Part shown: in pieces, positions 1 through 64,000 of the stretch
Layout: every line of letters starts with the position of its first letter
How positions within the stretch are numbered: position 1 is the stretch's first letter
The notes under the pieces: generated by a model
Told to the model about the DNA's origin: nothing
What the model saw: the letters and a program-made list of their open reading frames with translations, nothing else
Databases searched by the model: none
Made by a program: the position numbers and the translations under genes
Assembly: GCF_000818195.1 (NCBI RefSeq)
Contig: NZ_JTHL01000001.1
Span: 6,155,398 to 6,219,397, forward strand
Length of the DNA stretch: 64,000 bases
Source of the DNA: Streptomyces sp. 150FB
GTDB lineage: Bacteria; Actinomycetota; Actinomycetes; Streptomycetales; Streptomycetaceae
Direction: 5' to 3'

Positions 1-35
1 GCCCGCGCGGCGACGCGTAACGGCGTCACGCGTGA

Positions 36-78
36 AGCGGCCCCGGCCGGACGCACCTGGCGTCCGGCCGGGGCCGCT
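36..78 (-). terminator. Strong hairpin terminator after the catalase gene
   Basis: A perfect 19-bp inverted repeat (arms 36-54 and 60-78, 5-nt loop ACCTG) lies just past the catalase stop at 112. There is no U-run, which is usual for Streptomyces terminators. The symmetric stem could stop transcription from either side. Confidence 0.85.
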
Positions 79-111
79 CCGGCGGTAAAGCGGTACGGCT
101 TCACGCGCCGC

Positions 112-1584
112 TCAGCCGCCGTTGACCTTGGCCGCGATCCGGTCGCCCACCGTCTTGTCGATGTTGCGCCAGTACTGGAGCGCCCGGTCCAGCACCGGCC
201 GGGTCACGCCCTGCGCCAGGTGACCCGCGACGTTCGACACGAGCCGGTCACGCTGCGCGTCGTCCAGCACATTGCGGACCTGGGTGCCCGCCTGGCCCCA
301 GTCGTCGTCCTCGCGGCGCATGGTGTACGCCTCGCGCACCATCTCGCCGCCCTCCGCCTCCCAGCCGGCGGGACGGCCGAACCGCTGCTGGTAGTCGGCC
401 GCAGGACCGCCGTACGAGTTCGGCGCGTACGGCATCGAGGCGTTCGACGACTCGTACCGCATCGGCCCGTCCTGCGCGTACGAGTTGATCGGCACGCGCG
501 GCCGGTTCGGCGGAAGCTGCGCGTAGTTCGGCCCGATCCGGTAGCGGTGCGTGTCCGGGTACGAGAAGAGCCGGCCGAGCAGCATCTTGTCCGGCGAGGG
601 GCCGATGCCCGGCACCATGTTCGCGGGCTCGAACGCGGCCTGCTCGACATGGACGAAGAAGTTCTCCGGGTTCTCGTTCAGGGTCATCCGGCCGACGTCG
701 ATCAGGGGATAGTCGCTGTGCGGCCACACCTTGGTCAGGTCGAACGGGTTGAACCGGTAGTCCGGCGCGTCCTCGAACGGCATGATCTGGACCTTGAGGG
801 ACCAGGTCGGCGCGTTCCCCGACTCGATCGACTCGTACAGATCGCGCCGGTGGTGGTCGGCGTCCGAGCCCGCCATCTCGTCGGCGGTCTGCTGGCTCAG
901 GTAGTCGATGCCCTGGTCGGTCTTGAAGTGGTACTTCACCCAGAACCGCTCGCCGCCCGCGTTCACCCACATATAGGTGTGCGAGCTGTAGCCGTTCATG
1001 TGGCGGAAGGACTTCGGGATGCCCCGGTCGCCCATCAGCCAGGTCACCTGGTGCGCGGATTCGGGCGACAGGGTCCAGAAGTCCCACTGCATGTCGTTGC
1101 TGCGCAGCCCGGTGGCCGGGTGGCGCTTCTGCGAGTGGATGAAGTCCTGGAACTTGATGGTGTCGCGCACGAAGAAGACCGGCGTGTTGTTGCCGACCAG
1201 GTCGTAATTGCCCTGCTGCGTGTAGAACTTGAGCGCGAAACCACGCGGGTCGCGCCAGGTGTCGGGCGAGCCCTGCTCACCGGCGACCGTCGAGAAGCGC
1301 GCCAGCATGTCCGTACGCCGGCCGGGCTGGAAGAGGTCGGCCTTGGTGAACTGGCTGACGTCGTTGGTGACTTCGAAGAAGCCGTACGCTCCCGCTCCCT
1401 TGGCGTGCACCACCCGTTCGGGGACCCGTTCACGGTTGAACTGGGCCATTTTCTCGATGAGGTAGTGGTCCTGGAGCAGGATCGGACCGTCGGGCGTGAT
1501 GGTGAGCGAGTGTTCGTCGCTCTCCACCGCGATACCGGCGTTGTTGGTCGTGTATGGCGGGATCTTGGGGGATGACTCGGTCAC
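112..1584 (-). CDS. katA: Monofunctional heme catalase
   Basis: Cytosolic catalase of about 490 aa that dismutates hydrogen peroxide. The N-terminal part has the active-site segment [18 protein letters not shown] with the catalytic His, followed by RFSTVAGE and [10 protein letters not shown] with the conserved Asn. [17 protein letters not shown] holds the proximal heme-ligand Tyr. The length fits the small-subunit catalase clade. The GTG at 1584 (protein starting [10 protein letters not shown]) is chosen because GGGAGG lies a few nt upstream; the frame stays open further upstream but that stretch looks non-coding. It is monocistronic, ending at a perfect hairpin. A small dyad at 1698-1710 upstream could be a regulator site. 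Family assignment is secure; the exact start is slightly less so. Confidence 0.97.
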
Positions 1585-1697
1585 AAGCGGCCTCCCGTCG
1601 AGAGAAGGCCCGGGGGTCCGGGGACGGCCCCGGGGTGTCAGCGGGTACGGAACCCGCCTGCCCCAGTGAACCTCCCCGACACCCCCTCGGCAACATT

Positions 1698-1710
1698 TGG
1701 ACTTCGTCCA
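1698..1710 (-). promoter_or_regulatory. Short dyad upstream of catalase, possible operator
   Basis: TGGAC-TTC-GTCCA is a perfect 5-3-5 inverted repeat about 115 nt upstream of the catalase start and 32 nt from the stop of the phosphatase gene that reads toward it. Streptomyces catalase genes are often controlled by Fur-family CatR proteins, so an operator is plausible, but no regulator gene is adjacent and the arms are short. Confidence 0.3.
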
Positions 1711-1729
1711 GAACCGCACGGGGTACGGA

Positions 1730-3697
1730 CTACGTACGGGTCGCGATCTCGAACCAGACGACCTTGCCGGTCGACAGACGCGTCGCTCCCCACCGCCGTG
1801 CCAGCCGGTTGACCAGGAACAATCCCCGCCCGCCCTCATCGGTGTCACGTGCGCGCCGCTGCCTCGGCAACTGCGGCGAATCGTCGCCGACCTCGCAGCG
1901 CAGTACGTCCGTACGCAGCAGTCGCAGCGTCACGGGACGCTCGGCGTACCGCACGGCGTTGGTCACGACCTCGCTGATGAGCAGCTCGACGGCGTCGCTC
2001 ATCTCCTCCAGGTCCCAGCGGGCCAGCGCCTTGCGGGCGAGGCGTCTCGCCCTTCCGGGCGCCGCGTCCTCCGGCTCCAGGAACCAGTAGGCGACGTCGC
2101 TCGGCGCGATCCCGTCGAAGCGGGCGGCCAGCAGCGCGATGTCGTCGTCCCGGTCGCCCGGGCCGAGGACATCGAGCACGTCGTCGCAGAGCGCCTCCAG
2201 CGGCGGCGCGTGGTCGGGTCCGGTGAGCTGCGCGGTGGCGGCGAGGCGCTCGCGCAACTGCTCGATGCCCGTCCACACGTCCCGGACCCGCGACTCGACG
2301 AGCCCGTCCGTGTACAGCAGCAGGGTCGCCCCGGCGGGGGCGTCCAGCTCGACGGCCTCGAAGTCCACCCCGCCGACGCCGATCGGCGCTCCCGGCGGTA
2401 CGCGCAGCACCTCGGCGCGCCCGCCCAGATGCAGGAGTATGGGCGGCGGATGGCCGGCGTTGGCGATGGTGATGCGGTGCGAGACCGGGTCGTAGACCGC
2501 GTACAGGCAGGTCGCCATCCGGTCGGTGCCGAGCCGCTGGGCCTGCTCGTCCAGATGGTGCAGCACCTCCTGCGGGGGCAGGTCGAGGCCGGCGAGGGTC
2601 TGCGCCGTCGTACGGAGCTGGCCCATGATCGCCGCCGAGGTCATGGAGTGGCCCATGACGTCGCCGACGACCAGGGCGACCCGGCTGCCCGGCAGCGGGA
2701 TCGCGTCGTACCAGTCGCCGCCGACCCGGGCGGTCTCCGCCGCCGGAAGGTAGCGCGACGCCAGCCGTACGCCGGTCGGCTGCGGGAGGTTCTCGGGGAG
2801 CATGGTGCGCTGGAGCTCGTCGGCGATGTACGCCTCGCGGCCGTACAGCACCGCCTTGTCGATGCCCAGCGCCGTATGGGTCGCGAGCTGCGCGGCGACC
2901 AGCAGGTCGTTCGGCTCGAAGGCGGCCCGGTCCGGTCTGCGCAGGAACACGGCGGCGCCGATGACGCGGCGCCTGCCGCGCAGCGGCGCGAGGATCGCCC
3001 GGTGCCCGGTCGGCACGACCCGGTCGGCGCCCAGCAGTTCGGGCAGCGCGGCGCGGGCGGCGGCCGAGTCGCCGAAGACGGGGCGCACCCCGCGCAGCAC
3101 CTCGTTGAGCGCGCCGCCCGACCGCACCTCGCACAGCTCGTTGGCCGGCATGACGTCGGACTGCGGGTCGAGGACCGGCAGCGGGGCGTTCTCCGTCGCC
3201 AGCAGCGGGATACCGCCCGCCGTCTCGGTGTCCTCGTCGGACAGCCGCAGCCGGTCGGTGCGCCGCAGCCGCAGGACGAACGGCGACACGGGCCGCTCGT
3301 CACCGACGGGCAGCGGGTCGCGCAGATAGACGAGTATCGCGTCGGAGAACGTGGGTACGGTCGCCCGGCAGAGGCCGAGCACGATCTCGTCCAGGTCTAT
3401 GCCGCGTGCGATACGCCGGGTGGCCGCCCCGACGAAGCGCAGCCGGTCGCCTTCGCGCCGCGCCGTGATCGTGGGGTCGAGCACAGGTCCTGCCGCCGGG
3501 GGCAGCGCGGGCTGCGGAACAGCGGCGGTGGCCGCCGCCTCCGGCCTCGGCCGGGTGCGTTCCTGCGACCGGGCAGCCAAGGGCTGCCGGCCTTCGTGGG
3601 AGGTGGGCTGCTCCGTCACGCGTGGGATTCCGTCCGTCCGGGCCGGTGGTGCGATGCGATCGCTTCGACTGGTTTCCTGCGCTGTCGGGGTCTCCAC
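1730..3697 (-). CDS. GAF-PP2C-HATPase serine/threonine phosphatase (SpoIIE-like)
   Basis: A 655-aa cytosolic regulator of the type that works in anti-sigma/anti-anti-sigma switching. Residues 1-75 are low-complexity. A GAF-like domain spans about 80-290. The PP2C/SpoIIE phosphatase domain spans about 295-515 with [34 protein letters not shown] and a C-terminal [12 protein letters not shown], so the metal-binding acidic residues are present. A C-terminal GHKL anti-sigma-type ATPase has [14 protein letters not shown] and [18 protein letters not shown] start at 3697 is used; no good ribosome site is visible, and GTG 3619 (VTEQPTS) is an alternative. There are two relatives of the same architecture in the window (25555 and 52474). 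The substrate protein is unknown. Confidence 0.9.
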
Positions 3698-4336
3698 CGC
3701 GAGCGACAGCCGCCGCTCGTCCCCGTACTTCCAGCCGAACCTACCGCTCGGTGCGCGGCGTCGAAAGGGATGCAGCCTTCCCGCACGGCTCCACCCCCTC
3801 GTAGTGACATTCGGTGTGACTTACGGTCAGGTCGTCTTACGGAGGACGATCCTACGGTCGAACCCTGTGGCCTCAACAAGGGTCTCACGACGTCGTATGC
3901 GCCGGAGCGCGATCTTAGGACCGGAATCGGGTCAGTTCACAGGAAGCGGACCGGTGGGCCCGATCCGCCGGGTGGGTGAGTGTGTTCGAAGCGGCCCGCC
4001 CACCCGGCGGGGCTGACGGAAACGGCCCCCGGAACACGGCGCCCACCGGGCGCCGGAGGCACGCATCCGCTGATCATCGCGGTGATGGACCCCGTCGCGG
4101 CACTCCCGCCCGGAAACCTCCCGGGGCGCGAGGGCGGCGCGCGGACGGCGCACGGCCCGAGGGGATGTGCTCGAATCCGCTGCCGGGTTTCATCCGATCG
4201 GTGACAGGAGCGCGGGCGACCTGTCCGACCGACGAGCCCGTGCCGGGTTCTGGCTGAAACTTGTCCGTACCACCGATCTCCGTCCTCCCGCCTGCCCGCG
4301 CCCGGACGGGCCGCTCTCCCGCGCGGAAGGCCGCTC
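3698..4336. other. Intergenic region with two inverted repeats
   Basis: No convincing gene is seen in these 639 bp. It contains a 12-bp perfect inverted repeat (3965-3976 with 3999-4010, 22-nt loop) and an 8-bp hairpin with a 3-nt loop (4037-4055). Because the DUF402 gene ends at 4337 on the same strand, these are the likeliest terminator elements for it. The promoter of the phosphatase gene should lie at roughly 3700-3900. Confidence 0.5.
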
Positions 4337-5050
4337 TCAGGCGGAGGTGCGTGAGGTGCCAGGTACGGGAGACACAACCGAGGCGGGCGGGGTGAGACGC
4401 GTGGCCGTCCGGTCCCAGTCCTCCGGCAGCGGCGGAACCGGCCAGGCCGGGTCAGGGCGCCAGTCCTCCCAGCCGTCGCTGTACGGCGTACCCCACGCGG
4501 TGATCGACTCGATCGCCGCGCGTCCCGCCTCCCGTACCCGCAGCGCCTGGGCCTCGTCCATCAGCCCGTCCTGGCGCGCCTGGGCGAACTCGTCCTCGTC
4601 GCGCCAGCGCCAGGTGCGGTCCGGGTAGACGTCGATGTCGAGGAAGTGGTCCTCGGAGTCGATACCGCCGTCCCAGCGGACCCGGGGCTCCTCAAGGTTC
4701 ACGTACCAGCTCTGGAAGCGCCAGCCGTGCTGCCACCACAGCCAGACCGACCAGGGCTCGCCGGGTCTCGCGAGCTTCAGCACACCCATGCCGTACCACG
4801 GGTCGCGGACCACCGTGCGCGCCGTGGTGTAGCGGGTCGCGAGCGGTTCGTGGTGGACCGGGGCGCCGTCGGCCAGGGCCGGGCGTACGCACTCGGTGCC
4901 CGGCGCCAGCCATACGGCCAGCACCTCGTCGGTGTCCCGCACGACCGTGACAGGACGGCAGATGTGTATACGGTTTCCGGCGTTCTGCCGGTACCGCCAC
5001 AGGATCTGAGTGCCGGGCGCCCAGGTCCCGGCCGATTCCGTCTCTGTCAT
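4337..5050 (-). CDS. DUF402 domain protein
   Basis: A 237-aa soluble protein. The N-terminal half is Trp/Tyr-rich (LWRYRQNAGNRIHICRP, WSVWLWWQHGWRFQSWYVNLE) and runs into the acidic DUF402 signature VRWDGGIDSEDHFLDIDVYP followed by DGLMDEAQA. Several members of this family are nucleotide or phosphate-ester hydrolases acting with divalent metals, and the acidic cluster here would fit metal binding. The specific substrate is not predictable. The ATG at 5050 begins immediately upstream of the first conserved segment. It is transcribed in the same direction as fumC but separated from it by a hairpin at 5080-5107, so it is probably a separate unit. Confidence 0.85.
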   Translation of the reverse strand: MTETESAGTWAPGTQILWRYRQNAGNRIHICRPVTVVRDTDEVLAVWLAPGTECVRPALADGAPVHHEPLATRYTTARTVVRDPWYGMGVLKLARPGEPWSVWLWWQHGWRFQSWYVNLEEPRVRWDGGIDSEDHFLDIDVYPDRTWRWRDEDEFAQARQDGLMDEAQALRVREAGRAAIESITAWGTPYSDGWEDWRPDPAWPVPPLPEDWDRTATRLTPPASVVSPVPGTSRTSA

Positions 5051-5079
5051 GCGCAGATCTTAAAGGTGAAGGGCCGTCA

Positions 5080-5107
5080 GCGCTGCGGGGCGTCGTGCCC
5101 GCAGCGC
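5080..5107 (-). terminator. Hairpin between fumC and the DUF402 gene
   Basis: GCGCTGCGGG (5080-5089) pairs perfectly with CCCGCAGCGC (5098-5107), with an 8-nt loop. It sits 36 nt past the fumC stop and 30 nt before the DUF402 start, so it probably ends fumC transcription. Confidence 0.65.
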
Positions 5108-5142
5108 CGGGGCCTGTGCCTCAGGGGCGCGCCGGCGACGGC

Positions 5143-6540
<1,398 letters not shown>

Positions 6541-7037
6541 CGTTGTCGTACCTCCTGAGGAAGGTCAGCGCTCGTCCGGGGCGATGTGTTCCCCTTCCTC
6601 CCGCCTTCCCTCCTCGTCTTCCGGAAACAAGGTGCTGTTCCGGAAACGGGGCCCGGCAGCCGAGGCGGTCGGCGCAACCGAAGTTCCGCCGACCCGCCCC
6701 GTCCCCGCTGCCGTGCCCCGTCCCCCTCCATGCGCTCTCCGGGCAACCCCTGTACGCCCGGCTGAGCGGTCCTGCCCGCCCCCGCCCCGGCGAGTCCTCT
6801 GTGGTCGACAGGGGGAACTCACCCGGCGGGAGCCGGCCTCGGCCGGACGCGTGGGTTGAAAGCCGCTCGGAGAGATGGTCGGCGGTTCCGGTCCGCGACA
6901 CGGCATCGGCCGTCCGCCGGACACGGGTGGGCCCATGTTCAGGTAGGTGTCGGTGGCCCCGTGCCACCTCCACATCGTCGCCGAGGATCGGCCATACGGA
7001 TGTGGCTCTGGTCCGTACAAATGTAATCTGCATATTT
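6541..7037. other. Intergenic region between fumC and the HTH gene
   Basis: This 497-bp divergent region carries the fumC promoter and the promoter of the first HTH regulator. No protein with family resemblance is seen in any frame. A short dyad GGTGGC-CCCGT-GCCACC lies near 6950-6970. TAATCT, 8 nt before the GTG at 7038, could be a -10 box. Confidence 0.5.
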
Positions 7038-8027
7038 GTGAAGGACGATCATTCCCGCACACGCCTGTGTGATTGCCGCGAATCGTCGCCCGACCAGCCA
7101 TGTGACACGGCGATGGAGGTCTACCGCCGGGCCCTGGTGGAGGGCGGTCTGCCGCGCGCCGAGGTGCCGGACTGCCTCTCCCGCCTGCATCTGGTCACGG
7201 AGGGCCCCGACTCGCCGGGGTTCATGGTGCCCAGCACGCCGGAGAGCGCGTCCTTCGCCACCCTGGGCCCGATCGAGGAAGCCATCGAACGGGAGCGCAG
7301 GAACCTCACCGCCACCCGCGCCACCCTCTCCGTCTTCGACCGCCTCTACGCCGAGGTGCACCGCCTCGACCAGCCCCCGCTCACGCTGCTCGCCGGGAGG
7401 GCCGCCATCAAGGAGGCCATCGACGCGGCGGTGGACGGCTGCGCCGAGGAACTGCTCACGATGCAGCCGGGAGGCGGCCGGCCCGAGCGGGCCCTCGGCG
7501 ACTCCCTGAGCCCCGTCATGCAGGCGCTGGCGCGCGGGGTCCGGCAGCGCACGGTCTACCAGCACGCCGTCCGGTCGCACCGCGCGACACTCTCGTACAT
7601 CGAACGGGTCACCGCGGCCGGAGCCGAGGTCAGGACGCTCGCCGAGGTCGTCGACCGGGTCATCATCTGCGACGGTACGACCGCGTTCATCCCGTACTCC
7701 GACGAGAAGAACAACGCCCTGCTGATCCAGCACCCGTCCGTGGTGCGCTTCCTGATCAGGAACTTCGAGAACGCGTGGGCGCGCTCGGTGCCCGTAAGGC
7801 CGGCCGGGGAACCGCCGCGGACGCCCGTCATCACCTCCGACCTGCAACGCACGATCCTGCTCGCCGTGGTGAGCGGGGAGACGGACGAGTCGATCGCGCG
7901 CCGGGTCGGGCTGAGCCGGCGCAGCGTCGCGGAGCACATGCGGAAGGTCTCCGAGCAGTTGGGGAGCACCAGCCGCGCCCAGTTGGGCTATCTGCTCGCG
8001 ACCTCGGGGATGCTCGACGAGCCCTGA
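7038..8027 (+). CDS. LuxR-type HTH regulator with TrmB-like sensor domain, copy 1
   Basis: Predicted transcription factor of 329 aa. The N-terminus carries a cysteine cluster C-x-C-x8-C-x23-C (LCDCRESSPDQPC then VPDC). The middle has a helical segment and then a TrmB C-terminal-like fold (TVYQHAV, GAEVRTLAEVVDRVIICD, HPSVVRFLIRNFENAWARSVPV). The C-terminal 60 aa are a LuxR-like winged HTH (ESIARRVGLSRRSVAEHMRK). The start is uncertain: GTG 7038 has TAATCT 8 nt upstream and no ribosome site, as in leaderless genes, but GTG 7002 is in frame and the residues VIC just upstream of 7038 also occur in copy 2. The ligand is unknown. It is followed 90 bp later by a close paralog. Confidence 0.8.
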   Translation: MKDDHSRTRLCDCRESSPDQPCDTAMEVYRRALVEGGLPRAEVPDCLSRLHLVTEGPDSPGFMVPSTPESASFATLGPIEEAIERERRNLTATRATLSVFDRLYAEVHRLDQPPLTLLAGRAAIKEAIDAAVDGCAEELLTMQPGGGRPERALGDSLSPVMQALARGVRQRTVYQHAVRSHRATLSYIERVTAAGAEVRTLAEVVDRVIICDGTTAFIPYSDEKNNALLIQHPSVVRFLIRNFENAWARSVPVRPAGEPPRTPVITSDLQRTILLAVVSGETDESIARRVGLSRRSVAEHMRKVSEQLGSTSRAQLGYLLATSGMLDEP

Positions 8028-8117
8028 GGCGTGGGTGGGCCCGGTGTGCCGCCCGGAGAAGCGCCCGGCGTGCACGGGCGGCGCCCGAACGGGCATGCGA
8101 AGGTAATCTGCCTTCTC

Positions 8118-9110
8118 GTGAAGGACGTTCATCCCGGCGCCTGGACCTGCGAGTGCCCGGAGGCCTCACGGGGAAAGCCCTGCGCCACCGCCCTGGCGAC
8201 GTACCGCCGCGCCCTGCTCGACGGGCGTGTCCCGCGCGGTGAGGTGCCCGACTGCCTGCACGCGCTGCGTCTGTTCGTGGACGACACGGACTCCGCCGGC
8301 TTCATGAGTCCCGTACCTCCCGCGACGGCCTCGACGGCGGCGCTCGGTCTGGTCGAGGAGGAGATCGCCGAGCAGAACCGGACGCTGCGCTCCCTGCAGT
8401 CGGCGTTCACCGAGTTCCAGGAGCTGTACGCCGAGGCCTCGCTGCCGGATCAGCCCGTCATCACCCGGCTCGCGGGCCGGGCCGTGGTCAACGCGGCCAT
8501 CGACGCCGAAGTGACCAACTGCCGGGAGGAGATCCTCACCATGCAGTCGGGGAGCGCCCGGCCGCCGCATCTGCTGGCCGAGGCGCTGCCGCGCTCCTTG
8601 GCGCTGCTGGCGCGCGGTGTCCGGCAGCGGACGGTCTACCAGCACGCGGTGCTCTCGGATCCGGCGACGCTGTCGCACATCGAACAGCTCACCCCGGCCG
8701 GCGCCGAGGTCAGGACCATCGCCGAGGTCACCGACCGGGTCCTGATCTTCGACCGGGAGGTCGCCTTCCTTCCGGTCGACGACACGGGACCGCCGGTCGT
8801 GGCGCTGCGCGTGCAGCACCCGGCGCTGGTCCGCTTCCTGGTCAACCACTTCGACAGCGCCTGGACCAGGTCGGTCCCGGTACGGCCGGAGGCGACGCGG
8901 CATACGCGCGTCATCACCTCCGACCTTCAGCGGACCATCCTGCTGGCCGTGGTCAACGGCGAGACGGACGACTCGATCGCGCGCCGGATCGGGATGAGCC
9001 GCCGCAGCGTCGCCGAGCACATGCGCAAGGTCTCCGAGCAGTTGGGCAGCACCAGCCGGGCCCAACTGGGCTATCTGCTCGCCACTTCGGGCCTGCTCGG
9101 CGACCCCTGA
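8118..9110 (+). CDS. LuxR-type HTH regulator with TrmB-like sensor domain, copy 2
   Basis: Tandem paralog of the preceding gene, 330 aa with the same layout: cysteine cluster (TCECPEASRGKPC then VPDC, identical spacing C-x-C-x8-C-x23-C), helical middle, TrmB-like sensor (GAEVRTIAEVTDRVLIFD, RFLVNHFDSAWTRSVPV) and C-terminal LuxR-like HTH (DSIARRIGMSRRSVAEHMRK). The HTH is almost identical between copies while the sensor and linker differ more, which suggests a shared DNA site and diverged signals. An alternative start is GTG 8070, which has GGAGAAG 8 nt upstream. The gene ends 55 bp from the convergent class I fumarase; no strong terminator is visible between them. Confidence 0.8.
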   Translation: MKDVHPGAWTCECPEASRGKPCATALATYRRALLDGRVPRGEVPDCLHALRLFVDDTDSAGFMSPVPPATASTAALGLVEEEIAEQNRTLRSLQSAFTEFQELYAEASLPDQPVITRLAGRAVVNAAIDAEVTNCREEILTMQSGSARPPHLLAEALPRSLALLARGVRQRTVYQHAVLSDPATLSHIEQLTPAGAEVRTIAEVTDRVLIFDREVAFLPVDDTGPPVVALRVQHPALVRFLVNHFDSAWTRSVPVRPEATRHTRVITSDLQRTILLAVVNGETDDSIARRIGMSRRSVAEHMRKVSEQLGSTSRAQLGYLLATSGLLGDP

Positions 9111-9164
9111 CCGGGCAGCGGCCCCAACTGACCGCCGCCCCGGCCGACCACGGCCGTACGGTCC

Positions 9165-10829
9165 TCAGCCCAGGCCGGGGCCGCGCACCGGGATCGAGGT
9201 GAACGTCGGGGACGGCGCCGGCTCGGTGAAGAAGTCGTTGCCCTTGTCGTCCACGACGATGAACGCGGGGAAGTCCTCCACCTCGATCCGCCAGACCGCC
9301 TCCATGCCCAGCTCCTCGTACTCGACGACCTCGACCTTCTTGATGCAGTCCTGCGCGAGCCGGGCGGCGGGGCCGCCGATCGAGCCGAGGTAGAAACCGC
9401 CGTACGCGTCGCACGCGTCGGTGACCTGCCGGGAGCGGTTGCCCTTGGCGAGCATGACCTTCGAGCCGCCCGCCGCCTGGAACTGCTTCACGTAACTGTC
9501 CATACGCCCGGCCGTCGTCGGGCCGAAGGACCCGGAGGCGTACCCCTCGGGCGTCTTCGCCGGGCCCGCGTAGTAGACCGGGTGGTCCTTCAGGTACTGC
9601 GGCATCTCCTCGCCCGCGTCCAGCCGCTCCTTGATCTTGGCGTGCGCGATGTCGCGCGCCACGACCAGCGGTCCGGTGAGCGAGAGGCGGGTCTTGACGG
9701 GGTACTTGGTCAGCTCGGCGAGGATGTCGTCCATCGGCCGGTTGAGGTCGACCCGTACGACATCCGTCTCGTCCAGGTGCTCGTCGGTGGTCTCGGGCAG
9801 GAAGCGCGCCGGGTCCGTTTCGAGCTGCTCAAGGAAGACCCCCTCGGCGGTGATCTTCGCGACCGCCTGGCGGTCCGCCGAGCAGGACACGGCGATCGCG
9901 ACCGGCAGCGAGGCGCCGTGGCGCGGCAGGCGCACCACGCGTACGTCGTGACAGAAGTACTTGCCGCCGAACTGCGCGCCGATCCCGATCCGCTGCGTCA
10001 GCTCGAAGACCTGCTGCTCCAGCTCCTTGTCACGGAAGCCGTGCCCGGTGGGGGAGCCCTCGGCGGGCAGCTCGTCGAGGTAGTGCGCCGAGGCGTACTT
10101 CGCGGTCTTGAGCGCGAACTCCGCCGAGGTGCCGCCGACGACGATCGCGAGGTGGTACGGCGGGCAGGCCGCCGTGCCGAGCGAGCGGATCTTCTCCTCC
10201 AGGAACTTCATCATGGCGTCCTCGTTGAGGATCGCCTTGGTCTCCTGGTAGAGGAACGACTTGTTGGCCGAGCCGCCGCCCTTGGCCATGAAGAGGAACT
10301 TGTACGCGCCGCCGTCGGTCGCGTACAGCTCGACCTGCGCGGGCAGGTTGGAGCCGGTGTTCTTCTCCTCCCACATGGTGAGAGGGGCCATCTGCGAGTA
10401 GCGCAGGTTGAGCTTGGTGTAGGCGTCGAAGATGCCGTGCGACAGGGCCTCTTCGTCGCCGCCCCGGGTGAGGACGTTCTGTCCGCGCTTGCCCATGACG
10501 ATCGCCGTACCGGTGTCCTGGCACATGGGCAGTACGCCGGCCGCCGCGATGTTCGCGTTCTTCAGCAGGTCGAGCGCCACGAACTTGTCGTTCGACGACG
10601 CCTCGGGGTCGTCGATGATCCGGCGGAGCTGCGTGAGGTGGGCGGGGCGCAGGTAGTGCGAGATGTCGTGCATGGCCTCGGCTGCGAGCGTGCGCAGCGC
10701 CTCGGGCTCGACCTTGAGGAACGTACGCCCGTCGGCCTCGAAGGTCGAGACACCCTCGGCGGTCACCAGCCTGTACGGGGTGGTGTCCTCTCCTACGGGG
10801 AGCAGATCGGAGTACGCGAACTCTGGCAT
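9165..10829 (-). CDS. Fumarate hydratase class I, [4Fe-4S]
   Basis: A 554-aa class I (FumA/FumB-type) hydro-lyase for fumarate/malate. Cluster-ligand cysteine contexts are visible: [29 protein letters not shown] and [17 protein letters not shown]; the C-terminal half carries the swivelling catalytic domain ([12 protein letters not shown]). The ATG at 10829 (MPEFAYSD) is preferred over ATG 10838 because AGGA is 9 nt from the former but touches the latter. Its length matches single-polypeptide class I enzymes. It lies in a core segment with fumC, and an oxygen-labile/oxygen-stable division of labour is likely but not shown by sequence. Confidence 0.95.
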
Positions 10830-11007
10830 TACGGCCATTCCTCACTCGACAGACGGCGGCGGGCCCCCTTGGGCGGCGCGGCCTCCAGCGTAGGGCGCGG
10901 CCGGGGGCGGCGGTGATGTGAGGTAGGGCTCAGTTCGGGCGGGCCGGCACCACGGGGTGTCGAAGACGCGCCGCTCCTGCCACTAGTTGCGATCTATCGC
11001 GTTTCGC

Positions 11008-11013
11008 TACCCT
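11008..11013 (+). promoter_or_regulatory. -10 box giving a leaderless DUF1707 transcript
   Basis: TACCCT ends 6 nt before the GTG at 11020, with no ribosome site between. Transcription would start at or next to the start codon, the usual geometry of leaderless Streptomyces genes. A TTGCGA lies about 15 nt upstream as a weak -35. Confidence 0.6.
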
Positions 11014-11019
11014 GGGGTC

Positions 11020-11709
11020 GTGGACCTCGAAAAGCACCCTCAGAAGCCGCTCGCGCCGGCGGAACCCGCGGGCATCCGGGCCTCCGACGCCGACCGTGAC
11101 CGGATCGCCGACATCCTCAGGGAGGCGATGGCCGAGGGGCGCCTCGACGCGGAGGAGCACTCCGAGCGGATCGAATCCGTCTACCGGGCCAAGACGATGG
11201 GCGAACTGGAGCCGCTCGTGAGGGATCTGCCGTCCCCCGGCGCGGCGGGCGGGTCCTCCTCCGGTGCCTCGGCGTCCCCCTCGTCCTCGTACGGCTACGG
11301 GGGAGGGCAGCCGGACGCCCAGGCCGAGACGCTGGTCGCGGTCTTCAGCAGCTCGACCCGCAAGGGCCGTTGGCGCATCGGAGCCAGGACCAACGCCTTC
11401 GCGCTCTTCGGCAATATCGAGATCAAGCTGACCGAAGCGCTGTTCGAGCAACAGACAACCGTGATCAATGCGACGTCCATTTTCGGCAATGTCGAGGTGC
11501 TCGTTCCCGAGAACATCACGCTGCGCGGCAACGGCGCCGGTATCTTCGGCAACTTCGAGGTCACCACGTGTCACGCCGACGATCCGGACGCCCCGATCGT
11601 CGAGGTGCGCGGCTACTCGGTGTTCGGGAACATCGAGGCCAAGCCGAAGCGTGGCGTACGTATCGCGAATCTGTACGAGCGGAACCGCCGCCGGAATCGC
11701 GACCGCTGA
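11020..11709 (+). CDS. DUF1707 and LiaF-like C-terminal domain protein
   Basis: A 229-aa soluble protein. Residues about 18-75 form the DUF1707 domain (IRASDADRDRIADILREAMAEGRLDAEEHSERI), often placed at the N-terminus of actinobacterial proteins. A Ser/Gly-rich linker follows. The C-terminal half is a repeated beta structure with three FGN motifs (ALFGNIEIKL, SIFGNVEVLV, GIFGNFEVTT plus SVFGNIEAK), like the cell-wall-active-antibiotic response domain of LiaF. The GTG 11020 start is chosen from the leaderless -10 box. No transmembrane segment is seen, unlike true LiaF. A role in envelope stress sensing is a guess. Confidence 0.85.
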   Translation: MDLEKHPQKPLAPAEPAGIRASDADRDRIADILREAMAEGRLDAEEHSERIESVYRAKTMGELEPLVRDLPSPGAAGGSSSGASASPSSSYGYGGGQPDAQAETLVAVFSSSTRKGRWRIGARTNAFALFGNIEIKLTEALFEQQTTVINATSIFGNVEVLVPENITLRGNGAGIFGNFEVTTCHADDPDAPIVEVRGYSVFGNIEAKPKRGVRIANLYERNRRRNRDR

Positions 11710-11870
11710 CTTTTTTCGGCCAAAGCGACACGATCACGGTTGAGAACGCGTAGTTCCGTACGGCGTTCCGCCCTCCGGAACTGAGTGCCACTCAGTGCAT
11801 AGGCGTGCGTACAGCGGGTAGGGAAAGCTGCATCGTCTCTCGCTCGCGAAGCCGTCGTCAGGAGTAGACC

Positions 11871-12242
11871 GTGCTGCAACCGCCGCATCAGCCCCTGGGG
11901 GTCGCCGCCGTTCCGTCTCAGCGGAGTCCCGCTCGGGAGGATCAGGCCGGCCCCTGGCATTCGGAGGCGGTGTGCCGCCGGGATGAAGCCGGATTGTTCT
12001 TCGCCCCCTCGAAGGAGCCGACAGCCGCGAGGCTGTCGCGTGAGGAGGCCGCGAAGCGGGTCTGTGCCCGGTGTCCGGTCATGGTCGAATGCAGGGAACA
12101 CGCGCTGGTCCAACCCGAGCCCTACGGAGTGTGGGGCGGGCTGACGGCGGCCGAGCGCAGGGTGGTGCTCGCGCGCCGCAGGCGGCGCGAGATCGAGCTG
12201 AGGCAGGCGGCCTCGGCGAGCCGGATCGCGGCGGCCGGCTGA
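11871..12242 (+). CDS. WhiB-family iron-sulfur transcription factor
   Basis: A 123-aa WhiB-like protein. Four cysteines for a [4Fe-4S] cluster are present: VCRRDEAG near residue 34, then VCARCPVMVEC (C-x2-C-x5-C). They are followed by the turn EPYGVWGGLTAAERR and a basic tail RRRRREIELR for DNA or sigma-factor binding. Start GTG 11871 has GGAG 8 nt upstream. These proteins bind the primary sigma factor region 4 and respond to redox or nitric oxide. From memory a Wbl gene lies between fumarase and glpX genes in other Streptomyces, but the paralog name cannot be fixed from sequence alone. Confidence 0.93.
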   Translation: MLQPPHQPLGVAAVPSQRSPAREDQAGPWHSEAVCRRDEAGLFFAPSKEPTAARLSREEAAKRVCARCPVMVECREHALVQPEPYGVWGGLTAAERRVVLARRRRREIELRQAASASRIAAAG

Positions 12243-12330
12243 CACCGGCCACTCGGCTTCCGGCCCTTCCGCGATTTCGCCGGCGTTCTCGCCTCCGGCT
12301 TCGGTGACCGGCCGGCACCGCGGACAGGTA

Positions 12331-12376
12331 CGAACAGACACGAACAGACACGAACGGGTACGACAAGTACGACAGG
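12331..12376. repeat. Short imperfect tandem repeat, 10-bp unit
   Basis: Units of about 10 bp (CGAACAGACA twice, then diverging CGAACGGGTA and CGACAAGTAC) lie in the convergent gap between the WhiB gene and glpX. It looks like slippage in non-coding DNA; no function is inferred. Confidence 0.5.
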
Positions 12377-12382
12377 TGCGGC

Positions 12383-12420
12383 GAAGAGGCGCCCCGGCCG
12401 CACAGCGGGGGCGCCCCTTC
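12383..12420. terminator. Hairpin between the WhiB gene and glpX (convergent)
   Basis: Arms 12383-12395 and 12408-12420 (GAAG-a/g-GGCGCCCC type) pair over 13 bp with one mismatch and a 12-nt loop. It lies 19 nt past the glpX stop and may serve both convergent genes. Confidence 0.65.
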
Positions 12421-12438
12421 GTCGTGCGGGCCCGGTGG

Positions 12439-13470
12439 CTACTTGGCGCGGTCGAAGTCGACCGAGCTGTACGCCCGCAGCTTCGACAGCCGGTGCGTCG
12501 AGTCGATCTGCCGGATCGTGCCCGACTTGGAGCGCATCACCAGGGACTGGGTGGTCGCGGTCTCCGAGCGGTAGCGCACACCGCGCAGCAGTTCGCCGTC
12601 GGTGATACCGGTGGCGACGAAGAAGACGTTGTCGCCGCCGACCAGGTCGTCGGTGGTCAGGACGCGGTCCAGGTCGTGCCCGGCGTCGATCGCGCGCCGG
12701 CGCTCCTCGTCGTCCTTGGGCCAGAGCTTGCCCTGGATGACGCCGCCCAGGCACTTCATGGCGCAGGCCGTGATGATGCCTTCGGGGGTGCCGCCGATGC
12801 CCATGAGCAGGTCGACGCCGGTACCTTCCCGTACGGCCATGATCGCGCCGGCCACATCGCCGTCGGAGATGAACTTGATCCGGGCGCCGGTCTCCCTGAT
12901 CTCCTTGACGATGCCGTCGTGGCGCGGCCGGTCGAGCACCACGACCGTCACGTCTTCGGGGGAGGAGTGCTTGGCCCTGGCGACCTGGCGGATGTTGACC
13001 GCGACGGGCGCGTTGATGTCGATGTAGTCGGCGGCCTCGGGGCCGGTCACCAGTTTGTCCATGTAGAAGACGGCCGACGGGTCGAACATGGCGCCCCGGT
13101 CGGCGGCGGCCAGCACCGCGATGGCGTTGGACATGCCCTTGGCGTTCAGGGTCGTCCCGTCGATCGGGTCGACGGCGATGTCTACCTCGGCGCCGGTGCC
13201 GTCGCCGACGTGCTCGCCGTTGAACAGCATCGGGGCTTCGTCCTTCTCGCCCTCACCGATGACGACCACGCCGTTCATGGAGACCGTGGAGACGAGCGTC
13301 CGCATGGCGTTCACCGCGGCGCCGTCCGCTCCGTTCTTGTCGCCGCGTCCGACCCACCGGCCCGCCGCCATGGCGGCGGCCTCGGTGACCCGGACGAGTT
13401 CCAGGGCCAGGTTGCGGTCAGGCGCCTCGGGAGGCACATCAAGAGGTTCGGGTAGCTGATGTTCGGTCAT
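12439..13470 (-). CDS. glpX: Fructose-1,6-bisphosphatase class II
   Basis: A 343-aa GlpX-type phosphatase that hydrolyses fructose 1,6-bisphosphate in gluconeogenesis. Metal- and substrate-binding segments are present: [17 protein letters not shown] near residue 40, [14 protein letters not shown] near 70, VDPIDGTTL near 100 and MGIGGTPEG near 220. Length and all motifs fit the class II family, the main FBPase in actinobacteria. The ATG at 13470 is a simple start with an AGAAAGGTG ribosome site just upstream. It is divergent from the DUF4245 gene and ends at a hairpin. Confidence 0.97.
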
Positions 13471-13585
13471 CGGTACGCACCTTTCTGTACGACGACGGCC
13501 GGATAAGAGGGTGATACGACTCTATCCGCAGAACGACCTATTGAGCAGAGGGGCCCACGGATGAGCAGGAAGCCCTGATGGGAGC

Positions 13586-14125
13586 ATGGTGTCCGTGGCA
13601 GCGAAAAGAGGCAGACAGACGATCCGGGACATGGTCCTGTCGATGCTGGTCATCGGAGTCGTCGTCGCGGGCATCTACGTGTTCATCCCGCACGACAAGA
13701 ACACCGACCCGGTCAAGCCGGTCGACTACCGGGTCGAGCTGCTGACGACGCGGCGCGCGGCCCCGTACCCGGTGGCGGCTCCGGTCGGGCTGCCCGGGAA
13801 GTGGACGCCGACCTCGGTGACGTTCGAGCGTCAGGACGCCAATGCCTGGCACCTCGGCTTCCTGGACCCCGAGCGGCAGTACGTGGCGATCGAGCAGTCC
13901 ACGGCCCCGGCGCTGAAGTACGTCAGCGAGGTCAGCCAGCAGGCCACCGACACCGGCAGGACGCAGCAGGTCGCGGGCCGGGCGTGGCAGCGCTGGAAGG
14001 GCCCGAAGTACGACGCCCTGGTGCTCGCGGAGAAGGGCTCGACGACGGTGGTGACCGGTACGGCGTCGTACGCGCGGCTGGCCGAGATGGCGGCGGCGCT
14101 GGAGTTCAAGCACACGAAGGTCTGA
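13586..14125 (+). CDS. DUF4245 single-pass membrane protein
   Basis: A protein of about 179 aa with a short basic N-terminus (AAKRGRQTIRD), one transmembrane helix (MVLSMLVIGVVVAGIYVFIP) and an outward domain of about 140 aa. That domain has RVELLTTRRAAPYPVAAP and ends TGTASYARLAEMAAALE, typical of DUF4245. Start codons cluster (ATG 13586, GTG 13589, GTG 13595); GGGAG just upstream fits 13589 or 13595 best, so the first few residues are uncertain. Function is unknown; its place beside glpX appears conserved in Streptomyces (from memory). Confidence 0.85.
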   Translation: MVSVAAKRGRQTIRDMVLSMLVIGVVVAGIYVFIPHDKNTDPVKPVDYRVELLTTRRAAPYPVAAPVGLPGKWTPTSVTFERQDANAWHLGFLDPERQYVAIEQSTAPALKYVSEVSQQATDTGRTQQVAGRAWQRWKGPKYDALVLAEKGSTTVVTGTASYARLAEMAAALEFKHTKV

Positions 14126-14150
14126 GCGGGAGTTTCGCGGACCGTACGGC

Positions 14151-14187
14151 GGAGGGCCGCCACCCCCGCGTGGGGTGGCGGCCCTCC
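14151..14187. terminator. Bidirectional hairpin terminator
   Basis: A perfect 16-bp stem (14151-14166 with 14172-14187, 5-nt loop) sits between the convergent DUF4245 and nitroreductase genes, 25 nt past the former. It should terminate both. Confidence 0.85.
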
Positions 14188-14256
14188 GTGGTGGCCGGCC
14201 GCTGTTCGAGGCGGAGGCCCGGGGTCGAGGCCCGAGGCCGAGCCCGAAGCCGGGGC

Positions 14257-14850
14257 TCAGACCGTGGTGATGACCTCGTCGAAGTCCAGGCGCGGCGCGC
14301 GGTTCGGACGCCAGGCGTCCTTGCCCGGCTTGCCGATGTTGACGATCATCAGCGGCGTGTGGTCGTCGTCCAGGAACTCCTTCTGGACGCCGGCGAAGTC
14401 GAAGCCGGTCATCGGTCCGGCGGCCAGGCCGGCGGCGCGGATCCCCACGATGAAGTAACCCGCCTGGAGGGCGCTGTTCATCGCGGCGCTGCGCTCGCGC
14501 ATCTCGCGCTGCCCGAAGACGACGTCCTTGAGGTGCGGCGCGTGCGGGATGAGCCGGGGGATCTCCTCGTGGAACTCGTTGTCGGCGGCGAGGATCGCCA
14601 CGAGCGGCGCGACGGCGGTCTTGGCCCTGTTCCCCTCGGACATGTACGGGACGAGGCGCTCACGGGCCTCGGCGGAGCGCACCAGGACGACGCGCAGCGG
14701 CGTCTGGTTGAAGGCGGTCGGGCCGTACTTGACCAGGTCGTAGATCGACCGCATCTGCTCCTCGGTCACCGGCTCGTCGGTGAACGTGTTGGCGGTGCGG
14801 GCCTCGCTGAAGAGCAGGGCCTGGGTGGCGGGGTCGAGGACGAGGGACAT
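14257..14850 (-). CDS. Nitroreductase-family protein, RutE/malonic semialdehyde reductase-like
   Basis: A 197-aa FMN-dependent NAD(P)H oxidoreductase. Family features are ARTANTFTDEPVTEEQMRSIYDLVKYGPTAFNQTPLR (FMN phosphate binding), GYFIVGIRAAGLAAGPMTGFD and the closing NIGKPG segment. This subfamily is labelled malonic semialdehyde reductase (RutE), but no pyrimidine-degradation genes are adjacent, so the substrate is open. The ATG at 14850 is used; a promoter (TTGAAA-18-TAGCCT) and an operator-like palindrome lie just upstream, so it is probably repressed by an unlinked regulator. Confidence 0.88.
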   Translation of the reverse strand: MSLVLDPATQALLFSEARTANTFTDEPVTEEQMRSIYDLVKYGPTAFNQTPLRVVLVRSAEARERLVPYMSEGNRAKTAVAPLVAILAADNEFHEEIPRLIPHAPHLKDVVFGQREMRERSAAMNSALQAGYFIVGIRAAGLAAGPMTGFDFAGVQKEFLDDDHTPLMIVNIGKPGKDAWRPNRAPRLDFDEVITTV

Positions 14851-14873
14851 CTGTGGACTGCCTTCCGAACGCG

Positions 14874-14895
14874 CAATTGATCAAGCGATCAGTTG
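14874..14895 (-). promoter_or_regulatory. Operator-like palindrome in the nitroreductase promoter
   Basis: CAATTGATC-AAGC-GATCAGTTG is an inverted repeat matching at 8 of 9 positions per arm. On the reverse strand it lies directly after the -10 box TAGCCT (14896-14901), whose -35 TTGAAA is at 14920-14925 with an 18-bp spacer. A repressor here would cover the transcription start. Oxidoreductases of this kind are often controlled by MarR, HxlR or TetR proteins; none is encoded nearby. Confidence 0.5.
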
Positions 14896-14951
14896 AGGCT
14901 ACACATATTATTGTTGGAGTTTCAACTAAATGCCCGCTCCGGTGACTCGAC

Positions 14952-15206
14952 TCACAGCCGGTCCGGGGCGTCGCCCTGCCCCGACTCACCCGACTCCGGC
15001 GGCTCCGGCTCGGCGAGTGACGCGTCCAGCCGCGCCCTGGCGCCGTCCAGCCACCGCCGGCACACCTTCGCCAGCTCCTCGCCGCGCTCCCACAGCGCCA
15101 GCGAGTCCTCCAGCGAGGCGCCTCCCGCCTCCAGTCGGCGCACGACCTCGATCAGCTCGTCCCGCGCCTGCTCGTAGCCGAGCGTGCCCTCTTCTGTACC
15201 GGTCAT
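14952..15206 (-). CDS. xseB: Exodeoxyribonuclease VII small subunit
   Basis: An 84-aa small helical subunit of exonuclease VII, which degrades single-stranded DNA with XseA in mismatch and repair processing. The family signature is [44 protein letters not shown]. Start ATG 15206 (MTGTEEG) has GGGTGG 5 nt upstream; a longer upstream start lacks such a site. The acidic C-terminal tail is variable. It lies 80 bp downstream of xseA on the same strand, presumably in one operon. Confidence 0.93.
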
Positions 15207-15286
15207 CTGATCCACCCTGTGAACGCCCAACTACGACACATTACGACTACAACCCTCACCACGGCCGCGCGGCGGCACGCCCGTCC

Positions 15287-16504
15287 TCACTCCCCGGCCT
15301 CCGCGACCCGCACCGCGAACTCGCCCCCCGACACCCGCGCCCGCAGCTCGTCGCCCGCCCGGACGTCCCCCGGTGCCCGTACGACCGTCCCGTCCGCCCG
15401 CTGGAGCACCGCGTACCCCCGCTCCAGCGTCGCCGCCGGGGACAGCGCGACCACCCGCGCGCGGGTGTGCGACAGCTCGGAGTCGGCCCGGTCCAGCAGA
15501 TGCCGCAGCACCCGCCGCCCCCGGTCGGCCAGCGCGCCCACCTCGGCGGCGCGCTCGTCCACCATCCGGTGCGGCCGTTCCATCACGGGCCTCGCCAGCG
15601 CGTGCGCGAGGCCGCGCTCCTCGCGGTCGAGCAGTCCCCGTACGGTCCGCAGCGCCCGGTCCCGCAGCGCCTGTACGCGCTCCAGCTCCTCCCCGACGTC
15701 CGGCACGATCTTCTTCGCCGCGTCCGTCGGCGTGGAGGCCCGTACGTCGGCCACGAGGTCCAGCAGCGGCGAGTCCGGCTCGTGCCCGATCGCCGAGACG
15801 ACCGGCGTACGGCACGCGGCCACCGCCCGTACCAACTGCTCGTCCGAGAACGGCAGCAGATCCTCCACGCTGCCGCCGCCGCGCGCCACGACGATCACGT
15901 CCACCTCGGGCAGCGCGTCCAGCTCCTTGACGGCGGCGACGACCTGGGTGACCGCGTTCACGCCCTGTACCGCCGTGTTGCGGACCTCGAAGCGGACAGC
16001 CGGCCACCGCCGCCGCGCGTTCTCCAGGACGTCGCGCTCGGCCGCTGAGGCGCGCCCGCAGACCAGCCCGATGAGCTGCGGAAGGAAGGGCAGCGGCTTC
16101 TTGCGGTCGGCGGCGAACAGCCCCTCGGCCCCCAGCGACTTCTTGAGCTGCTCCAGCCGCACCAGCAGCTCGCCGATGCCGACCGGTCGTATCTCGGTCG
16201 CGCGCAGCGACAACTGCCCGCGCGGCGCGTACCACTCGGGCTTCGCCAGCACGACGACCCGCGCGCCCTCCGTCACCACATCGGCGATCGCGTCGAAGAC
16301 CTGCCGGAAGCACGTCACGCTCACGGAGATGTCGTACGAGGGATCGCGCAGCGTCAGGAAGACCACCCCGGCACCGGGCCGGCGCGAGAGCTGGGTGATC
16401 TGCCCCTCGACCCAGACGGCCCCGAGCCGGTCGATCCACCCGCCGATGAGCCGCGACACCTCGCCGACGGGCAGCGGGGCGTCCGCGGACGTGTTGAGAG
16501 CCAT
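15287..16504 (-). CDS. xseA: Exodeoxyribonuclease VII large subunit
   Basis: A catalytic subunit of about 405 aa. Residues 12-105 form the OB-fold ssDNA-binding domain ([26 protein letters not shown]), followed by the nuclease core with [33 protein letters not shown] and [26 protein letters not shown]. The ATG at 16504 ([12 protein letters not shown]) is preferred by family length, although no clear ribosome site is visible; starts 10-11 codons upstream (near 16534-16537) are possible. It is the first gene of an xseA-xseB unit. Confidence 0.94.
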
Positions 16505-16621
16505 GGTGGGGAGCGTATCCGTCGGCGGTGACATCACTCGTGGAGTCCGGCGGAAGCGCTGTTCAGGCGGGTGTCCGGGAGGAGTGTCCAGCGCGCGTGT
16601 CCGGCACGGACGGCTTGCGGT

Positions 16622-18085
16622 CTACGGCGCCGACTCGCGCGGCTCGTCACCGCGCCCGCCGATCCGCTCGTCGTGCCTCTCCCGCCCGCCGCGCTTCCAC
16701 TGTCCCAACAGCACCAGCAGCCCCACCGCCAGCCAGCTCGCCCCGACGATCTGGGCCGAGCCCGCCGCCTCGACGATCACCGCGACCAGGATCGCCGCGC
16801 CGACCACCGGCAGCACCACATGCGCGAACCAGTCCGGCGGCCCGTCACCACGCCGTACGGCGAACCACCCCACCACCGACGCGTGCAGCAGCACGAACGC
16901 GGACAGCGCCCCGACGTTCACCACGGAGACGAGATGGTCGAGGCCGTCGGCGCTGCGCGCCGCCCACACCGCCGCCACCAGCGTCACGACGGCCGCCAGC
17001 AGCAGCGCCACCCGGGGCACCCCGTCGTACGTACGCGACAGCACCCTCGGCAGCCGCCGCTCCCTGCCCATCGCGAACAGCAGCCGCCCGGCCGCCGCCT
17101 GGCCCGCCAGCGCGGCGAACGCCGCGCCGATCGCCTTGCTGGCCGCCACCAGGTCGTGCAGCCAGGTCCCGACCCCGCTGTCCACCGCGTCGTAGAACGC
17201 CGTTCCCTGCTTGACCGGGTCGGCGGCGAGCTGGGCGGACGACGCCGGCTCCAGCAGCGCCGCCAGATACGTCTGCACCACGAACAGCAGCCCGGCGAGC
17301 ACCAGGCAGAACAGCACGGCGCGCGCCACCTGCCGCGAGCCGCCCGTCACCTCCTCGGCGAACGAAGCGATCGCGTCGAACCCCAGATACGACAGCACGG
17401 CCACCGACACCGCCCCGAGGATCGCCGACGCCGAGAAGCCGGAGTCGCCGGTGAAGGGCGTGGACCAGCCGCGCGTCGGACCGTTCTGCACGAGCACCAC
17501 GACGGCGGACACCGAGAACACCAGCAGCACCACGATCTCCAGGGCGAGCACCGCGAAGCCCACCCGGGCGGCCGCCCGTACCCCCCACAGATTGAGCAGC
17601 GTGGTGATGACCACGGCGATCGCCGTCCAGACCCACCGGTCGACGGACGGCACCAGCGCCTCCATCGCGATTCCGGCGAAGAGGTAGGCGACGGCCGGGA
17701 TCAGCAGATAGTCGAGCATCGCCATCCACCCGGCGATGAACCCGGGCCCCTCGCCGAGCCCCTTGCGCGCGTACGCGAAGACCGAGCCGGCCTGCGGGGC
17801 GACCCGTACCATCCGGGCGTAACTGAGCGCGGTGAACGCCATCGCGACGGTCGACACCACGTACACCAGGGCGACCGAGCCGTGCGACTTCGCGTCGAGC
17901 GTGCCGAACACGCCGACCGGTGCCATGGGGGCGATGAAGAGCAGCCCGTAGACGACCAGGTCCCGGAAGCCCAGGGTGCGCCGGAGCCCGCCGTGCCGCG
18001 CCGTACTCGCCGGCGTATGCGTATGCGTATGCGTATGTCCGTCGTCCGTACCGTCCCCGCTGTCGGCCCGCGAGTCGTCGGCCAT
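16622..18085 (-). CDS. APC-superfamily amino acid permease
   Basis: A 487-aa inner-membrane transporter with about 12 predicted transmembrane helices. The N-terminal helix 1 region ([25 protein letters not shown]) and [25 protein letters not shown] are typical of amino acid/polyamine permeases. The cytoplasmic N-terminus is unusual: a run of four His-Thr pairs encoded by a perfect GCGTAT x4 repeat (18013-18036) that could bind metal or simply be slippage. Substrate is not predictable. It is divergent from ispH, about 120 bp away. Confidence 0.9.
18013..18036 (-). repeat. Hexanucleotide repeat (GCGTAT)x4 inside the permease gene
   Basis: Four perfect 6-bp units encode HTHTHTHT near the permease N-terminus (residues 17-24). 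Because the unit is a multiple of three, expansion or contraction would change length without frameshift. Confidence 0.8.
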
Positions 18086-18193
18086 CGAGTCCCTCCGTCA
18101 GTCGCGCCTTCGGTCCCGTACGCCCACGTCCCGGTCGGCCGTGTGGTCCAGTGTCAGCCGGACGGGGGACCGCCCGCCTCTTGTGGGCGGCCT

Positions 18194-18199
18194 TACGAT
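18194..18199 (+). promoter_or_regulatory. -10 box of ispH
   Basis: TACGAT ends 7 nt before the ATG at 18207, so ispH may be transcribed without a leader. GGAG also lies 3 nt before that ATG, but it is very close to it for a normal ribosome site. Confidence 0.5.
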
Positions 18200-18206
18200 G
18201 GAGCAC

Positions 18207-19202
18207 ATGACTGCTACGTCCCGCCCCTCGCCCGCCGGCAAACGCGTCCTGCTCGCCGCCCCGCGCGGTTATTGCGCGGGAGTGGACCGCGCCGTGATCG
18301 CCGTGGAGAAGGCCCTGGAGCAGTACGGGGCCCCGATCTACGTACGGCACGAGATCGTCCACAACAAGTACGTCGTACAGACCCTGGAGAAGAAGGGTGC
18401 CATCTTCGTGGACAGGACGGCAGAGGTCCCCGAGGGATCGATCGTCATGTTCTCCGCGCACGGTGTCGCACCCGTCGTCCACGACGAGGCCGCGCAGCGC
18501 AACCTCGCCACCATCGACGCGACTTGTCCCCTGGTCACCAAGGTGCACAAGGAAGCCGTCCGCTTCGCGGGCGAGGACTACGACATCCTGCTGATCGGCC
18601 ACGACGGCCACGAAGAAGTCATCGGCACCTCGGGCGAGGCGCCGGACCACATCACGCTGGTCGACGGTCCCGACGACGTGGCGGGGGTGGAGGTCCGTGA
18701 CGAGTCGAAGGTCGTCTGGCTGTCGCAGACCACGCTCTCCGTGGACGAGACGATGGAGACGGTCGACAAGCTCAAGGAGAAGTTCCCGCTGCTGATCTCG
18801 CCGCCGAGCGACGACATCTGCTACGCCACGCAGAACCGTCAGATCGCGGTCAAGCAGATGGGCTCCGACGCGGACCTGGTGATCGTGGTCGGCTCCAAGA
18901 ACTCCTCGAACTCGGTACGCCTCGTCGAGGTCGCCCTCGGCGCCGGCGCCGGCGCCGCCCACCTCGTGGACAGCGCGGACGAGATCGACGAGTCGTGGCT
19001 GGAGGGTGTCACCACGGTCGGCCTCACGTCGGGCGCCTCCGTTCCCGAGGTCCTCGTCGAGGGCGTGCTGGAGTGGCTGGCGCCGCGCGGCTTCGAGGAC
19101 GTCGAGATCGTCAAGTCGGCCGAGGAGTCGATCACTTTCTCGTTGCCGAAGGAACTGCGCCGCGATCTGAGGGCCGAGGCCGCCGCGATGGCGGCGAAGT
19201 AG
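18207..19202 (+). CDS. ispH: 4-hydroxy-3-methylbut-2-enyl diphosphate reductase
   Basis: A 331-aa [4Fe-4S] enzyme that makes IPP and DMAPP in the last step of the methylerythritol phosphate pathway. All three cluster cysteines are visible in context: [26 protein letters not shown] and [11 protein letters not shown]. The substrate-binding [11 protein letters not shown] and the C-terminal [16 protein letters not shown] are also present. Start ATG 18207 (MTATSRPSP) is chosen over ATG 18198 from the promoter geometry and family N-termini. It is followed by a 21-bp repeat tract and ppgK. Confidence 0.97.
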
Positions 19203-19203
19203 C

Positions 19204-19266
19204 GGCCCACCGGGGCGCCGTACCGGCCCACTGGCGCACCGCACAGGCCCACTGGCGCACGGCAGG
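19204..19266. repeat. Three tandem 21-bp units between ispH and ppgK
   Basis: Units start at 19204, 19225 and 19246, each beginning GGCCCAC and continuing (C/T)GG(G/C)GC. Units 2 and 3 are nearly identical. The tract fills the gap immediately after the ispH stop and ends 15 nt before the ppgK -10 box. It is probably slippage; a regulatory role is possible. Confidence 0.7.
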
Positions 19267-19280
19267 ACGCCTTCTGCCCG

Positions 19281-19286
19281 TAACGT
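19281..19286 (+). promoter_or_regulatory. -10 box giving a leaderless ppgK transcript
   Basis: TAACGT ends 7 nt before ATG 19294 with no ribosome site between, the same geometry as several other genes in the window. Confidence 0.55.
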
Positions 19287-19293
19287 TGTGTCC

Positions 19294-20034
19294 ATGAACG
19301 TCTTCGGAGTGGACATCGGCGGCTCGGGCATCAAAGGCGCGCCCGTGGACCTGGCCCGCGGCGACCTGGCGGAACCGCGGCACAAAGTACTCACCCCGCA
19401 CCCGGCCACGCCGGAGAGCGTGGCCGACGGTGTGGCCGAGGTCGTCACGCACTTCGGCTGGTCGGGCCCGGTCGGCATCACCTTCCCCGGCGTGGTCACG
19501 GGCTCGGTGATCCGTACGGCGGCCAACGTCGACAAGAAGTGGATCGACACGGACGCCGGGAAACTCCTGGGCGACCGCCTGGGCCTGCCCGTGACCGTCC
19601 TGAACGACGCGGACGCCGCCGGGGTCGCCGAAATGACCTTCGGCGCCGGGCGCGGCCGTAAGGGCACGGTGCTGGTGCTGACCTTCGGTACGGGCATCGG
19701 CAGCGCGCTCTTCGTGGACGGGACGCTCGTACCCAACACCGAGCTGGGCCACCTGGAACTGCACGGACACGACGCGGAGAAGCACGCCTCGACGAAGGTG
19801 AAGGACGACGAGGACCTGAGCTGGCACCACTGGGCGCACCGCGTCCAGAAGTATCTGGCGCACGTGGAGATGCTGTTCTCGCCGGCGCTGATCGTGGTGG
19901 GCGGGGGAGTCAGCCGTAAGTCCGACAAGTTCCTGCCGCTGATCGAGGGAATCAGGGCGGAGATCCTTCCGGCGCAGCTCCAGAACAACGCGGGGATCGT
20001 GGGCGCGGCGATGTCGGCGGCGCCGAAGAACTGA
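19294..20034 (+). CDS. ppgK: Polyphosphate glucokinase
   Basis: A 246-aa ROK-family kinase that phosphorylates glucose with inorganic polyphosphate or ATP. Visible motifs are [16 protein letters not shown] (phosphate 1), [13 protein letters not shown] (catalytic Asp), [14 protein letters not shown] (phosphate 2), ELGHLELHG and VVGGGVSRK (adenosine region). Length matches actinobacterial PpgK. Start ATG 19294 fits a leaderless promoter; GTG 19288 is in frame two codons earlier. It ends 20 bp from the convergent DUF6542 gene. Confidence 0.95.
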
Positions 20035-20044
20035 GACGGCTGAA

Positions 20045-20090
20045 GGAGCGACCGCTAGCCGCGCCGCAGGGCCTTGGCGGCGGTCGCTCC
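20045..20090. terminator. Long-loop inverted repeat at the ppgK/DUF6542 junction
   Basis: GGAGCGACCG (20045-20054) pairs perfectly with CGGTCGCTCC (20081-20090), loop 26 nt. The second arm lies inside the 3' end of the DUF6542 gene. It is a candidate shared terminator for the two convergent genes, though the loop is long. Confidence 0.4.
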
Positions 20091-20639
20091 CCTCGCGGCC
20101 GCGAGGTCGCGGGCCCGCTGCCGCCGCCCCATCTGCCGTACCTTCCGTACGGAGGCGATGAGCCCGGCGATGAGCGTGCCGCCGTACAGCCAGCCCGCGT
20201 GCATGGCGAGCGAGGTGACGACGGCCATGGCCTGCCCGCCGAGGCCGCCGCTCCCGGCGGCGATCGGTACGGTGCCGCACGCGAAGGCGATCGGCACGCT
20301 GATCGGCGCGGTCACGAGGTCGGCCGTACGTACCCAGAGCGCGGTCAGCGCGCTGACGAACAGGAACAGCACCGCGTACACCACGGGCTCTCCGTCGAGG
20401 AGCAACTGATCCAGGAACCCGATCCCGACCATCGTCGCCATGGCGAACAGCCCGGCGCCGAGCCCGGTCAGCCGGGGATTGGGCAGCCCGCGCGGGCCGG
20501 ACGCCACCTGCGCCCCGCGCCCGGCCGACGTCAGAGAAAAGCGGGAGGCACCCGAGGCTTGCGCCGCGGCTCCCGCCTGGGCGAGGGGGGCCTGCGGCTG
20601 CTGCCGGCGCTGAGGGGGACGTGTCCTGTGCTGCTCCAC
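20055..20639 (-). CDS. DUF6542 membrane protein
   Basis: A 194-aa protein with a Gln/Arg/Ala-rich N-terminal tail of about 50 residues, then a DUF6542 membrane domain. Helices run through LTGLGAGLFAMATMVGIGFLDQLL, VVYAVLFLFVSALTALWVRTADLV and AGWLYGGTLIAGLIASVRKV, and a basic cytoplasmic tail closes the protein. GTG 20639 (VEQHRTRPP) is chosen because TACCTT ends 6 nt before it, a leaderless arrangement. Function unknown. It is divergent from ychF and convergent with ppgK. Confidence 0.85.
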   Translation of the reverse strand: MEQHRTRPPQRRQQPQAPLAQAGAAAQASGASRFSLTSAGRGAQVASGPRGLPNPRLTGLGAGLFAMATMVGIGFLDQLLLDGEPVVYAVLFLFVSALTALWVRTADLVTAPISVPIAFACGTVPIAAGSGGLGGQAMAVVTSLAMHAGWLYGGTLIAGLIASVRKVRQMGRRQRARDLAAARGATAAKALRRG

Positions 20640-20645
20640 CCCGAC

Positions 20646-20651
20646 AAGGTA
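20646..20651 (-). promoter_or_regulatory. -10 box giving a leaderless DUF6542 transcript
   Basis: On the reverse strand TACCTT ends 6 nt before the GTG at 20639, with no ribosome site between. Confidence 0.55.
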
Positions 20652-20838
20652 GGTGGGGGAGGGCGGGGATGCGGGGATGGGACACGCCCTTTGGCCGATC
20701 TTGGCGTTGAGTTCGAGAGCGGCGCACCGGGGCCGCCGTCCCGCCGGCCGCCCCGGACCCGTCGTGGACCGCCGCGCCACGCCCGTAAACTGGGCAGCCG
20801 GCCAGTTCTCAGTTCTCCCACTTCAGGAAGTCGCCACC

Positions 20839-21909
<1,071 letters not shown>

Positions 21910-21927
<18 letters not shown>

Positions 21928-21946
21928 CCGGTTCGTTACTGCGAGC
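21910..21946 (+). repeat. Direct repeat A at the ychF 3' end, possible attachment site
   Basis: This 37-nt stretch starts with TTCCGCTTCAATGTGTA, the last codons and stop of ychF. It matches 24035-24071 at 34 of 37 positions. The similarity continues weakly into the following terminator hairpins. The arrangement is that of attL/attR around an integrated element. Confidence 0.75.
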
Positions 21947-21972
21947 CAGTTCGGCTGTCAAGTTCGCAGGTG

Positions 21973-22008
21973 GCAAGGGGTCGGTTCTTTCGGGAGTCGG
22001 CCCCTTGC
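21973..22008 (+). terminator. ychF terminator
   Basis: GCAAGGGG (21973-21980) pairs with CCCCTTGC (22001-22008); with wobble pairs the stem extends to 12 bp. A TTTTTTT run follows at 22035-22041, unusual in this high-GC DNA. Confidence 0.7.
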
Positions 22009-22073
22009 TGGTTCCCGTGCTGGATGTGTGCTGGTTTTTTTGACGCTTCGTCATCTGCGCGTCCTGGAGCGCC

Positions 22074-23243
22074 TTAGTCGGCAAGCGGTTCGAGCATCGG
22101 CTGGAAGGCGGAGTTCTCCTCGTCGGGAACGTGCGGGAGGGAGCCGTCGGGGACGGTGCGGGAGGCAGTGGCGAGTAGGCGGTCCAGGACTTCCTGCTCG
22201 GTGGCCGGGGGGAGCCGAAGGGTGGCGAGGAGACGGTCGCGGACGACGGGGTGGTCCGGGTGGTCATCGAGGTAGTCGGAGCTGAGGGCCGGGGGCCGGA
22301 AGCCGGCCAGTGCGTCGTGCCAGGACGGGAGGGCGATGGCGAGGGTCAGGGCCTCGGCGAGCGACTCGGCGATCAGGGAGGCCTGCCCCTCGGAGTCGGT
22401 GTAGAGGACGGGGCGGGGGCCGCCAGGGACGGCTGGGCCGCAGAGGTAGTGGGTGCCGCCCGCGTTGCAGCCGGCGACAGGCTCCACCGGGAGGCCGTTG
22501 GGCAGGGCGACCGGCTCGATCGGGTCGGTGCGGGCGAGGTCGAACTCGCCGTCGCAGGCCAGGTAGGAAGCGACCTCCGGATGCGCGGTGATCCTGCGGA
22601 GCAGGGCGTTGCCTGAGAGGGCGGCCGGGTTGAGTGCTGCGGCGACCGCAGGGGTGAGGGGATTCCCGGCGAGGATGTGGCGGACGGCTTCGAGGGCGAC
22701 GGGGCGCTGGTAGTAGTCCTCGAAGTGGGCCTGGACGGCCTCGGGGGAGCGGTCGGCGAGGAGGTGGAAGAGGAAGCCGGAGCCGTCCGGGTCCTCGTTG
22801 CCGGGCGGGAAGTCGATGCCCGAGCCAGTGCGCCAGGCCGTGTCGCCGGTCTCCCGCCACAGGCAGGCGGTGACCCGAGGGGCGTCGATGCCCTCATCGC
22901 GGAAGGCGGGTTAGTCCAGGAGCGGGCGCAGTACCGCGGGCACTTCGTCGATGACTCCGGGCCAGACCTGCTCGTCGTCCGTCCCGTACGGGCTCATCGC
23001 CGACTCGTGGTCGAAGCCGCGTATGAGCACGCCGGCCGGGGTGAAGAGGGCGGAGAAGTCGTCCCCCGAACCGTTCTCCATCAAGGCCGCCTCTTCGGTG
23101 GGACCCCAGGAGCCGTTGAAGGTGTATTGGCAGTACTGCGGATCGTCGGCGATCGCAGTCTCCAGGACAGCCAACGCGCCCAGGTGGGTGCGGAGTTCGG
23201 AGGGGTCGGGAAGGAGGGCGGCGGTATCGCGCACAGTGCTCAT
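22074..23243 (-). pseudogene. Streptomyces conserved hypothetical gene broken by an in-frame TAA
   Basis: One long reverse-strand reading frame runs from ATG 23243 (MSTVRDTAALLPDP) to a TGA/TAG-type stop at 22074 (ending MLEPLAD), interrupted only by TAA at 22911-22913. The first half ends VLRPLLD; directly after the stop the frame continues PAFRDEGIDAPRVTACLWRE with no ATG, GTG or TTG until 22487. Remembered Streptomyces homologs read through this point with Glu (RPYVEEPAF then VTACLWRE), so GAA to TAA is the simplest lesion. Conserved parts are FDHESAMSPYG, PGVIDEVPAVLRP and VLYTDSEGQASLIAESLAEAL. Function is unknown. A sequencing error could give the same picture. Confidence 0.75.
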
Positions 23244-23343
23244 GGCGTCATGAAAGCAGTCGCCAGCGACAACGCGGCCTGCTGGACGGTGACGTCCCTG
23301 ACTCCAGCGGATTCTGGCCGACCGCACGTGTCCTGGCTCAGAA

Positions 23344-23607
23344 TCAGGTGTCGTACACGGTGGAGCGATGCCCGATGTGTACAACCCACACCACCAGTTC
23401 ACCGTTGTCGATCGTGTAGACGACCCGGTAGTCACCCACTCGCAGGCGGCGGCGTTCCGACTGGGACACGAGTGCGGTGGTGTTGAAGCCGAGGGGATCG
23501 CTTTCCAGTTCGGTCAGCTTGGCCAGGATGCGGAGTGCCATGTCCCGGGGAATCTTGCGTAGCTCCGACTGGGCCTCGGGTCGGAAGACAGTGCGGTAGT
23601 CACTCAT
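23344..23607 (-). CDS. RelE/ParE-family toxin
   Basis: An 87-aa RelE-fold protein, likely an mRNA interferase or gyrase-type toxin. Family features are YRTVFRPEAQSELRKIP at the N-terminus, RRLRVGDYRVVYTIDNGELVVWVVHIGHRSTVYD at the C-terminus with basic residues and a C-terminal Tyr. The start overlaps the antitoxin gene by 8 nt, so translation is coupled. It lies between the two ychF-derived repeats, consistent with cargo of a mobile element. Confidence 0.93.
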   Translation of the reverse strand: MSDYRTVFRPEAQSELRKIPRDMALRILAKLTELESDPLGFNTTALVSQSERRRLRVGDYRVVYTIDNGELVVWVVHIGHRSTVYDT

Positions 23608-23869
23608 TGCGCGCGAGCGTCTCCCTCATGATGTCCTCAATCGGGATGCCCGCTGTCGGATTCGCCATGCGCTCATCGATGATCCGGTTGATCTCGCGCT
23701 CTTCCCACTCCTGGTACTTCCGAAGTACCTCGATGGACACGACCGCGGCGACCTCCTTGCCTCTGCGTGTGATCACGGTGGGTACGTCATCCCGGTCGGC
23801 CCGCTCCACGACCTCGGCAAGATGTGCGCGCACATCGCGGATGGACTCTATGGGCAAGGGCTGCGTCAT
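23600..23869 (-). CDS. Phd/YefM-family antitoxin
   Basis: An 89-aa antitoxin. The N-terminal Phd fold (PIESIRDVRAHLAEVVERADRDDVPTVITRRGKEVAAVVSIEVL) binds DNA; the charged C-terminal helix (WEEREINRIIDERMANPTAGIP) would wrap the toxin. ATG 23869 (MTQPLPIES) is the family-consistent start. The order antitoxin then toxin with an 8-nt overlap is classical, and autoregulation of its own promoter is expected. Confidence 0.93.
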   Translation of the reverse strand: MTQPLPIESIRDVRAHLAEVVERADRDDVPTVITRRGKEVAAVVSIEVLRKYQEWEEREINRIIDERMANPTAGIPIEDIMRETLARNE

Positions 23870-24034
23870 GCGCTCAAGCGTACCAAGTGTCTCATGTGTA
23901 CACAACGCACAGTTGATCGGCCCTGGTCCTTTGCCGCGACCTGGCGTGCTGGATGAATCCCGACGGTGCTGGATTGGTGCTGGATGAGTTCTTCAGGATC
24001 CCTGTTTTTGCAGGTGGGAGCTCTGTTCTGTATG

Positions 24035-24071
24035 TTCCGCTTCAATGTGTAGCGGGTTGGTTACTGCGAGC
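24035..24071 (+). repeat. Direct repeat B, displaced copy of the ychF 3' end
   Basis: Repeats the last 17 nt of ychF (FRFNV and stop) perfectly and the next 20 nt with 3 mismatches. Upstream of the repeat there is no ychF sequence, so it is not a gene duplication. Distance between repeats is 2125 bp. GTGCTGGAT-type words also recur near both copies (about 22018 and 23947-23986). Confidence 0.75.
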
Positions 24072-24082
24072 TTGCCGACTCG

Positions 24083-24739
24083 TCAGGTATGCAAGTCAAA
24101 GGGGCCGGGCTCGGGTGAGACCGGCCCTTCCGCATTCCTGTGCTGACTTGGTGATGACTCGGTGGCGGCGGAGCGGAGCGAGCTTCTGTAGGTCGAGATG
24201 ATCTCGAAGGGCACCGGACGGTGGAGCGAGCCCCTGAAGATGCCAACGGGTACGTAGGTGGCGGGCGGCTCGTCAAGTTCGTAGACGTGGACGATGGGCG
24301 CTCCGTCCTCGTCCTCGATGCGCCAGTAGTGCGGGATGCCGGCCTCCGCGTATTTGTGGAGCTTTACCGTGCGGTCCCGGTGGGCGGACTCGGGGGAGAC
24401 CACCTCGACGGCGAGTCGTACTTCATCCGGCGCGAACCAGGTGCGGTCACCGTCGAAGTCGGCCGTCGTCACCAGCAGATCCGGCTCGGGCCGATTGCGT
24501 TGATCTAGCTTGATGGTCATCTCCCGCCCGACTCTTACGTCGGCCGGCGCCTGCTCCATGAGAGCCACGGTGAGCATGGTGACGAGATGGCCGTGCCACC
24601 ACCGTTGCGGGGACGTCATGAAGACGAGGGCTCCGTCGATCAGCTCGGTGTGGCGCGGCGCTTCCGGGAGGCGGTCCAAGTCCTCCGCGAACCAGCCTTC
24701 CGCGCGAGGCGGGCGCATCCAGTCGGGCAGTGCGGGCAT
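24083..24739 (-). CDS. Uma2-family (DUF820) putative nuclease, copy 1, frameshifted tail
   Basis: A 218-aa protein with a PD-(D/E)XK-like core: RPEPDLLVTTADFDGD, VRLAVEVVSPESAHRDRTVKLHKYAEAGIPHYWRIE, with the acidic and Lys residues in place. It is about 80 percent similar to copy 2 at 54307. After PFEI the reading frame differs: here STYRSSLRSAATESS follows, whereas the other frame reads HLDLQKLAPLRRHR, matching GLDLDALTPPRSR of copy 2. So a one-base deletion near 24200 replaced the C-terminus; the core is intact. TAGGGT ends 6 nt before ATG 24739, a leaderless promoter. Biological role of the family is unclear. Confidence 0.85.
   Translation of the reverse strand: MPALPDWMRPPRAEGWFAEDLDRLPEAPRHTELIDGALVFMTSPQRWWHGHLVTMLTVALMEQAPADVRVGREMTIKLDQRNRPEPDLLVTTADFDGDRTWFAPDEVRLAVEVVSPESAHRDRTVKLHKYAEAGIPHYWRIEDEDGAPIVHVYELDEPPATYVPVGIFRGSLHRPVPFEIISTYRSSLRSAATESSPSQHRNAEGPVSPEPGPFDLHT
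24099..24129 (-). terminator. Hairpin at the end of Uma2 copy 1
   Basis: GGGCCGG (24102-24108) pairs with CCGGCCC (24121-24127), flanked by AAG/CTT. It overlaps the frameshifted 3' tail of the Uma2 reading frame, which supports the idea that the tail runs into former non-coding DNA. Confidence 0.5.
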
Positions 24740-24745
24740 GCTGCG

Positions 24746-24751
24746 ACCCTA
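24746..24751 (-). promoter_or_regulatory. -10 box giving a leaderless Uma2 copy 1 transcript
   Basis: On the reverse strand TAGGGT ends 6 nt before ATG 24739. Copy 2 has TACGGT in the same position. Confidence 0.5.
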
Positions 24752-24899
24752 GCGATTTCGTCCGTCGGACGTGGGGGTGCTCGTGCTGCCCGATAAGTCG
24801 GGCGTATGGATGTCGTCGGAGTGATGCGGAGTTCGACGGGGTCGGGCAATGCGCGGCCCTTGGGTTTCCCCGTTCGATTCAGCAGGTGAGGTGAGATCC

Positions 24900-25500
24900 A
24901 ATGTACGTAAGAATCCATCTACGTTAATCGTGGAGCAGGATCGGGAGTTCGAGGGCGCACTCCAGACCGTCTGGGACCGTCATTTGTCCTCCAAGCCCGT
25001 GCTTCTGCTGCTGGTTGGCGGCGATGCGTCGGTGATGGAGGCGCTGGGGCCGCACGAGCGCCCGTTCTTCGGGCGGGCGGCGAAGATGACCGTCCGTCCC
25101 CTGAATCTGGCCGACGTGCGGGCCATGACGGAACTCGACGCGGCAGGAGCCGTCGACGCCCAGGTGATCACTGGCGGATTTCCCGAGATCGTGCAGTCGT
25201 GGCGGCCGGGAATGGGGCGTACGGCCTTCTTGCGGGCGTCGGTCGCCAACCCGCTCTCGCCGCTGCTGGTGGCCGGCGAGCTGTCCCTGCTGGGCGAATT
25301 CCCCGACGCCTCGCACTCGCGGGCCGTACTGGAAGCGGTGGGAAGCGGTGAGCGTACGTTCAGTGCGATCGCGGCCCGGGCCGGCGGCGCCGGCGCGTTG
25401 CCGTCCCGGGCCGCTCTCCCCGCTGCTGGCGACGCTGGGGGCCAAGCGCGTCCTGGCTGCCCGCTGCCTGCGTCTTGCCATGTGGGGCTGGGCGTGGAGC
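24900..25500 (+). pseudogene. Decayed archaeal-type AAA ATPase gene
   Basis: A frame from about 24925 encodes REFEGALQTVWDRHLSS, VLLLLVGGDASVMEALGPHERPF, GRAAKMTVRPLNLADV, VITGGFPEIVQSW and VANPLSPLLVAGELSLLGEFPDASHSRAVLEAVGSGERTFSAIAARAGG. This is the middle and later part of the ATPase_2/DUF234-like family, in which Walker A would lie upstream. Walker A and a proper Walker B are missing. Near 25400 the frame breaks: PLSPLLATLGAKRVLAA continues in another frame and then decays again. It is therefore 5'-truncated and frameshifted, not functional. Confidence 0.75.
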
Positions 25501-25554
25501 AAAGAATTACGCATATCGGTTTATGTGATCGCATAACTCGGGTAAAGCACAAAA

Positions 25555-28011
25555 ATGGACCGGAGCGAGAGGGGTGCCGGGGGGCGCCCGGCCGATATAC
25601 GTAACGCCTCGCACACAGCCACTGCCGCGGTGGACGCGCAGGGCACTGTGGAGGCGTGGAGCCCCGGCGCCACCCTGCTCCTCGGTCACCGGGCCGACGA
25701 GGTGGTGGGGCGGCCCGCGGACACGCTGCTGGACGCCCGGGTGTCGGCGGCCACCCGGCGTGCTCTGCTGGAGGACGGGGGCGGGGCCGTCCGGACCGTG
25801 ATGCTCAGGCAACGCGACGGGCGCACCGTGGGCGCCGAGGTGCTCGCGCAGCCGTGGGTGGACAGCCTGGGCATGACCCGGAGGCTCTGGGTCTTCGCGC
25901 GGATGACGGACGGCGATCTCGTCGACCGGGATCTCACCGAGTGGTCGTTCGACCAGACCCCTTACATCGGCGGAATCCACGGTCCGGACCTCGGCTACGT
26001 ACGGGTCAACCAGCTCGCGCGCACGATGTGGGACGGCACCGAGGACGAACTCATCGGCAAAAAGCCGGCCGAGCTCATGCCGACGGCCGAGGGAGCCGAG
26101 ATGGAGGCCGCCATGCGCCGCGCGATCGCGAGCGGGGAGCCGGTCTACATCGAACAGGTCTCACGGATGCCCGGAGACGCCCTGGCACATCCCTGGGCGG
26201 GCCACTACACCCCGCTCAAAGACCCGTCCGGCCGTGTGCGGGCGGTGCACAGTCTCGCGATCGACATCTCCGAGCGTTATCGGGCGCAGGAGCGGCTGGC
26301 CCTGGTGAACAGGGCCGGCAACGCGATCGGAAGCACCCTGGACGTCGACCGCACCGCGGAGGAGATGACCCGGGTACTGGTCCCCGACCTCGCCGATTTC
26401 GTCACGGTCGACCTGCTCGTCTCCGTACTGACCGACGTAGAACCGAAGCCGGGCCTGGTCTTCAGTTCGGTCACCCTCCGCCGGTCCGCCGTGCTGTCCG
26501 TCCTCGACGGGTGTCCGGAGGCGGTGCTCCAACCCGGTGAGACCGAAGAGTTCCCGGACTTCTCACCCCATGCGCGCGCGATCTCCTCCCACCGCCCGCT
26601 GCTCAGCCCGATCGTGGGTGATCAGGAGTTCGTCCGGTGGACCGAACTCAACAACATCCAGCCGGAGAAGTACGGCATGCACTCGGCGATGATGGTCCCG
26701 CTGCGCGCCAGGGGCACCACACTCGGCGTCGCCACCTTCGTCCGCCACCGGAATCCGGCCGACTTCGACGACAACGACCTCCTGCTCGCCGAGGAGATCA
26801 CCAGCAAGGCCGCGGTGTCGGTGGACAACGCCCTGCGCTACACACGTCAGCGCGGCACGGCCCTGGCACTCCAGCGCAGTCTCCTTCCCCAGCGGTTGCC
26901 ACGGCAGTCCGCCGTGGAGGTCGCCACCCGGTACCTGGCCGCCGACACCGGGGCGGGGGTGGGCGGGGACTGGTTCGACGTCATCCCGCTGTCCGGGGCG
27001 CGGATCGCTCTGATCGTGGGCGATGTGGTCGGCCACGGTGTGCGCGCCTCGGCGACCATGGGCCGGCTGCGCATGGCCGTACGGACTCTCGCGGAACTGG
27101 AGCTGCAACCGGACGAGCTGCTGACCCACCTCGACGATCTGGTCGACCACCCGCTCATGGTCGACGACGACGGGGAGGAAGACCTCGACGCGGACTCCGT
27201 GATCGGTGCCACCTGTCTCTGCGCGGTCTACGACCCGATCTCGCAACGGTGCACCATCGCGCGGGCGGGACACCCGGCGCCGGTGCTGGTGCGTCCGGGC
27301 GGCGAAGCCGAGATCCTGGACGTACCCGCGGGCCCGCCGCTGGGACTTGGCGGACTGCCTTTCGAGAACTTGGAGATCGACCTTCCCGAGTCCAGCCTGC
27401 TCACGCTGTACACCGACGGGCTGATCGAGTCCCGCGGACGGGATGTGGACGGGGAACTCGCCAGGCTCGGACGTACGTTGGCCGTGCCTGCCGCGTCCCT
27501 GCACGACACGTGCGAAAGAGTGCTGAGCGCCCTGCTGCCCGAACAGCCGGAAGACGACGTCGCGTTGCTCATCGCACGTACCCGGAAGCTCGATTCCGGT
27601 CATGTCGCCACGTGGGACTTCCCCGATGACCCGGTCAGTGTCGGCAAGGCCCGCGATCAGGCCCTGCGCCAACTGACCACGTGGAGACTGGAGGAGGCGG
27701 CGTTCACCACCGAGATGATCGTGAGTGAGCTCGTCACCAACGCCGTGCGTTACGCGGAGGGCTCGATCCGGCTCCGCCTGATCTGGGAGAACTCCCTGAT
27801 CTGCGAGGTGTCGGACGGCAGTAACACCGCACCGCACCTGCGCAGGGCCCGCAGTACGGACGAAGGGGGGCGCGGGCTGTTCCTGGTGGCTCAGCTCAGC
27901 GACCACTGGGGGACGCGGCACACCGCCAACGGCAAAACCATCTGGGCGGATCAGTCGGTCCCCCTGCCGGACGTCACCGACGGCCGCCGGGACCACCGTC
28001 ACGTGGCTTGA
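25555..28011 (+). CDS. PAS-PAS-GAF-PP2C-HATPase phosphatase/regulator
   Basis: An 818-aa multidomain regulator. Two PAS-like domains (about 15-110 and 125-245, ending LAIDISERYRAQERL), a GAF domain (about 250-430), a SpoIIE/PP2C domain (about 435-670 with GGDWFDVIPL, IVGDVVGHGVRA, AGHPAPVL, LYTDGLIESRG and DDVALLIAR, all metal Asp present) and a C-terminal GHKL ATPase ([28 protein letters not shown]). It probably senses a small ligand or redox state and dephosphorylates an anti-anti-sigma factor while the ATPase domain could act as its kinase/anti-sigma; the target is not adjacent. No ribosome site is obvious before ATG 25555. Confidence 0.9.
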   Translation: MDRSERGAGGRPADIRNASHTATAAVDAQGTVEAWSPGATLLLGHRADEVVGRPADTLLDARVSAATRRALLEDGGGAVRTVMLRQRDGRTVGAEVLAQPWVDSLGMTRRLWVFARMTDGDLVDRDLTEWSFDQTPYIGGIHGPDLGYVRVNQLARTMWDGTEDELIGKKPAELMPTAEGAEMEAAMRRAIASGEPVYIEQVSRMPGDALAHPWAGHYTPLKDPSGRVRAVHSLAIDISERYRAQERLALVNRAGNAIGSTLDVDRTAEEMTRVLVPDLADFVTVDLLVSVLTDVEPKPGLVFSSVTLRRSAVLSVLDGCPEAVLQPGETEEFPDFSPHARAISSHRPLLSPIVGDQEFVRWTELNNIQPEKYGMHSAMMVPLRARGTTLGVATFVRHRNPADFDDNDLLLAEEITSKAAVSVDNALRYTRQRGTALALQRSLLPQRLPRQSAVEVATRYLAADTGAGVGGDWFDVIPLSGARIALIVGDVVGHGVRASATMGRLRMAVRTLAELELQPDELLTHLDDLVDHPLMVDDDGEEDLDADSVIGATCLCAVYDPISQRCTIARAGHPAPVLVRPGGEAEILDVPAGPPLGLGGLPFENLEIDLPESSLLTLYTDGLIESRGRDVDGELARLGRTLAVPAASLHDTCERVLSALLPEQPEDDVALLIARTRKLDSGHVATWDFPDDPVSVGKARDQALRQLTTWRLEEAAFTTEMIVSELVTNAVRYAEGSIRLRLIWENSLICEVSDGSNTAPHLRRARSTDEGGRGLFLVAQLSDHWGTRHTANGKTIWADQSVPLPDVTDGRRDHRHVA

Positions 28012-28015
28012 GCGG

Positions 28016-28072
28016 AACCCCGGCCGGGGCTCAATCCGGGGCCGGGGTCCCGGCCGGGGCCGGGGACCGAGC
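28016..28072. terminator. GC-rich palindromic block between convergent genes
   Basis: CCCCGGCCGGGG (28019-28030) is a perfect palindrome and is followed by more CCGGGG/CCCCGG blocks. It fills the 66-bp gap between the phosphatase and amidohydrolase stops and probably terminates both. Confidence 0.45.
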
Positions 28073-28076
28073 CGGT

Positions 28077-29345
28077 TCAGGCCGCGGTGAGCCGGGTGCC
28101 GCGGCGCCAGACGGCGCGGGTGTTCAGGGTGTCGGAGATGGTGGTGGTGGGGTCGCCGTCGACCAGGAGCAGGTCGGCGCGCAGGCCTACGGCTATCCGG
28201 CCGCGGTCGGTCAGGCCGAAGCGCCGGGCGGTGGTGGAGGTGGCCGCGCGCAGGGCCTGGGCCGGGGTCAGTCCCGCCCGTACGAGGTACTGCAGTTCGT
28301 GGTGGACGCTGGCGCCGTGGGCGAGCCCGCCGAGGAACGGCAGCGGCATGGACACATCGGTGCCGGCCAGGATGTCGACGCCGGCGTCGCTCAGGGCGCG
28401 CACGGACGCCAGTACGTCGGTGATCCTGCCCTGCGGGTAGTGGTTGAAGCTGCTGCGCAGGGTCTTCATCCAGTCCTCGCCCAGGCGGTCGGCCACACGC
28501 GGGTCGTCGGCCAACTGGTCGCCGGTGATGCCCATCATGGAGGCGTTCAGCACGACGCAGGGCACGACGAAGGCACCGGAGTCGCGGATCAGGGTGATGA
28601 TCTCGTCGGTGTGGGGGCCGTCCATGAACAGGTGGGCCAGGCCGTCGATGCCGGCCTCGATCGCCATCCGGGTCGCCTCGACCGTCAGGGCGTGGGCGAC
28701 GGTGAGCTTGCCGTACCGTCCGGCCTCGGCGACACCCGCGTTCAAGGTCGCCTGGTCGAGTACCGGCAGGCCCGGGTGGCCCTCGACGGAGCCGTCGTCG
28801 ACCATGAACTTGATGTAGTCCGAGCCGCGTTCGACCAACTGCGGGATGAACGCGACCGCCTGCTCGGGGGTGGTGGAGAACGGCATCAGCGGCGCCGGTC
28901 CTGACGGCCTGGATCCGCGGTTCGCACCGGGCGGCGGGCCGGGGCGGAAGCCCTCGGGGAACAGTTCGCTGGGGTGGCCTCCGGGCGGCGTGATGCCGAA
29001 CCCGGAGGAGCGTACGTCGGCCACGGCGTCGTTGTCGGTGATGTGCGCCCGGTTGTCGGCGGTGTGCGTGCCCTGCATCTCCAACTCGGTGGTCACCCCG
29101 AACCGCAGCGCCAGGGCGAGGGATTCGGCATTGGTGTGCACGTGGGCGTCGATCAGTCCGGGCAGCAGCGTCGCGCCGGCGGCGTCGACCACCTGTGCGT
29201 CCGCGGGGGCGTTTGCGCCCACCGTGAGGATGCCGGTGTCGTCGAAGACGACGGTGGTCGCCTCCAGGGGCCGGTCGCCGTCGAAGACGCGCGCGTTGAT
29301 GATGGCGGTACGGGGGGCGGTACGGGGGGCGGGGTCGGTGGTCAC
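28077..29345 (-). CDS. Metal-dependent amidohydrolase
   Basis: A 422-aa cytosolic amidohydrolase of the imidazolonepropionase/prolidase-like branch. Metal ligands are visible: DAHVHTN (HxH), DYIKFMVDDG with the Lys of the bridging site, VAHALT, AHLFMDG and the late GTDVSMP Asp. The C-terminal beta-sandwich (DRGRIAVGLRADLLLVDGDP) closes the small domain. Substrate is unknown. It lies 71 bp downstream of the MFS exporter on the same strand, so it may share the TetR-controlled promoter and modify a compound the exporter handles. An 18-bp duplication lies between the two genes. Confidence 0.87.
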   Translation of the reverse strand: MTTDPAPRTAPRTAIINARVFDGDRPLEATTVVFDDTGILTVGANAPADAQVVDAAGATLLPGLIDAHVHTNAESLALALRFGVTTELEMQGTHTADNRAHITDNDAVADVRSSGFGITPPGGHPSELFPEGFRPGPPPGANRGSRPSGPAPLMPFSTTPEQAVAFIPQLVERGSDYIKFMVDDGSVEGHPGLPVLDQATLNAGVAEAGRYGKLTVAHALTVEATRMAIEAGIDGLAHLFMDGPHTDEIITLIRDSGAFVVPCVVLNASMMGITGDQLADDPRVADRLGEDWMKTLRSSFNHYPQGRITDVLASVRALSDAGVDILAGTDVSMPLPFLGGLAHGASVHHELQYLVRAGLTPAQALRAATSTTARRFGLTDRGRIAVGLRADLLLVDGDPTTTISDTLNTRAVWRRGTRLTAA

Positions 29346-29383
29346 GGGGGTGCTCCGTTCGTGTCGCGTGGCGCTGTGCTGCC

Positions 29384-29419
29384 GTACGCGGGGTGGTGTC
29401 AGTACGCGGGGTGGTGTCA
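29384..29419 (-). repeat. Perfect 18-bp tandem duplication
   Basis: GTACGCGGGGTGGTGTCA occurs twice in direct succession (29384-29401 and 29402-29419). The second copy includes the stop codon of the MFS gene (29417-29419). It looks like a recent slippage event. Confidence 0.85.
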
Positions 29420-30955
29420 GTTGGCCGTGGCGACGGGGGTGTTCTCGGGGGCCTCGGCGGGCGCGGGCGGGCCGGCCCTCTTGAGCGGGACTTCGATGAC
29501 GAAGAGTGCGGCGATGAACGCGAGGGCGCAGACGATCGCGGCGGTGACGAAGATGTGGCTGGTGCCCTCCGTAACGGCGGTGAGGTACGCGTCCTTGGCA
29601 CCGGCGGGAAGGTCGCGCAGGGCGTTCGGGTCGGCGTCGGCGCCGGCGGGCAGGTGGGGCTGGACGGCGCGGGTCAGCAGCGAGCCGAAGACGGCGACGC
29701 CGAGGGATCCGCCCAGGGTGCGGAAGAGGTTGGCCGAGCTCATCGCGGCCCCCATGTCGCGCAGGGAGACGCTGTTCTGCGCGATGGTGCCGGCCATCTG
29801 CATGGTGAAGCCGAGGCCGATGCCGACGAGGACCATGTACAGGCTGGTCAGCAGGAATGAGGTGTCGGCGTCCATGGTGGCCAGCAGGCCGAGCCCGACG
29901 GTGAGGAACACGGTGCCGACGACGGGGAAGATCTTGTACTTGCCGGTGGCGGACATGACCTTTCCTGCGATGGTCGAGACGATCACGACGGGGATCATCA
30001 TGGGCAGCATCAGGAGGCCGGAGTTGGTGGCGGACGCGCCCTGGACGTTCTGCTGGAACAGCGGCAGGTAGAGGCCGGCGCCGAACATGACCACACCGGC
30101 GGCGAGGGTCATGATCATCGCCAGCGGGTAGTTCGCATGGCCGGTGAACACGGACAGGGGCAGCAGCGGCTCACTGACCCGCTTCTCCACCAGGATGAAC
30201 AGGGCCAGGCCCACGATCGAGACGGCTCCCAGGGCCAGGATCTGCCAGGAGGTCCACGCGTACGTGCTGCCCGCCCAGGTGGCGGCCAGGACGATCGCGG
30301 TGATGGAGAGGGTCAGCAGGCTGATGCCCGCCCAGTCGATCTTCGCCTTGATGCGCGCGGCGGGTACGTGCAGCTTCAGCCACAGCCACACCAGGGCGAC
30401 CAGGCCGAGCGGCAGGTTGACGTAGAAGGCCCAGCGCCAGTCGAAGTGGCCGGTGACGAACCCGCCCAGCAGCGGGCCGCCGATGGTGCCGATCGCCATG
30501 ACGGAGGCGGTCATGCCCTGGTACTTGCCCCGTTCGCGGGGCGGCACGAGGGCGCCGATCAGGGCGAAGGCGCCGGCGCCGATGCCGCCGGCGCCGATGC
30601 CCTGGACGACGCGGAAGGCGATCAGTCCGCCCATGGACTGGGACGCCCCGCACAGGGCGGACCCGGCGATGAACACGGCGATGGACGCCAGATACATGGG
30701 CTTGCGACCGAACAGGTCGCCGAACTTTCCCCAGACGGGGGTCGTCACGGCGGTGATCAGCGTGTAGGCGGTCACGACCCAGGAGATGTGATCGAGGCCG
30801 CCGAGGTCGCCGACGATCGTGGGCATCGCGGTGCTGACGACCATGTTGTCGAGCATGGACAGCAGCATCGCGAGCATGACGCCGAGCAGCACCCAGCGCA
30901 CGTTTTTCGGCACGGCCGACGGGGTGGTGGAAGGGAGGGACGCGGTTGCGGACAT
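29417..30955 (-). CDS. DHA2-family MFS multidrug exporter
   Basis: A 512-aa inner-membrane transporter with 14 predicted helices, the DHA2 (EmrB-like) drug:proton antiporter layout. Motif A region LFGRKPMYLASIAVF, motif C-like GPLLGGFVTGHFDWRWAFYVNLPLG and the N-terminal VSTAMPTIVGDLG are diagnostic. It is transcribed divergently from a TetR repressor; the operator lies in its own promoter spacer, so substrate-induced efflux is likely. The substrate cannot be predicted. The stop codon is inside an 18-bp tandem repeat. Confidence 0.94.
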   Translation of the reverse strand: MSATASLPSTTPSAVPKNVRWVLLGVMLAMLLSMLDNMVVSTAMPTIVGDLGGLDHISWVVTAYTLITAVTTPVWGKFGDLFGRKPMYLASIAVFIAGSALCGASQSMGGLIAFRVVQGIGAGGIGAGAFALIGALVPPRERGKYQGMTASVMAIGTIGGPLLGGFVTGHFDWRWAFYVNLPLGLVALVWLWLKLHVPAARIKAKIDWAGISLLTLSITAIVLAATWAGSTYAWTSWQILALGAVSIVGLALFILVEKRVSEPLLPLSVFTGHANYPLAMIMTLAAGVVMFGAGLYLPLFQQNVQGASATNSGLLMLPMMIPVVIVSTIAGKVMSATGKYKIFPVVGTVFLTVGLGLLATMDADTSFLLTSLYMVLVGIGLGFTMQMAGTIAQNSVSLRDMGAAMSSANLFRTLGGSLGVAVFGSLLTRAVQPHLPAGADADPNALRDLPAGAKDAYLTAVTEGTSHIFVTAAIVCALAFIAALFVIEVPLKRAGPPAPAEAPENTPVATAN

Positions 30956-31069
30956 GGCTGATCACTCCTTTCAGGCATGGGGAAGGAGGCGGGGAAAGGG
31001 GCGGGGAAAGCGGCGGGAAGGGAGCGGGCCGCCGTCGCGTCGACCGCTTCCCCAGAAGAGCACACTCGT

Positions 31070-31122
31070 ACACTAAGTGCAACTGTTGCACTTTTGAAGT
31101 CGCACAACCTTGGGGGTACGAT
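31070..31122. promoter_or_regulatory. Divergent promoters with a 19-bp TetR operator
   Basis: AAGTGCAACTGTTGCACTT (31075-31093) is a perfect palindrome with 9-bp arms and one central base. It fills the spacer of a reverse-strand promoter TTCAAA-17-TAGTGT (31098 down to 31070) for the exporter. On the forward strand TTGAAG (31094-31099), 17 bp, TACGAT (31117-31122) gives the tetR promoter, with ATG 7 nt after the -10. One repressor dimer could shut both promoters. Confidence 0.8.
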
Positions 31123-31129
31123 CTGAGGC

Positions 31130-31768
31130 ATGCCCCAGACAGACTCCCCAGCCTCGGTGGCGTCGGCGGCCTCGGCGGCGTCAGCGGCGCCGATGGGGCG
31201 CCGCGAACGCAAGAAGGCCGCCACCCGCCAGGCCATCGCCGACGCCGCGCTGCGCCTGTTCCTGGAACGGGGGTACGACGACGTCGGCATCCGCGAGATC
31301 GCGGACGCCGCGGACGTGTCCACGACCACCCTGTTCAAGCACTTCGCCGTCAAGGAGGCCCTCGTCTTCGACGAGGACGCCGACCAGGAGGCCCGCCTGC
31401 TCGCCGCCGTGCGCGAGCGCCCCGAGGGCCAGTCGATCCCCGCGGCGCTGCGCGAGCACGCGCTGCGCTATCGCATGGCCGCCACGGCCGGCGACGCCCG
31501 TTTCGCCGCCTTCTTCGACCTGATCGACAACACGCCGGCGCTGCGCGATTACGTCCAGGCCATGTGGCTGCGCCACACCGACGCCCTCGCCCGGACCATC
31601 GCGGAGGAGAGCGGACTGCCCGCGCGCGATCCCGCCTGCACCGCCCTGGCCCACTTCGCCCTCGAAGCCCCCCGCACCTCCCGAGGCGACCGCGACCCCC
31701 GCGAAGCCGTCATTCGCGCCTTCGACCTCCTCGAAACGGGCTGGGCCGCTGTCGCCTCCAGCCCCTGA
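31130..31768 (+). CDS. TetR-family repressor
   Basis: A 212-aa regulator. After an Ala/Ser-rich start, the HTH is GRRERKKAATRQAIADAALRLFLERGYDDVGIREIADAADVSTTTLFKHFAVKEALVF, a standard TetR N-terminal domain. The helical C-terminal ligand and dimer domain is the variable part. ATG 31130 lies 7 nt after TACGAT, so the mRNA may be leaderless. It is expected to bind the 19-bp palindrome in the shared promoter region, repressing the exporter and itself until a ligand binds. Confidence 0.93.
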   Translation: MPQTDSPASVASAASAASAAPMGRRERKKAATRQAIADAALRLFLERGYDDVGIREIADAADVSTTTLFKHFAVKEALVFDEDADQEARLLAAVRERPEGQSIPAALREHALRYRMAATAGDARFAAFFDLIDNTPALRDYVQAMWLRHTDALARTIAEESGLPARDPACTALAHFALEAPRTSRGDRDPREAVIRAFDLLETGWAAVASSP

Positions 31769-31822
31769 GGCCTTCCGCCCCGACCGCAGGGCCCAAGGCC
31801 TCGCAGGCCGCGCACAGCGGAA

Positions 31823-31852
31823 GGGTCACCCCCGCTCGCGCGAGGGTGACCC
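31823..31852. terminator. Bidirectional hairpin between convergent genes
   Basis: GGGTCACCC (31823-31831) pairs with GGGTGACCC (31844-31852), and CTCGCGCGAG inside the loop is itself self-complementary. It lies between the TetR stop and the stop of the secreted protein gene. Confidence 0.75.
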
Positions 31853-31873
31853 GTTGCCGCCGTTCCTGGAGGG

Positions 31874-32686
31874 CTACTTGCGGGGGAGCGAGGTGTTGGT
31901 GATCGGGAGCGTCCGGCTCGCGCCCGCCACGTAGAGGTCCGTCGGAGCCGTGCGCAGCACGAACGTGTCGTCGTCGCGCGAGACGCGCACGGACAGCACG
32001 AAGAAGCCGTCGTCCTCCGTGGTCGTTTTCACGTGGTCCTCGTCCTCCCAGTAGGTCTGGAGGAAGACCTCGGTGCCCTGGGGGTCGACCCCTTTGGGAA
32101 CCGTGACCTTGCCCTGGACGGTGAGGATGTCGCCCGCCTTCACCTTCGTCTTGTTGACCTGGTAACTGACGGAGCTGGGCTTGGCGTTGGCTGCGACGGT
32201 GGTGTCCGTGTAGTAGCCGTCCTGCGGGGTGTTGAGGTCGCCGTCCTCGTCGTAGAGGGCCGTGATCCGCACCTCGTGCTGGACGTTGAGCAGGCTGCTG
32301 CCGGTCACGTGGTCGATGTCGACATCGGGGATGGTGAACTTCCCGTTGGCGTCGCTGACCGGCTTGCCCAGCTCACGCGGCTCGTAGTAGGTGGGGTCGA
32401 TGGGGTCGCTCCACGGATTCCAGGTGGTGAAGAGGACGACCTCCTGGACGGTGACGGGGATGTTGGGCGCGGGGGTGCCGTCGGCCTTGGTGACGGTGCC
32501 GGTGACGTCGACGGTGCGGTTGTCGTAGTCGGTACCGGCCGGGTTGGTGCTCACGGTCAGCACGTACGCGTCGCCGGGGGAGGCGTCCGAGGGCTTCGCC
32601 GAGGCGGCGGGCGCGGACAGGGCGCCTGCGGCGAGCAGAAGCGCGACGGTGGCGGCAAGTCGCGTCGGCAGGGACTTTCTGAGCAC
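31874..32686 (-). CDS. Secreted Ig-like/beta-sandwich protein
   Basis: A 270-aa exported protein. GTG 32686 is chosen because GGAG is 7 nt upstream and the resulting N-terminus is a signal peptide (RKSLPTRLAATVALLLAAGALSAPAASA, cleavage about residue 30). The mature part has two beta-rich repeats with DGTPAPNIPVTVQEV, VSDANGKFTIPDVDI, VKAGDILTVQGKVTVPKG and a C-terminal VRVSRDDDTFVLRT. These resemble extracellular Ig or carboxypeptidase-regulatory-like modules. No catalytic motif is seen. Function unknown. Confidence 0.75.
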   Translation of the reverse strand: MLRKSLPTRLAATVALLLAAGALSAPAASAKPSDASPGDAYVLTVSTNPAGTDYDNRTVDVTGTVTKADGTPAPNIPVTVQEVVLFTTWNPWSDPIDPTYYEPRELGKPVSDANGKFTIPDVDIDHVTGSSLLNVQHEVRITALYDEDGDLNTPQDGYYTDTTVAANAKPSSVSYQVNKTKVKAGDILTVQGKVTVPKGVDPQGTEVFLQTYWEDEDHVKTTTEDDGFFVLSVRVSRDDDTFVLRTAPTDLYVAGASRTLPITNTSLPRK

Positions 32687-33768
32687 GGGGTAACTCCAAG
32701 TTCGGTCGGGGCTGAAGGAGTTCGCGCCGGGCGGCACCGGTTCCGCCGCGGCGCAGGAGTGCGACGCGCCAGGTTCGACGGGCGGTTCGGGGCGGGAGTT
32801 GTCCCCGGTGGGGCCCCTGTTACGCGGCTGTGGCAGGAGGCGGGTTTGTCCCGTTTGCGGGTTCACCTGGACGTCGGCCGGGGGCCACCCGGCATTGCCC
32901 TCGGCGGATGGACGACGGGCGGGCAGGGGAAGAACCGGACCGGAGACAGCTTCAGGAAATCCGGGAAGACCGCAAACCTGTCCCCGCCGCCCAATGAATC
33001 CGCTGCCACGCTGCCGCCGGATCAGTTCCTCCCGTGAAAGAGAAAACGCCCGGCGTCGTCAGGCACACCGGAAGGCCGTGGCCCGGTAGCGGCCCCGGTC
33101 GAGGGCCGCGGCACATCGCTTTCGGCCATGTCGTCCAGCGCTGCCCCGGCGCCCCGTTCGCGCGACGGGCGGCGGGCAGCGTGCTCGGCGCGGTCCCGCG
33201 CGGGCTCCCCGACCTGCGGGCGGTGGCGCCGTCGGCGGACCTCTCGGGGGGAGCGGCCGGGGTGACGCGTGGTCCGATACGGCCGCTCGTGCGCTTCGTA
33301 CGGTGTCTGGTTCGCGCGGCGGGACAGGCCCGCTGAACAGCGCGTGCGTCGCGGTCAAAGGCGCACCGCGGTACAGGAATTGATCAATTTTGTGTGTCCA
33401 GGAACAGCCGGTGAGCCAGGATGAGCCAGGATGTCCCTGGCGCCCCGCCCGGCTTACGGGTCGTCATGCGCCCCGATTTACCTGTCGAATGCGGGAGTTG
33501 ATCCACCCTTATGGTCAACAACCGCGATCCGGTCAAGAAAACACGGAAGCTTAAGCCGGCGGGTCTGCCGCATTCACCTGATCGCGACAGCCGAGTTACT
33601 GTAGCCAGCGCGTGCGGTGGGTCCGGCGAAGGCGCAGGTCAGATTGGACAGCCGGGAATGGTCTGGTCCGACCCGGCCCGGGGAATGTCGGTGTCTGTGG
33701 GGTAGCAGCCGATGCGTCACCGAGTTGCTCAGATGGCTGTCCGAGAGGCCGATGGAGGGACACTCTTC
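32687..33768. other. Large intergenic region upstream of the AfsR-like gene
   Basis: About 1.08 kb with no credible gene. It holds a perfect 12-bp AT-rich palindrome AATTGATCAATT (33378-33389), a short tandem GAGCCAGGAT pair near 33412-33432 and a stretch of lower GC (33370-33600) that is the likely promoter zone of the regulator. The upstream half (32690-33350) is GC-rich and carries only shadow frames. Confidence 0.5.
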
Positions 33769-36700
33769 GTGCGTGAAAACAGACAGGTACGGTTCTGTAT
33801 CCTCGGCTCGATCGAATGCTGGGACGGTCAGGAGCGGGTACGGATCGGCGGCCCCGTCCATGAGCGCGTGCTGGTCATGCTGCTCCTCGCCCCGGAGCGT
33901 GTGCTCCCGGTGTCGCGCCTGGTCGACGCCGTGTGGGACGAGGATTCTCCGGCCACCGCGGCCCATCAGGTCCGCAAGGCCGTGGCCGAGTTGCGCCAGC
34001 GCATCCCGGACGGCCGGACGATGATCGTCACCGACGGGCCCGGCTATCGCGCCGTGGTCGACCCGGAGCAGTTGGACCTGAGCCAGTTCACCGAGGGGCT
34101 GCGCCGGGCGCGCGAGGCCGCCGTGGCGGGACGGACCGCCGAGTCGGCGGACTTCCTGCGCGGGGCCCTGGCCCTGTGGCGGGGCCCGATCCTCTCGGGC
34201 AGCGGCGGATCGGTGATTCTGGCCGCCTCCGCCGCACTTGAGGAGCGCAGGCTGACCGCTGTCGAACAGCTCTTCGACCTGCGGCTGGCCGGCGGCGAGA
34301 GCAGCGAACTCGTCGGCGAACTGCGGGAGTTCATCAGCGCACAGCCGCTGCGCGAGACGCTGCGCGGGCAGTTGATGCTGGCGCTGTTCCGCTCCGGCCG
34401 GCAGGCCGAGGCCCTGGAGGAGTACGGCAGGGTCCGCGAACTGCTGGTGGAGGAGCTGGGCATCGGGCCCGGGGACAGTCTCAGGGAACTCCACCAGGGG
34501 ATCCTGCGCAACAGTCCCGAACTCGCCGCCCCGCCCCTCGCCGAGGGCCCGCCGGGACCGCCCCCGCTCGTCCCCGACGAGCCGCGCTCCACTCTGCCGT
34601 ACGACCTGCGGGACTTCACCGGCCGCGAGGAGGAACTGAGCAGGCTGCTCGGGTTCGTCGAGGAGGCGGAGGGATCGGGCCCGCTCATCGTCGCGATCGA
34701 CGGCATGGGGGGCAGCGGCAAGACATCCCTCGCCGTGCGCGCGGCCCACAAGCTCGCCGACCGTTACGGGGACGCGCAGCTCTACCTCGACCTGCGCGGC
34801 TTCACCCCCGGCGAGCAGCCCCTCTCGGCCGCCGCCGCCGCGGAAGCGCTGCTGCGCATGCTGGGCGCGCCGAGCGAGCGGATTCCCGACGAGGCGGAAT
34901 GGCGGATCGCCCTGTGGCGTACGACGATGGCCCGGCAGCGCATGGTGCTGCTGCTGGACAACGCCGTGGACGAGGCCCAGGTGCGGCCCCTGCTCGCCTC
35001 CTCCACCGGCACGCTGGTGCTCGTCACCAGCCGGGCCCTGCTGGTCGATCTGGACGCCGCGCACTGCGTCTCGCTCGGCACCATGCCCCCGCAGGACAGC
35101 GCGGCTCTCGTCGTCGGGGTGCTCGGGGCCGCCCGGGCCGAGGCGGAGCCGGAAGCCGTCGCCGAACTGGCCGAGTTGTGCGGGCACTTACCCCTGGCGC
35201 TGCGCATCGCCGCCGCGCGACTGCGCAAGCGGCCCCGCTGGACCATCCGCTACATGGTCGACCGGCTGCGCGACGACGCGCACCGGCTCGCCGAACTCAG
35301 CGCGGGCGAGCGGAGCGTGGAGGTCACGCTCCGGCTCTCGTACGAGGGCCTCGAGGCGAAGAACCGCGCGGCCTTCCGGCTGCTGGGCCAGCACCCGGGC
35401 GCCGAGCTGGACGTCTACGCCGCCGCAGCGGTGCTCGGCACCGGAGCGAGAGAGGCCGAGGCCGTCCTGGAGTACCTGCTCGACATGCATCTGATGCAGC
35501 AGCACGAGACCGGCCGTTACGCCTTCCACGACCTGGTCCGCAGCTTCGCCCACAGCCTGTCGCGGGTGGCGGTCCCCGAGGGCGAGGGCGGCCCGGCGGG
35601 CGGCGACGAGGAGGCCGCCGGCGCGGTGCGCCGGCTGCTCGACTTCTACCAGGCCGTTACCGACACCGTGTGTGACCTGCTCTTCCCCGGGCGGGCCAGG
35701 ATCGACCGTCCCGCTCCCGGCTTCGCCGCCGAACTGCCCCGGCTGGACAGCTCGGACCAGGCCCGTGACTGGCTCGAAAGGGAGCAGGACGGGCTGCTCG
35801 CCGCGATCTCCCTCGCGTACCGGTGGGGGATGGACCGGCAGGTCGCGTCGCTCGCGGGCAACGTTGTCTTCCAACTGGACGTGCGTGGACGCTTCGAGGA
35901 GTTCCGGGAGCTGGGCCGGACCGCCGTCGCCGCCTCGCGCAGGCTCGGCGACCAGGTCCTGTTGCGGCTGAGCCTGTCCAACCTGGCGGTCGCCGACTGG
36001 AAGCTCGGCCGCTTCGAGGAGGGCATCGAGGCCGCTCAGGAGGCCCACGGCCTGGCCGTGAAGCTCGACGACCAGCGGGGCATGGCCAAGGACACCGGCG
36101 TGCTCGGACTGCTGCTCGCCGCGCTCGGGCGGTTCGACGAGGCGCTGCCGCGCCTGGAGGAATCGATCGCGCTCAAGCGGGAGTTGGGGGCGGCCCGGGC
36201 GGAGGCCGAGTCGCTTACGTTCCTCAGCGGGCTGTACGCGGTGTTCGGGCGCTACGCGGAAGCGGCACAGGCCGCCGCCCGCGCGGTCGAACTGGACCGG
36301 CGCATCGGGGCCGACGACCACGAGATAGCGGCCCTGTCCGACCTGGCGCTCGCCAGGCTCGGTCTGGGTGAGTTCCAGGAGGCGTCCGAAGCGCTCAGCC
36401 GGGCACGGGAGTTGGCCATGGGAGTGGTCTCGCCCGCCAACATGTCGCTCGTACTGGCCCTGTCCGCCGAGGTCCACGACCGGCTCGGCAAACACGCGGA
36501 CGCCATAGACAGCGCCGAAGCGGCCCTGGAGCAAGCCGTGTTGAGCGGCGCGCCGATCCGCGAGGCGGCGGTCGGGAACATCGTCGCGCGGCTGTACCGG
36601 CGCCGCGGCGAGCACGAACGTGCCCTGGAACTGCACCAGCAGGCGCACCGGTCGGCGGCGGGCGCGGGGTACCGGGTGGAGGAGGCGCACGCGCTGGACG

Positions 36701-36819
36701 GCATGGCGGCGGCCCTGGAGGGCCTCGGCGAGACCGTGGCGGCACGGGAGTACCAGGTCAGGGCCGACGAGTCGTTCGACGCGATGGGCATACCGCCCGA
36801 GTGCCGACGGCGGAGCTGA
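33769..36819 (+). CDS. AfsR/SARP-type activator: OmpR-like DBD, BTAD, NB-ARC, TPR
   Basis: A 1016-aa regulator. Residues about 1-90 form the winged HTH (VRFCILGSIECWDG, PVSRLVDAVWDEDSPATAAHQVRKAVAELR). The bacterial transcriptional activation domain covers about 95-245 (LDLSQFTEGLRRARE, QLMLALFRSGRQAEALEEYGRVRELLVEELGIGPG). An NB-ARC/STAND NTPase follows at about 280-560 (Walker A IDGMGGSGKTSLAVRAA; MVLLLDNAVDE; LPLALRIAAARL). TPRs fill the rest. Start GTG 33769 has GGAGGGA 8 nt upstream. SARPs bind direct heptamer repeats at 11-bp spacing; such repeats flank the cluster promoters at 39196-39282 and 42949, so this is the likely pathway activator. Confidence 0.93.
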   Translation: MRENRQVRFCILGSIECWDGQERVRIGGPVHERVLVMLLLAPERVLPVSRLVDAVWDEDSPATAAHQVRKAVAELRQRIPDGRTMIVTDGPGYRAVVDPEQLDLSQFTEGLRRAREAAVAGRTAESADFLRGALALWRGPILSGSGGSVILAASAALEERRLTAVEQLFDLRLAGGESSELVGELREFISAQPLRETLRGQLMLALFRSGRQAEALEEYGRVRELLVEELGIGPGDSLRELHQGILRNSPELAAPPLAEGPPGPPPLVPDEPRSTLPYDLRDFTGREEELSRLLGFVEEAEGSGPLIVAIDGMGGSGKTSLAVRAAHKLADRYGDAQLYLDLRGFTPGEQPLSAAAAAEALLRMLGAPSERIPDEAEWRIALWRTTMARQRMVLLLDNAVDEAQVRPLLASSTGTLVLVTSRALLVDLDAAHCVSLGTMPPQDSAALVVGVLGAARAEAEPEAVAELAELCGHLPLALRIAAARLRKRPRWTIRYMVDRLRDDAHRLAELSAGERSVEVTLRLSYEGLEAKNRAAFRLLGQHPGAELDVYAAAAVLGTGAREAEAVLEYLLDMHLMQQHETGRYAFHDLVRSFAHSLSRVAVPEGEGGPAGGDEEAAGAVRRLLDFYQAVTDTVCDLLFPGRARIDRPAPGFAAELPRLDSSDQARDWLEREQDGLLAAISLAYRWGMDRQVASLAGNVVFQLDVRGRFEEFRELGRTAVAASRRLGDQVLLRLSLSNLAVADWKLGRFEEGIEAAQEAHGLAVKLDDQRGMAKDTGVLGLLLAALGRFDEALPRLEESIALKRELGAARAEAESLTFLSGLYAVFGRYAEAAQAAARAVELDRRIGADDHEIAALSDLALARLGLGEFQEASEALSRARELAMGVVSPANMSLVLALSAEVHDRLGKHADAIDSAEAALEQAVLSGAPIREAAVGNIVARLYRRRGEHERALELHQQAHRSAAGAGYRVEEAHALDGMAAALEGLGETVAAREYQVRADESFDAMGIPPECRRRS

Positions 36820-36890
36820 ACAGGCCCTGACGGCGGAGCTGAAAACCGGTTCCGACCGCGGGCCGGCGAACGGCGCGTACGACCGGGTGA

Positions 36891-36941
36891 CCGACGCACG
36901 GATGCCCCGCACCGGGAAGGTGCGGGGCATCCGTGCGTCGG
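36891..36941. terminator. Very strong bidirectional terminator
   Basis: A perfect 23-bp stem (36891-36913 with 36919-36941, loop GGGAA) sits between the AfsR-like gene and the convergent small-peptide gene. Confidence 0.9.
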
Positions 36942-36952
36942 CGAGGGCCCGA

Positions 36953-37153
36953 TCAGAGGTTGGGACCTTCGTCGGACTGGGGGGTGACCGGCGTCCCGTT
37001 CGGGCCTTCGTCCGAGGCGAGCACCATGTGACTCGTGGCGGAGACCGGTGCGGCGACCGCGGCGACAAGCCCGGTCGAGACGGCGGTTCCGATCCCGAGG
37101 GTGAGGACGGCCGCCGCGAGGATCTCTGCCGTGCGAACCACGATGCTGCTCAT
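36953..37153 (-). CDS. Small exported peptide with SDEGPN repeats
   Basis: A 66-aa precursor: basic/polar N-terminus, hydrophobic segment ILAAAVLTLGIGTAVSTGLVAAVAAPVSA (signal peptide or anchor), then a tail of about 25 residues in which SDEGPN occurs twice (ASDEGPNGTPVTP, QSDEGPNL). ATG 37153 has GGCAGG as ribosome site, but that site is inside a 10-bp hairpin with 37190-37199, so translation may be controlled. It lies between the AfsR-like regulator and the biosynthetic genes. It has no recognised homolog; a signalling or structural peptide is speculation. Confidence 0.65.
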   Translation of the reverse strand: MSSIVVRTAEILAAAVLTLGIGTAVSTGLVAAVAAPVSATSHMVLASDEGPNGTPVTPQSDEGPNL

Positions 37154-37199
37154 TGATGCCTGCCTTGTGTGTGGGGTTTTCGTTGCTGACAGGCATCAA
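37153..37199 (-). promoter_or_regulatory. RBS-sequestering hairpin in the leader of the small-peptide mRNA
   Basis: On the reverse strand TTGATGCCTG (37199-37190) pairs perfectly with CAGGCATCAA (37162-37153). The second arm covers the ribosome site and the A of the start codon; the loop is 27 nt. Such a fold would block initiation until opened. Confidence 0.6.
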
Positions 37200-37450
37200 G
37201 TTCTCGGAACCCGCTCCCGTTGAGTTCCGCTTTCGCTACCCCCTGCTACCACTCCGGGGGGAACGGGGCGGGAAGCAGTGAGGTGCCGCCCATAGGCGCA
37301 GGTCAGAGGGGGTAACGGCGGTGCAGTGCGGGGGAGTTGTCCCGTCGGGCAGCGCCTGGCCACGGTCCGGCACATTCCACCCGCATGTGCGCGTACCGCG
37401 TGGGACGTTCCTGACGCCGGCCCGCCGTCAGCCTGTCCCTGAGCCCGCCC
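37154..37450. other. Gap between the small-peptide gene and the ATP-grasp gene
   Basis: About 300 bp. It holds the leader hairpin of the peptide gene and its presumed promoter. No further gene or strong terminator is seen at the end of the ATP-grasp gene. Confidence 0.5.
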
Positions 37451-38788
37451 TCAGCCCTTCTCGGCGCCGAGCAGCCGCAGCGTCGAGGCGACACGGAGCG
37501 ACGCCTCGGCGGGAGAGCCCGCGGTGAGCACCACATGCCCCTGACCGTCCCCGTCCGCACCGGCGTCCGGGACGGGATCGTTCCCGCGCGGGTGCGGCAG
37601 CCGTACGTCCCGCACTCCGGGCAGGCCGGTGATCTCCTTCAGCCTGCACGCGGGCAGCTCCTCCCCGGGCGACAGCCGGAAGGGCACCGCTGACGCGTAC
37701 CGGTGCGCCACCGGCGGCTCCACCGGCGCCCCGGTCAGCGCGCGGAGGAGTTCGGCCTCCGGGGCGAAGCCGGTGGCCAGTTCGATCAGCCGGCCGATCG
37801 GTTCGTCCGCCTGCCGTGCCTGCGAGCGGACGATGCGGGGCCCGTCGGCCGTCAGGACGGCCACGGTGTACGCGAACCCGAACTCGTACCCGGCGAGGCC
37901 GAGCAGCCCGGTGGTCGCCGCGCGAATCTCCGCCTCGTCCCCCGCCGCCAGCGGCGCCGGGAAGAGGTGGTCGTGCCCGGCCGGTCCCGCGCGGTGCAGC
38001 GCGGTGATGCCGAGCACCCGGTGCATGCCGTCCACCGTCAGGGTCTCCACCCCGTACTCGGGACCGTCCAGGAACGTCTCGACGAGGTAGGGCCCGGGAT
38101 GGTCCGACAGTCGCTCCCGCACGCGTCCAGTGTCGATGTCCGGGCGTTCCCGTACGAGAACGGCCCGCGGCCCCGCGGCCCCCGCCCCGAGCGGCCTGAC
38201 CATCGCGGGCATGCCCACCCGCTCGACAGCCGTGGGCAGTTCGTCGAACGACTGCGCACAGACGGATGTGACGTACGAGTGCTCGCTCCCGTTGAGCAGG
38301 CCGCGCATCGCGGACGGGTCGCCGAGCAGGCGGACGGACTCGGCCGGGTTGGGGGACAGCTCCAGTCGCTCCGCCGTCTCCAGCAGCGCGGGCAGGGTGC
38401 TCACCTCGCCGAAGGCCAGCAGCCACCCGATGTGGTGGTCACGCGCCGTCTCGGCGATCAGGTCGCACAGCGCCCGCGCGTCGCCGAAGTCGGCCCGGAG
38501 CGGCACGGGGGCCGGACCCGGGGACGGACCCGGCGGCCCGACCTGACCCGTGAGCCCTTCCGCGCCCGGATCCGCACCCGCGGACACACCCGCGGGCCCG
38601 CTCGGGCCCGCGGGTGTGCCCCAACCGGTCGGCTCCGCACCGGCCTCCCTCGAATCGCTCACCGTCCAGACGGCGTAGCCGGCCGACACGGCCTCCTGTA
38701 CGAGCCGGGGCGACGGCGCGACCAGCAGCAGACGCCTCTGGTCGGGCCCGTCGGGCGCCGGCCCGCTACAGCCGTCCGGTGGCGTCAT
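37451..38788 (-). CDS. Divergent ATP-grasp protein
   Basis: A 445-aa cytosolic protein with ATP-grasp layout: N-terminal Rossmann-like part (RRLLLVAPSPRLVQEAVSAGYAVWTV), central GMPAMVRPLGAGAAGPRAVLV, YLVETFLDGPEYGVETLTVDG and a C-terminal GYEFGFAYTVAVLTADGPRIVRSQARQADEPIGRLIELATG. Where amino-acid ligases usually have Glu and the E-x-N-x-R metal motif, this protein reads AYTVAV and IVRSQARQ, so Mg ligands may be altered. Residues 52-95 are a Gly/Pro/Ala-rich insert. ATG 38788 overlaps the tautomerase stop by 4 nt (ATGA), so translation is coupled. It may ligate or cyclise the cluster product; activity is uncertain. Confidence 0.75.
   Translation of the reverse strand: MTPPDGCSGPAPDGPDQRRLLLVAPSPRLVQEAVSAGYAVWTVSDSREAGAEPTGWGTPAGPSGPAGVSAGADPGAEGLTGQVGPPGPSPGPAPVPLRADFGDARALCDLIAETARDHHIGWLLAFGEVSTLPALLETAERLELSPNPAESVRLLGDPSAMRGLLNGSEHSYVTSVCAQSFDELPTAVERVGMPAMVRPLGAGAAGPRAVLVRERPDIDTGRVRERLSDHPGPYLVETFLDGPEYGVETLTVDGMHRVLGITALHRAGPAGHDHLFPAPLAAGDEAEIRAATTGLLGLAGYEFGFAYTVAVLTADGPRIVRSQARQADEPIGRLIELATGFAPEAELLRALTGAPVEPPVAHRYASAVPFRLSPGEELPACRLKEITGLPGVRDVRLPHPRGNDPVPDAGADGDGQGHVVLTAGSPAEASLRVASTLRLLGAEKG
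38585..38618 (-). repeat. 15-bp hairpin inside the ATP-grasp coding region
   Basis: Arms 38585-38599 and 38604-38618 are perfectly complementary with a 4-nt loop. It encodes part of the Gly/Pro/Ala insert (TPAGPSGPAGVSAG). Confidence 0.7.
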
Positions 38789-39096
38789 GGCGTCGCCCCG
38801 GAGGCCGCCGTGCTCGCCGCGCCCGCCACCGCTGCCGCGAAGGCGTCCCCCGGACCGTCCGCGTTCTCCACGGTTTCCGGGTGCTCGGTGTCCTCCGGAG
38901 AACTTCCCGAGACAAGCGTGTCGGCCATGACGCCGCCTTTACCCCAGTACCCGGGATCCACATCTCTCACGATGACCGTGACGGCCTCCTGCGGGCAACC
39001 GGCAATCCGAGCGACGGACGAGGTCAATTCCGCGACGAGCTCGGCGCGTTGACTACGACCGTTCCCTTTCCACCAGTCCACGGTGACAACAGGCAT
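38785..39096 (-). CDS. 4-oxalocrotonate tautomerase-like protein
   Basis: A 103-aa tautomerase-superfamily protein. After Met removal it begins with the catalytic Pro (PVVTVDWWKGNGRSQRAELVAELTSSVARIAGCPQEAVTVIVRDVDPGYWGKGG), matching the 4-OT pattern including the Arg before the second strand and the WG-GG end. The last 40 residues are an Ala/Ser/Glu-rich tail not found in 62-aa 4-OTs. AAGGAG is 6 nt before ATG 39096. It is the first gene of a two-gene operon with the ATP-grasp gene, divergent from the serine acetyltransferase operon. Confidence 0.88.
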   Translation of the reverse strand: MPVVTVDWWKGNGRSQRAELVAELTSSVARIAGCPQEAVTVIVRDVDPGYWGKGGVMADTLVSGSSPEDTEHPETVENADGPGDAFAAAVAGAASTAASGATP

Positions 39097-39195
39097 GACG
39101 GTCTCCTTCCCTACGTATACGGGAGCGGGCCCCACGTCACGACATTTCAGTCGCGCGCGACGGTCCCGCCGATCCAGCCGAGCCTGGGCGGTGCC

Positions 39196-39224
39196 GTTCC
39201 CGTATCCCTCCCGCCGAGTTCCCG
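39196..39224 (-). promoter_or_regulatory. SARP-type heptamer repeats facing the tautomerase/ATP-grasp operon
   Basis: Three heptamers start at 39196 (GTTCCCG), 39207 (CCTCCCG) and 39218 (GTTCCCG), exactly 11 bp apart. On the reverse strand they read CGGGAAC, CGGGAGG, CGGGAAC, i.e. oriented toward 39096. SARP activators bind such direct repeats on one face of the helix. Confidence 0.75.
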
Positions 39225-39253
39225 TTCCGTGCCCCCCGATGCGTACGGGACCG

Positions 39254-39282
39254 GAGGAACCAGCCGGGAAGCAATCGGGAAC
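39254..39282 (+). promoter_or_regulatory. SARP-type heptamer repeats facing the serine acetyltransferase operon
   Basis: Three heptamers start at 39254 (GAGGAAC), 39265 (CGGGAAG) and 39276 (CGGGAAC), exactly 11 bp apart and oriented toward 39353. No textbook -10 is obvious 8 bp downstream; the region 39290-39312 is the candidate. Confidence 0.75.
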
Positions 39283-39352
39283 CGGCGCGGGCACGCTTTC
39301 TCCCAGTAACCGAACCCCAACACTCGGTCGACGAAGTCCCCAGGAGCGTCCG

Positions 39353-40090
39353 ATGAGAATCACGACGACGACGGAGCCGCAGCCCGCACCCGACAGGCAG
39401 CACGCCCCGCAGCCGCGGCAGACGCCGCACGGGCAGCCGCCCACGCAGGACGCCGCGGCCCGCGTACTCACTCCGCGTCCGGAGTCCGGACCCCTCGGCA
39501 TCCTGCGGATGATGCGCGAGGACCTGCACGTGGTGGTGGAGCGCGACCCCTCTGTACGGGGCGTGTTGGAAGCCGCCCTGCACCCCGCGCTCACCGCGCT
39601 GTGGACCCACCGCGTCGCCCACCGGCTGCACCGCCGCGGGCTGCGCATCACGGCGAAGGTGCTGTCGCGGTGGGCCCGCCGGGTGACGTCCACGGAAATC
39701 CACCCGGGCGCCGTGCTCGGCCGCCGGGTGTTCATCGACCACGGCGCCGCCGTCGTCATCGGCGAGACCTGCACCGTCGGCGACGACGTGACGATCTACC
39801 ACCAGGTGACGCTGGGCGCCGTGGGCTGGTGGAGCGACAACGAACGGCCCGAGGGCGCACGCCGCCACCCGGTGGTGGGCAAGGGCGTCATCCTCGGCAC
39901 CAACGCGACGGTCCTCGGCCCGGTGACCGTCGGAGACCACGCGGTCATCGGCGCGCAGGCGCTGGTGAACAAGGACGTGCCCGCGGGCGCCCGGGTGCTC
40001 GCGCCCACCGCCGTGGTCAAGCATGTCGGGCGCCGCCCCGAACTGATGGAGGACGTCTTCGCGACGATCGCCTCGGCCGGCTCCTGGTGA
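39353..40090 (+). CDS. Serine O-acetyltransferase-like enzyme
   Basis: A 245-aa left-handed beta-helix acyltransferase of the CysE/EpsC type, making O-acetyl-L-serine. A disordered Gln/Pro-rich tail of about 40 residues precedes the catalytic core: MMREDLHVVVERDPSVRG, STEIHPGAVLGRRVFIDHGAAVVIGETCTVGDDVTIYHQVTLG, then hexapeptide repeats to KDVPAGARVLAP. The acceptor loop carries an insert WWSDNERPEGARRHP. AGGAG is 7 nt before ATG 39353. It is followed 83 bp later by a cysteine-synthase-like gene, so the pair supplies an activated serine and a beta-substitution step. Confidence 0.9.
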   Translation: MRITTTTEPQPAPDRQHAPQPRQTPHGQPPTQDAAARVLTPRPESGPLGILRMMREDLHVVVERDPSVRGVLEAALHPALTALWTHRVAHRLHRRGLRITAKVLSRWARRVTSTEIHPGAVLGRRVFIDHGAAVVIGETCTVGDDVTIYHQVTLGAVGWWSDNERPEGARRHPVVGKGVILGTNATVLGPVTVGDHAVIGAQALVNKDVPAGARVLAPTAVVKHVGRRPELMEDVFATIASAGSW

Positions 40091-40173
40091 CCCCGGCCGC
40101 CACCCGCCACCCCGCTCCCACCGCTGCCCCGCCCCCTGCCCGCGCCGCTGCCCCGACCCGGAGGACGAGACTC

Positions 40174-41154
40174 ATGCAGACCGTCGAACACGAACGCACC
40201 TACGCCCCCACCACCCCCACCGCACTGGTCGTCGCCGACAGCATCGAGGACCTGGTCGGCTCGACTCCTTTGATACGGCTACGACTTGACGGCCAGGCCG
40301 CCGGCGCGCAGGTGCTGGCCAAGCTGGAGTCGGCGAACCCGATGTCCAGCAGCAAGGACCGGGCGGCCCTGGAGATGATGCGGGCCGCCGAGCAGCGCGG
40401 GCAGTTGGTGCCCGGCACCGGCACGGTGGTCGAGGCCACCTCCGGCAACACCGGCATCTCCCTCGCCGCCTTCGCCGCCTCCCGCGGCTACCACTGTGTG
40501 ATCGTGCTGCCGGACAACGCGACCCCCGAACGGGTGCGGCTGCTCAAGGCGTTCGGCGCCGAGGTGGTCCAGACCCCGAGCGAGCGGGGCTACCCGGGCG
40601 CGATCGAGAAGGCGCAGGAGATCCACGCGGCCACGCCCGGCTCCTGGTTCCCCTGCCAGCACGAGAACCAGGACAACGTACGGGCCCATTACGAGACCAC
40701 CGGACCCGAGATCCACGCCGCGGTGCACGCCACGGGCCGCCGCGTCGACACACTGGTGTGCACGGTCGGTACGGGCGGCACGCTCACCGGGATCGCCAAG
40801 TACCTGAAGGAGATGGACCCTTCGGTGCGGGTGATCGCGGTCGAGCCGGAGAAGTCCCCGGTGCTCTCGCGAGGCGTGGCGGGACAGCACCGTATCCCCG
40901 GTCTCAACGGCGGGTTCGTCGCGATCACCACCGATGTCTCGCTCATCGACGAGGTGTTCACCGTCTCCGACGAGGACGCCCTGGAGATGGCCCGCCATCT
41001 GGCGCGCAGCCAGGGGCTGTTCGTCGGGGTCTCCTCCGGCGCCGCCGCCTTCGCGAGCGCGGCGGTGGCGGCCAGGCCGGACCACGCGGGCAGCACCGTC
41101 GTCACCGTGCTGCCCGACACCGGCGAGCGCTACCTCAGCATGTGGGGGGCGTGA
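40174..41154 (+). CDS. Cysteine synthase-family PLP enzyme (beta-substitution)
   Basis: A 326-aa fold-type II PLP enzyme. The PLP Lys is in NPMSSSKDRAALEMM, the substrate loop is TSGNTGISLA, the phosphate-binding loop is GTGGTLTGIAKYLKE, and SSGAAAFA is the PLP N1 region. It resembles O-acetylserine sulfhydrylase and the related beta-substituting enzymes (for example SbnA, DcsD). In the context of a dedicated serine acetyltransferase and no sulfur genes, the nucleophile is probably not sulfide. GGAGG lies 9 nt before ATG 40174. Confidence 0.9.
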   Translation: MQTVEHERTYAPTTPTALVVADSIEDLVGSTPLIRLRLDGQAAGAQVLAKLESANPMSSSKDRAALEMMRAAEQRGQLVPGTGTVVEATSGNTGISLAAFAASRGYHCVIVLPDNATPERVRLLKAFGAEVVQTPSERGYPGAIEKAQEIHAATPGSWFPCQHENQDNVRAHYETTGPEIHAAVHATGRRVDTLVCTVGTGGTLTGIAKYLKEMDPSVRVIAVEPEKSPVLSRGVAGQHRIPGLNGGFVAITTDVSLIDEVFTVSDEDALEMARHLARSQGLFVGVSSGAAAFASAAVAARPDHAGSTVVTVLPDTGERYLSMWGA

Positions 41155-41187
41155 CAGCGTGCGACGCCACAAGACAGGTGATCCGTC

Positions 41188-41682
41188 ATGAGCCTGGCCG
41201 CTTTCCGCGCGTTCGGTGACGCCGTCAAGGTCCAGATAGGCGAGACCACCACCACCCGGTTCATCACACTCGCCGACACCACCGACGGCCGGCTCGGACT
41301 CTTCCACCATTCCATGCTGCCCGGTGCGACCGGCGCCGCCCCGCATTACCACACACGTATCTCCGAATCCTTCTACATCATTTCCGGCGAAGTGACACTG
41401 CACGACGGAAAAGGCTGGCGCACCGCGACGGCCGGGGATTTCCTGCACGTTCCTGAGAACGCCGTGCACGGATTCCGCAACGACAGTGACAAGACGGCGG
41501 AGATGCTCATCATCTTCACCCCTGCCGAGAACAGGGAGGAGTACTTCGAAGGGCTCGCCCGGCTGGTGGCGAACGGCAACAGGCCCACCAGGGAAGAAAT
41601 GGTCGCGCTCATGGAGAAGTACGACCAGTTCGAGATCGACGAATCAGAAATCCACCACCACCACACATCATCGGGAGTGTAG
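41188..41682 (+). CDS. Single-domain cupin
   Basis: A 164-aa small beta-barrel metalloprotein. Motif 1 is APHYHTRISESFYIISGEVTLHDG (two His and Glu), motif 2 is AGDFLHVPENAVHGFRN (third His), so the 3-His-1-Glu metal site is complete. It resembles quercetin-dioxygenase-like cupins. It lies between the cysteine-synthase-like gene and the exporter (34 bp and 4 bp gaps). It could be an oxygenase or isomerase on the pathway; the reaction is not predictable. Confidence 0.85.
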   Translation: MSLAAFRAFGDAVKVQIGETTTTRFITLADTTDGRLGLFHHSMLPGATGAAPHYHTRISESFYIISGEVTLHDGKGWRTATAGDFLHVPENAVHGFRNDSDKTAEMLIIFTPAENREEYFEGLARLVANGNRPTREEMVALMEKYDQFEIDESEIHHHHTSSGV

Positions 41683-41686
41683 GACC

Positions 41687-42652
41687 ATGAATACTGCAAG
41701 CTGGGGACGATTCGGCCTGCTGGCCGCACTGTGGGGATGCAGCTTCGCCTTCATCAAGGTGTCGTTGGACTCCTTCGCACCTCTTCAACTGGTCTTCGGC
41801 CGCCTGCTCGTGGGCGCCCTCGTCGTCCTCGCCATCATCGCCGCCAAGCGCATCGCGCTGCCGAAGCGGAGCATGTGGGGACACATCGTGGTGGCGTCGG
41901 TGTTCGGCAACGTGATCCCGTTCACGCTGTTCGCCATCGGTGAGCAGCACACCACAGCGAGCACCGCCGGCGTGATCCAGGGCGCGACCCCGCTCGTCAC
42001 CATGGGGCTCGCCACCTTCGCCATCGCCAGCGAGAAGCCGACGAGGCGCAAGGTCATCGGCCTGATCGCGGGCTTCATCGGCCTGATCGTCGTCGTCGGA
42101 CCCTGGCGCTCCTCGGGCTTCGGCTCGCTCGGCGGCCAACTGGCCTGCGTGGGCGCCGCCGCAAGCTACGCGGTGGGTTTCGTGTACGTGCGCCGGTTCA
42201 TCGCCCCGTACAAGATCCCCTCGCTCGCCGTGACCGCGGGGCAGTTGACCTCGGCGACCGTGATCACCGCGCTGATCACGTCCTTCACGACCGGCTGGAA
42301 CCCGACCGGGGACGTCACCGTCAAGCCGCTGCTCGCCCTGCTGGTGCTCGGCGCGGCCTCGACCGGTATCGCCTTCGCCCTGATGAACCGGCTGATCGCG
42401 GACGTCGGTCCGACCACGGCCTCCGGCGTGAACTACCTGGTCCCGATCTTCTCCGTGATCGTCGGCGCGGTGGCGCTGGCCGAGCCGGTGAGCTGGAACG
42501 TGCCGGTGGGCGGCGCCGTCGTCATCGCCGCGCTAGCCCTGGCGGAGGGCCGTATCTCGACCCTCGTCGGACGGACCTCAAAGGCCCCGGCTGCCGCACC
42601 GGCCGCGGCGCCGGTGGCGTCAGCCGGCGTACCGCAGAAGGCCTGCCCGTAA
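41687..42652 (+). CDS. EamA/DMT-family exporter
   Basis: A 321-aa membrane protein with ten helices in two EamA repeats (LLAALWGCSFAFIKVSLDSFAPLQLVFGRLLVGALVVL; VNYLVPIFSVIVGAVALAEPVSWNVPVGGAVVIAALALAEGR). Members export amino acids and metabolites. It starts 4 bp after the cupin stop, so it is cotranscribed, and ends at a strong nested hairpin. It is the natural candidate for product efflux and self-resistance. The C-terminal tail is Ala/Pro-rich. Confidence 0.92.
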   Translation: MNTASWGRFGLLAALWGCSFAFIKVSLDSFAPLQLVFGRLLVGALVVLAIIAAKRIALPKRSMWGHIVVASVFGNVIPFTLFAIGEQHTTASTAGVIQGATPLVTMGLATFAIASEKPTRRKVIGLIAGFIGLIVVVGPWRSSGFGSLGGQLACVGAAASYAVGFVYVRRFIAPYKIPSLAVTAGQLTSATVITALITSFTTGWNPTGDVTVKPLLALLVLGAASTGIAFALMNRLIADVGPTTASGVNYLVPIFSVIVGAVALAEPVSWNVPVGGAVVIAALALAEGRISTLVGRTSKAPAAAPAAAPVASAGVPQKACP

Positions 42653-42727
42653 CCGCGGGGGCCTCAGCTCCCCGCCGCCCCCGCCTCCCCGCGCGTCCCC
42701 ATTTCTCCACCCACCGCCACCCCCCAC

Positions 42728-42790
42728 ACACGGGCCGGGGCCGGCGCCGACACCCGCACACGGGTGTTCCGCGCCGGCCCCGGCCCGTGT
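42728..42790 (+). terminator. Nested double hairpin after the exporter gene
   Basis: A perfect 20-bp outer stem (42728-42747 with 42771-42790) encloses a 7-bp inner hairpin (42750-42756 with 42761-42767). It should end the first operon and insulate the second. Confidence 0.85.
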
Positions 42791-42948
42791 CGTGCGTACG
42801 CCCGTATGTACGGGTCACGCGCCCGGGTCCTGCCCGCGCCCGTCGCCCCCCGTACCGCGCCCGTACCCGACGGGTCCCGTACCGACGGCACCCGGTCCGC
42901 ACGCGTTCCCGTCTGCCTCCCCTGACCCACGAACGCGCAGTACCGGCG

Positions 42949-42966
42949 CGGGAGTCGACCGGGAAC
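42949..42966 (+). promoter_or_regulatory. SARP-type heptamer pair before the second operon
   Basis: CGGGAGT (42949) and CGGGAAC (42960) are direct repeats at 11-bp spacing, the same word as in the 39196-39282 promoter region. A reverse-oriented GTTCCCG/CCTCCCC pair at 42905/42916 has the same spacing. Operon start is ATG 43033. Confidence 0.6.
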
Positions 42967-43032
42967 GCCCCGACGGAGTCTGTAGAAGCCAAAGCAGAGA
43001 CGCCCCCGGCCACACAGGGAGTAGCCATCATC

Positions 43033-43845
43033 ATGCAGACCTCCACCTTCCTGGGCACCGCCCGGATCATCCACCGGTCCGAGTTCGTCTTCGAGCCGGT
43101 GCTCGACCGGCCCGACGCCCTCACCACCCTCGCCACCCCGGTCAGTCCTGCCGCCGGCGCCACCCACGTCACCCTGCACGTCGTACGGATCGCCGCGGGC
43201 GAGTCCTTCACCCCCGAGGCGAGCGTCGCCGAGGAGAACACCGTCGTCGTCTTCGACGGTTCGGGCACCGCCCGCGTCGGCACCGAGACCCGCGCGGTCG
43301 GCCGCGCCGACGGCGTCTACGCACCCACCGGCCGTGTGCTCACCCTGAGCGCCGACAACGAGGGCCTGACCGCATACGTGTGGCGGGCACCGCTGGCCGA
43401 GGGACGCGTCCTGGGCTCCGACCCCGCGCTGTTCTCCTCCCTGTGGAACGAGACCACCCGGCTGCAGGGCTTCGCCGGAGCCGGGAAGGGCGACGGCGAG
43501 ACGGAGTTGGCGGCGATGAACTTCGTCTTCTGGCCGGGGACCGGTAGCTGCCAGCTCTGCCTGCACTGCGGCATCCAGCAGCCGGGCCAGACCTTCAACG
43601 TCCACCTGCACCCGGACAGCGACGAGGCGTTCATCGCCTTCGAGGGAATCGGTCAGATGTACCTCGGCGACCACTGGGTCGACGTCGAAGCGGGCGACGT
43701 GCTGTACGCGTCCGCCGGCGTCCTGCACGGCGCGCGCAACCCGTACACCGGCCCCGACGCACGGCGCTTCGTCACGTGCGGCGGACCCACCCCCTACGAC
43801 CCGGCGCTCTACGCCGCCGCGGGCGTCTCCTCCGAGGTCAGGTAA
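43033..43845 (+). CDS. Bicupin protein
   Basis: A 270-aa protein with two cupin barrels. The second is clearly metal-binding: NVHLHPDSDEAFIAFEGIGQMYLG (two His, Glu) and AGDVLYASAGVLHGARNP (third His). The first has lost most ligands (VVRIAAGESFTPEASVAEENTVVVFDG). Two-cupin layouts occur in ureidoglycine aminohydrolase-like and dioxygenase-like enzymes; no closer assignment is possible. AGGGAG lies 10-11 nt before ATG 43033. It is the first gene of a six-gene operon with gaps or overlaps of only a few nt. Confidence 0.8.
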   Translation: MQTSTFLGTARIIHRSEFVFEPVLDRPDALTTLATPVSPAAGATHVTLHVVRIAAGESFTPEASVAEENTVVVFDGSGTARVGTETRAVGRADGVYAPTGRVLTLSADNEGLTAYVWRAPLAEGRVLGSDPALFSSLWNETTRLQGFAGAGKGDGETELAAMNFVFWPGTGSCQLCLHCGIQQPGQTFNVHLHPDSDEAFIAFEGIGQMYLGDHWVDVEAGDVLYASAGVLHGARNPYTGPDARRFVTCGGPTPYDPALYAAAGVSSEVR

Positions 43846-43850
43846 CCGCC

Positions 43851-45716
43851 ATGTGCCGCATATACGGATCCTTCAACACCCACTCCAGCGACGAGGAACT
43901 GAACTCCGTCGCCACGCTGCTGCACCACGGCGGCCCGGACGCCCAGTCCTTCACCCGCGAGCCCGGCTGGGCACTGGGCAACAACCGCCTCTCGATCATG
44001 GACCCCGAGGGCGGGGCGCAGCCCTACCACCACGGCCGGATCACCGTCGTCTTCAACGGTGAGATCTACAACCACGAGGAGCTGCGCGCCAGGCTCGCCC
44101 GGCGCGGCTTCCACTTCGCCGACCGCTGCGACGGCTCGATCCTGCCGGCCCTGTACCTCACGTACGGCGACCGGTTCACCGAGCAGTTGGACGGCATGTA
44201 CTCGGTCGCCGTGCTCGACCTGCGGACGAGCCCCCGCCTGGTGCTGGCCACGGACGACTCCGGCATGAAGCCGCTCTACTACAGTTGGGACGCGCCCAGC
44301 GGCCGTCTCCACTTCGCCTCCGAGATCCCCGCGCTGCTGGGCTTCAGCGAAGTGACCGCGGACGAGGACGAGTTCGGGCTCGACAGCTACCTCACCTCCA
44401 AGACGCCGTTCGGCGACCGCACCATGTTCCGCGGCATCAACGTGCTGCCCCCGGCCGCCACTGCGGTCGTCGGCCGCCACGAGCCGCTGCGGATCACCAC
44501 CCGCCCGATGGGCTACACCGGCGGTCCCGGCCTCGATGTGTCGCGCACCCTGCGCGACGCGGGCAGCGACCTGGGCTCACTGCTCGCCCACGAGGTCTCC
44601 CGGCTGCTGATCGCGGACGCCCCGGTCGCCGCCATCACCTCGGGCGGACTCGACTCCAGCCTGGTCACCGCGCTCGCCGCCCGCGCCGTGAGCGCCATGT
44701 CCGGACCGAGCGCACTGCACACCTTCAACATCGCCTACACCGGCAACTGGCCAGGTGACGAACGGGCGTTCGCGGCCGAGGTCGCCGCAGCAGTCGGGAC
44801 CACGCACCACCAGGTCGAGGTCGACCCCGCGACCTTCCCCGAGCTGCTCTCGGACGTCGTCTGGCACCTGGGACAGCCCAACGCCGACCCCATCACGCTC
44901 AGCACCTTCTCCCTGTTCCGCGCCGTGCGCGACGCCGGGTTCAAGGTCGCGCTCACCGGCGACGCCGCCGACGAACTCTTCGGCGGGTACTCGCGGATGC
45001 AGGCGGCCGTGGAAGCCAACGAGTGCTCCGACTGGGCCCAGACGTACCTCGACCACCTCGCCGCCGTGCCCCGCTCCCTGCGCGAGCGGCTCTACACCAG
45101 CGACTACGCCGCCGGCGTCCGCGCGCACGGCCCCGGGCTGCCCTCCGGGCTCACCGAGACCCTCGCGCACGGCGAGGGCACCCGGCTCCAGCGCATCTGC
45201 GCCATCGAGCAGCAGTACCGGCTGCCCTCGTACCACCTGCGGCGCGTCGACCACCTGTCGATGGCCAGCTCGGTGGAGGCCAGGCTCCCCTTCTGCCAGC
45301 CCGCCGTCGTGCGGTACGCCGCGACCCTGCCCGACTGGCACCGCATCATGCCGGGCGGCGGTGTCAAGCGCGCGCTCTACCGGGCCGCCGAGGGGCTCGT
45401 CCCCAGCAGCGTCCTCAACCGCCCCAAGCAGCCCTTCACCCTGCCCATCACCGCCATGCTCACCCCCGGGCAGCGGCTGTGGAGCATGGCCCGCGACGTC
45501 CTCTCGCCCGCCACGCTGCGGGCCGACGGCCGGATCAGGCCCGACACCGTGGAATCCCTCTTCGCCGAGCAGGCCGAGCGGCCGAGCGACAGCGGCTCCC
45601 TCGCCCTGTGGTCCCTGATGTCCCATCAGATGTGGCGCCGGCAGTTCTTCACCCCGACGTCCGTACGCGGGCTCGCATCGCAGTCGACACCCGTCCTTCT
45701 GGAGGCCGCCGTATGA
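43851..45716 (+). CDS. Asparagine synthetase-like glutamine amidotransferase
   Basis: A 621-aa AsnB-type protein. The N-terminal Ntn glutaminase starts M-C-R-I-Y-G with Cys2 as nucleophile, followed by NNRLSIMDPEGGAQPY and FNGEIYNHEEL. The C-terminal synthetase has the PP-loop AAITSGGLDSSLVTALAAR and LTGDAADELFGGYSRM. All catalytic parts appear intact, so it can adenylate a carboxylate and amidate it. In a cluster it may make a pathway amide rather than asparagine. ATG 43851 is 5 nt after the bicupin stop; the stop overlaps the next gene by 4 nt. Confidence 0.9.
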   Translation: MCRIYGSFNTHSSDEELNSVATLLHHGGPDAQSFTREPGWALGNNRLSIMDPEGGAQPYHHGRITVVFNGEIYNHEELRARLARRGFHFADRCDGSILPALYLTYGDRFTEQLDGMYSVAVLDLRTSPRLVLATDDSGMKPLYYSWDAPSGRLHFASEIPALLGFSEVTADEDEFGLDSYLTSKTPFGDRTMFRGINVLPPAATAVVGRHEPLRITTRPMGYTGGPGLDVSRTLRDAGSDLGSLLAHEVSRLLIADAPVAAITSGGLDSSLVTALAARAVSAMSGPSALHTFNIAYTGNWPGDERAFAAEVAAAVGTTHHQVEVDPATFPELLSDVVWHLGQPNADPITLSTFSLFRAVRDAGFKVALTGDAADELFGGYSRMQAAVEANECSDWAQTYLDHLAAVPRSLRERLYTSDYAAGVRAHGPGLPSGLTETLAHGEGTRLQRICAIEQQYRLPSYHLRRVDHLSMASSVEARLPFCQPAVVRYAATLPDWHRIMPGGGVKRALYRAAEGLVPSSVLNRPKQPFTLPITAMLTPGQRLWSMARDVLSPATLRADGRIRPDTVESLFAEQAERPSDSGSLALWSLMSHQMWRRQFFTPTSVRGLASQSTPVLLEAAV

Positions 45717-46822
45717 TCGCCACCTTCGCCAGGTCGCACGGAGCCCCGTGCCCCACCGTCGTACTCGACGGCCGCACGCTGCCCGAAGCGGATCCCGAGC
45801 TCCTCGACGCACTGGCCGGACTGCGCTCCGACATGAGCGAGCACGGCGCCGGCGACATCCTCAAGAACGCCATCATCTGGCCTTCCAAACATCCGCTCTT
45901 CGACCTCGACTACCGCTTCGTGCAGTCCCTGCCGCGCGACTTCGACAGCTTCGACCTGCGCGGTTCCTGCGGCCACTCGATCCTGGCCGCGGTGGAGGTG
46001 GCCGCGAGGACCGGCATGATCCAGCCGCTCATCCCCGGCTGCCGGGTCCGGGTCAACGTACTCAACAACGGCGACAACGTGGTCTGCGAGACCGAGGAGA
46101 CCTCCGACGGCGGCACCCGCTTCACCGCGCACTTCCTGTGCTCCCCGCCCCGCCCGATCGCCGAGCTGCTGACCACCGGCGAACCCGTCTCCCTCATCCC
46201 GTTCGAGGGCGGGACCGTGCCGGTGTCGCTGGTCACCATGGGCAACTCGTACATCTTCGTGTCCGGCGCCGAGTTGGGCGTGACCGGCACCGAGGAACTG
46301 TTCACCGACGACCCCGACCTCTTCGACCGGATGCTCGGGCTGCGCCTCGCGGTGTGCGAGGAGTACGGCTGGGACCCCTCGGGGGCCTTCCCGAAGATCG
46401 CCGCGCTGCTGCCGGAGAGCGACGGTGTCCTCGCCGTACGGGCCATCTCGGTGCCCTCGTGGCACCCGACCGTCGCGATGACCGGGGCCACCTGCCTCGC
46501 CACCGCTGTCGGCATCGAGGGCACCGTGCCCTGGGCGCTGGCCGCCGAGGCCGGCCACCAGGAGGGCCTCCTGTCACTGCGTACCGCCGGCGGCCCGATG
46601 CGGGTCTCCGCCTACGTCACCGGGGAGGGCGACGGCCGACGGCTGGCCTGGGTCTCGGTGGCCGAGAAGCAGGTCGACTACCGCGGCAAGCTCCCGCTGC
46701 CGCACCAGTCCGTCAGTACCTCCGCCGCTCTCTCCACCTCAGCCGCTCTCAGCACCTCCGCCGCCGTCTCCACCTCCGCCGCTCTCTCCGAGGAGTCCTC
46801 ATGGCTTCCGCTGACAGCCTGA
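45713..46822 (+). CDS. PrpF/DapF-fold isomerase-like protein
   Basis: A 369-aa protein of the diaminopimelate-epimerase fold, closest in layout to PrpF/4-oxalomesaconate tautomerase. The first catalytic Cys region is RGSCGHSILAAVEVAART; the second conserved region is VAMTGATCLATAVGIEGT. Start ATG 45713 overlaps the preceding stop (ATGA). The last 35 residues are a repeat tail STSAAL x4 encoded by four 18-bp units. The gene overlaps the next by 22 nt. It could isomerise a double bond or racemise the alpha carbon of an amino acid. Confidence 0.82.
   Translation: MIATFARSHGAPCPTVVLDGRTLPEADPELLDALAGLRSDMSEHGAGDILKNAIIWPSKHPLFDLDYRFVQSLPRDFDSFDLRGSCGHSILAAVEVAARTGMIQPLIPGCRVRVNVLNNGDNVVCETEETSDGGTRFTAHFLCSPPRPIAELLTTGEPVSLIPFEGGTVPVSLVTMGNSYIFVSGAELGVTGTEELFTDDPDLFDRMLGLRLAVCEEYGWDPSGAFPKIAALLPESDGVLAVRAISVPSWHPTVAMTGATCLATAVGIEGTVPWALAAEAGHQEGLLSLRTAGGPMRVSAYVTGEGDGRRLAWVSVAEKQVDYRGKLPLPHQSVSTSAALSTSAALSTSAAVSTSAALSEESSWLPLTA
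46715..46786 (+). repeat. Four tandem 18-bp units in the PrpF-like gene
   Basis: Units start at 46715, 46733, 46751 and 46769 and encode STSAAL, STSAAL, STSAAV, STSAAL. The tract lies at the C-terminus, just before the overlap with the next gene. Confidence 0.85.
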
Positions 46823-47976
46823 CGCGCACGCGCCAGGACCTCGATCTCACGCTGCCCGACGACCTGACGGCCGTCGCCACCCTCGACCCCGCCGTCCGCG
46901 ACCGCCTCGCGGCCTGCGCCGAGGCCGCCGACCGCAGCGGCGAACCGGACCGCGACGCCGTCGCCGTCATGCGGGACAGCCGGCTGCTCGGGCTCGCCGT
47001 ACCGTACGAGTACGGAGGGGCGGGAGGCGACGCCGTATCGCTCAACGCGTACATCGAACAGGTCGCAGCGGCCAACGCGTCCGCCGCCATCATGCTCTTC
47101 CAGCACTACGCGGTGAGCAGCCGCATCGTCGAGTACGGCACCCCGGAACAGCGCCGCGAACTGCTGCCGAAACTGGCGGCCGGCGAGTGGCTCGCCGCCT
47201 CGGCCTGGAGTGAGACCGGCGCGGGGGCCGACAAGAAGAAGCTGTCCACCACGGCGCGCCGGACGCCCGACGGCGGCTGGCTGCTGGACGGCGCCAAGTC
47301 CTTCACCACCAGCGCCGGACTCGCCAACATCTATCTGGTGCTCGCCCAGAGCGACGAACTCGACCCGGCGGCCGGGGACACCGGCTACGGCGCGGCGGGC
47401 CAGACGTTCTTCCTCGTCCGGGGCGACAACCCCGGGCTGCTGCCCGACACCTCGATGCGGCTGGCCGGCATGCGCGGCTCGGCCACCGGCTTCGTCTCCG
47501 TACGGGACTGCCTGGTCCCCGACACCGCCCGGCTGGGCGAGCAGGGCATCGCCGCCTCGATCATCGCGGGGGTACGGGAGAGCGGCGCCACCCTCGGCGC
47601 GGTCGCCGTCGGTGTCGCGCAGGCGGCGCTCGACGCCGCACACCAGCACGCCCAGCGGCGCGGGCTCCTCGGCCACCAGGCCGTACGCCACCGCCTGGTC
47701 GACCTCGGCACCCAGGTCGAGGCCGCGCGCGGGCTTGTGGAGCGCGCCGGCCGGCGCAGCTCCGCCGACCCGGGCATGACGACGCTGCACTCCAAGCTCT
47801 TCGCCGCCTCCGCCGCCGACCACATCATCGCCGACATCGAGCGGATGCTCGGCTCGGCGGGGTACGTCGAATCGCACGCGATCAACCGGTACGGCCGCGA
47901 CGCACGCGCCGTGGCTCTGATGGGACCGACCAACGACCTCTGCAAGGAACTGGTGAGCCTGCCGTGGAACCGCTGA
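46801..47976 (+). CDS. Acyl-CoA dehydrogenase-like flavoprotein, possible monooxygenase
   Basis: A 391-aa flavoprotein with the ACAD fold: helical N-domain, AASAWSETGAGADKKKLSTTARRTPDGGWLLDGAKSFTTSA (flavin-binding beta domain) and a C-terminal helical domain ending RMLGSAGYVESHAINRYGRDARAVALMGPTNDL. Where dehydrogenases read YEGTNE with the catalytic Glu, this one reads LMGPTND, so the base is missing at that position. With a flavin reductase gene in the same operon it may be a two-component monooxygenase, for instance an N-hydroxylase. GAGGAG is 5 nt before ATG 46801, inside the upstream gene. Confidence 0.8.
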   Translation: MASADSLTRTRQDLDLTLPDDLTAVATLDPAVRDRLAACAEAADRSGEPDRDAVAVMRDSRLLGLAVPYEYGGAGGDAVSLNAYIEQVAAANASAAIMLFQHYAVSSRIVEYGTPEQRRELLPKLAAGEWLAASAWSETGAGADKKKLSTTARRTPDGGWLLDGAKSFTTSAGLANIYLVLAQSDELDPAAGDTGYGAAGQTFFLVRGDNPGLLPDTSMRLAGMRGSATGFVSVRDCLVPDTARLGEQGIAASIIAGVRESGATLGAVAVGVAQAALDAAHQHAQRRGLLGHQAVRHRLVDLGTQVEAARGLVERAGRRSSADPGMTTLHSKLFAASAADHIIADIERMLGSAGYVESHAINRYGRDARAVALMGPTNDLCKELVSLPWNR

Positions 47977-49394
47977 CATCCCAGCACGCCGACCTCGTTG
48001 TCGAGGGCGGCCGACTGATCACACCCACCGGCGTGCACGACGGCGCCGTCGTCATCCGCAACGGCCGCATCGACGCCCTCCTCGACGCCGGAGCCCCGCT
48101 GCCCGACGGGCCCCGGCTGAGCGCCCACGGCCGCTACGTACTGCCCGGTCTGATCGACTCGCACGTGCACTTCCGCACTCCTGGCATGGAGTACAAGGAG
48201 ACCTGGGAGCACGGCAGCCGCGCCGCCCTCGCCGGCGGGGTGACCAGCGTGATCGACATGCCCAACACCCGCCCGCCGTCGCTGGACGCGCGGTCCGTAC
48301 AGGACAAGGCCGCGCTGATCACCGGGCACTCGCGGGTCGACTACCGCTTCCACATGGGCGCCGACCCCGACCACCCCGAGGTCCTCGCCGACCTCGACCC
48401 GGACATCGCGACCTCCGCCAAGATCTTCATGGCCGGGCACCACACCGCACCCGTGGTGTTCCGCGAGGCGCACCAGTTGGAGGCGGCCTTCGCCGCAGCC
48501 GCGCACGGCGGCATCCGGCTCGTGCTGCACGCCGAGGACCAGCATGTGTTCGACCTGCTCGACGCGGGACACGACGAGCCGGGCTCGTACGGCGAGTACG
48601 AGCCGCACCGCCCGCGCACCGGCGGCATCGTGGCGGTGGCCAACGTGGTCCAGTTGGTACGCCGATTCGGCACGAAGACGCATGTGCTGCACGTGTCCTC
48701 GGCCGAGGAGACAGACCTGCTGGTGGCCGCCGCAGCCGAGGGGCTGCCCATCAGCTTCGAAGTCACCGGGCACCACCTGTCCTTCACGGACGCCGACACC
48801 GCGGCCCGCGGCCCGCGCACCCGGCTGTCGCCCGCCATCCGAGGCACCCGCGACCAGGACCGCCTGTGGCGGGCCGTGCTCGAAGGGGAGGCGTCCACCC
48901 TCGGCAGCGACCACGCGCCGCACACCGTCGAGGAGAAGAACCGGCCCCCCTCCGACGCCCCGCCAGGGCTGCCCGGGGTGCAGGAGCTGGCCACCGCCGT
49001 CTGGACGGGCATGCTCGCGCGCGGCGTCCGGCCCGACGACGCCGCCGCGCACCTGGCCCGGCTGATGGGCGAGGGCCCGGCCCGGCTCTTCCAACTGCCG
49101 GGCAAGGGACGCCTGGTGGTCGGCGCCGACGCCGATCTGGCGCTGCTCGACCCGGCCCGGCGCTGGCAGTTCTCGGCGAACCACGTCGAGTCGCTGTGCG
49201 GCTGGTCCGCGTACGAGGGCTGGACGTTCACCGGCAGGTTCACGACCGTGGTCACCTCGGGCCGGGTGGCCTGGGACCTGCACGAGGGAGTGTCCGGCGA
49301 ACCCACGGGCCGCTGGCTGCCGGCGGCGATACCCCCGAGCCCGGTCCCCGTCGCCCCGCTCGCCTCACCCGGACGGATGGAGGTGACCCGATGA
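47964..49394 (+). CDS. Dihydroorotase/allantoinase-like cyclic amidohydrolase
   Basis: A 476-aa TIM-barrel amidohydrolase. Metal ligands: DSHVHFRTPG (HxH), TSAKIFMAGHH with the Lys that is usually carbamylated, VLHAEDQH, THVLHVSSAEE and GSDHAPHTVEEK (Asp). This pattern fits dihydroorotases, allantoinases and hydantoinases, which open or close cyclic ureides and imides. GTG 47964 lies inside the previous gene (13-nt overlap). A pathway role in forming or opening a ring is likely; primary pyrimidine metabolism is less likely given the context. Confidence 0.87.
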   Translation: MEPLTSQHADLVVEGGRLITPTGVHDGAVVIRNGRIDALLDAGAPLPDGPRLSAHGRYVLPGLIDSHVHFRTPGMEYKETWEHGSRAALAGGVTSVIDMPNTRPPSLDARSVQDKAALITGHSRVDYRFHMGADPDHPEVLADLDPDIATSAKIFMAGHHTAPVVFREAHQLEAAFAAAAHGGIRLVLHAEDQHVFDLLDAGHDEPGSYGEYEPHRPRTGGIVAVANVVQLVRRFGTKTHVLHVSSAEETDLLVAAAAEGLPISFEVTGHHLSFTDADTAARGPRTRLSPAIRGTRDQDRLWRAVLEGEASTLGSDHAPHTVEEKNRPPSDAPPGLPGVQELATAVWTGMLARGVRPDDAAAHLARLMGEGPARLFQLPGKGRLVVGADADLALLDPARRWQFSANHVESLCGWSAYEGWTFTGRFTTVVTSGRVAWDLHEGVSGEPTGRWLPAAIPPSPVPVAPLASPGRMEVTR

Positions 49395-49936
49395 GTTCCG
49401 CACTGCTCAGCTCGACGGCCACAGTCAGTGCCGACGACGTACCGGCGGCGGAGTTCCGCGCGGCGATGGCCACGCTGGCGGCCCCGGTGACGGTCGTGAC
49501 CTGCTACGACGACCAGGGCGTCGCCCGCGGTCTGACCGCGAGCGCGGTCTCCTCACTCTCCATGGACCCGCCGCTGTTCCTGGTCTGCCTCGACCGAGGC
49601 TGCCGTACGCACGACGCCCTGACCAGCGCCGCGTCGTTCTGCGTCAACCTGATGGGGCCGGGGAACGAGGGCCTGGCACTACAGTTCGCGGGCCCCACGG
49701 AACAGCGCTTCTCCGGCGTGGAGCTGACCCAGGGACCGCTGCCGGAGGGCTGGTCCGCACCTTCCCTGGCCGACTCGGCGCTACGCCTCACGTGCCTGCG
49801 GCACGAGGTGGTGGACGGCGGCGACCACACGATCCTGATCGGCCGGGTCATCGCGATCGACACCGAGGCCCGCCCCGCCGGGGGCCTGCTGTGGCACGAA
49901 CGGAACTTCGCCCACGCCCGCCCGGCACGGCCCTAG
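49391..49936 (+). CDS. Flavin reductase (HpaC-like)
   Basis: A 181-aa FMN/FAD-binding split-barrel reductase. Diagnostic parts are AMATLAAPVTVVTCYDDQGVARGLTASAVSSLSMDPPLFLVCLDR, SFCVNLMGPGNEGLALQFAG and DHTILIGRVIAIDTEARPAGGLLWHERNF. Such proteins use NAD(P)H to supply reduced flavin to a partner oxygenase; the acyl-CoA dehydrogenase-like protein two genes upstream is the obvious partner. ATG 49391 overlaps the previous stop (ATGA) with GGAGGTG 5 nt upstream. It is the last gene of the operon, followed by a 16-bp hairpin. Confidence 0.92.
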   Translation: MSSALLSSTATVSADDVPAAEFRAAMATLAAPVTVVTCYDDQGVARGLTASAVSSLSMDPPLFLVCLDRGCRTHDALTSAASFCVNLMGPGNEGLALQFAGPTEQRFSGVELTQGPLPEGWSAPSLADSALRLTCLRHEVVDGGDHTILIGRVIAIDTEARPAGGLLWHERNFAHARPARP

Positions 49937-49972
49937 CGGAGGGGGAGAGAAAGACGGAGCCAGATACCGGAT

Positions 49973-50006
49973 GTTGCGCCTCCTCACCACGGTGAGGAGG
50001 CGCAAC
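49973..50006 (+). terminator. Terminator of the second cluster operon
   Basis: GTTGCGCCTCCTCACC (49973-49988) pairs perfectly over 16 bp with 49991-50006. It marks the likely downstream edge of the cluster transcript. Confidence 0.85.
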
Positions 50007-50218
50007 GGCGTTCCGGCCCCGGTGGACGCGCGCCCCAGCCGGCCCGCGAAGCGGGCCCCAGGACACGCCACCGACACGCGGACACGCCGCGGCGGCCGGG
50101 GCTCGTCGTACGCAGCGCGGGGTCGCCCTCCGTAACGGTCCTGCGGCCGGGCCGCCTCCGTCGGGGAGCCGTCCCTGGCCTCGCGCTGCAGATGATCGAC
50201 GCTCAGGGGTTGTCGTGC

Positions 50219-50289
50219 AGTAAGCGATTACTAGATGATTGCGATTGTTCGTCGAACGCCTGTCATCCGTATGTAGCAAGCGATTGCTA
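50219..50289 (+). promoter_or_regulatory. Two LacI-type operator-like palindromes
   Basis: AGTAAGCGATTACT (50219-50232) and TAGCAAGCGATTGCTA (50274-50289) share the core AAGCGATT and have inverted flanks of 5 and 6 bp. AA-n-CG-n-TT is the usual core of LacI-family operators. Centre-to-centre distance is about 56 bp. A TATAAG overlaps the end of the second site. Confidence 0.55.
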
Positions 50290-50444
50290 TAAGGTGCCGT
50301 TCGTTCGCCGACCGTCCGGCCGCAGACGACCGCCGCCCCGGGAGGAGGGGGCTTGAGCGCTTCGCGGAAGTCTCGGCCCGCGGCCCGCTGGTCCCGTTCC
50401 GTCGCTGGTTCCGTCCTGTCACTGATCCCATCAAGGGGTGACTC

Positions 50445-52283
50445 ATGCACCGAAGAATCCTGTCCGGTCTTTGTGGCGTCGCACTGCTCACAGCCGGCGC
50501 CCTGTCCGTCCTCCCTCGCAATGACATCGGCCCGGACAGTGTGGTGGCGCATGCCGAGCCGGTCGCCGCGGTCGGTGCCGATGTGGCTGCCGCGGCCGGT
50601 GCCACGACCCCCTTCGTGACGGTCGAGGCCGAATCCGGGAAGCTCAGCGGTGCCGCCCGGGTGCGTTCCATCAGCCCCGGAGCGCCGAAGCAGACCGCCG
50701 CGTCGCTGGAGATCGAAGCGTCGGGGTACGCGCTGGTCGAACTGAAGAACAACGCCGATTCGGTGACGATCCCGAACGCCACCGGAAAGCCGGCCAACAC
50801 TCTTGTGGTCCGCGCCTCGATTCCGGACGCACCGAAAGGTGGCGGTATCGACGCGTCGTTGAACCTGTATGTGGACGGAAAGTTCCGACAGGCGATCACG
50901 CTGAGTTCGCGTCAGGCGTGGAACTACCGTATGGCGACCACCAATCCGGACGATCCCAACGCCGGTGGGATGCCCTACCGCTTCTACAACGAGTTCCCCG
51001 TCTGGGTCACAGGCGCTCCCATCGCACCGAACAGCACCATCAAACTCCAGAAGGACGCGGCCAATACGGCCGCCGTCTACGATGTCGATTCCGTTGACCT
51101 GGAGAATGTCGGTCCCGCGCTGGCCCAGCCGGCCAACTCGCTCTCCGTCGTCAGCTACGGCGCCGATCCGAATTTCGTGAAGGATTCGACCGTCGCCATC
51201 CAGAACACCGTGAACGCCGCCAAGCAGCAGGGGAAGTCGGTGTGGATTCCCAAGGGCAAGTATCTGACGAACAGTGTGGCGCCCACTCCGCTCGACTTCG
51301 GCGGAGCGAAGGTGCAAGGCGCCGGAATGTGGTACTCGACCATTTACCGCAAGGTTCCTCTTCCCACCCCCAAGGGGTGGCGTTCGCAGGTCATGGTGGG
51401 TTCGGGTTCCGATCTGTCGGACTTCCAGATCGACGCCAATGCCATCTGGCGGGGATTCGCCGGGGACGGCGGTTCGGACTACGGAGTCAGCGCGAGCGGT
51501 GCCGGCGGCTGGCACATCAACCGGCTCTGGACGCGGCACACCGACGCCAACTGGCTGTCGGGCAGCAACGGTCTGGTCGAGAACAGCCGTACCGCGGACT
51601 CCTACGGTGACGGTTTCAACGCCAACAACAGCAATGCGCCGAGCCCCGACAAGCTCGGCCACAACATCACGATCAGGAACAACTTCGCCCGGAACACCGG
51701 GGACGACTCCTTCGCGACGTACTCGGACGCGGGCGCCGACGGTACCAACGGTGAGGTCGTCGGTACGAAGATCCTCAACAACACGGCGGTCGCGCCCTGG
51801 TGGGCCAACGGCATTCGGGTCGCCGGTGGCAAGGACATCGAGGTGCGGAACAATCTGGTGAACAGCGTGTCATCGGACAGCGCCATGGAACTCAGCGTCT
51901 TCGGCGATTCGGGACGCCCCCTAGAGTCCGCCACGGTCACCGGAAACGTTCTGCGGGGTGGCGGCGGCTGGAACGGTATCCGGCAAGGTGTGCATATCGG
52001 CTCTCCGTCCAACACCTCGCAGTTCCCGAGCGCCTACTCGAACGTAACTTTGAGCGACAACCTCATCACCGGATCGCTCACCGCAGGCCTCGTCATCGGT
52101 CCGAAGAACGTCAAGGCGACGGTTACGAACAACACGGTCGATCACCCGGCGAAGCAGGGAATCTGGGTCAATGCCGGAGTCACCGGCACCGGGGCCTTCA
52201 CCGGTAACAAGGTGCAGAATCTCCTGCCGGGTCAGGTAGCGAACCAGAACGACTCACCGAACACGTTCAAGATCACCCCTTGA
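50445..52283 (+). CDS. Secreted CBM plus right-handed beta-helix polysaccharide enzyme
   Basis: A 612-aa exported enzyme. Residues 1-38 form a signal peptide (RRILSGLCGVALLTAGALSVLP). About 50-215 is a CBM6/35-like beta-sandwich (FVTVEAESGKLSGAARVRS, EIEASGYALVELKNNADSVTIP). After PANSLSVVSYGADPN a right-handed parallel beta-helix spans about 225-605 with repeated N-x-I/V-x-x-N turns (HNITIRNNFARNTGDDSF, KDIEVRNNLVNSVS, SNVTLSDNLITGS). This fits GH28/GH49/GH87 or pectate-lyase-like enzymes; alpha-glucan cleavage is one option. LacI-type sites upstream suggest sugar control. Confidence 0.82.
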   Translation: MHRRILSGLCGVALLTAGALSVLPRNDIGPDSVVAHAEPVAAVGADVAAAAGATTPFVTVEAESGKLSGAARVRSISPGAPKQTAASLEIEASGYALVELKNNADSVTIPNATGKPANTLVVRASIPDAPKGGGIDASLNLYVDGKFRQAITLSSRQAWNYRMATTNPDDPNAGGMPYRFYNEFPVWVTGAPIAPNSTIKLQKDAANTAAVYDVDSVDLENVGPALAQPANSLSVVSYGADPNFVKDSTVAIQNTVNAAKQQGKSVWIPKGKYLTNSVAPTPLDFGGAKVQGAGMWYSTIYRKVPLPTPKGWRSQVMVGSGSDLSDFQIDANAIWRGFAGDGGSDYGVSASGAGGWHINRLWTRHTDANWLSGSNGLVENSRTADSYGDGFNANNSNAPSPDKLGHNITIRNNFARNTGDDSFATYSDAGADGTNGEVVGTKILNNTAVAPWWANGIRVAGGKDIEVRNNLVNSVSSDSAMELSVFGDSGRPLESATVTGNVLRGGGGWNGIRQGVHIGSPSNTSQFPSAYSNVTLSDNLITGSLTAGLVIGPKNVKATVTNNTVDHPAKQGIWVNAGVTGTGAFTGNKVQNLLPGQVANQNDSPNTFKITP

Positions 52284-52361
52284 GGTTTTCGAGTCGGTGA
52301 TGCATGCGGATGGTGCGGATGGTGATGCCGGGATGAACTAATCAGGCACCGTCCATTCGCT

Positions 52362-52409
52362 GCCGCAGTCCTTGGTGGATTTGACGACGAAGCCACCAAG
52401 GACTGCGGC
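52362..52409 (+). terminator. 17-bp hairpin after the beta-helix enzyme gene
   Basis: Arms 52362-52378 and 52393-52409 are perfectly complementary, with a 14-nt loop. It sits 79 nt past the stop. Confidence 0.75.
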
Positions 52410-52461
52410 TCCGTGCTTTCCGGGGGCGTCGTGGTCCATCCAGGGCGTCCTTCCAGGGCGA

Positions 52462-52467
52462 TATAAT
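52462..52467 (+). promoter_or_regulatory. Consensus TATAAT before a leaderless start
   Basis: TATAAT ends exactly 6 nt before ATG 52474. The -35 region is poor. A perfect -10 in such GC-rich DNA is notable. Confidence 0.6.
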
Positions 52468-52473
52468 TGAAGA

Positions 52474-54285
52474 ATGGGAGAGTCGGATCCTGGTTCAGTG
52501 AGTGCCGAGATGGGGCCACCGATGGGTGGTGTCCCAGGGCAGGCGTTGCGGGATCTCGAACTGCTTTCGAGCGCCATCTCGATCGGCTCGTCATTGGATG
52601 TCGGCGTTACGGCGCGCCATCTCGCCGACCTCGTGGTCCCGAGGCTGGGAGATCTCTCGATCGTAAGCCTGGCCAGGGAAATCAGTGACGGGGAGGAGCC
52701 TCCGGAACGGACCGGAGGCGGCGAATTGCACCTGCGTCGCATTGCCCTGGCGCCGGCGGACCACGAGTGGCCGGAGGGGTTCCTGGTGGTCGGCGACGAC
52801 ACCCCGCCGCAGCCGGACAAGGCGCTGATAAGGAAATTTCAGGCCGGGGAGAGCTTCGCGCTCACCGGCCGCTCCCGGATCACCGCAGTGGAGAACGACG
52901 ACCCGGCCCTCGTCAGGGCCGTGGTGCCGGTCGCGGGGGACGACGAAGAGCTCTCCGTGATGATCGTCCCGCTGGTCACGGAGAGGGGCCGCGACGCGCA
53001 CGCTGCGCCGGGTCTGCTGTTGGGCGTGGTCGAGGTGTGGCGCAAGGAGCCCTTCACGGACGCCGACGTGCAAGTGGTCGAATGGCTCTCGACGTATGCC
53101 GCGGTGAGCATCGACAACGCCCGTCGCTACACGCGCGAGCACCGTACGGCCCTCACGCTCCAGGAGAGTCTGCTGCCGCGTGCGCGGGCCACGGTGGCCG
53201 CCGGGGAGACGGCGGGGGTCTATGTGCCGGCCGGGGCCGGGGGCGGCGGACTGAGCGGGGACTGGTTCGACGTCATTCCGCTGTCGTCCGCCCGGGTGGC
53301 GCTGGTGGTGGGCGATGTCGTCGGCCGCGGCGTGCGCGCCGTCGCCACCATGGGCCGGATGCGTACGGCGGTCCGTACCCTCGCCGACCTCGATTTCCCG
53401 CCCGACGAGCTGCTCACCCACCTCGATGACCTGGTCATACAGCTCGCGGAAGGCGACGAACCGGGTCGCGGGGACGTCTCCGGGTGTACGTGTGTCTACG
53501 CGGTGGTCGATCCCATCGCCCGCCGCGGCGCGGTGGCCAGTGCGGGGCATCCACCGCCCGCGCTCGTCAGGACCGACGGCACCACGGAATACATTCCTCT
53601 CGTACCGGGGCCCTTGCTGGGCGTCGGCGGCCTGACATTCGAGGTCGCCGAGTTCGATCTGCGGGACGGTGACGTGCTCGCGCTCTACACCAACGGCCTG
53701 ATCGAACACCAGTGGAGCGACATGGGCCTGGGAATGGACACCCTCCGTGAACGGCTGACGGCGGTCTGTCCCACCAGCGGTGATCTGCACGCGGCCGCGT
53801 CGAGCCTGGTCGAGGGGATCCCGGCGAACAGCCTGGTCGACGACATCGCTCTCCTGCTCGCGCGGGTGCGCGGGGTGCCCGACGAGGACACCGTGTCGTG
53901 GAAGATCCCGGCCGATCCGGCGATGGTCGCCGACAGTCGCGAGAGGGCCGCCGACAGGGTCAGCGCATGGGGCCTGGACGACCTCGCGTACACCACCGAG
54001 ATGGTGGTCAGCGAACTGGTCACCAACGCCATCCGGTACGGCGGCGGCGACGCGACGCTGCGCCTGATTCGCGGGAGGGACCGGCTGATATGCGAGGTCT
54101 CCGACCCGTCCAACACCGCTCCCCACCTCAAGCGCGCGAGGGAGGCGGACGAAGGCGGCCGTGGCCTGTTCATCACCGCGCGGCTTGTCACGCGCTGGGG
54201 CGTCCGGTACACGCCGGCGGGCAAGACCATCTGGACGGAGCAGCGCCTGCAGCGGGATGGGCGGGATGGGCGGGATGCCGGATGA
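52474..54285 (+). CDS. GAF-PP2C-HATPase protein with altered phosphatase metal motif
   Basis: A 603-aa relative of the gene at 25555 without PAS domains. A GAF-like domain spans about 20-220, PP2C about 225-460 (SGDWFDVIPL, VVGDVVGRGVRA, AGHPPPAL), and a GHKL ATPase fills the C-terminus ([29 protein letters not shown]). The usual LYTDGLIE is LYTNGLIE: the codon is AAC, so a metal-binding Asp is replaced by Asn. DDIALLLAR is kept. Phosphatase activity may be reduced while ATP and ligand binding remain. ATG 52474 is taken from the leaderless promoter. Confidence 0.88.
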   Translation: MGESDPGSVSAEMGPPMGGVPGQALRDLELLSSAISIGSSLDVGVTARHLADLVVPRLGDLSIVSLAREISDGEEPPERTGGGELHLRRIALAPADHEWPEGFLVVGDDTPPQPDKALIRKFQAGESFALTGRSRITAVENDDPALVRAVVPVAGDDEELSVMIVPLVTERGRDAHAAPGLLLGVVEVWRKEPFTDADVQVVEWLSTYAAVSIDNARRYTREHRTALTLQESLLPRARATVAAGETAGVYVPAGAGGGGLSGDWFDVIPLSSARVALVVGDVVGRGVRAVATMGRMRTAVRTLADLDFPPDELLTHLDDLVIQLAEGDEPGRGDVSGCTCVYAVVDPIARRGAVASAGHPPPALVRTDGTTEYIPLVPGPLLGVGGLTFEVAEFDLRDGDVLALYTNGLIEHQWSDMGLGMDTLRERLTAVCPTSGDLHAAASSLVEGIPANSLVDDIALLLARVRGVPDEDTVSWKIPADPAMVADSRERAADRVSAWGLDDLAYTTEMVVSELVTNAIRYGGGDATLRLIRGRDRLICEVSDPSNTAPHLKRAREADEGGRGLFITARLVTRWGVRYTPAGKTIWTEQRLQRDGRDGRDAG

Positions 54286-54306
54286 GCGGAACCGCCGGGC
54301 CGGCTT

Positions 54307-54888
54307 TCAGCGGCTCCGTGGTGGGGTGAGCGCGTCCAGGTCGAGGCCGATCTTGAAGGGCAGCGGACGCTTGAGCGAGCCCCGGAAGATACCGGCGGGG
54401 GCGTAGGCGCTGGTCGATTCGTCCAATTCGTAGACGTGGACCACGGGCCTCTCGTCCTCGTCCTCGACGCGCCAGTAGTGGGGGATACCGGCCTCGGCGT
54501 ACTTGCGGAGCTTTACGGTGCGGTCCCGGTGGGCGGATTCGGGGGAGACGACCTCGACGACAAGCTGAACGTCTTCCGGCGCGAACCAGGTGCGGTCGGC
54601 GGAGTAGGCGGCGGTCGTCACCAGGAGATCCGGCTCCGGGCGGTTGCGGGCGTCGAGGCGTACGGTCATCTCCCGCTCGACCTCGAAGCCGGCGGGCGCG
54701 CCGGCCATCAGCGCGGTGGTCAGGCCCGTGACAAGGCGGCCATGCCAAGACCGCTGGGGCGACATCATGAAGACGAGGGCTCCGTCGATCAACTCGGTGT
54801 GGCGGGGTGCCTCGGGGAGGCGGTCCAGGTCCTCCGCGAACCAGCCTTCCGCGCGTGGCGGGCGCATCCAGTCGGGCAGTGCGGTCAT
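54307..54888 (-). CDS. Uma2-family (DUF820) putative nuclease, copy 2
   Basis: A 193-aa protein close to copy 1 at 24083: WMRPPRAEGWFAEDLDRLPEAPRHTELIDGALVFM, RPEPDLLVTTAAYSADRTWF, VQLVVEVVSPESAHRDRTVKLRKYAEAGIPHYWRVE. The acidic and Lys residues of the PD-(D/E)XK-like core are present, and the normal C-terminus LDLDALTPPRSR is intact, unlike copy 1. TACGGT (54895-54900) ends 6 nt before ATG 54888, a leaderless promoter. Converges on the phosphatase gene with a 21-bp gap. Confidence 0.88.
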   Translation of the reverse strand: MTALPDWMRPPRAEGWFAEDLDRLPEAPRHTELIDGALVFMMSPQRSWHGRLVTGLTTALMAGAPAGFEVEREMTVRLDARNRPEPDLLVTTAAYSADRTWFAPEDVQLVVEVVSPESAHRDRTVKLRKYAEAGIPHYWRVEDEDERPVVHVYELDESTSAYAPAGIFRGSLKRPLPFKIGLDLDALTPPRSR

Positions 54889-55330
54889 GGTGCAACCGTA
54901 GCGATTCCGGGGAGCGGGGGCCATCGCGAAGAGTTGCCGTGAGGCGGTCGCGCGGCCCTGCGCCTGGGAAGTGCGAGGGGGAACATCTCGGAAACGTGCA
55001 CGGCATCGCCCGGCCGCGCGTAACTGAGCGGCTCGGTGAACTTCGGGCTTCGGGCGCCGGAGCGGGTGGCGGCGGCTGGAGGTTCTGACGGCCGGTCGAC
55101 TGCTGGTCGGTCCGGCGGCGCGTACGGACGGCGCCGGCCACGCGGCGTTCGCGCGCGGCGGTGAGCCCCGGGCCCCTGGGCCTGTCCCCACCTCCGATCC
55201 GGACGGTAGCCCCATTACGCCGCCCCGCACGCGCCGGAAACCATGGGGGCGGCGCAGGACGACGCGACGTCAGCCCGAGTACGACGCGCGGCGCCGGACC
55301 ATGACGGCACTCACCACCGAGGACGCACAC
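54889..55330. other. Divergent gap between Uma2 copy 2 and the serine hydrolase
   Basis: 442 bp without a credible gene or strong dyad. Holds the Uma2 promoter at its left end and the leader of the hydrolase (GAGGA, 9 nt before ATG 55331) at its right end. Confidence 0.45.
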
Positions 55331-56521
55331 ATGACCCCATACCGGCGCGCGTTGGGCGGCCTACTGGCACTGGTCGCGGTGGCCGGCGGCACGGCGGGCG
55401 CCCGTACTGACGACACTTCGGCGCGGCAGAACGGCGCGCAGGTCACCACCGCGTACGTCATCACCGACCACCCCCAACTCCGCTCGCTCCTGCACCGGTT
55501 GACGACGGAGGACGGCGGCCCCGGTGCGCTCGTCGCGCTTCAGGGCCGGCCCGGCGGCACGGTGCTGACCAGCGGTGTCGCGGACGTGCGGAGCCACGCG
55601 CCGATGCGCGGGGACAGCCGGTTCCGGATCGGCAGCATGACCAAGCCGTTCGTGGCGACCGTCGTGCTCCAACTGGTGGGCGAGGGCCGCGTGGCGCTCG
55701 ACGCGCCGGTGGAGCGCTACCTGCCCGGCGTCGTCCGCGGCCACGGCAACGACGGACGGAGGATTACGGCCCGTCAGCTCCTCCAGCACACCAGCGGCAT
55801 CCCCGACTACCTCACCTACCTCAGCCTGGAGGACGTCCTCAACGACCCGCTGGCGCACCACGACACCGGCGACCTCGTGAAACTGGCGCTCGCCCACCCT
55901 CCGACCTTCGAGCCCGGCACCGACTGGAGCTACTCCAACACGGGCTACCTGCTGGCCGGCATGATCATTGAGCGGGTGACCGGCCACTCGTACGGCCAGG
56001 AGATTCGCCAACGCGTCATCAAGCCGCTCGGCCTGCGTCAGACGTCCGTCCCGGGCGACGGCTCGGAGATCCGCGGGCCGCACCCGCGCGGCTACGCCCG
56101 GCCGGGCGAGGACGTGCCGCTCAAGGACCTCACCGGGCTGAACCCCACGGTCGCGGGCGCGAGCGGCTCCATGATCTCCAGCGGCGCCGACTTCAACCGC
56201 TTCCTCGGCGCACTCGTCGGCGGCAAGCTGCTCCGCCCCGCCGAGCTCCACCAGATGATGAGCACCCGTCCGACCGGCAACCCGGACGGCGGGGCCTACG
56301 GCCTCGGCCTGGAGAGCCACCTCCTGCCCTGCGGCGACCTCGCCTGGGGGCACGACGGCGGCATCCTCGGCTACCAGACGACGGGCGCCGCCACGGTCGA
56401 CGGCAAGCAGGCCACGGTCATGGTGAACGTCTACCCGGGCGAAACGGAAGCCCAGGACGACGACATGACGTCCGCCGTCCGGGCGGCACTCTGCGAGGGC
56501 CGCTCTTCGAGTGCGCACTAG
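55331..56521 (+). CDS. Secreted serine hydrolase, class C beta-lactamase/DD-peptidase fold
   Basis: A 396-aa exported enzyme. N-terminal signal sequence YRRALGGLLALVAVAGGTAGA, then the serine-penicilloyl fold: SMTK (S-x-x-K nucleophile) near residue 110, YSNTGYLLAGMIIE (Y-x-N) and a late HDGGILGYQ (H-x-G). These are typical of D-alanyl-D-alanine carboxypeptidases and esterases of the family; substrate is open. GAGGA is 9 nt before ATG 55331; the upstream in-frame ATG at 55301 lacks such a site. Its stop is 66 bp from the convergent NLR-like gene. Confidence 0.9.
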   Translation: MTPYRRALGGLLALVAVAGGTAGARTDDTSARQNGAQVTTAYVITDHPQLRSLLHRLTTEDGGPGALVALQGRPGGTVLTSGVADVRSHAPMRGDSRFRIGSMTKPFVATVVLQLVGEGRVALDAPVERYLPGVVRGHGNDGRRITARQLLQHTSGIPDYLTYLSLEDVLNDPLAHHDTGDLVKLALAHPPTFEPGTDWSYSNTGYLLAGMIIERVTGHSYGQEIRQRVIKPLGLRQTSVPGDGSEIRGPHPRGYARPGEDVPLKDLTGLNPTVAGASGSMISSGADFNRFLGALVGGKLLRPAELHQMMSTRPTGNPDGGAYGLGLESHLLPCGDLAWGHDGGILGYQTTGAATVDGKQATVMVNVYPGETEAQDDDMTSAVRAALCEGRSSSAH

Positions 56522-56587
56522 GCCCGGTTTCCCGGCTCCGGACGGTTACGGGCGTCGACAGGCAGGGGCCAGCACGGGAGGCGGGAG

Positions 56588-58993
56588 CTACTCGTCCAGG
56601 CGTCGGCTGATGAACTCTCGCGTCCGCAGCGCCCGGGAATCGTCGAACGCGCCCAGAAGCACCAGTGCTTCGGCCCAGTGACCACGGGCCGCTTCCGGGG
56701 CATCGGCGATCAGAGCGTCCGCCAGACCGGCGAGGTCGAGGGCGTGATTCCAGGCGTCGCCCAATTCCCGGTGGACGGCTGCTGCCTCGCGGTGGAAGGA
56801 GGCGGCCTCCTCCGGGCGGTCGAGGCGCAGACAGGTCTCCCCGGTACCCCGCCAGGCGAGTGCCTCCCTGCTCCGGTCGCCCAGGCGGCGATGGAGCATG
56901 GCGGAACGCTGGTACGACGTCAGCGCGGCGGCGTACTGTCCCGCGGCCTGCCGGCAGTTGCCCAGGGTAAGGAGCCAGTAGCCCTCCAGGCGGTGGTGAC
57001 GCAGGCGGAGAGCGATGTCCACCGCGTCCTGGGCTTCCTGGAGCGCCGTGTCGAGGTCGCCCTGTTCCCGGTGGAGTTCGGCCATCTCCCGCAGGACGCC
57101 GCCCTCGCTGCGTTCGTTTCCCGCCGACCGGTGCATGGCCAGGGCCCGTTCGGCGGCCTCGTACGCCGCCGGAAGGCGCCCGCAGTCCAAGAGGGTGGTG
57201 GCGAGATTGGAGAGGGCGACGGCCTGTCCCCGGGTATTGCCCTCGTCCAGGAAGATGCCCGCAGCCTCTTCGAAGAGTTCTGCCGCGGCGTCGAGCCGGC
57301 GGGTCCGCAGATGGATCAGCCCGACGAGGTTGAGCGCGTCCGCCTCGTCATGCCGATTTCCCAGGGACCGGGAGATGTCGAGCGCCTGGCGAAGACAGTC
57401 CAGAGCGTCGTCCAAGCGGTTCGCGCTCCGGTAGGCCATGCCCAGGCAGAGCAGCAGGAATGCCTGGGCCCGTCGGTCGTCCGACCGCGCGGCGGCCGCC
57501 AGTCCGGCCCTGCCTGTGTCGAGCCAGTCGGCGAGAGAGGCGGAAGGCGGCAGCGCGTTCCACAGGACGGCGGCGAGCTGCCAGGTGAGCTGGTCGAGTC
57601 CGGCTGCCGCCGCTGCTCCGGCAGCGTGCCGGAGGTTGGTGTACTCGCGCTCCGACCAGTCGACGGCACCGTCGTAATCGGCGAAATCCATGGGCCCCGC
57701 CCCTGGTGCGGGCTCGGCCAGCGGGATGTGTTCCTCGTCCGGTTCGATCCAGGTCGCTGCCGAGTCGGCGGTGTGCAGGTACCAGTCCAGGACCCGGCGC
57801 AGCGCCGCATCCCGCTGCTGGGGTGGCTCCTCCCGTATTGCCTGGTCGGCGGCGTAGGCACGGAGGAGGTCGTGGAACTGGTAGCGGTCCGGAGCGGTCT
57901 GCTCCAGCAGGTGCGCGCCGACGAGGTCGTCCAGAAGCTGTCGGGCGCGACCGACGCCGAGATCGGCGAGCGCGGCCGCGGCGCGCAGAGCGAACTCGGG
58001 GCCCGGGTGCAGACCGAGCAGACAGAAAAGGTGGGCGGCGGGCGGGGACAGCGCCCGGTAGGACCACGTGAAAACCGTACGGACCGCATCGGCCTCGTCG
58101 TCGTCCCCCGTACTGAGAGCGTCCCAGAGGGCGGACTCGTCGCGCAGGTCGGCGATCAGGTCGTCGAGCCGTAAGTGTGGATGGCTGGCGGCGCGTTCCG
58201 CCGCGATACGGAGAGCCAGCGGAAGACGAGCGCAGAGCTGGGCGAGTTCCCGCAGGGCGCTCTCGTCGTCCTCGGGCCGAAACCCACGGGTGACGGCCCG
58301 CAGCAGGGCGACCGCCTCCGGCTCGTGGAGCGTGCCGAGGGTCAGTCGCCGTGCCCCGTCCCGGACCGCCAGGCTGGACAGACGGCTGCGGCTGGTGACA
58401 ACGACCAGGCTGCCGCCGCTGCCGGGCAGCAGCGGTCGCACCTGGCCGACCGTTGCCGCGTTGTCCAGGAGGATCAGCACGCGGCGGTCGGCCAGCAGCG
58501 AGCGGTAGAGCGCGGCGGCGTCGTCGACGTCCTGAGGGATGTCGGCGGCGGACGCCCCCAGTGCCCGGAGGAATCCGCGGAGTGCCTGTCGCGCGGTGAC
58601 GGGTTCGCCCGGGTCGTAGCCACGCAGATTGACGTAGAGCTGGCCGTCCGGGAACTCGTCCTGGACCTGATGGGACCAGCGCAGCGCCAGGGAGGTCTTC
58701 CCGGCGCCCGCCGTACCCGCGATCACACAGAGGCATACGACGAGTCGGCCGCCGCCCCGGCCGGGCAGAACGGCATTCAACTGGCACAGTTCGTCCGTAC
58801 GGTTGACGAAGACCTGTATGTCGGCGGGTAGCTGTCGCGGAGTGGGGCCCGACGTGCCGTGCCCGGCCGCTTCGGCGTGATGGAAGTGGATGCCACCCGA
58901 TACGCTGCCCGCCTGCACGACGTCACGGGACGTTCCCGACAGGTCGTTGGCCGAGTTCCTCGGGTGCGCGTCGTCTCTTCTCGGCTCGCTCAT
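56588..58993 (-). CDS. NLR-like STAND protein: RHIM-like motif, NB-ARC, TPR
   Basis: An 801-aa signal-transduction NTPase. Residues 17-39 carry NDLSGTSRDVVQAG followed by SVSGGIHFHH, resembling the RHIM/BASS-type amyloid motif (VxQxG core) of bacterial NLRs. NB-ARC follows (Walker A VIAGTAGAGKTSLALRW, Walker B-like RVLILLDNAATV, VVVTSRSRL, LPLALRIAAERA), a winged-helix region (FHDLLRAYA) and TPRs (about 480-790). Unlike the AfsR-like gene it has no BTAD or DNA-binding domain. GGAG is 6 nt before ATG 58993. It is the third gene of an operon with DUF6879 and a 39-aa ORF. Confidence 0.87.
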   Translation of the reverse strand: MSEPRRDDAHPRNSANDLSGTSRDVVQAGSVSGGIHFHHAEAAGHGTSGPTPRQLPADIQVFVNRTDELCQLNAVLPGRGGGRLVVCLCVIAGTAGAGKTSLALRWSHQVQDEFPDGQLYVNLRGYDPGEPVTARQALRGFLRALGASAADIPQDVDDAAALYRSLLADRRVLILLDNAATVGQVRPLLPGSGGSLVVVTSRSRLSSLAVRDGARRLTLGTLHEPEAVALLRAVTRGFRPEDDESALRELAQLCARLPLALRIAAERAASHPHLRLDDLIADLRDESALWDALSTGDDDEADAVRTVFTWSYRALSPPAAHLFCLLGLHPGPEFALRAAAALADLGVGRARQLLDDLVGAHLLEQTAPDRYQFHDLLRAYAADQAIREEPPQQRDAALRRVLDWYLHTADSAATWIEPDEEHIPLAEPAPGAGPMDFADYDGAVDWSEREYTNLRHAAGAAAAAGLDQLTWQLAAVLWNALPPSASLADWLDTGRAGLAAAARSDDRRAQAFLLLCLGMAYRSANRLDDALDCLRQALDISRSLGNRHDEADALNLVGLIHLRTRRLDAAAELFEEAAGIFLDEGNTRGQAVALSNLATTLLDCGRLPAAYEAAERALAMHRSAGNERSEGGVLREMAELHREQGDLDTALQEAQDAVDIALRLRHHRLEGYWLLTLGNCRQAAGQYAAALTSYQRSAMLHRRLGDRSREALAWRGTGETCLRLDRPEEAASFHREAAAVHRELGDAWNHALDLAGLADALIADAPEAARGHWAEALVLLGAFDDSRALRTREFISRRLDE

Positions 58994-59018
58994 CGTTTGC
59001 TCCGGTCCTACGGTCCTG

Positions 59019-59639
59019 TTACACGGGCGGGGCGAGAGGCGCGACGGCGCGTTCGAAGTAGGCCGCCAGGTCCTCCGCCGCTCCGTAGAGCGCCTTCAGA
59101 TACGCCGTCCACGAACCGACGAAGGCAGGATCGGTGTAATGGACCGCTCCGTCCGGCGCTCCTGCCTCCGTGTACAGAACGCGGAAGAGGGTGGTCCCGC
59201 CGAGGACCGTCACCTCGGGGAGAGGTCCGACAGACTCCGAGGAAGCGACCGCCTCCGCGTTGAGAACGCGCACCTTCTCGCCTCCGAACCGCACGCGGTG
59301 CCAGTGCGAGTGCAACTCCCATTGCAGATAGGGGGTCAGCGGTTCCTCGACCACCCGGATCCGGTGGAAGGTCACGCCCTGGTTCTCGTCGTCCGCGGCC
59401 TCGGCGAGCAGGGCGTCGCGCCGTGCGTCGAGATGGCGGAGCGCCTCCGGCCAGTCGCCTCGCCTTAACGCGTCACGGCTGGCGTTGTCCTTCTCCTCGA
59501 AGTGCTGTTCGCGTTCGAGTTTCCAGGAGTGGACGTCGCGCATGGCCGCGTAGCGCTGTCCGAAGTCCTCGCCGTATTCCGGTCGGGAGAGGATGCCGCC
59601 CTGGTCGACGGGGAGTTCGGGGGCCCGGAGATCAAGCAT
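59019..59639 (-). CDS. DUF6879 family protein
   Basis: A 206-aa soluble protein of a family widespread in Streptomyces: SWKLEREQHFEEKDNASRDALRRGDWPEALRHLDARRDAL, FHRIRVVEEPLTPYLQWELHSHWHRVRFGGEKVRVL. Function is unknown. ATG 59639 shares its A with the stop of the 39-aa upstream ORF (TGATG), so translation is coupled, and the NLR-like gene starts 25 nt downstream. It is a candidate input or effector partner of the NLR-like protein. Confidence 0.85.
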   Translation of the reverse strand: MLDLRAPELPVDQGGILSRPEYGEDFGQRYAAMRDVHSWKLEREQHFEEKDNASRDALRRGDWPEALRHLDARRDALLAEAADDENQGVTFHRIRVVEEPLTPYLQWELHSHWHRVRFGGEKVRVLNAEAVASSESVGPLPEVTVLGGTTLFRVLYTEAGAPDGAVHYTDPAFVGSWTAYLKALYGAAEDLAAYFERAVAPLAPPV

Positions 59640-59758
59640 CAGGGATGTCCACCTTGGCGGCGCTCAGCCTTGTCCCCGGAGTTACCCAGCTCTTGTGCGG
59701 ACTTGCCGAGCCGCCGCACGAGCAACGCGGACGGATCGGCTTCCCAGGCACGGGACAT
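59639..59758 (-). CDS. 39-aa ORF coupled to the DUF6879 gene
   Basis: Sequence features: MSRAWEADPSALLVRRLGKS, AQELGNSGDKAERRQGGHP. ATG 59758 has a strong GGAGG ribosome site 5 nt upstream and the stop overlaps the DUF6879 start (TGATG). I recall longer Streptomyces proteins starting with a similar RLGKSAEELGNSGDK segment upstream of DUF6879, so it may be a truncated relative kept for translational coupling. A -10-like TAGTCT lies near 59794-59799. Confidence 0.6.
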   Translation of the reverse strand: MSRAWEADPSALLVRRLGKSAQELGNSGDKAERRQGGHP

Positions 59759-59866
59759 ACCCACCTCCAGGGCGCTACGGAACGTCGCCACCAGACTACG
59801 GGGGTACGGTCCGGGGCCGCCTCGTTTTCCCGGTCGCCGGGGCGGGGTGTGCCCCTCGCCCGGGGG

Positions 59867-60970
59867 TTACCCCGCCGCCAGGCCCGTCTTCATGCCCGCG
59901 CCGCACAGTGGTACGACCAGTGAGCGGTCCGTCCAGTCGTTCACCGCCGCCCAGCAGGCGACGCCCGTCGACTCGACGAAGAGTCCCCTGGCCGCCAGAT
60001 CCCGCTGGGCCGCCCGCAGTTGGTCCTCCGTCACCGTCAGGAACGTGCCGCCCGAGTCGCGTACGGCGCTCAGGATCTGGCGGGCGCGCGGTGGGTTCGG
60101 GATGGCGATGCCCTCGGCGAGTGTCGGGGCGGAGGCCGTGGCGGTCGCGGCAGTCGGGCCCAGGTCGTCGTCGCCCGCGTGGAAGGCGGTGGCCAGTGGT
60201 GAGACCGCCGCCGCCTGTACGGCGATCAGCGCCGGGCGCTCCGCGATCAGCCCGTGGCCGAGTAGTTCGTCGATCGCGAGTGCCGCCCCCAGGAGCAGCG
60301 TGCCGTTGCCCACGGGCACCACGACCGCCTCGGGCAGCCGGCCCCCGAGGTCCTCCCACAGCTCGTAGACGTAGGTCTTCGTGCCGTGCAGGAAGTACGG
60401 GTTGTGGACATGGCTCGCGTAGAACGTGCCCGGTTCGCCGGCCGCCGCACGCGCCGCCTGGGCCGTGGCCTCGCGGTCGCCCGCGACCCGTTCGAGCCGT
60501 GCGCCGTGGGCCCGGATCTGCTCGGTCTTCTTGGGTGAGGTGGCCTCCGGCACGTACACGGTGCAGGGCAGTCCGGCCCGCGCGCAGTAAGCGGCGACGG
60601 CCGTGCCCGCGTTCCCGCTGCTGTCGGCGATCACCCGCTCGGGCCCGAGCCGCAGCGCGAGTTCGGCGAGCATCACCGCGCCGCGGTCCTTGAAGGAGAG
60701 CGTCGGCATCAGGAAGTCCAGCTTGGCGCTGACGTGCGGGGTCAGCGGTACGAGCGGGGTGCGGCCCTCGCCGAGGGTGGTCGCCGGCGCGGAGAGCGGG
60801 AGGGCCTCCTCGTACCGCCAGAGCGAGTTGACGCGCGCGGCGAGTGACCTCAGAGGTACGGGCTCCGCCTCGAAGTCGAGGTCCCAGGGCCCGCCGCAGA
60901 CCGGGCAGCACCAGGCGGCGGAGGTGACCGGGGAGCGGGTGCCGTCGGCCGGGCAGCGGTACGTCGTCAT
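59867..60970 (-). CDS. Threonine synthase-like PLP enzyme
   Basis: A 367-aa fold-type II PLP protein. The N-terminus has Cys pairs (YRCPADG, WCCPVCGGPW) like the zinc-ribbon-like start of some threonine synthases. The PLP Lys is in PTLSFKDRGAVML, the phosphate loop is SSGNAGTAVAAYC and VPVGNGTLLLG is the PLP-phosphate cup. It would convert O-phosphohomoserine to threonine, but several paralogs in actinomycetes have other substrates. ATG 60970 (MTTYRCPAD) is the preferred start; ATG 60982 is in frame. It is divergent from a GntR regulator. Confidence 0.85.
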   Translation of the reverse strand: MTTYRCPADGTRSPVTSAAWCCPVCGGPWDLDFEAEPVPLRSLAARVNSLWRYEEALPLSAPATTLGEGRTPLVPLTPHVSAKLDFLMPTLSFKDRGAVMLAELALRLGPERVIADSSGNAGTAVAAYCARAGLPCTVYVPEATSPKKTEQIRAHGARLERVAGDREATAQAARAAAGEPGTFYASHVHNPYFLHGTKTYVYELWEDLGGRLPEAVVVPVGNGTLLLGAALAIDELLGHGLIAERPALIAVQAAAVSPLATAFHAGDDDLGPTAATATASAPTLAEGIAIPNPPRARQILSAVRDSGGTFLTVTEDQLRAAQRDLAARGLFVESTGVACWAAVNDWTDRSLVVPLCGAGMKTGLAAG

Positions 60971-61078
60971 GATCACCAGCATGCCAGCCGCGCGGCGTGC
61001 GGGAGGGGCCGGCCACCGGCGGCGGTGGCGGGGCGCGCGCCGTCGGGCAGCGCGCCGCCGGACAAACGGTGCGGGACA

Positions 61079-61114
61079 TTCGGGTAAACCTCAGGTCATC
61101 ACTTCGGGTGAAAC
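61079..61114. promoter_or_regulatory. Direct repeat in the threonine synthase/GntR divergent region
   Basis: TTCGGGTAAAC (61079-61089) and TTCGGGTGAAAC (61103-61114) are direct repeats 24 bp apart. They could be regulator sites or parts of promoters; evidence is weak. Confidence 0.3.
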
Positions 61115-61190
61115 ATTGGCCCATGCTTGCGGTGATCAACCGACGGTTGCCAGGCTGTTGCTGTCTGTCAACCTTTTGGGGGAGTGGCCA

Positions 61191-61943
61191 GTGGCTTTCG
61201 GTGAGCAGCCCGCCTATCTGCGCGTTGCGAGCGATCTTCGGCAGAAGATCACTGACGGCGCGCTGCCGCCGCACACCCGATTGCCATCGCAGGCCCGTAT
61301 CCGCGAGGAGTACGGCGTCTCCGACACGGTCGCGCTGGAGGCGCGCAAGGTGCTGATGGCCGAAGGCCTCGTGGAGGGCCGCTCCGGGTCCGGTACGTAT
61401 GTGAAGGAGCGCCCCGTCCCGCGCCGTATCGCCCGCTCCGGCTACCGGCCGCCGGCCGGCGCCAATCCGTTCCGCCAGGAGCAGTCGGAGGACAGCGCGC
61501 GCGGCACCTGGGAGTCGAGCAGCGAGCAGGACGCGGCTGCCGCCGACATCGCCGCCAGGCTCGGGATCGAGCCGGGCGACCGCGTGATGCGTACGCGCTA
61601 TCTCTTCAGGGACGGGGGCGAGCCGATGATGGTCTCCACCTCCTGGGAGCCGCTGGCCGTCACGGGGCGTACGCCGGTGATGCTGCCCGAGGAGGGACCG
61701 CTCGGCGGCTGCGGGGTGGTCGAGCGGATGGCGGCCATCGGTTTCGTCGTGGACAACGTGCTGGAGGAGGTCGGCGCGCGCCGGGGCCTGGCGGAGGAGC
61801 TGATGGAGCTCGGCGGAGTGCCCGGCCATGTGGTGATGGTGCTGGAGCGTACGTACTACGCGTCGGGGCGGCCGGTGGAGACGGCGGACGTGGTCGTGCC
61901 CGCCGACCGGTATCGCATCGCGTACCACCTGTCGGTCAAGTGA
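61191..61943 (+). CDS. GntR/HutC-family regulator
   Basis: A 250-aa transcription factor. Residues 5-72 are the GntR winged HTH (YLRVASDLRQKITDGALPPHTRLPSQARIREEYGVSDTVALEARKVLMAEGLVEGRSGSGTYV). About 100-245 is a UTRA ligand domain (IEPGDRVMRTRYLFRDGGEPMMVSTSWEPLAV, ETADVVVPADRYRIAYHL). GTG 61191 has GGGGGAG about 6 nt upstream. UTRA ligands are often sugars or amino-acid-like molecules. It is divergent from the threonine-synthase-like gene, which it might control. Confidence 0.92.
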   Translation: MAFGEQPAYLRVASDLRQKITDGALPPHTRLPSQARIREEYGVSDTVALEARKVLMAEGLVEGRSGSGTYVKERPVPRRIARSGYRPPAGANPFRQEQSEDSARGTWESSSEQDAAAADIAARLGIEPGDRVMRTRYLFRDGGEPMMVSTSWEPLAVTGRTPVMLPEEGPLGGCGVVERMAAIGFVVDNVLEEVGARRGLAEELMELGGVPGHVVMVLERTYYASGRPVETADVVVPADRYRIAYHLSVK

Positions 61944-62011
61944 TTCCGAGCTCCTGCGCGACCAAGTGACGTCCGGCCCCTCCGCGACATCCCTGCGCCC
62001 TGGCGGAACCC

Positions 62012-62674
62012 TCAGTCCGGGCGCCCCGGCACCGTCAGCCCCGTCTCGTAGGCGAGGATCACCGCCTGGATGCGGTCGCGCATGCCCAGCTTCGTCAGCA
62101 CATTGCTCACATGCGTCTTCACGGTGTGCTCGCTGATCACCAGCGCCCTGGCGATCTCGGCGTTGGCCAGCCCCCTGGCCAGCAGCCGCAGCGTCTCCCG
62201 CTCGCGCGCGGTGAGTACGGCGAGACGGCCGGCGGCGTCCGGGGAAGGGGCCGGCCGTTCCGTGTAGCGGGCGATCAGCTTGCCGGTGATGGCCGGGGCG
62301 AGAAGCTGTTCGCCGGCGGCCACCACCCGTACGGCACGGGCGAGTTCGTCGCGGCGTACGTCCTTCAGCAGGAACCCGCTCGCCCCGGCGCGCAGCGCGT
62401 CGTAGACATAGCTGTCCAGGTCGAAGGTGGTCAGGATCAGCACCTTGCAGTCGCTCTCGGCGCTGACGATCCCGGCCGCCTCGATGCCGTCCATGCCGGG
62501 CATCCGGATGTCCAGCAGCAGCACATCGGGCCGGTGGGTACGGACCGCCTCGACCGCCGCCGCCCCGTCGCCCGCCTCAGCGACCACCTCGATGCCGGGC
62601 TGCGCCTGGAGGATCATGCCGAACCCCGCCCGGACCAGCTCCTGATCGTCGGCGACCACGACGCGTACGGTCAT
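62012..62674 (-). CDS. NarL/FixJ-type response regulator
   Basis: A 220-aa regulator. The receiver domain has the acidic pair VVVADDQELVRAGF, phospho-acceptor Asp in VLLLDIRMPGMDG and conserved Thr/Lys (LTTFDL, FLLKDVRRDEL). The C-terminus is a LuxR HTH (LTARERETLRLLARGLANAEIARALVISEHTVKTHVSNVLTKLGMRDR). ATG 62674 overlaps the kinase stop by 4 nt (ATGA), so the two are translationally coupled. Targets are unknown. Confidence 0.95.
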   Translation of the reverse strand: MTVRVVVADDQELVRAGFGMILQAQPGIEVVAEAGDGAAAVEAVRTHRPDVLLLDIRMPGMDGIEAAGIVSAESDCKVLILTTFDLDSYVYDALRAGASGFLLKDVRRDELARAVRVVAAGEQLLAPAITGKLIARYTERPAPSPDAAGRLAVLTARERETLRLLARGLANAEIARALVISEHTVKTHVSNVLTKLGMRDRIQAVILAYETGLTVPGRPD

Positions 62675-63918
62675 GCCCGTTCCCCGTCCGCCGCGCGGGC
62701 GAGCGGCAGTTCGGCGCGAACGACGAATCCGGCGCCGTCCTCGCGCGGTCCCGCCGACATCGTGCCGTTGCTCGCCGCCGTGCGCTCGCGCATCCCGATC
62801 AGACCGTGACCGGTGCCCGGCAGGGCGGGGCCGCCGCCGCGTCCGTCGTCCTCGATCTCTATCACCAGCGTCCCCTGCCCCCAGTGCAGCCGGATGTCGG
62901 CGTGTGCCGCTTCGGAGTGCTTCACGATATTGGTGACGGCTTCCTGGGCGATGTGGAAGACGGCGATCTCGGTGTCGGGTGCCACCGGCCGCGGCCGGCC
63001 GGTGGCAGCGTACGTCACCCGCAGCGCGGGGCCGCAGGCGCGCTCGGCCAGTGCGGGCAGATCGGCGAGTGTCCGCCGCGGTGTCCGGGCGCCGTCGTCG
63101 TCGCTGAGCACCGTGAGGATGCGGCGTAGTTGGAGCATGGCGTCCCTGCCGGTGTCGGCGATGGTGTCGAAGACGCCCTCGACCCGGGCCGGGTCGGCCA
63201 CGGCGACGACCGGTCCGGCCTCGGCCTGGACCACCATCAGCGCGACGGCGTGCGACAGGATGTCGTGCATGTCCCTGGCGATCCTGGCCCGCTCCCGCTC
63301 GGCGGCCCGCTGCGCCTCCACCACCCGGTCCCGCTCCAGTCGCGCGGCGCGCTCGCGCAGTGCCCGGGTGTAGGACCGCGATGTCGCGGCCGCCCTGCCG
63401 AGCGCGTACGCGGCCACGAACATCACGGTGCTGCGCAGCGCGGTCTCCGGGGAGCGGGCGAGCAGGCTGCCGCCGACCGTGACCACCAGCATGGTGACCC
63501 TGGCGCGCGGCCCGCTCCGGTCGGCGACGCCGTGGACGGCGATCAGCCCCGCGTACCAGACCGGTTGGGAGGGCACATGCTCCGCCAGGTCGTAACTGGC
63601 CGTGGTGGCGAGGCTGATGAGGAGAACGGCGACCGGGAAACGCGCGCGCAGCAGTAGCGGCAGAGCCGAACCCACCACAACCACATAGCCCCACCAGTGC
63701 CAGGGGCCGCCCGCCGGATGGAAGTCGGCGAGGAACGGCCAGAGTTGGGCCACCAGGACGCACAGGATGAGCAGTACGTCGCGAGCGCGCGGCGGCAGCG
63801 ACCCCACCCGCCGCCGGACCTCGGCGGCGGCGCGGGTCACGGCTGCGGTCGGCCCCCGGCCCGGCCCGGCGACGTCCCCGGCCTTCGTCGTCGCGATGAG
63901 ATTCGGCACGGCGTCCAA
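62671..63918 (-). CDS. Sensor histidine kinase (HisKA_3 type)
   Basis: A membrane kinase of about 415 aa with five or six N-terminal helices (ARDVLLILCVLVAQLWPFLADF, WWGYVVVVGSALPLLLRARFPVAVLLISL, RVTMLVVTVGGSLLA). The dimerisation and phospho-acceptor box is RARIARDMHDILSHAVALMVVQA, and the ATPase has EAVTNIVKHSEA, DDGRGGG and GHGLIGMRERT. It lacks an extracytoplasmic loop of any size, so sensing is probably in the membrane. The start is uncertain: TTG 63918 and GTG 63909 are in frame, no ribosome site is clear, and the true start may lie closer to the window edge. Confidence 0.9.
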   Translation of the reverse strand: MDAVPNLIATTKAGDVAGPGRGPTAAVTRAAAEVRRRVGSLPPRARDVLLILCVLVAQLWPFLADFHPAGGPWHWWGYVVVVGSALPLLLRARFPVAVLLISLATTASYDLAEHVPSQPVWYAGLIAVHGVADRSGPRARVTMLVVTVGGSLLARSPETALRSTVMFVAAYALGRAAATSRSYTRALRERAARLERDRVVEAQRAAERERARIARDMHDILSHAVALMVVQAEAGPVVAVADPARVEGVFDTIADTGRDAMLQLRRILTVLSDDDGARTPRRTLADLPALAERACGPALRVTYAATGRPRPVAPDTEIAVFHIAQEAVTNIVKHSEAAHADIRLHWGQGTLVIEIEDDGRGGGPALPGTGHGLIGMRERTAASNGTMSAGPREDGAGFVVRAELPLARAADGERA

Positions 63919-64000
63919 CTCTGTCGCGCCCCGCCTCAGCGGGTAGCGGCGGGGTTCGGCAGGGCCTCCCCCGGGGCGGCTCCGGGACGAACGGCACCGG

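Follow-up and report, generated by a model that had tools for sequence, protein, structure and literature searches.

The operators described for SARP regulators are built from direct repeats 11 or 22 bp apart, the 3′-most of which lies 8 bp from the −10 element (PMC10936776). For AfsR, T88 and R92 have been identified as the base-reading residues, the −10 element of afsS is poor (CACTGT), and sigma region 4 sits on two SARP protomers (PMC10936776), and the AfsR box has been given as CGTT(T/C)ATCGNN (PMC10972967). SARP sites are also known upstream of vlmJ and vlmA-vlmH (PMC10972967), and PimR binding requires at least two heptamers (PMC5930380). The word CGGGAAC, with which this work is concerned, occurs four times in the accessible text of the PimR paper, each time within a primer (PMC5930380).

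Here we describe a promoter region in a 64-kb stretch of DNA, which was analysed as a whole and is called the window below. We consider it very likely that positions 39181-39297 form a divergent double promoter with two SARP operators, most likely bound by the large SARP encoded at 33769-36819, which would drive both adjoining operons and probably also the promoters of a cupin gene (cupB) and of a small peptide gene.

Results

The regulator gene (33769-36819, forward strand) encodes 1016 aa from GTG 33769, or 1035 aa from ATG 33712, and its product has the domain set of a large SARP, namely an OmpR-type DNA-binding domain, BTAD, NB-ARC, and TPR (Trans_reg_C, BTAD, NB-ARC, and TPR_12, all above cut-off). 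Among the fourteen cluster genes checked, it is the only one with a TTA codon, and such a codon can signal bldA dependence. The leftward operon, on the reverse strand, encodes a 4-oxalocrotonate-tautomerase-like protein (38785-39096; Pfam Tautomerase, matched on a longer ORF) and an ATP-grasp, L-amino-acid-ligase-like protein (37451-38788; PDB 3vot, E 2.8e-7; PRK02186 at 5e-22 and LAL_C2, both below cut-off). On the forward strand follow a serine O-acetyltransferase (cysE/epsC-like, 39353-40090, EpsC model above cut-off), a cysteine-synthase-like PLP enzyme (40087-41154), a cupin (41188-41682), an EamA-family exporter (41687-42652), the cupin protein cupB (43033-43845), an asparagine-synthase-like amidotransferase (43851-45716), a PrpF-family isomerase (45713-46822), an acyl-CoA-dehydrogenase-like flavoenzyme (46801-47976), a dihydroorotase/allantoinase-like amidohydrolase (47964-49394), and a flavin reductase (49391-49936). 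The literature search returned no cluster matching this gene set; the siderochelin pathway, subject of the one paper listed, is polyketide-based.

The sequence-only reading had placed six heptamers with exact 11-bp steps between two divergently oriented operons, with a BTAD gene about 2.4 kb away, and a direct read-out of the sequence bore out the repeats at the claimed coordinates as well as the distance and the gene orientation. The left array (39196-39224, reverse strand), the candidate operator of the tautomerase/ligase operon, reads CGGGAAC (39218-39224), CGGGAGG (39207-39213), and CGGGAAC (39196-39202). The right array (39254-39282, forward strand), the candidate operator of the cysE operon, reads GAGGAAC (39254-39260), CGGGAAG (39265-39271), and CGGGAAC (39276-39282). 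Both were recovered by the window scan and by a weight matrix. They differ from CGGGAAC by totals of 2 (left) and 3 (right) mismatches, and in both the heptamer step is exactly 11 bp, in keeping with SARP operators, whose heptamers recur directly every 11 or 22 bp.

Three-copy arrays at 11 bp with at most four mismatches occur three times in the window, all inside the 39196-39282 promoter; the third match (39235-39207, reverse strand) is the left array overlapped in a shifted register, and the rest of the 64 kb yielded no comparable array. On its own, CGGGAAC shows no enrichment (21 occurrences in the window against 16.28 expected, equalled in 15 of 100 shuffles), and because the excess is not significant, the bare-word count was given no weight. 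Rarity thus lies in the phased array and not in the single word. The weight matrix was trained on 35 heptamers from five relatives with the window excluded, and it scored the two arrays at 24.5 and 23.3, against a best of 17.45 in 40 simulated sequences of 64 kb. The next-highest score in the window (18.3) came from a phased repeat at 30992-31020 between MFS and TetR genes; it exceeds the simulated best, and it was dropped as G-rich and lacking the −10 hexamer.

A −10-like hexamer was found by motif match 9 bp past each array, CAGGCT on the left (39181-39186, reverse strand) and CACGCT on the right (39292-39297, forward strand). The hexamer had been left out of the weight matrix. Across 21 loci (the window and 20 others, including all five matrix-training relatives, two arrays each), 41 of 42 arrays have NANNNT exactly 9 bp past the last heptamer, and the remaining 12 offsets from 3 to 15 bp gave no case in these arrays. 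The lone exception is the left side of L073, where the top-scoring register has no hexamer and the hexamer-bearing array scores 19.6. The distance is 9 bp when counted from the 7-bp word and 8 bp when counted from the 8-bp contact unit as in PMC10936776, and on the second count the spacing equals that of published SARP operators, the −10 here being a motif match. A TTGACA-like −35 element 15-19 bp 5′ of either hexamer was looked for in both window promoters, and at most 3 of 6 positions matched. If the hexamer is taken as −12 to −7, the middle heptamer falls at about −39 to −33, where it would overlap the −35 region.

Conservation was followed in two sets of relatives. A tautomerase search in 295 genomes of the genus gave a match in 53, and among loci from the best 30 of these 53, the same divergent layout was seen within 1.5-kb flanks at L004, L005, L008, L009, and L010; in wider stretches, L045 and L046 carry both arrays in a promoter that diverges towards the ligase and cysE. 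A scan of genomes with the PrpF-family protein used 80 of 86 relatives, which split by identity into 22 close (at least 60%) and 58 distant (at most 52%) loci. The sequence-only reading had said beforehand that close homologues lacking the repeats would refute it, and what we observed is that both arrays are kept at a score of at least 16 in 19 of 19 divergent promoters that were in view (counting the window, with the tautomerase or the ligase leftward), counts that are not independent because some loci look like near-duplicates (L082/L083) and the matrix-training relatives L072, L074, and L080 are included. Array and hexamer were present together at 21 of 22 close loci, the exception (L079) beginning inside the cluster, versus none of the 58 distant loci (1.12 Mb). 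A regulator homologue was seen at 18 of the close loci, the remaining four being cut by contig ends. No close homologue was in view at the 58 distant loci, where 3 had matches of just 31-32%; at least 9.5 kb was in view on both sides for 41 of the 58, and a regulator farther away would escape. The array and the regulator were thus observed to be present or absent together, and since the distant clusters differ beyond the regulator, their joint absence may partly reflect ancestry. Two distant clusters have a phased repeat 5′ of the tautomerase gene (L048/L145, scoring 17.2, and L050, scoring 12.7), and these were not counted because the hexamer is absent at 9 bp. Across 20 close loci, the ATP-grasp ligase is 33-48% identical, compared with 54-85% for the other cluster enzymes, as if its substrate varied between species.

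The window has 29 bp between its two arrays, and 16 of the other 20 loci have 30-38 bp. This closeness would fit a single composite operator, at which the operons compete for activator or polymerase and are not co-activated. However, each array is followed at 9 bp by a separate hexamer, and the gap is wider in four loci (47 bp in L076; 59-61 bp in L074, L075, and L092) with the layout unchanged, so we regard a composite operator as very improbable. Even less credible is the view that the repeats are chance in GC-rich DNA or a conserved DNA element other than an operator. The lack of enrichment of the single word agrees with it, but the 11-bp phasing, the fixed 9 bp to the hexamer, and the restriction to the cluster within the genome speak against it, as does the retention of both arrays in all 19 promoters despite gaps of 29 to 61 bp and differing spacer bases. 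Two separate SARP operators remain our preferred reading.

That restriction was observed directly in the 9.8-Mb genome of the strain, where a pattern search allowing three mismatches gave 20 sites, versus 4 for the reversed pattern. NANNNT follows at 9 bp in only 3 of the 20 sites, every one of them in the cluster, namely the left and right arrays and a third array at 42938-42966 (forward strand; CAGTACC, CGGGAGT, CGGGAAC; score 12.0). The latter precedes cupB (ATG 43033), with a −10-like GAGTCT by motif match at 42976-42981 (forward strand). A fourth, weak array (37213-37241, reverse strand; GGGTAGC, GCGGAAC, CGGGAGC; score 8.2) precedes the small peptide gene, with a −10-like GAACTT by motif match at 37198-37203 (reverse strand); it is too divergent for the genome pattern search and was identified from its position and its counterparts in relatives. 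Taken alone, the scores of 12.0 and 8.2 are within the noise of the matrix. In relatives, with lenient cut-offs, the cupB array scores at least 10 at 18 of 23 loci (none at L081 and L091; weaker at L072, L076, and L086), and the peptide-gene array scores at least 8 at 16 of 20, one of the four failures being a spurious reverse ORF. The regulator's reach thus seems to be wider than the divergent promoter, as the cupB and peptide-gene promoters also bear candidate arrays.

The regulator is related to solved AfsR chains, but it scores 518.5 bits with the NCBIfam AfsR model, below the cut-off of 1430, and by alignment the base-reading T88 and R92 of AfsR are K and E, which sets it apart from AfsR orthologues. 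A regulator search in 121 genomes gave 30 loci, of which 22 at 45% identity or more form group A; the controls (n = 28) are the other 8 loci (37-44%) and the next 20 listed places (35-40%), and one 42% match (in G004) was placed in neither. Array and hexamer were found outside the regulator gene at 18 of 22 group A loci versus 0 of 28 controls. The four without a qualifying array are the window locus, L153, L155 (contig ends), and L168; the flanks of the window regulator locus and of L153 hold just the weaker peptide-type array, below cut-off. At the position of T88, all 22 group A regulators have K and 20 of 28 controls keep T; at that of R92, group A has D, E, A, or K and 18 of 28 controls keep R. 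Three controls (L174, L176, and L179; 39-43% identity) have K at 88, yet their flanks are without an array. The window regulator is AfsR-like and not AfsR, with a different predicted recognition helix and a different candidate heptamer.

These comparisons bear on whether the arrays are bound by a different SARP encoded in the genome, for example the global AfsR, in which case the cluster would answer a global signal. There are 19 BTAD matches in the genome, some being fragments of a single gene, so that another SARP could bind, and small and large SARPs have most DNA-contact residues in common (PMC10936776). Nevertheless, the published AfsR box, CGTT(T/C)ATCGNN, is unlike CGGGAAC (PMC10972967), the control loci, 18 of 28 with the R92 of AfsR, show no such array, and the arrays travel with the clade of the local regulator into other gene contexts. 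AfsR as the binder is thus disfavoured by the heptamer word, the recognition helix, and the control loci, and we hold binding by another SARP to be improbable; the local regulator is the preferred candidate. The contexts of group A vary, as in L192 with polyketide and peptide synthetase genes or L189 with a PLP enzyme and a luciferase-like monooxygenase, and among 16 group A places with wider flanks, a relative of the window ligase lies nearby in 13. Across L156-L173 and L182-L197, the regulator clade has as neighbours an ATP-grasp-like gene, a D/E/N-x-GP peptide gene, or both, in varied contexts and with the same box. In L186, L187, and L188, a second, small SARP-like gene lies beside the large one and has the same array in its promoter, which suggests a cascade.

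The small peptide gene (36953-37153, reverse strand) adjoins the regulator gene and encodes 66 aa, with an N-terminal hydrophobic (signal-like) segment and two SDEGPN motifs; it is a putative propeptide and matched no family in Pfam or NCBIfam. In 17 of 22 close clusters, an ORF between the regulator (where in view) and the ligase combines a hydrophobic N-terminal segment with 2 to 17 EGPN-type repeats, at least two being required. The gene was seen in the window, L033, L035, L045, L046, L072, L088, L150, and others, and its copy number of 2 to 17 varies across species. The peptide of L089 has a single motif of HGPGS type, and no such ORF was found at L079, L087, L090, and L091, the sequence being too short at L079 and L087. 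A small peptide candidate was also found in 17 of 22 group A loci by a lenient scan that matched 9 of 28 controls as well (7 with ORFs of at least 190 aa; 2 shorter, L203 and L217), and because of this leniency, and with no control locus having an array, the array count alone serves as the control result. The group A types include ADDKGPT, AENQGPT, ADNQGPA, ADNHGPG, and ADNKGPG, with poor fits at L160 (ADERPPG) and L161 (ADDRDPF); across the clade peptides, the D/E/N-x-GP motif occurs in one to 17 copies. At L166, L167, and L169, the array precedes a ligase-like gene, with no peptide in view.

The repeat peptide may be a RiPP precursor. However, the 58 distant loci yielded no ORF with at least two EGPN-type repeats, though much of the enzyme set is common to them, and this absence suggests that the peptide goes with the regulator and not with the pathway. 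RRNPP peptides leave the cell, are processed, and return through an oligopeptide permease. An Opp-like transporter beside the module was seen at 1 of 16 wider loci and at 0 of 22 close loci, and an oligopeptide importer as a fixed partner thus gains no support. The one case is L190, where an oligopeptide-type ABC transporter (12477-18130; binding protein family 5, permease- and ATPase-like ORFs) adjoins the module.

Discussion

The claim of the sequence-only reading that SARP-type operators face both ways is supported by the spacing, the placement of the −10-like hexamers, the conservation, and the co-occurrence with the regulator. From the sequence we infer that the arrays are bound, that binding activates, and that the binder is the local large SARP. 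On each side, three CGGGAAC-type heptamers, one per helical turn, end 9 bp before a poor putative −10 element, apparently with no good −35 element. The SARP domains of the 33769-36819 product would sit side by side on one face of the DNA and, by analogy with AfsR, would replace the −35 contact for sigma region 4. RNA polymerase would then be recruited leftward for the tautomerase and the ligase and rightward for cysE and the downstream genes, and the same regulator would probably fire the cupB promoter and that of the small peptide gene.

The resulting rule for an operator, namely three CGGGAAC-type words in 11-bp steps and NANNNT 9 bp past the last of them, ties a clade of large SARPs to its candidate targets from sequence and predicts four promoters in one cluster. 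The recurrence of a signal-like repeat-peptide gene under the same box may also bear on what TPR-bearing large SARPs sense. Because the peptide gene carries the candidate box of the SARP itself, the peptide could be a multi-copy pheromone. Tentatively, and as a rather unlikely proposal for now, the AfsR-like SARP clade and the small exported D/E/N-x-GP peptide may form a self-reinforcing module, in which the peptide is sensed by the NB-ARC-TPR part, or is first modified by the ATP-grasp neighbour, and which would act as a peptide-based population switch for Streptomyces clusters. Among the papers listed in the literature search, judged by titles and the beginnings of abstracts, none describes a module of SARP, repeat peptide, and ATP-grasp protein.

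Judged from the genes alone, the locus resembles RRNPP systems in that the regulator, here one with a TPR domain, has next to it a small gene for an exported-looking, putative propeptide; unlike here, RRNPP signalling has been reported for Firmicutes (PMC10075063). The VlmI sites (vlmJ and vlmA-vlmH) are likewise three-heptamer SARP sites, upstream of two transcription units of one cluster, a likeness in layout (PMC10972967). The operator of PimR, a SARP-LAL protein, also has three heptamers, with 4-bp spacers, but its word is different (CGGCAAG), the C-terminal half of PimR is of LuxR-LAL type and not NB-ARC-TPR, and its operator is clear of the −35 box (PMC5930380). The AfsR/afsS system of Streptomyces coelicolor likewise has a large SARP with nucleotide-binding and TPR domains, 11-bp direct repeats just 5′ of a poor −10 element (CACTGT there, CACGCT and CAGGCT here), and, next to the regulator, a small gene with a box of this kind (PMC10936776). 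It differs in its heptamer and recognition helix, and it has two repeats where our locus has three, the predicted target here being a biosynthetic cluster.
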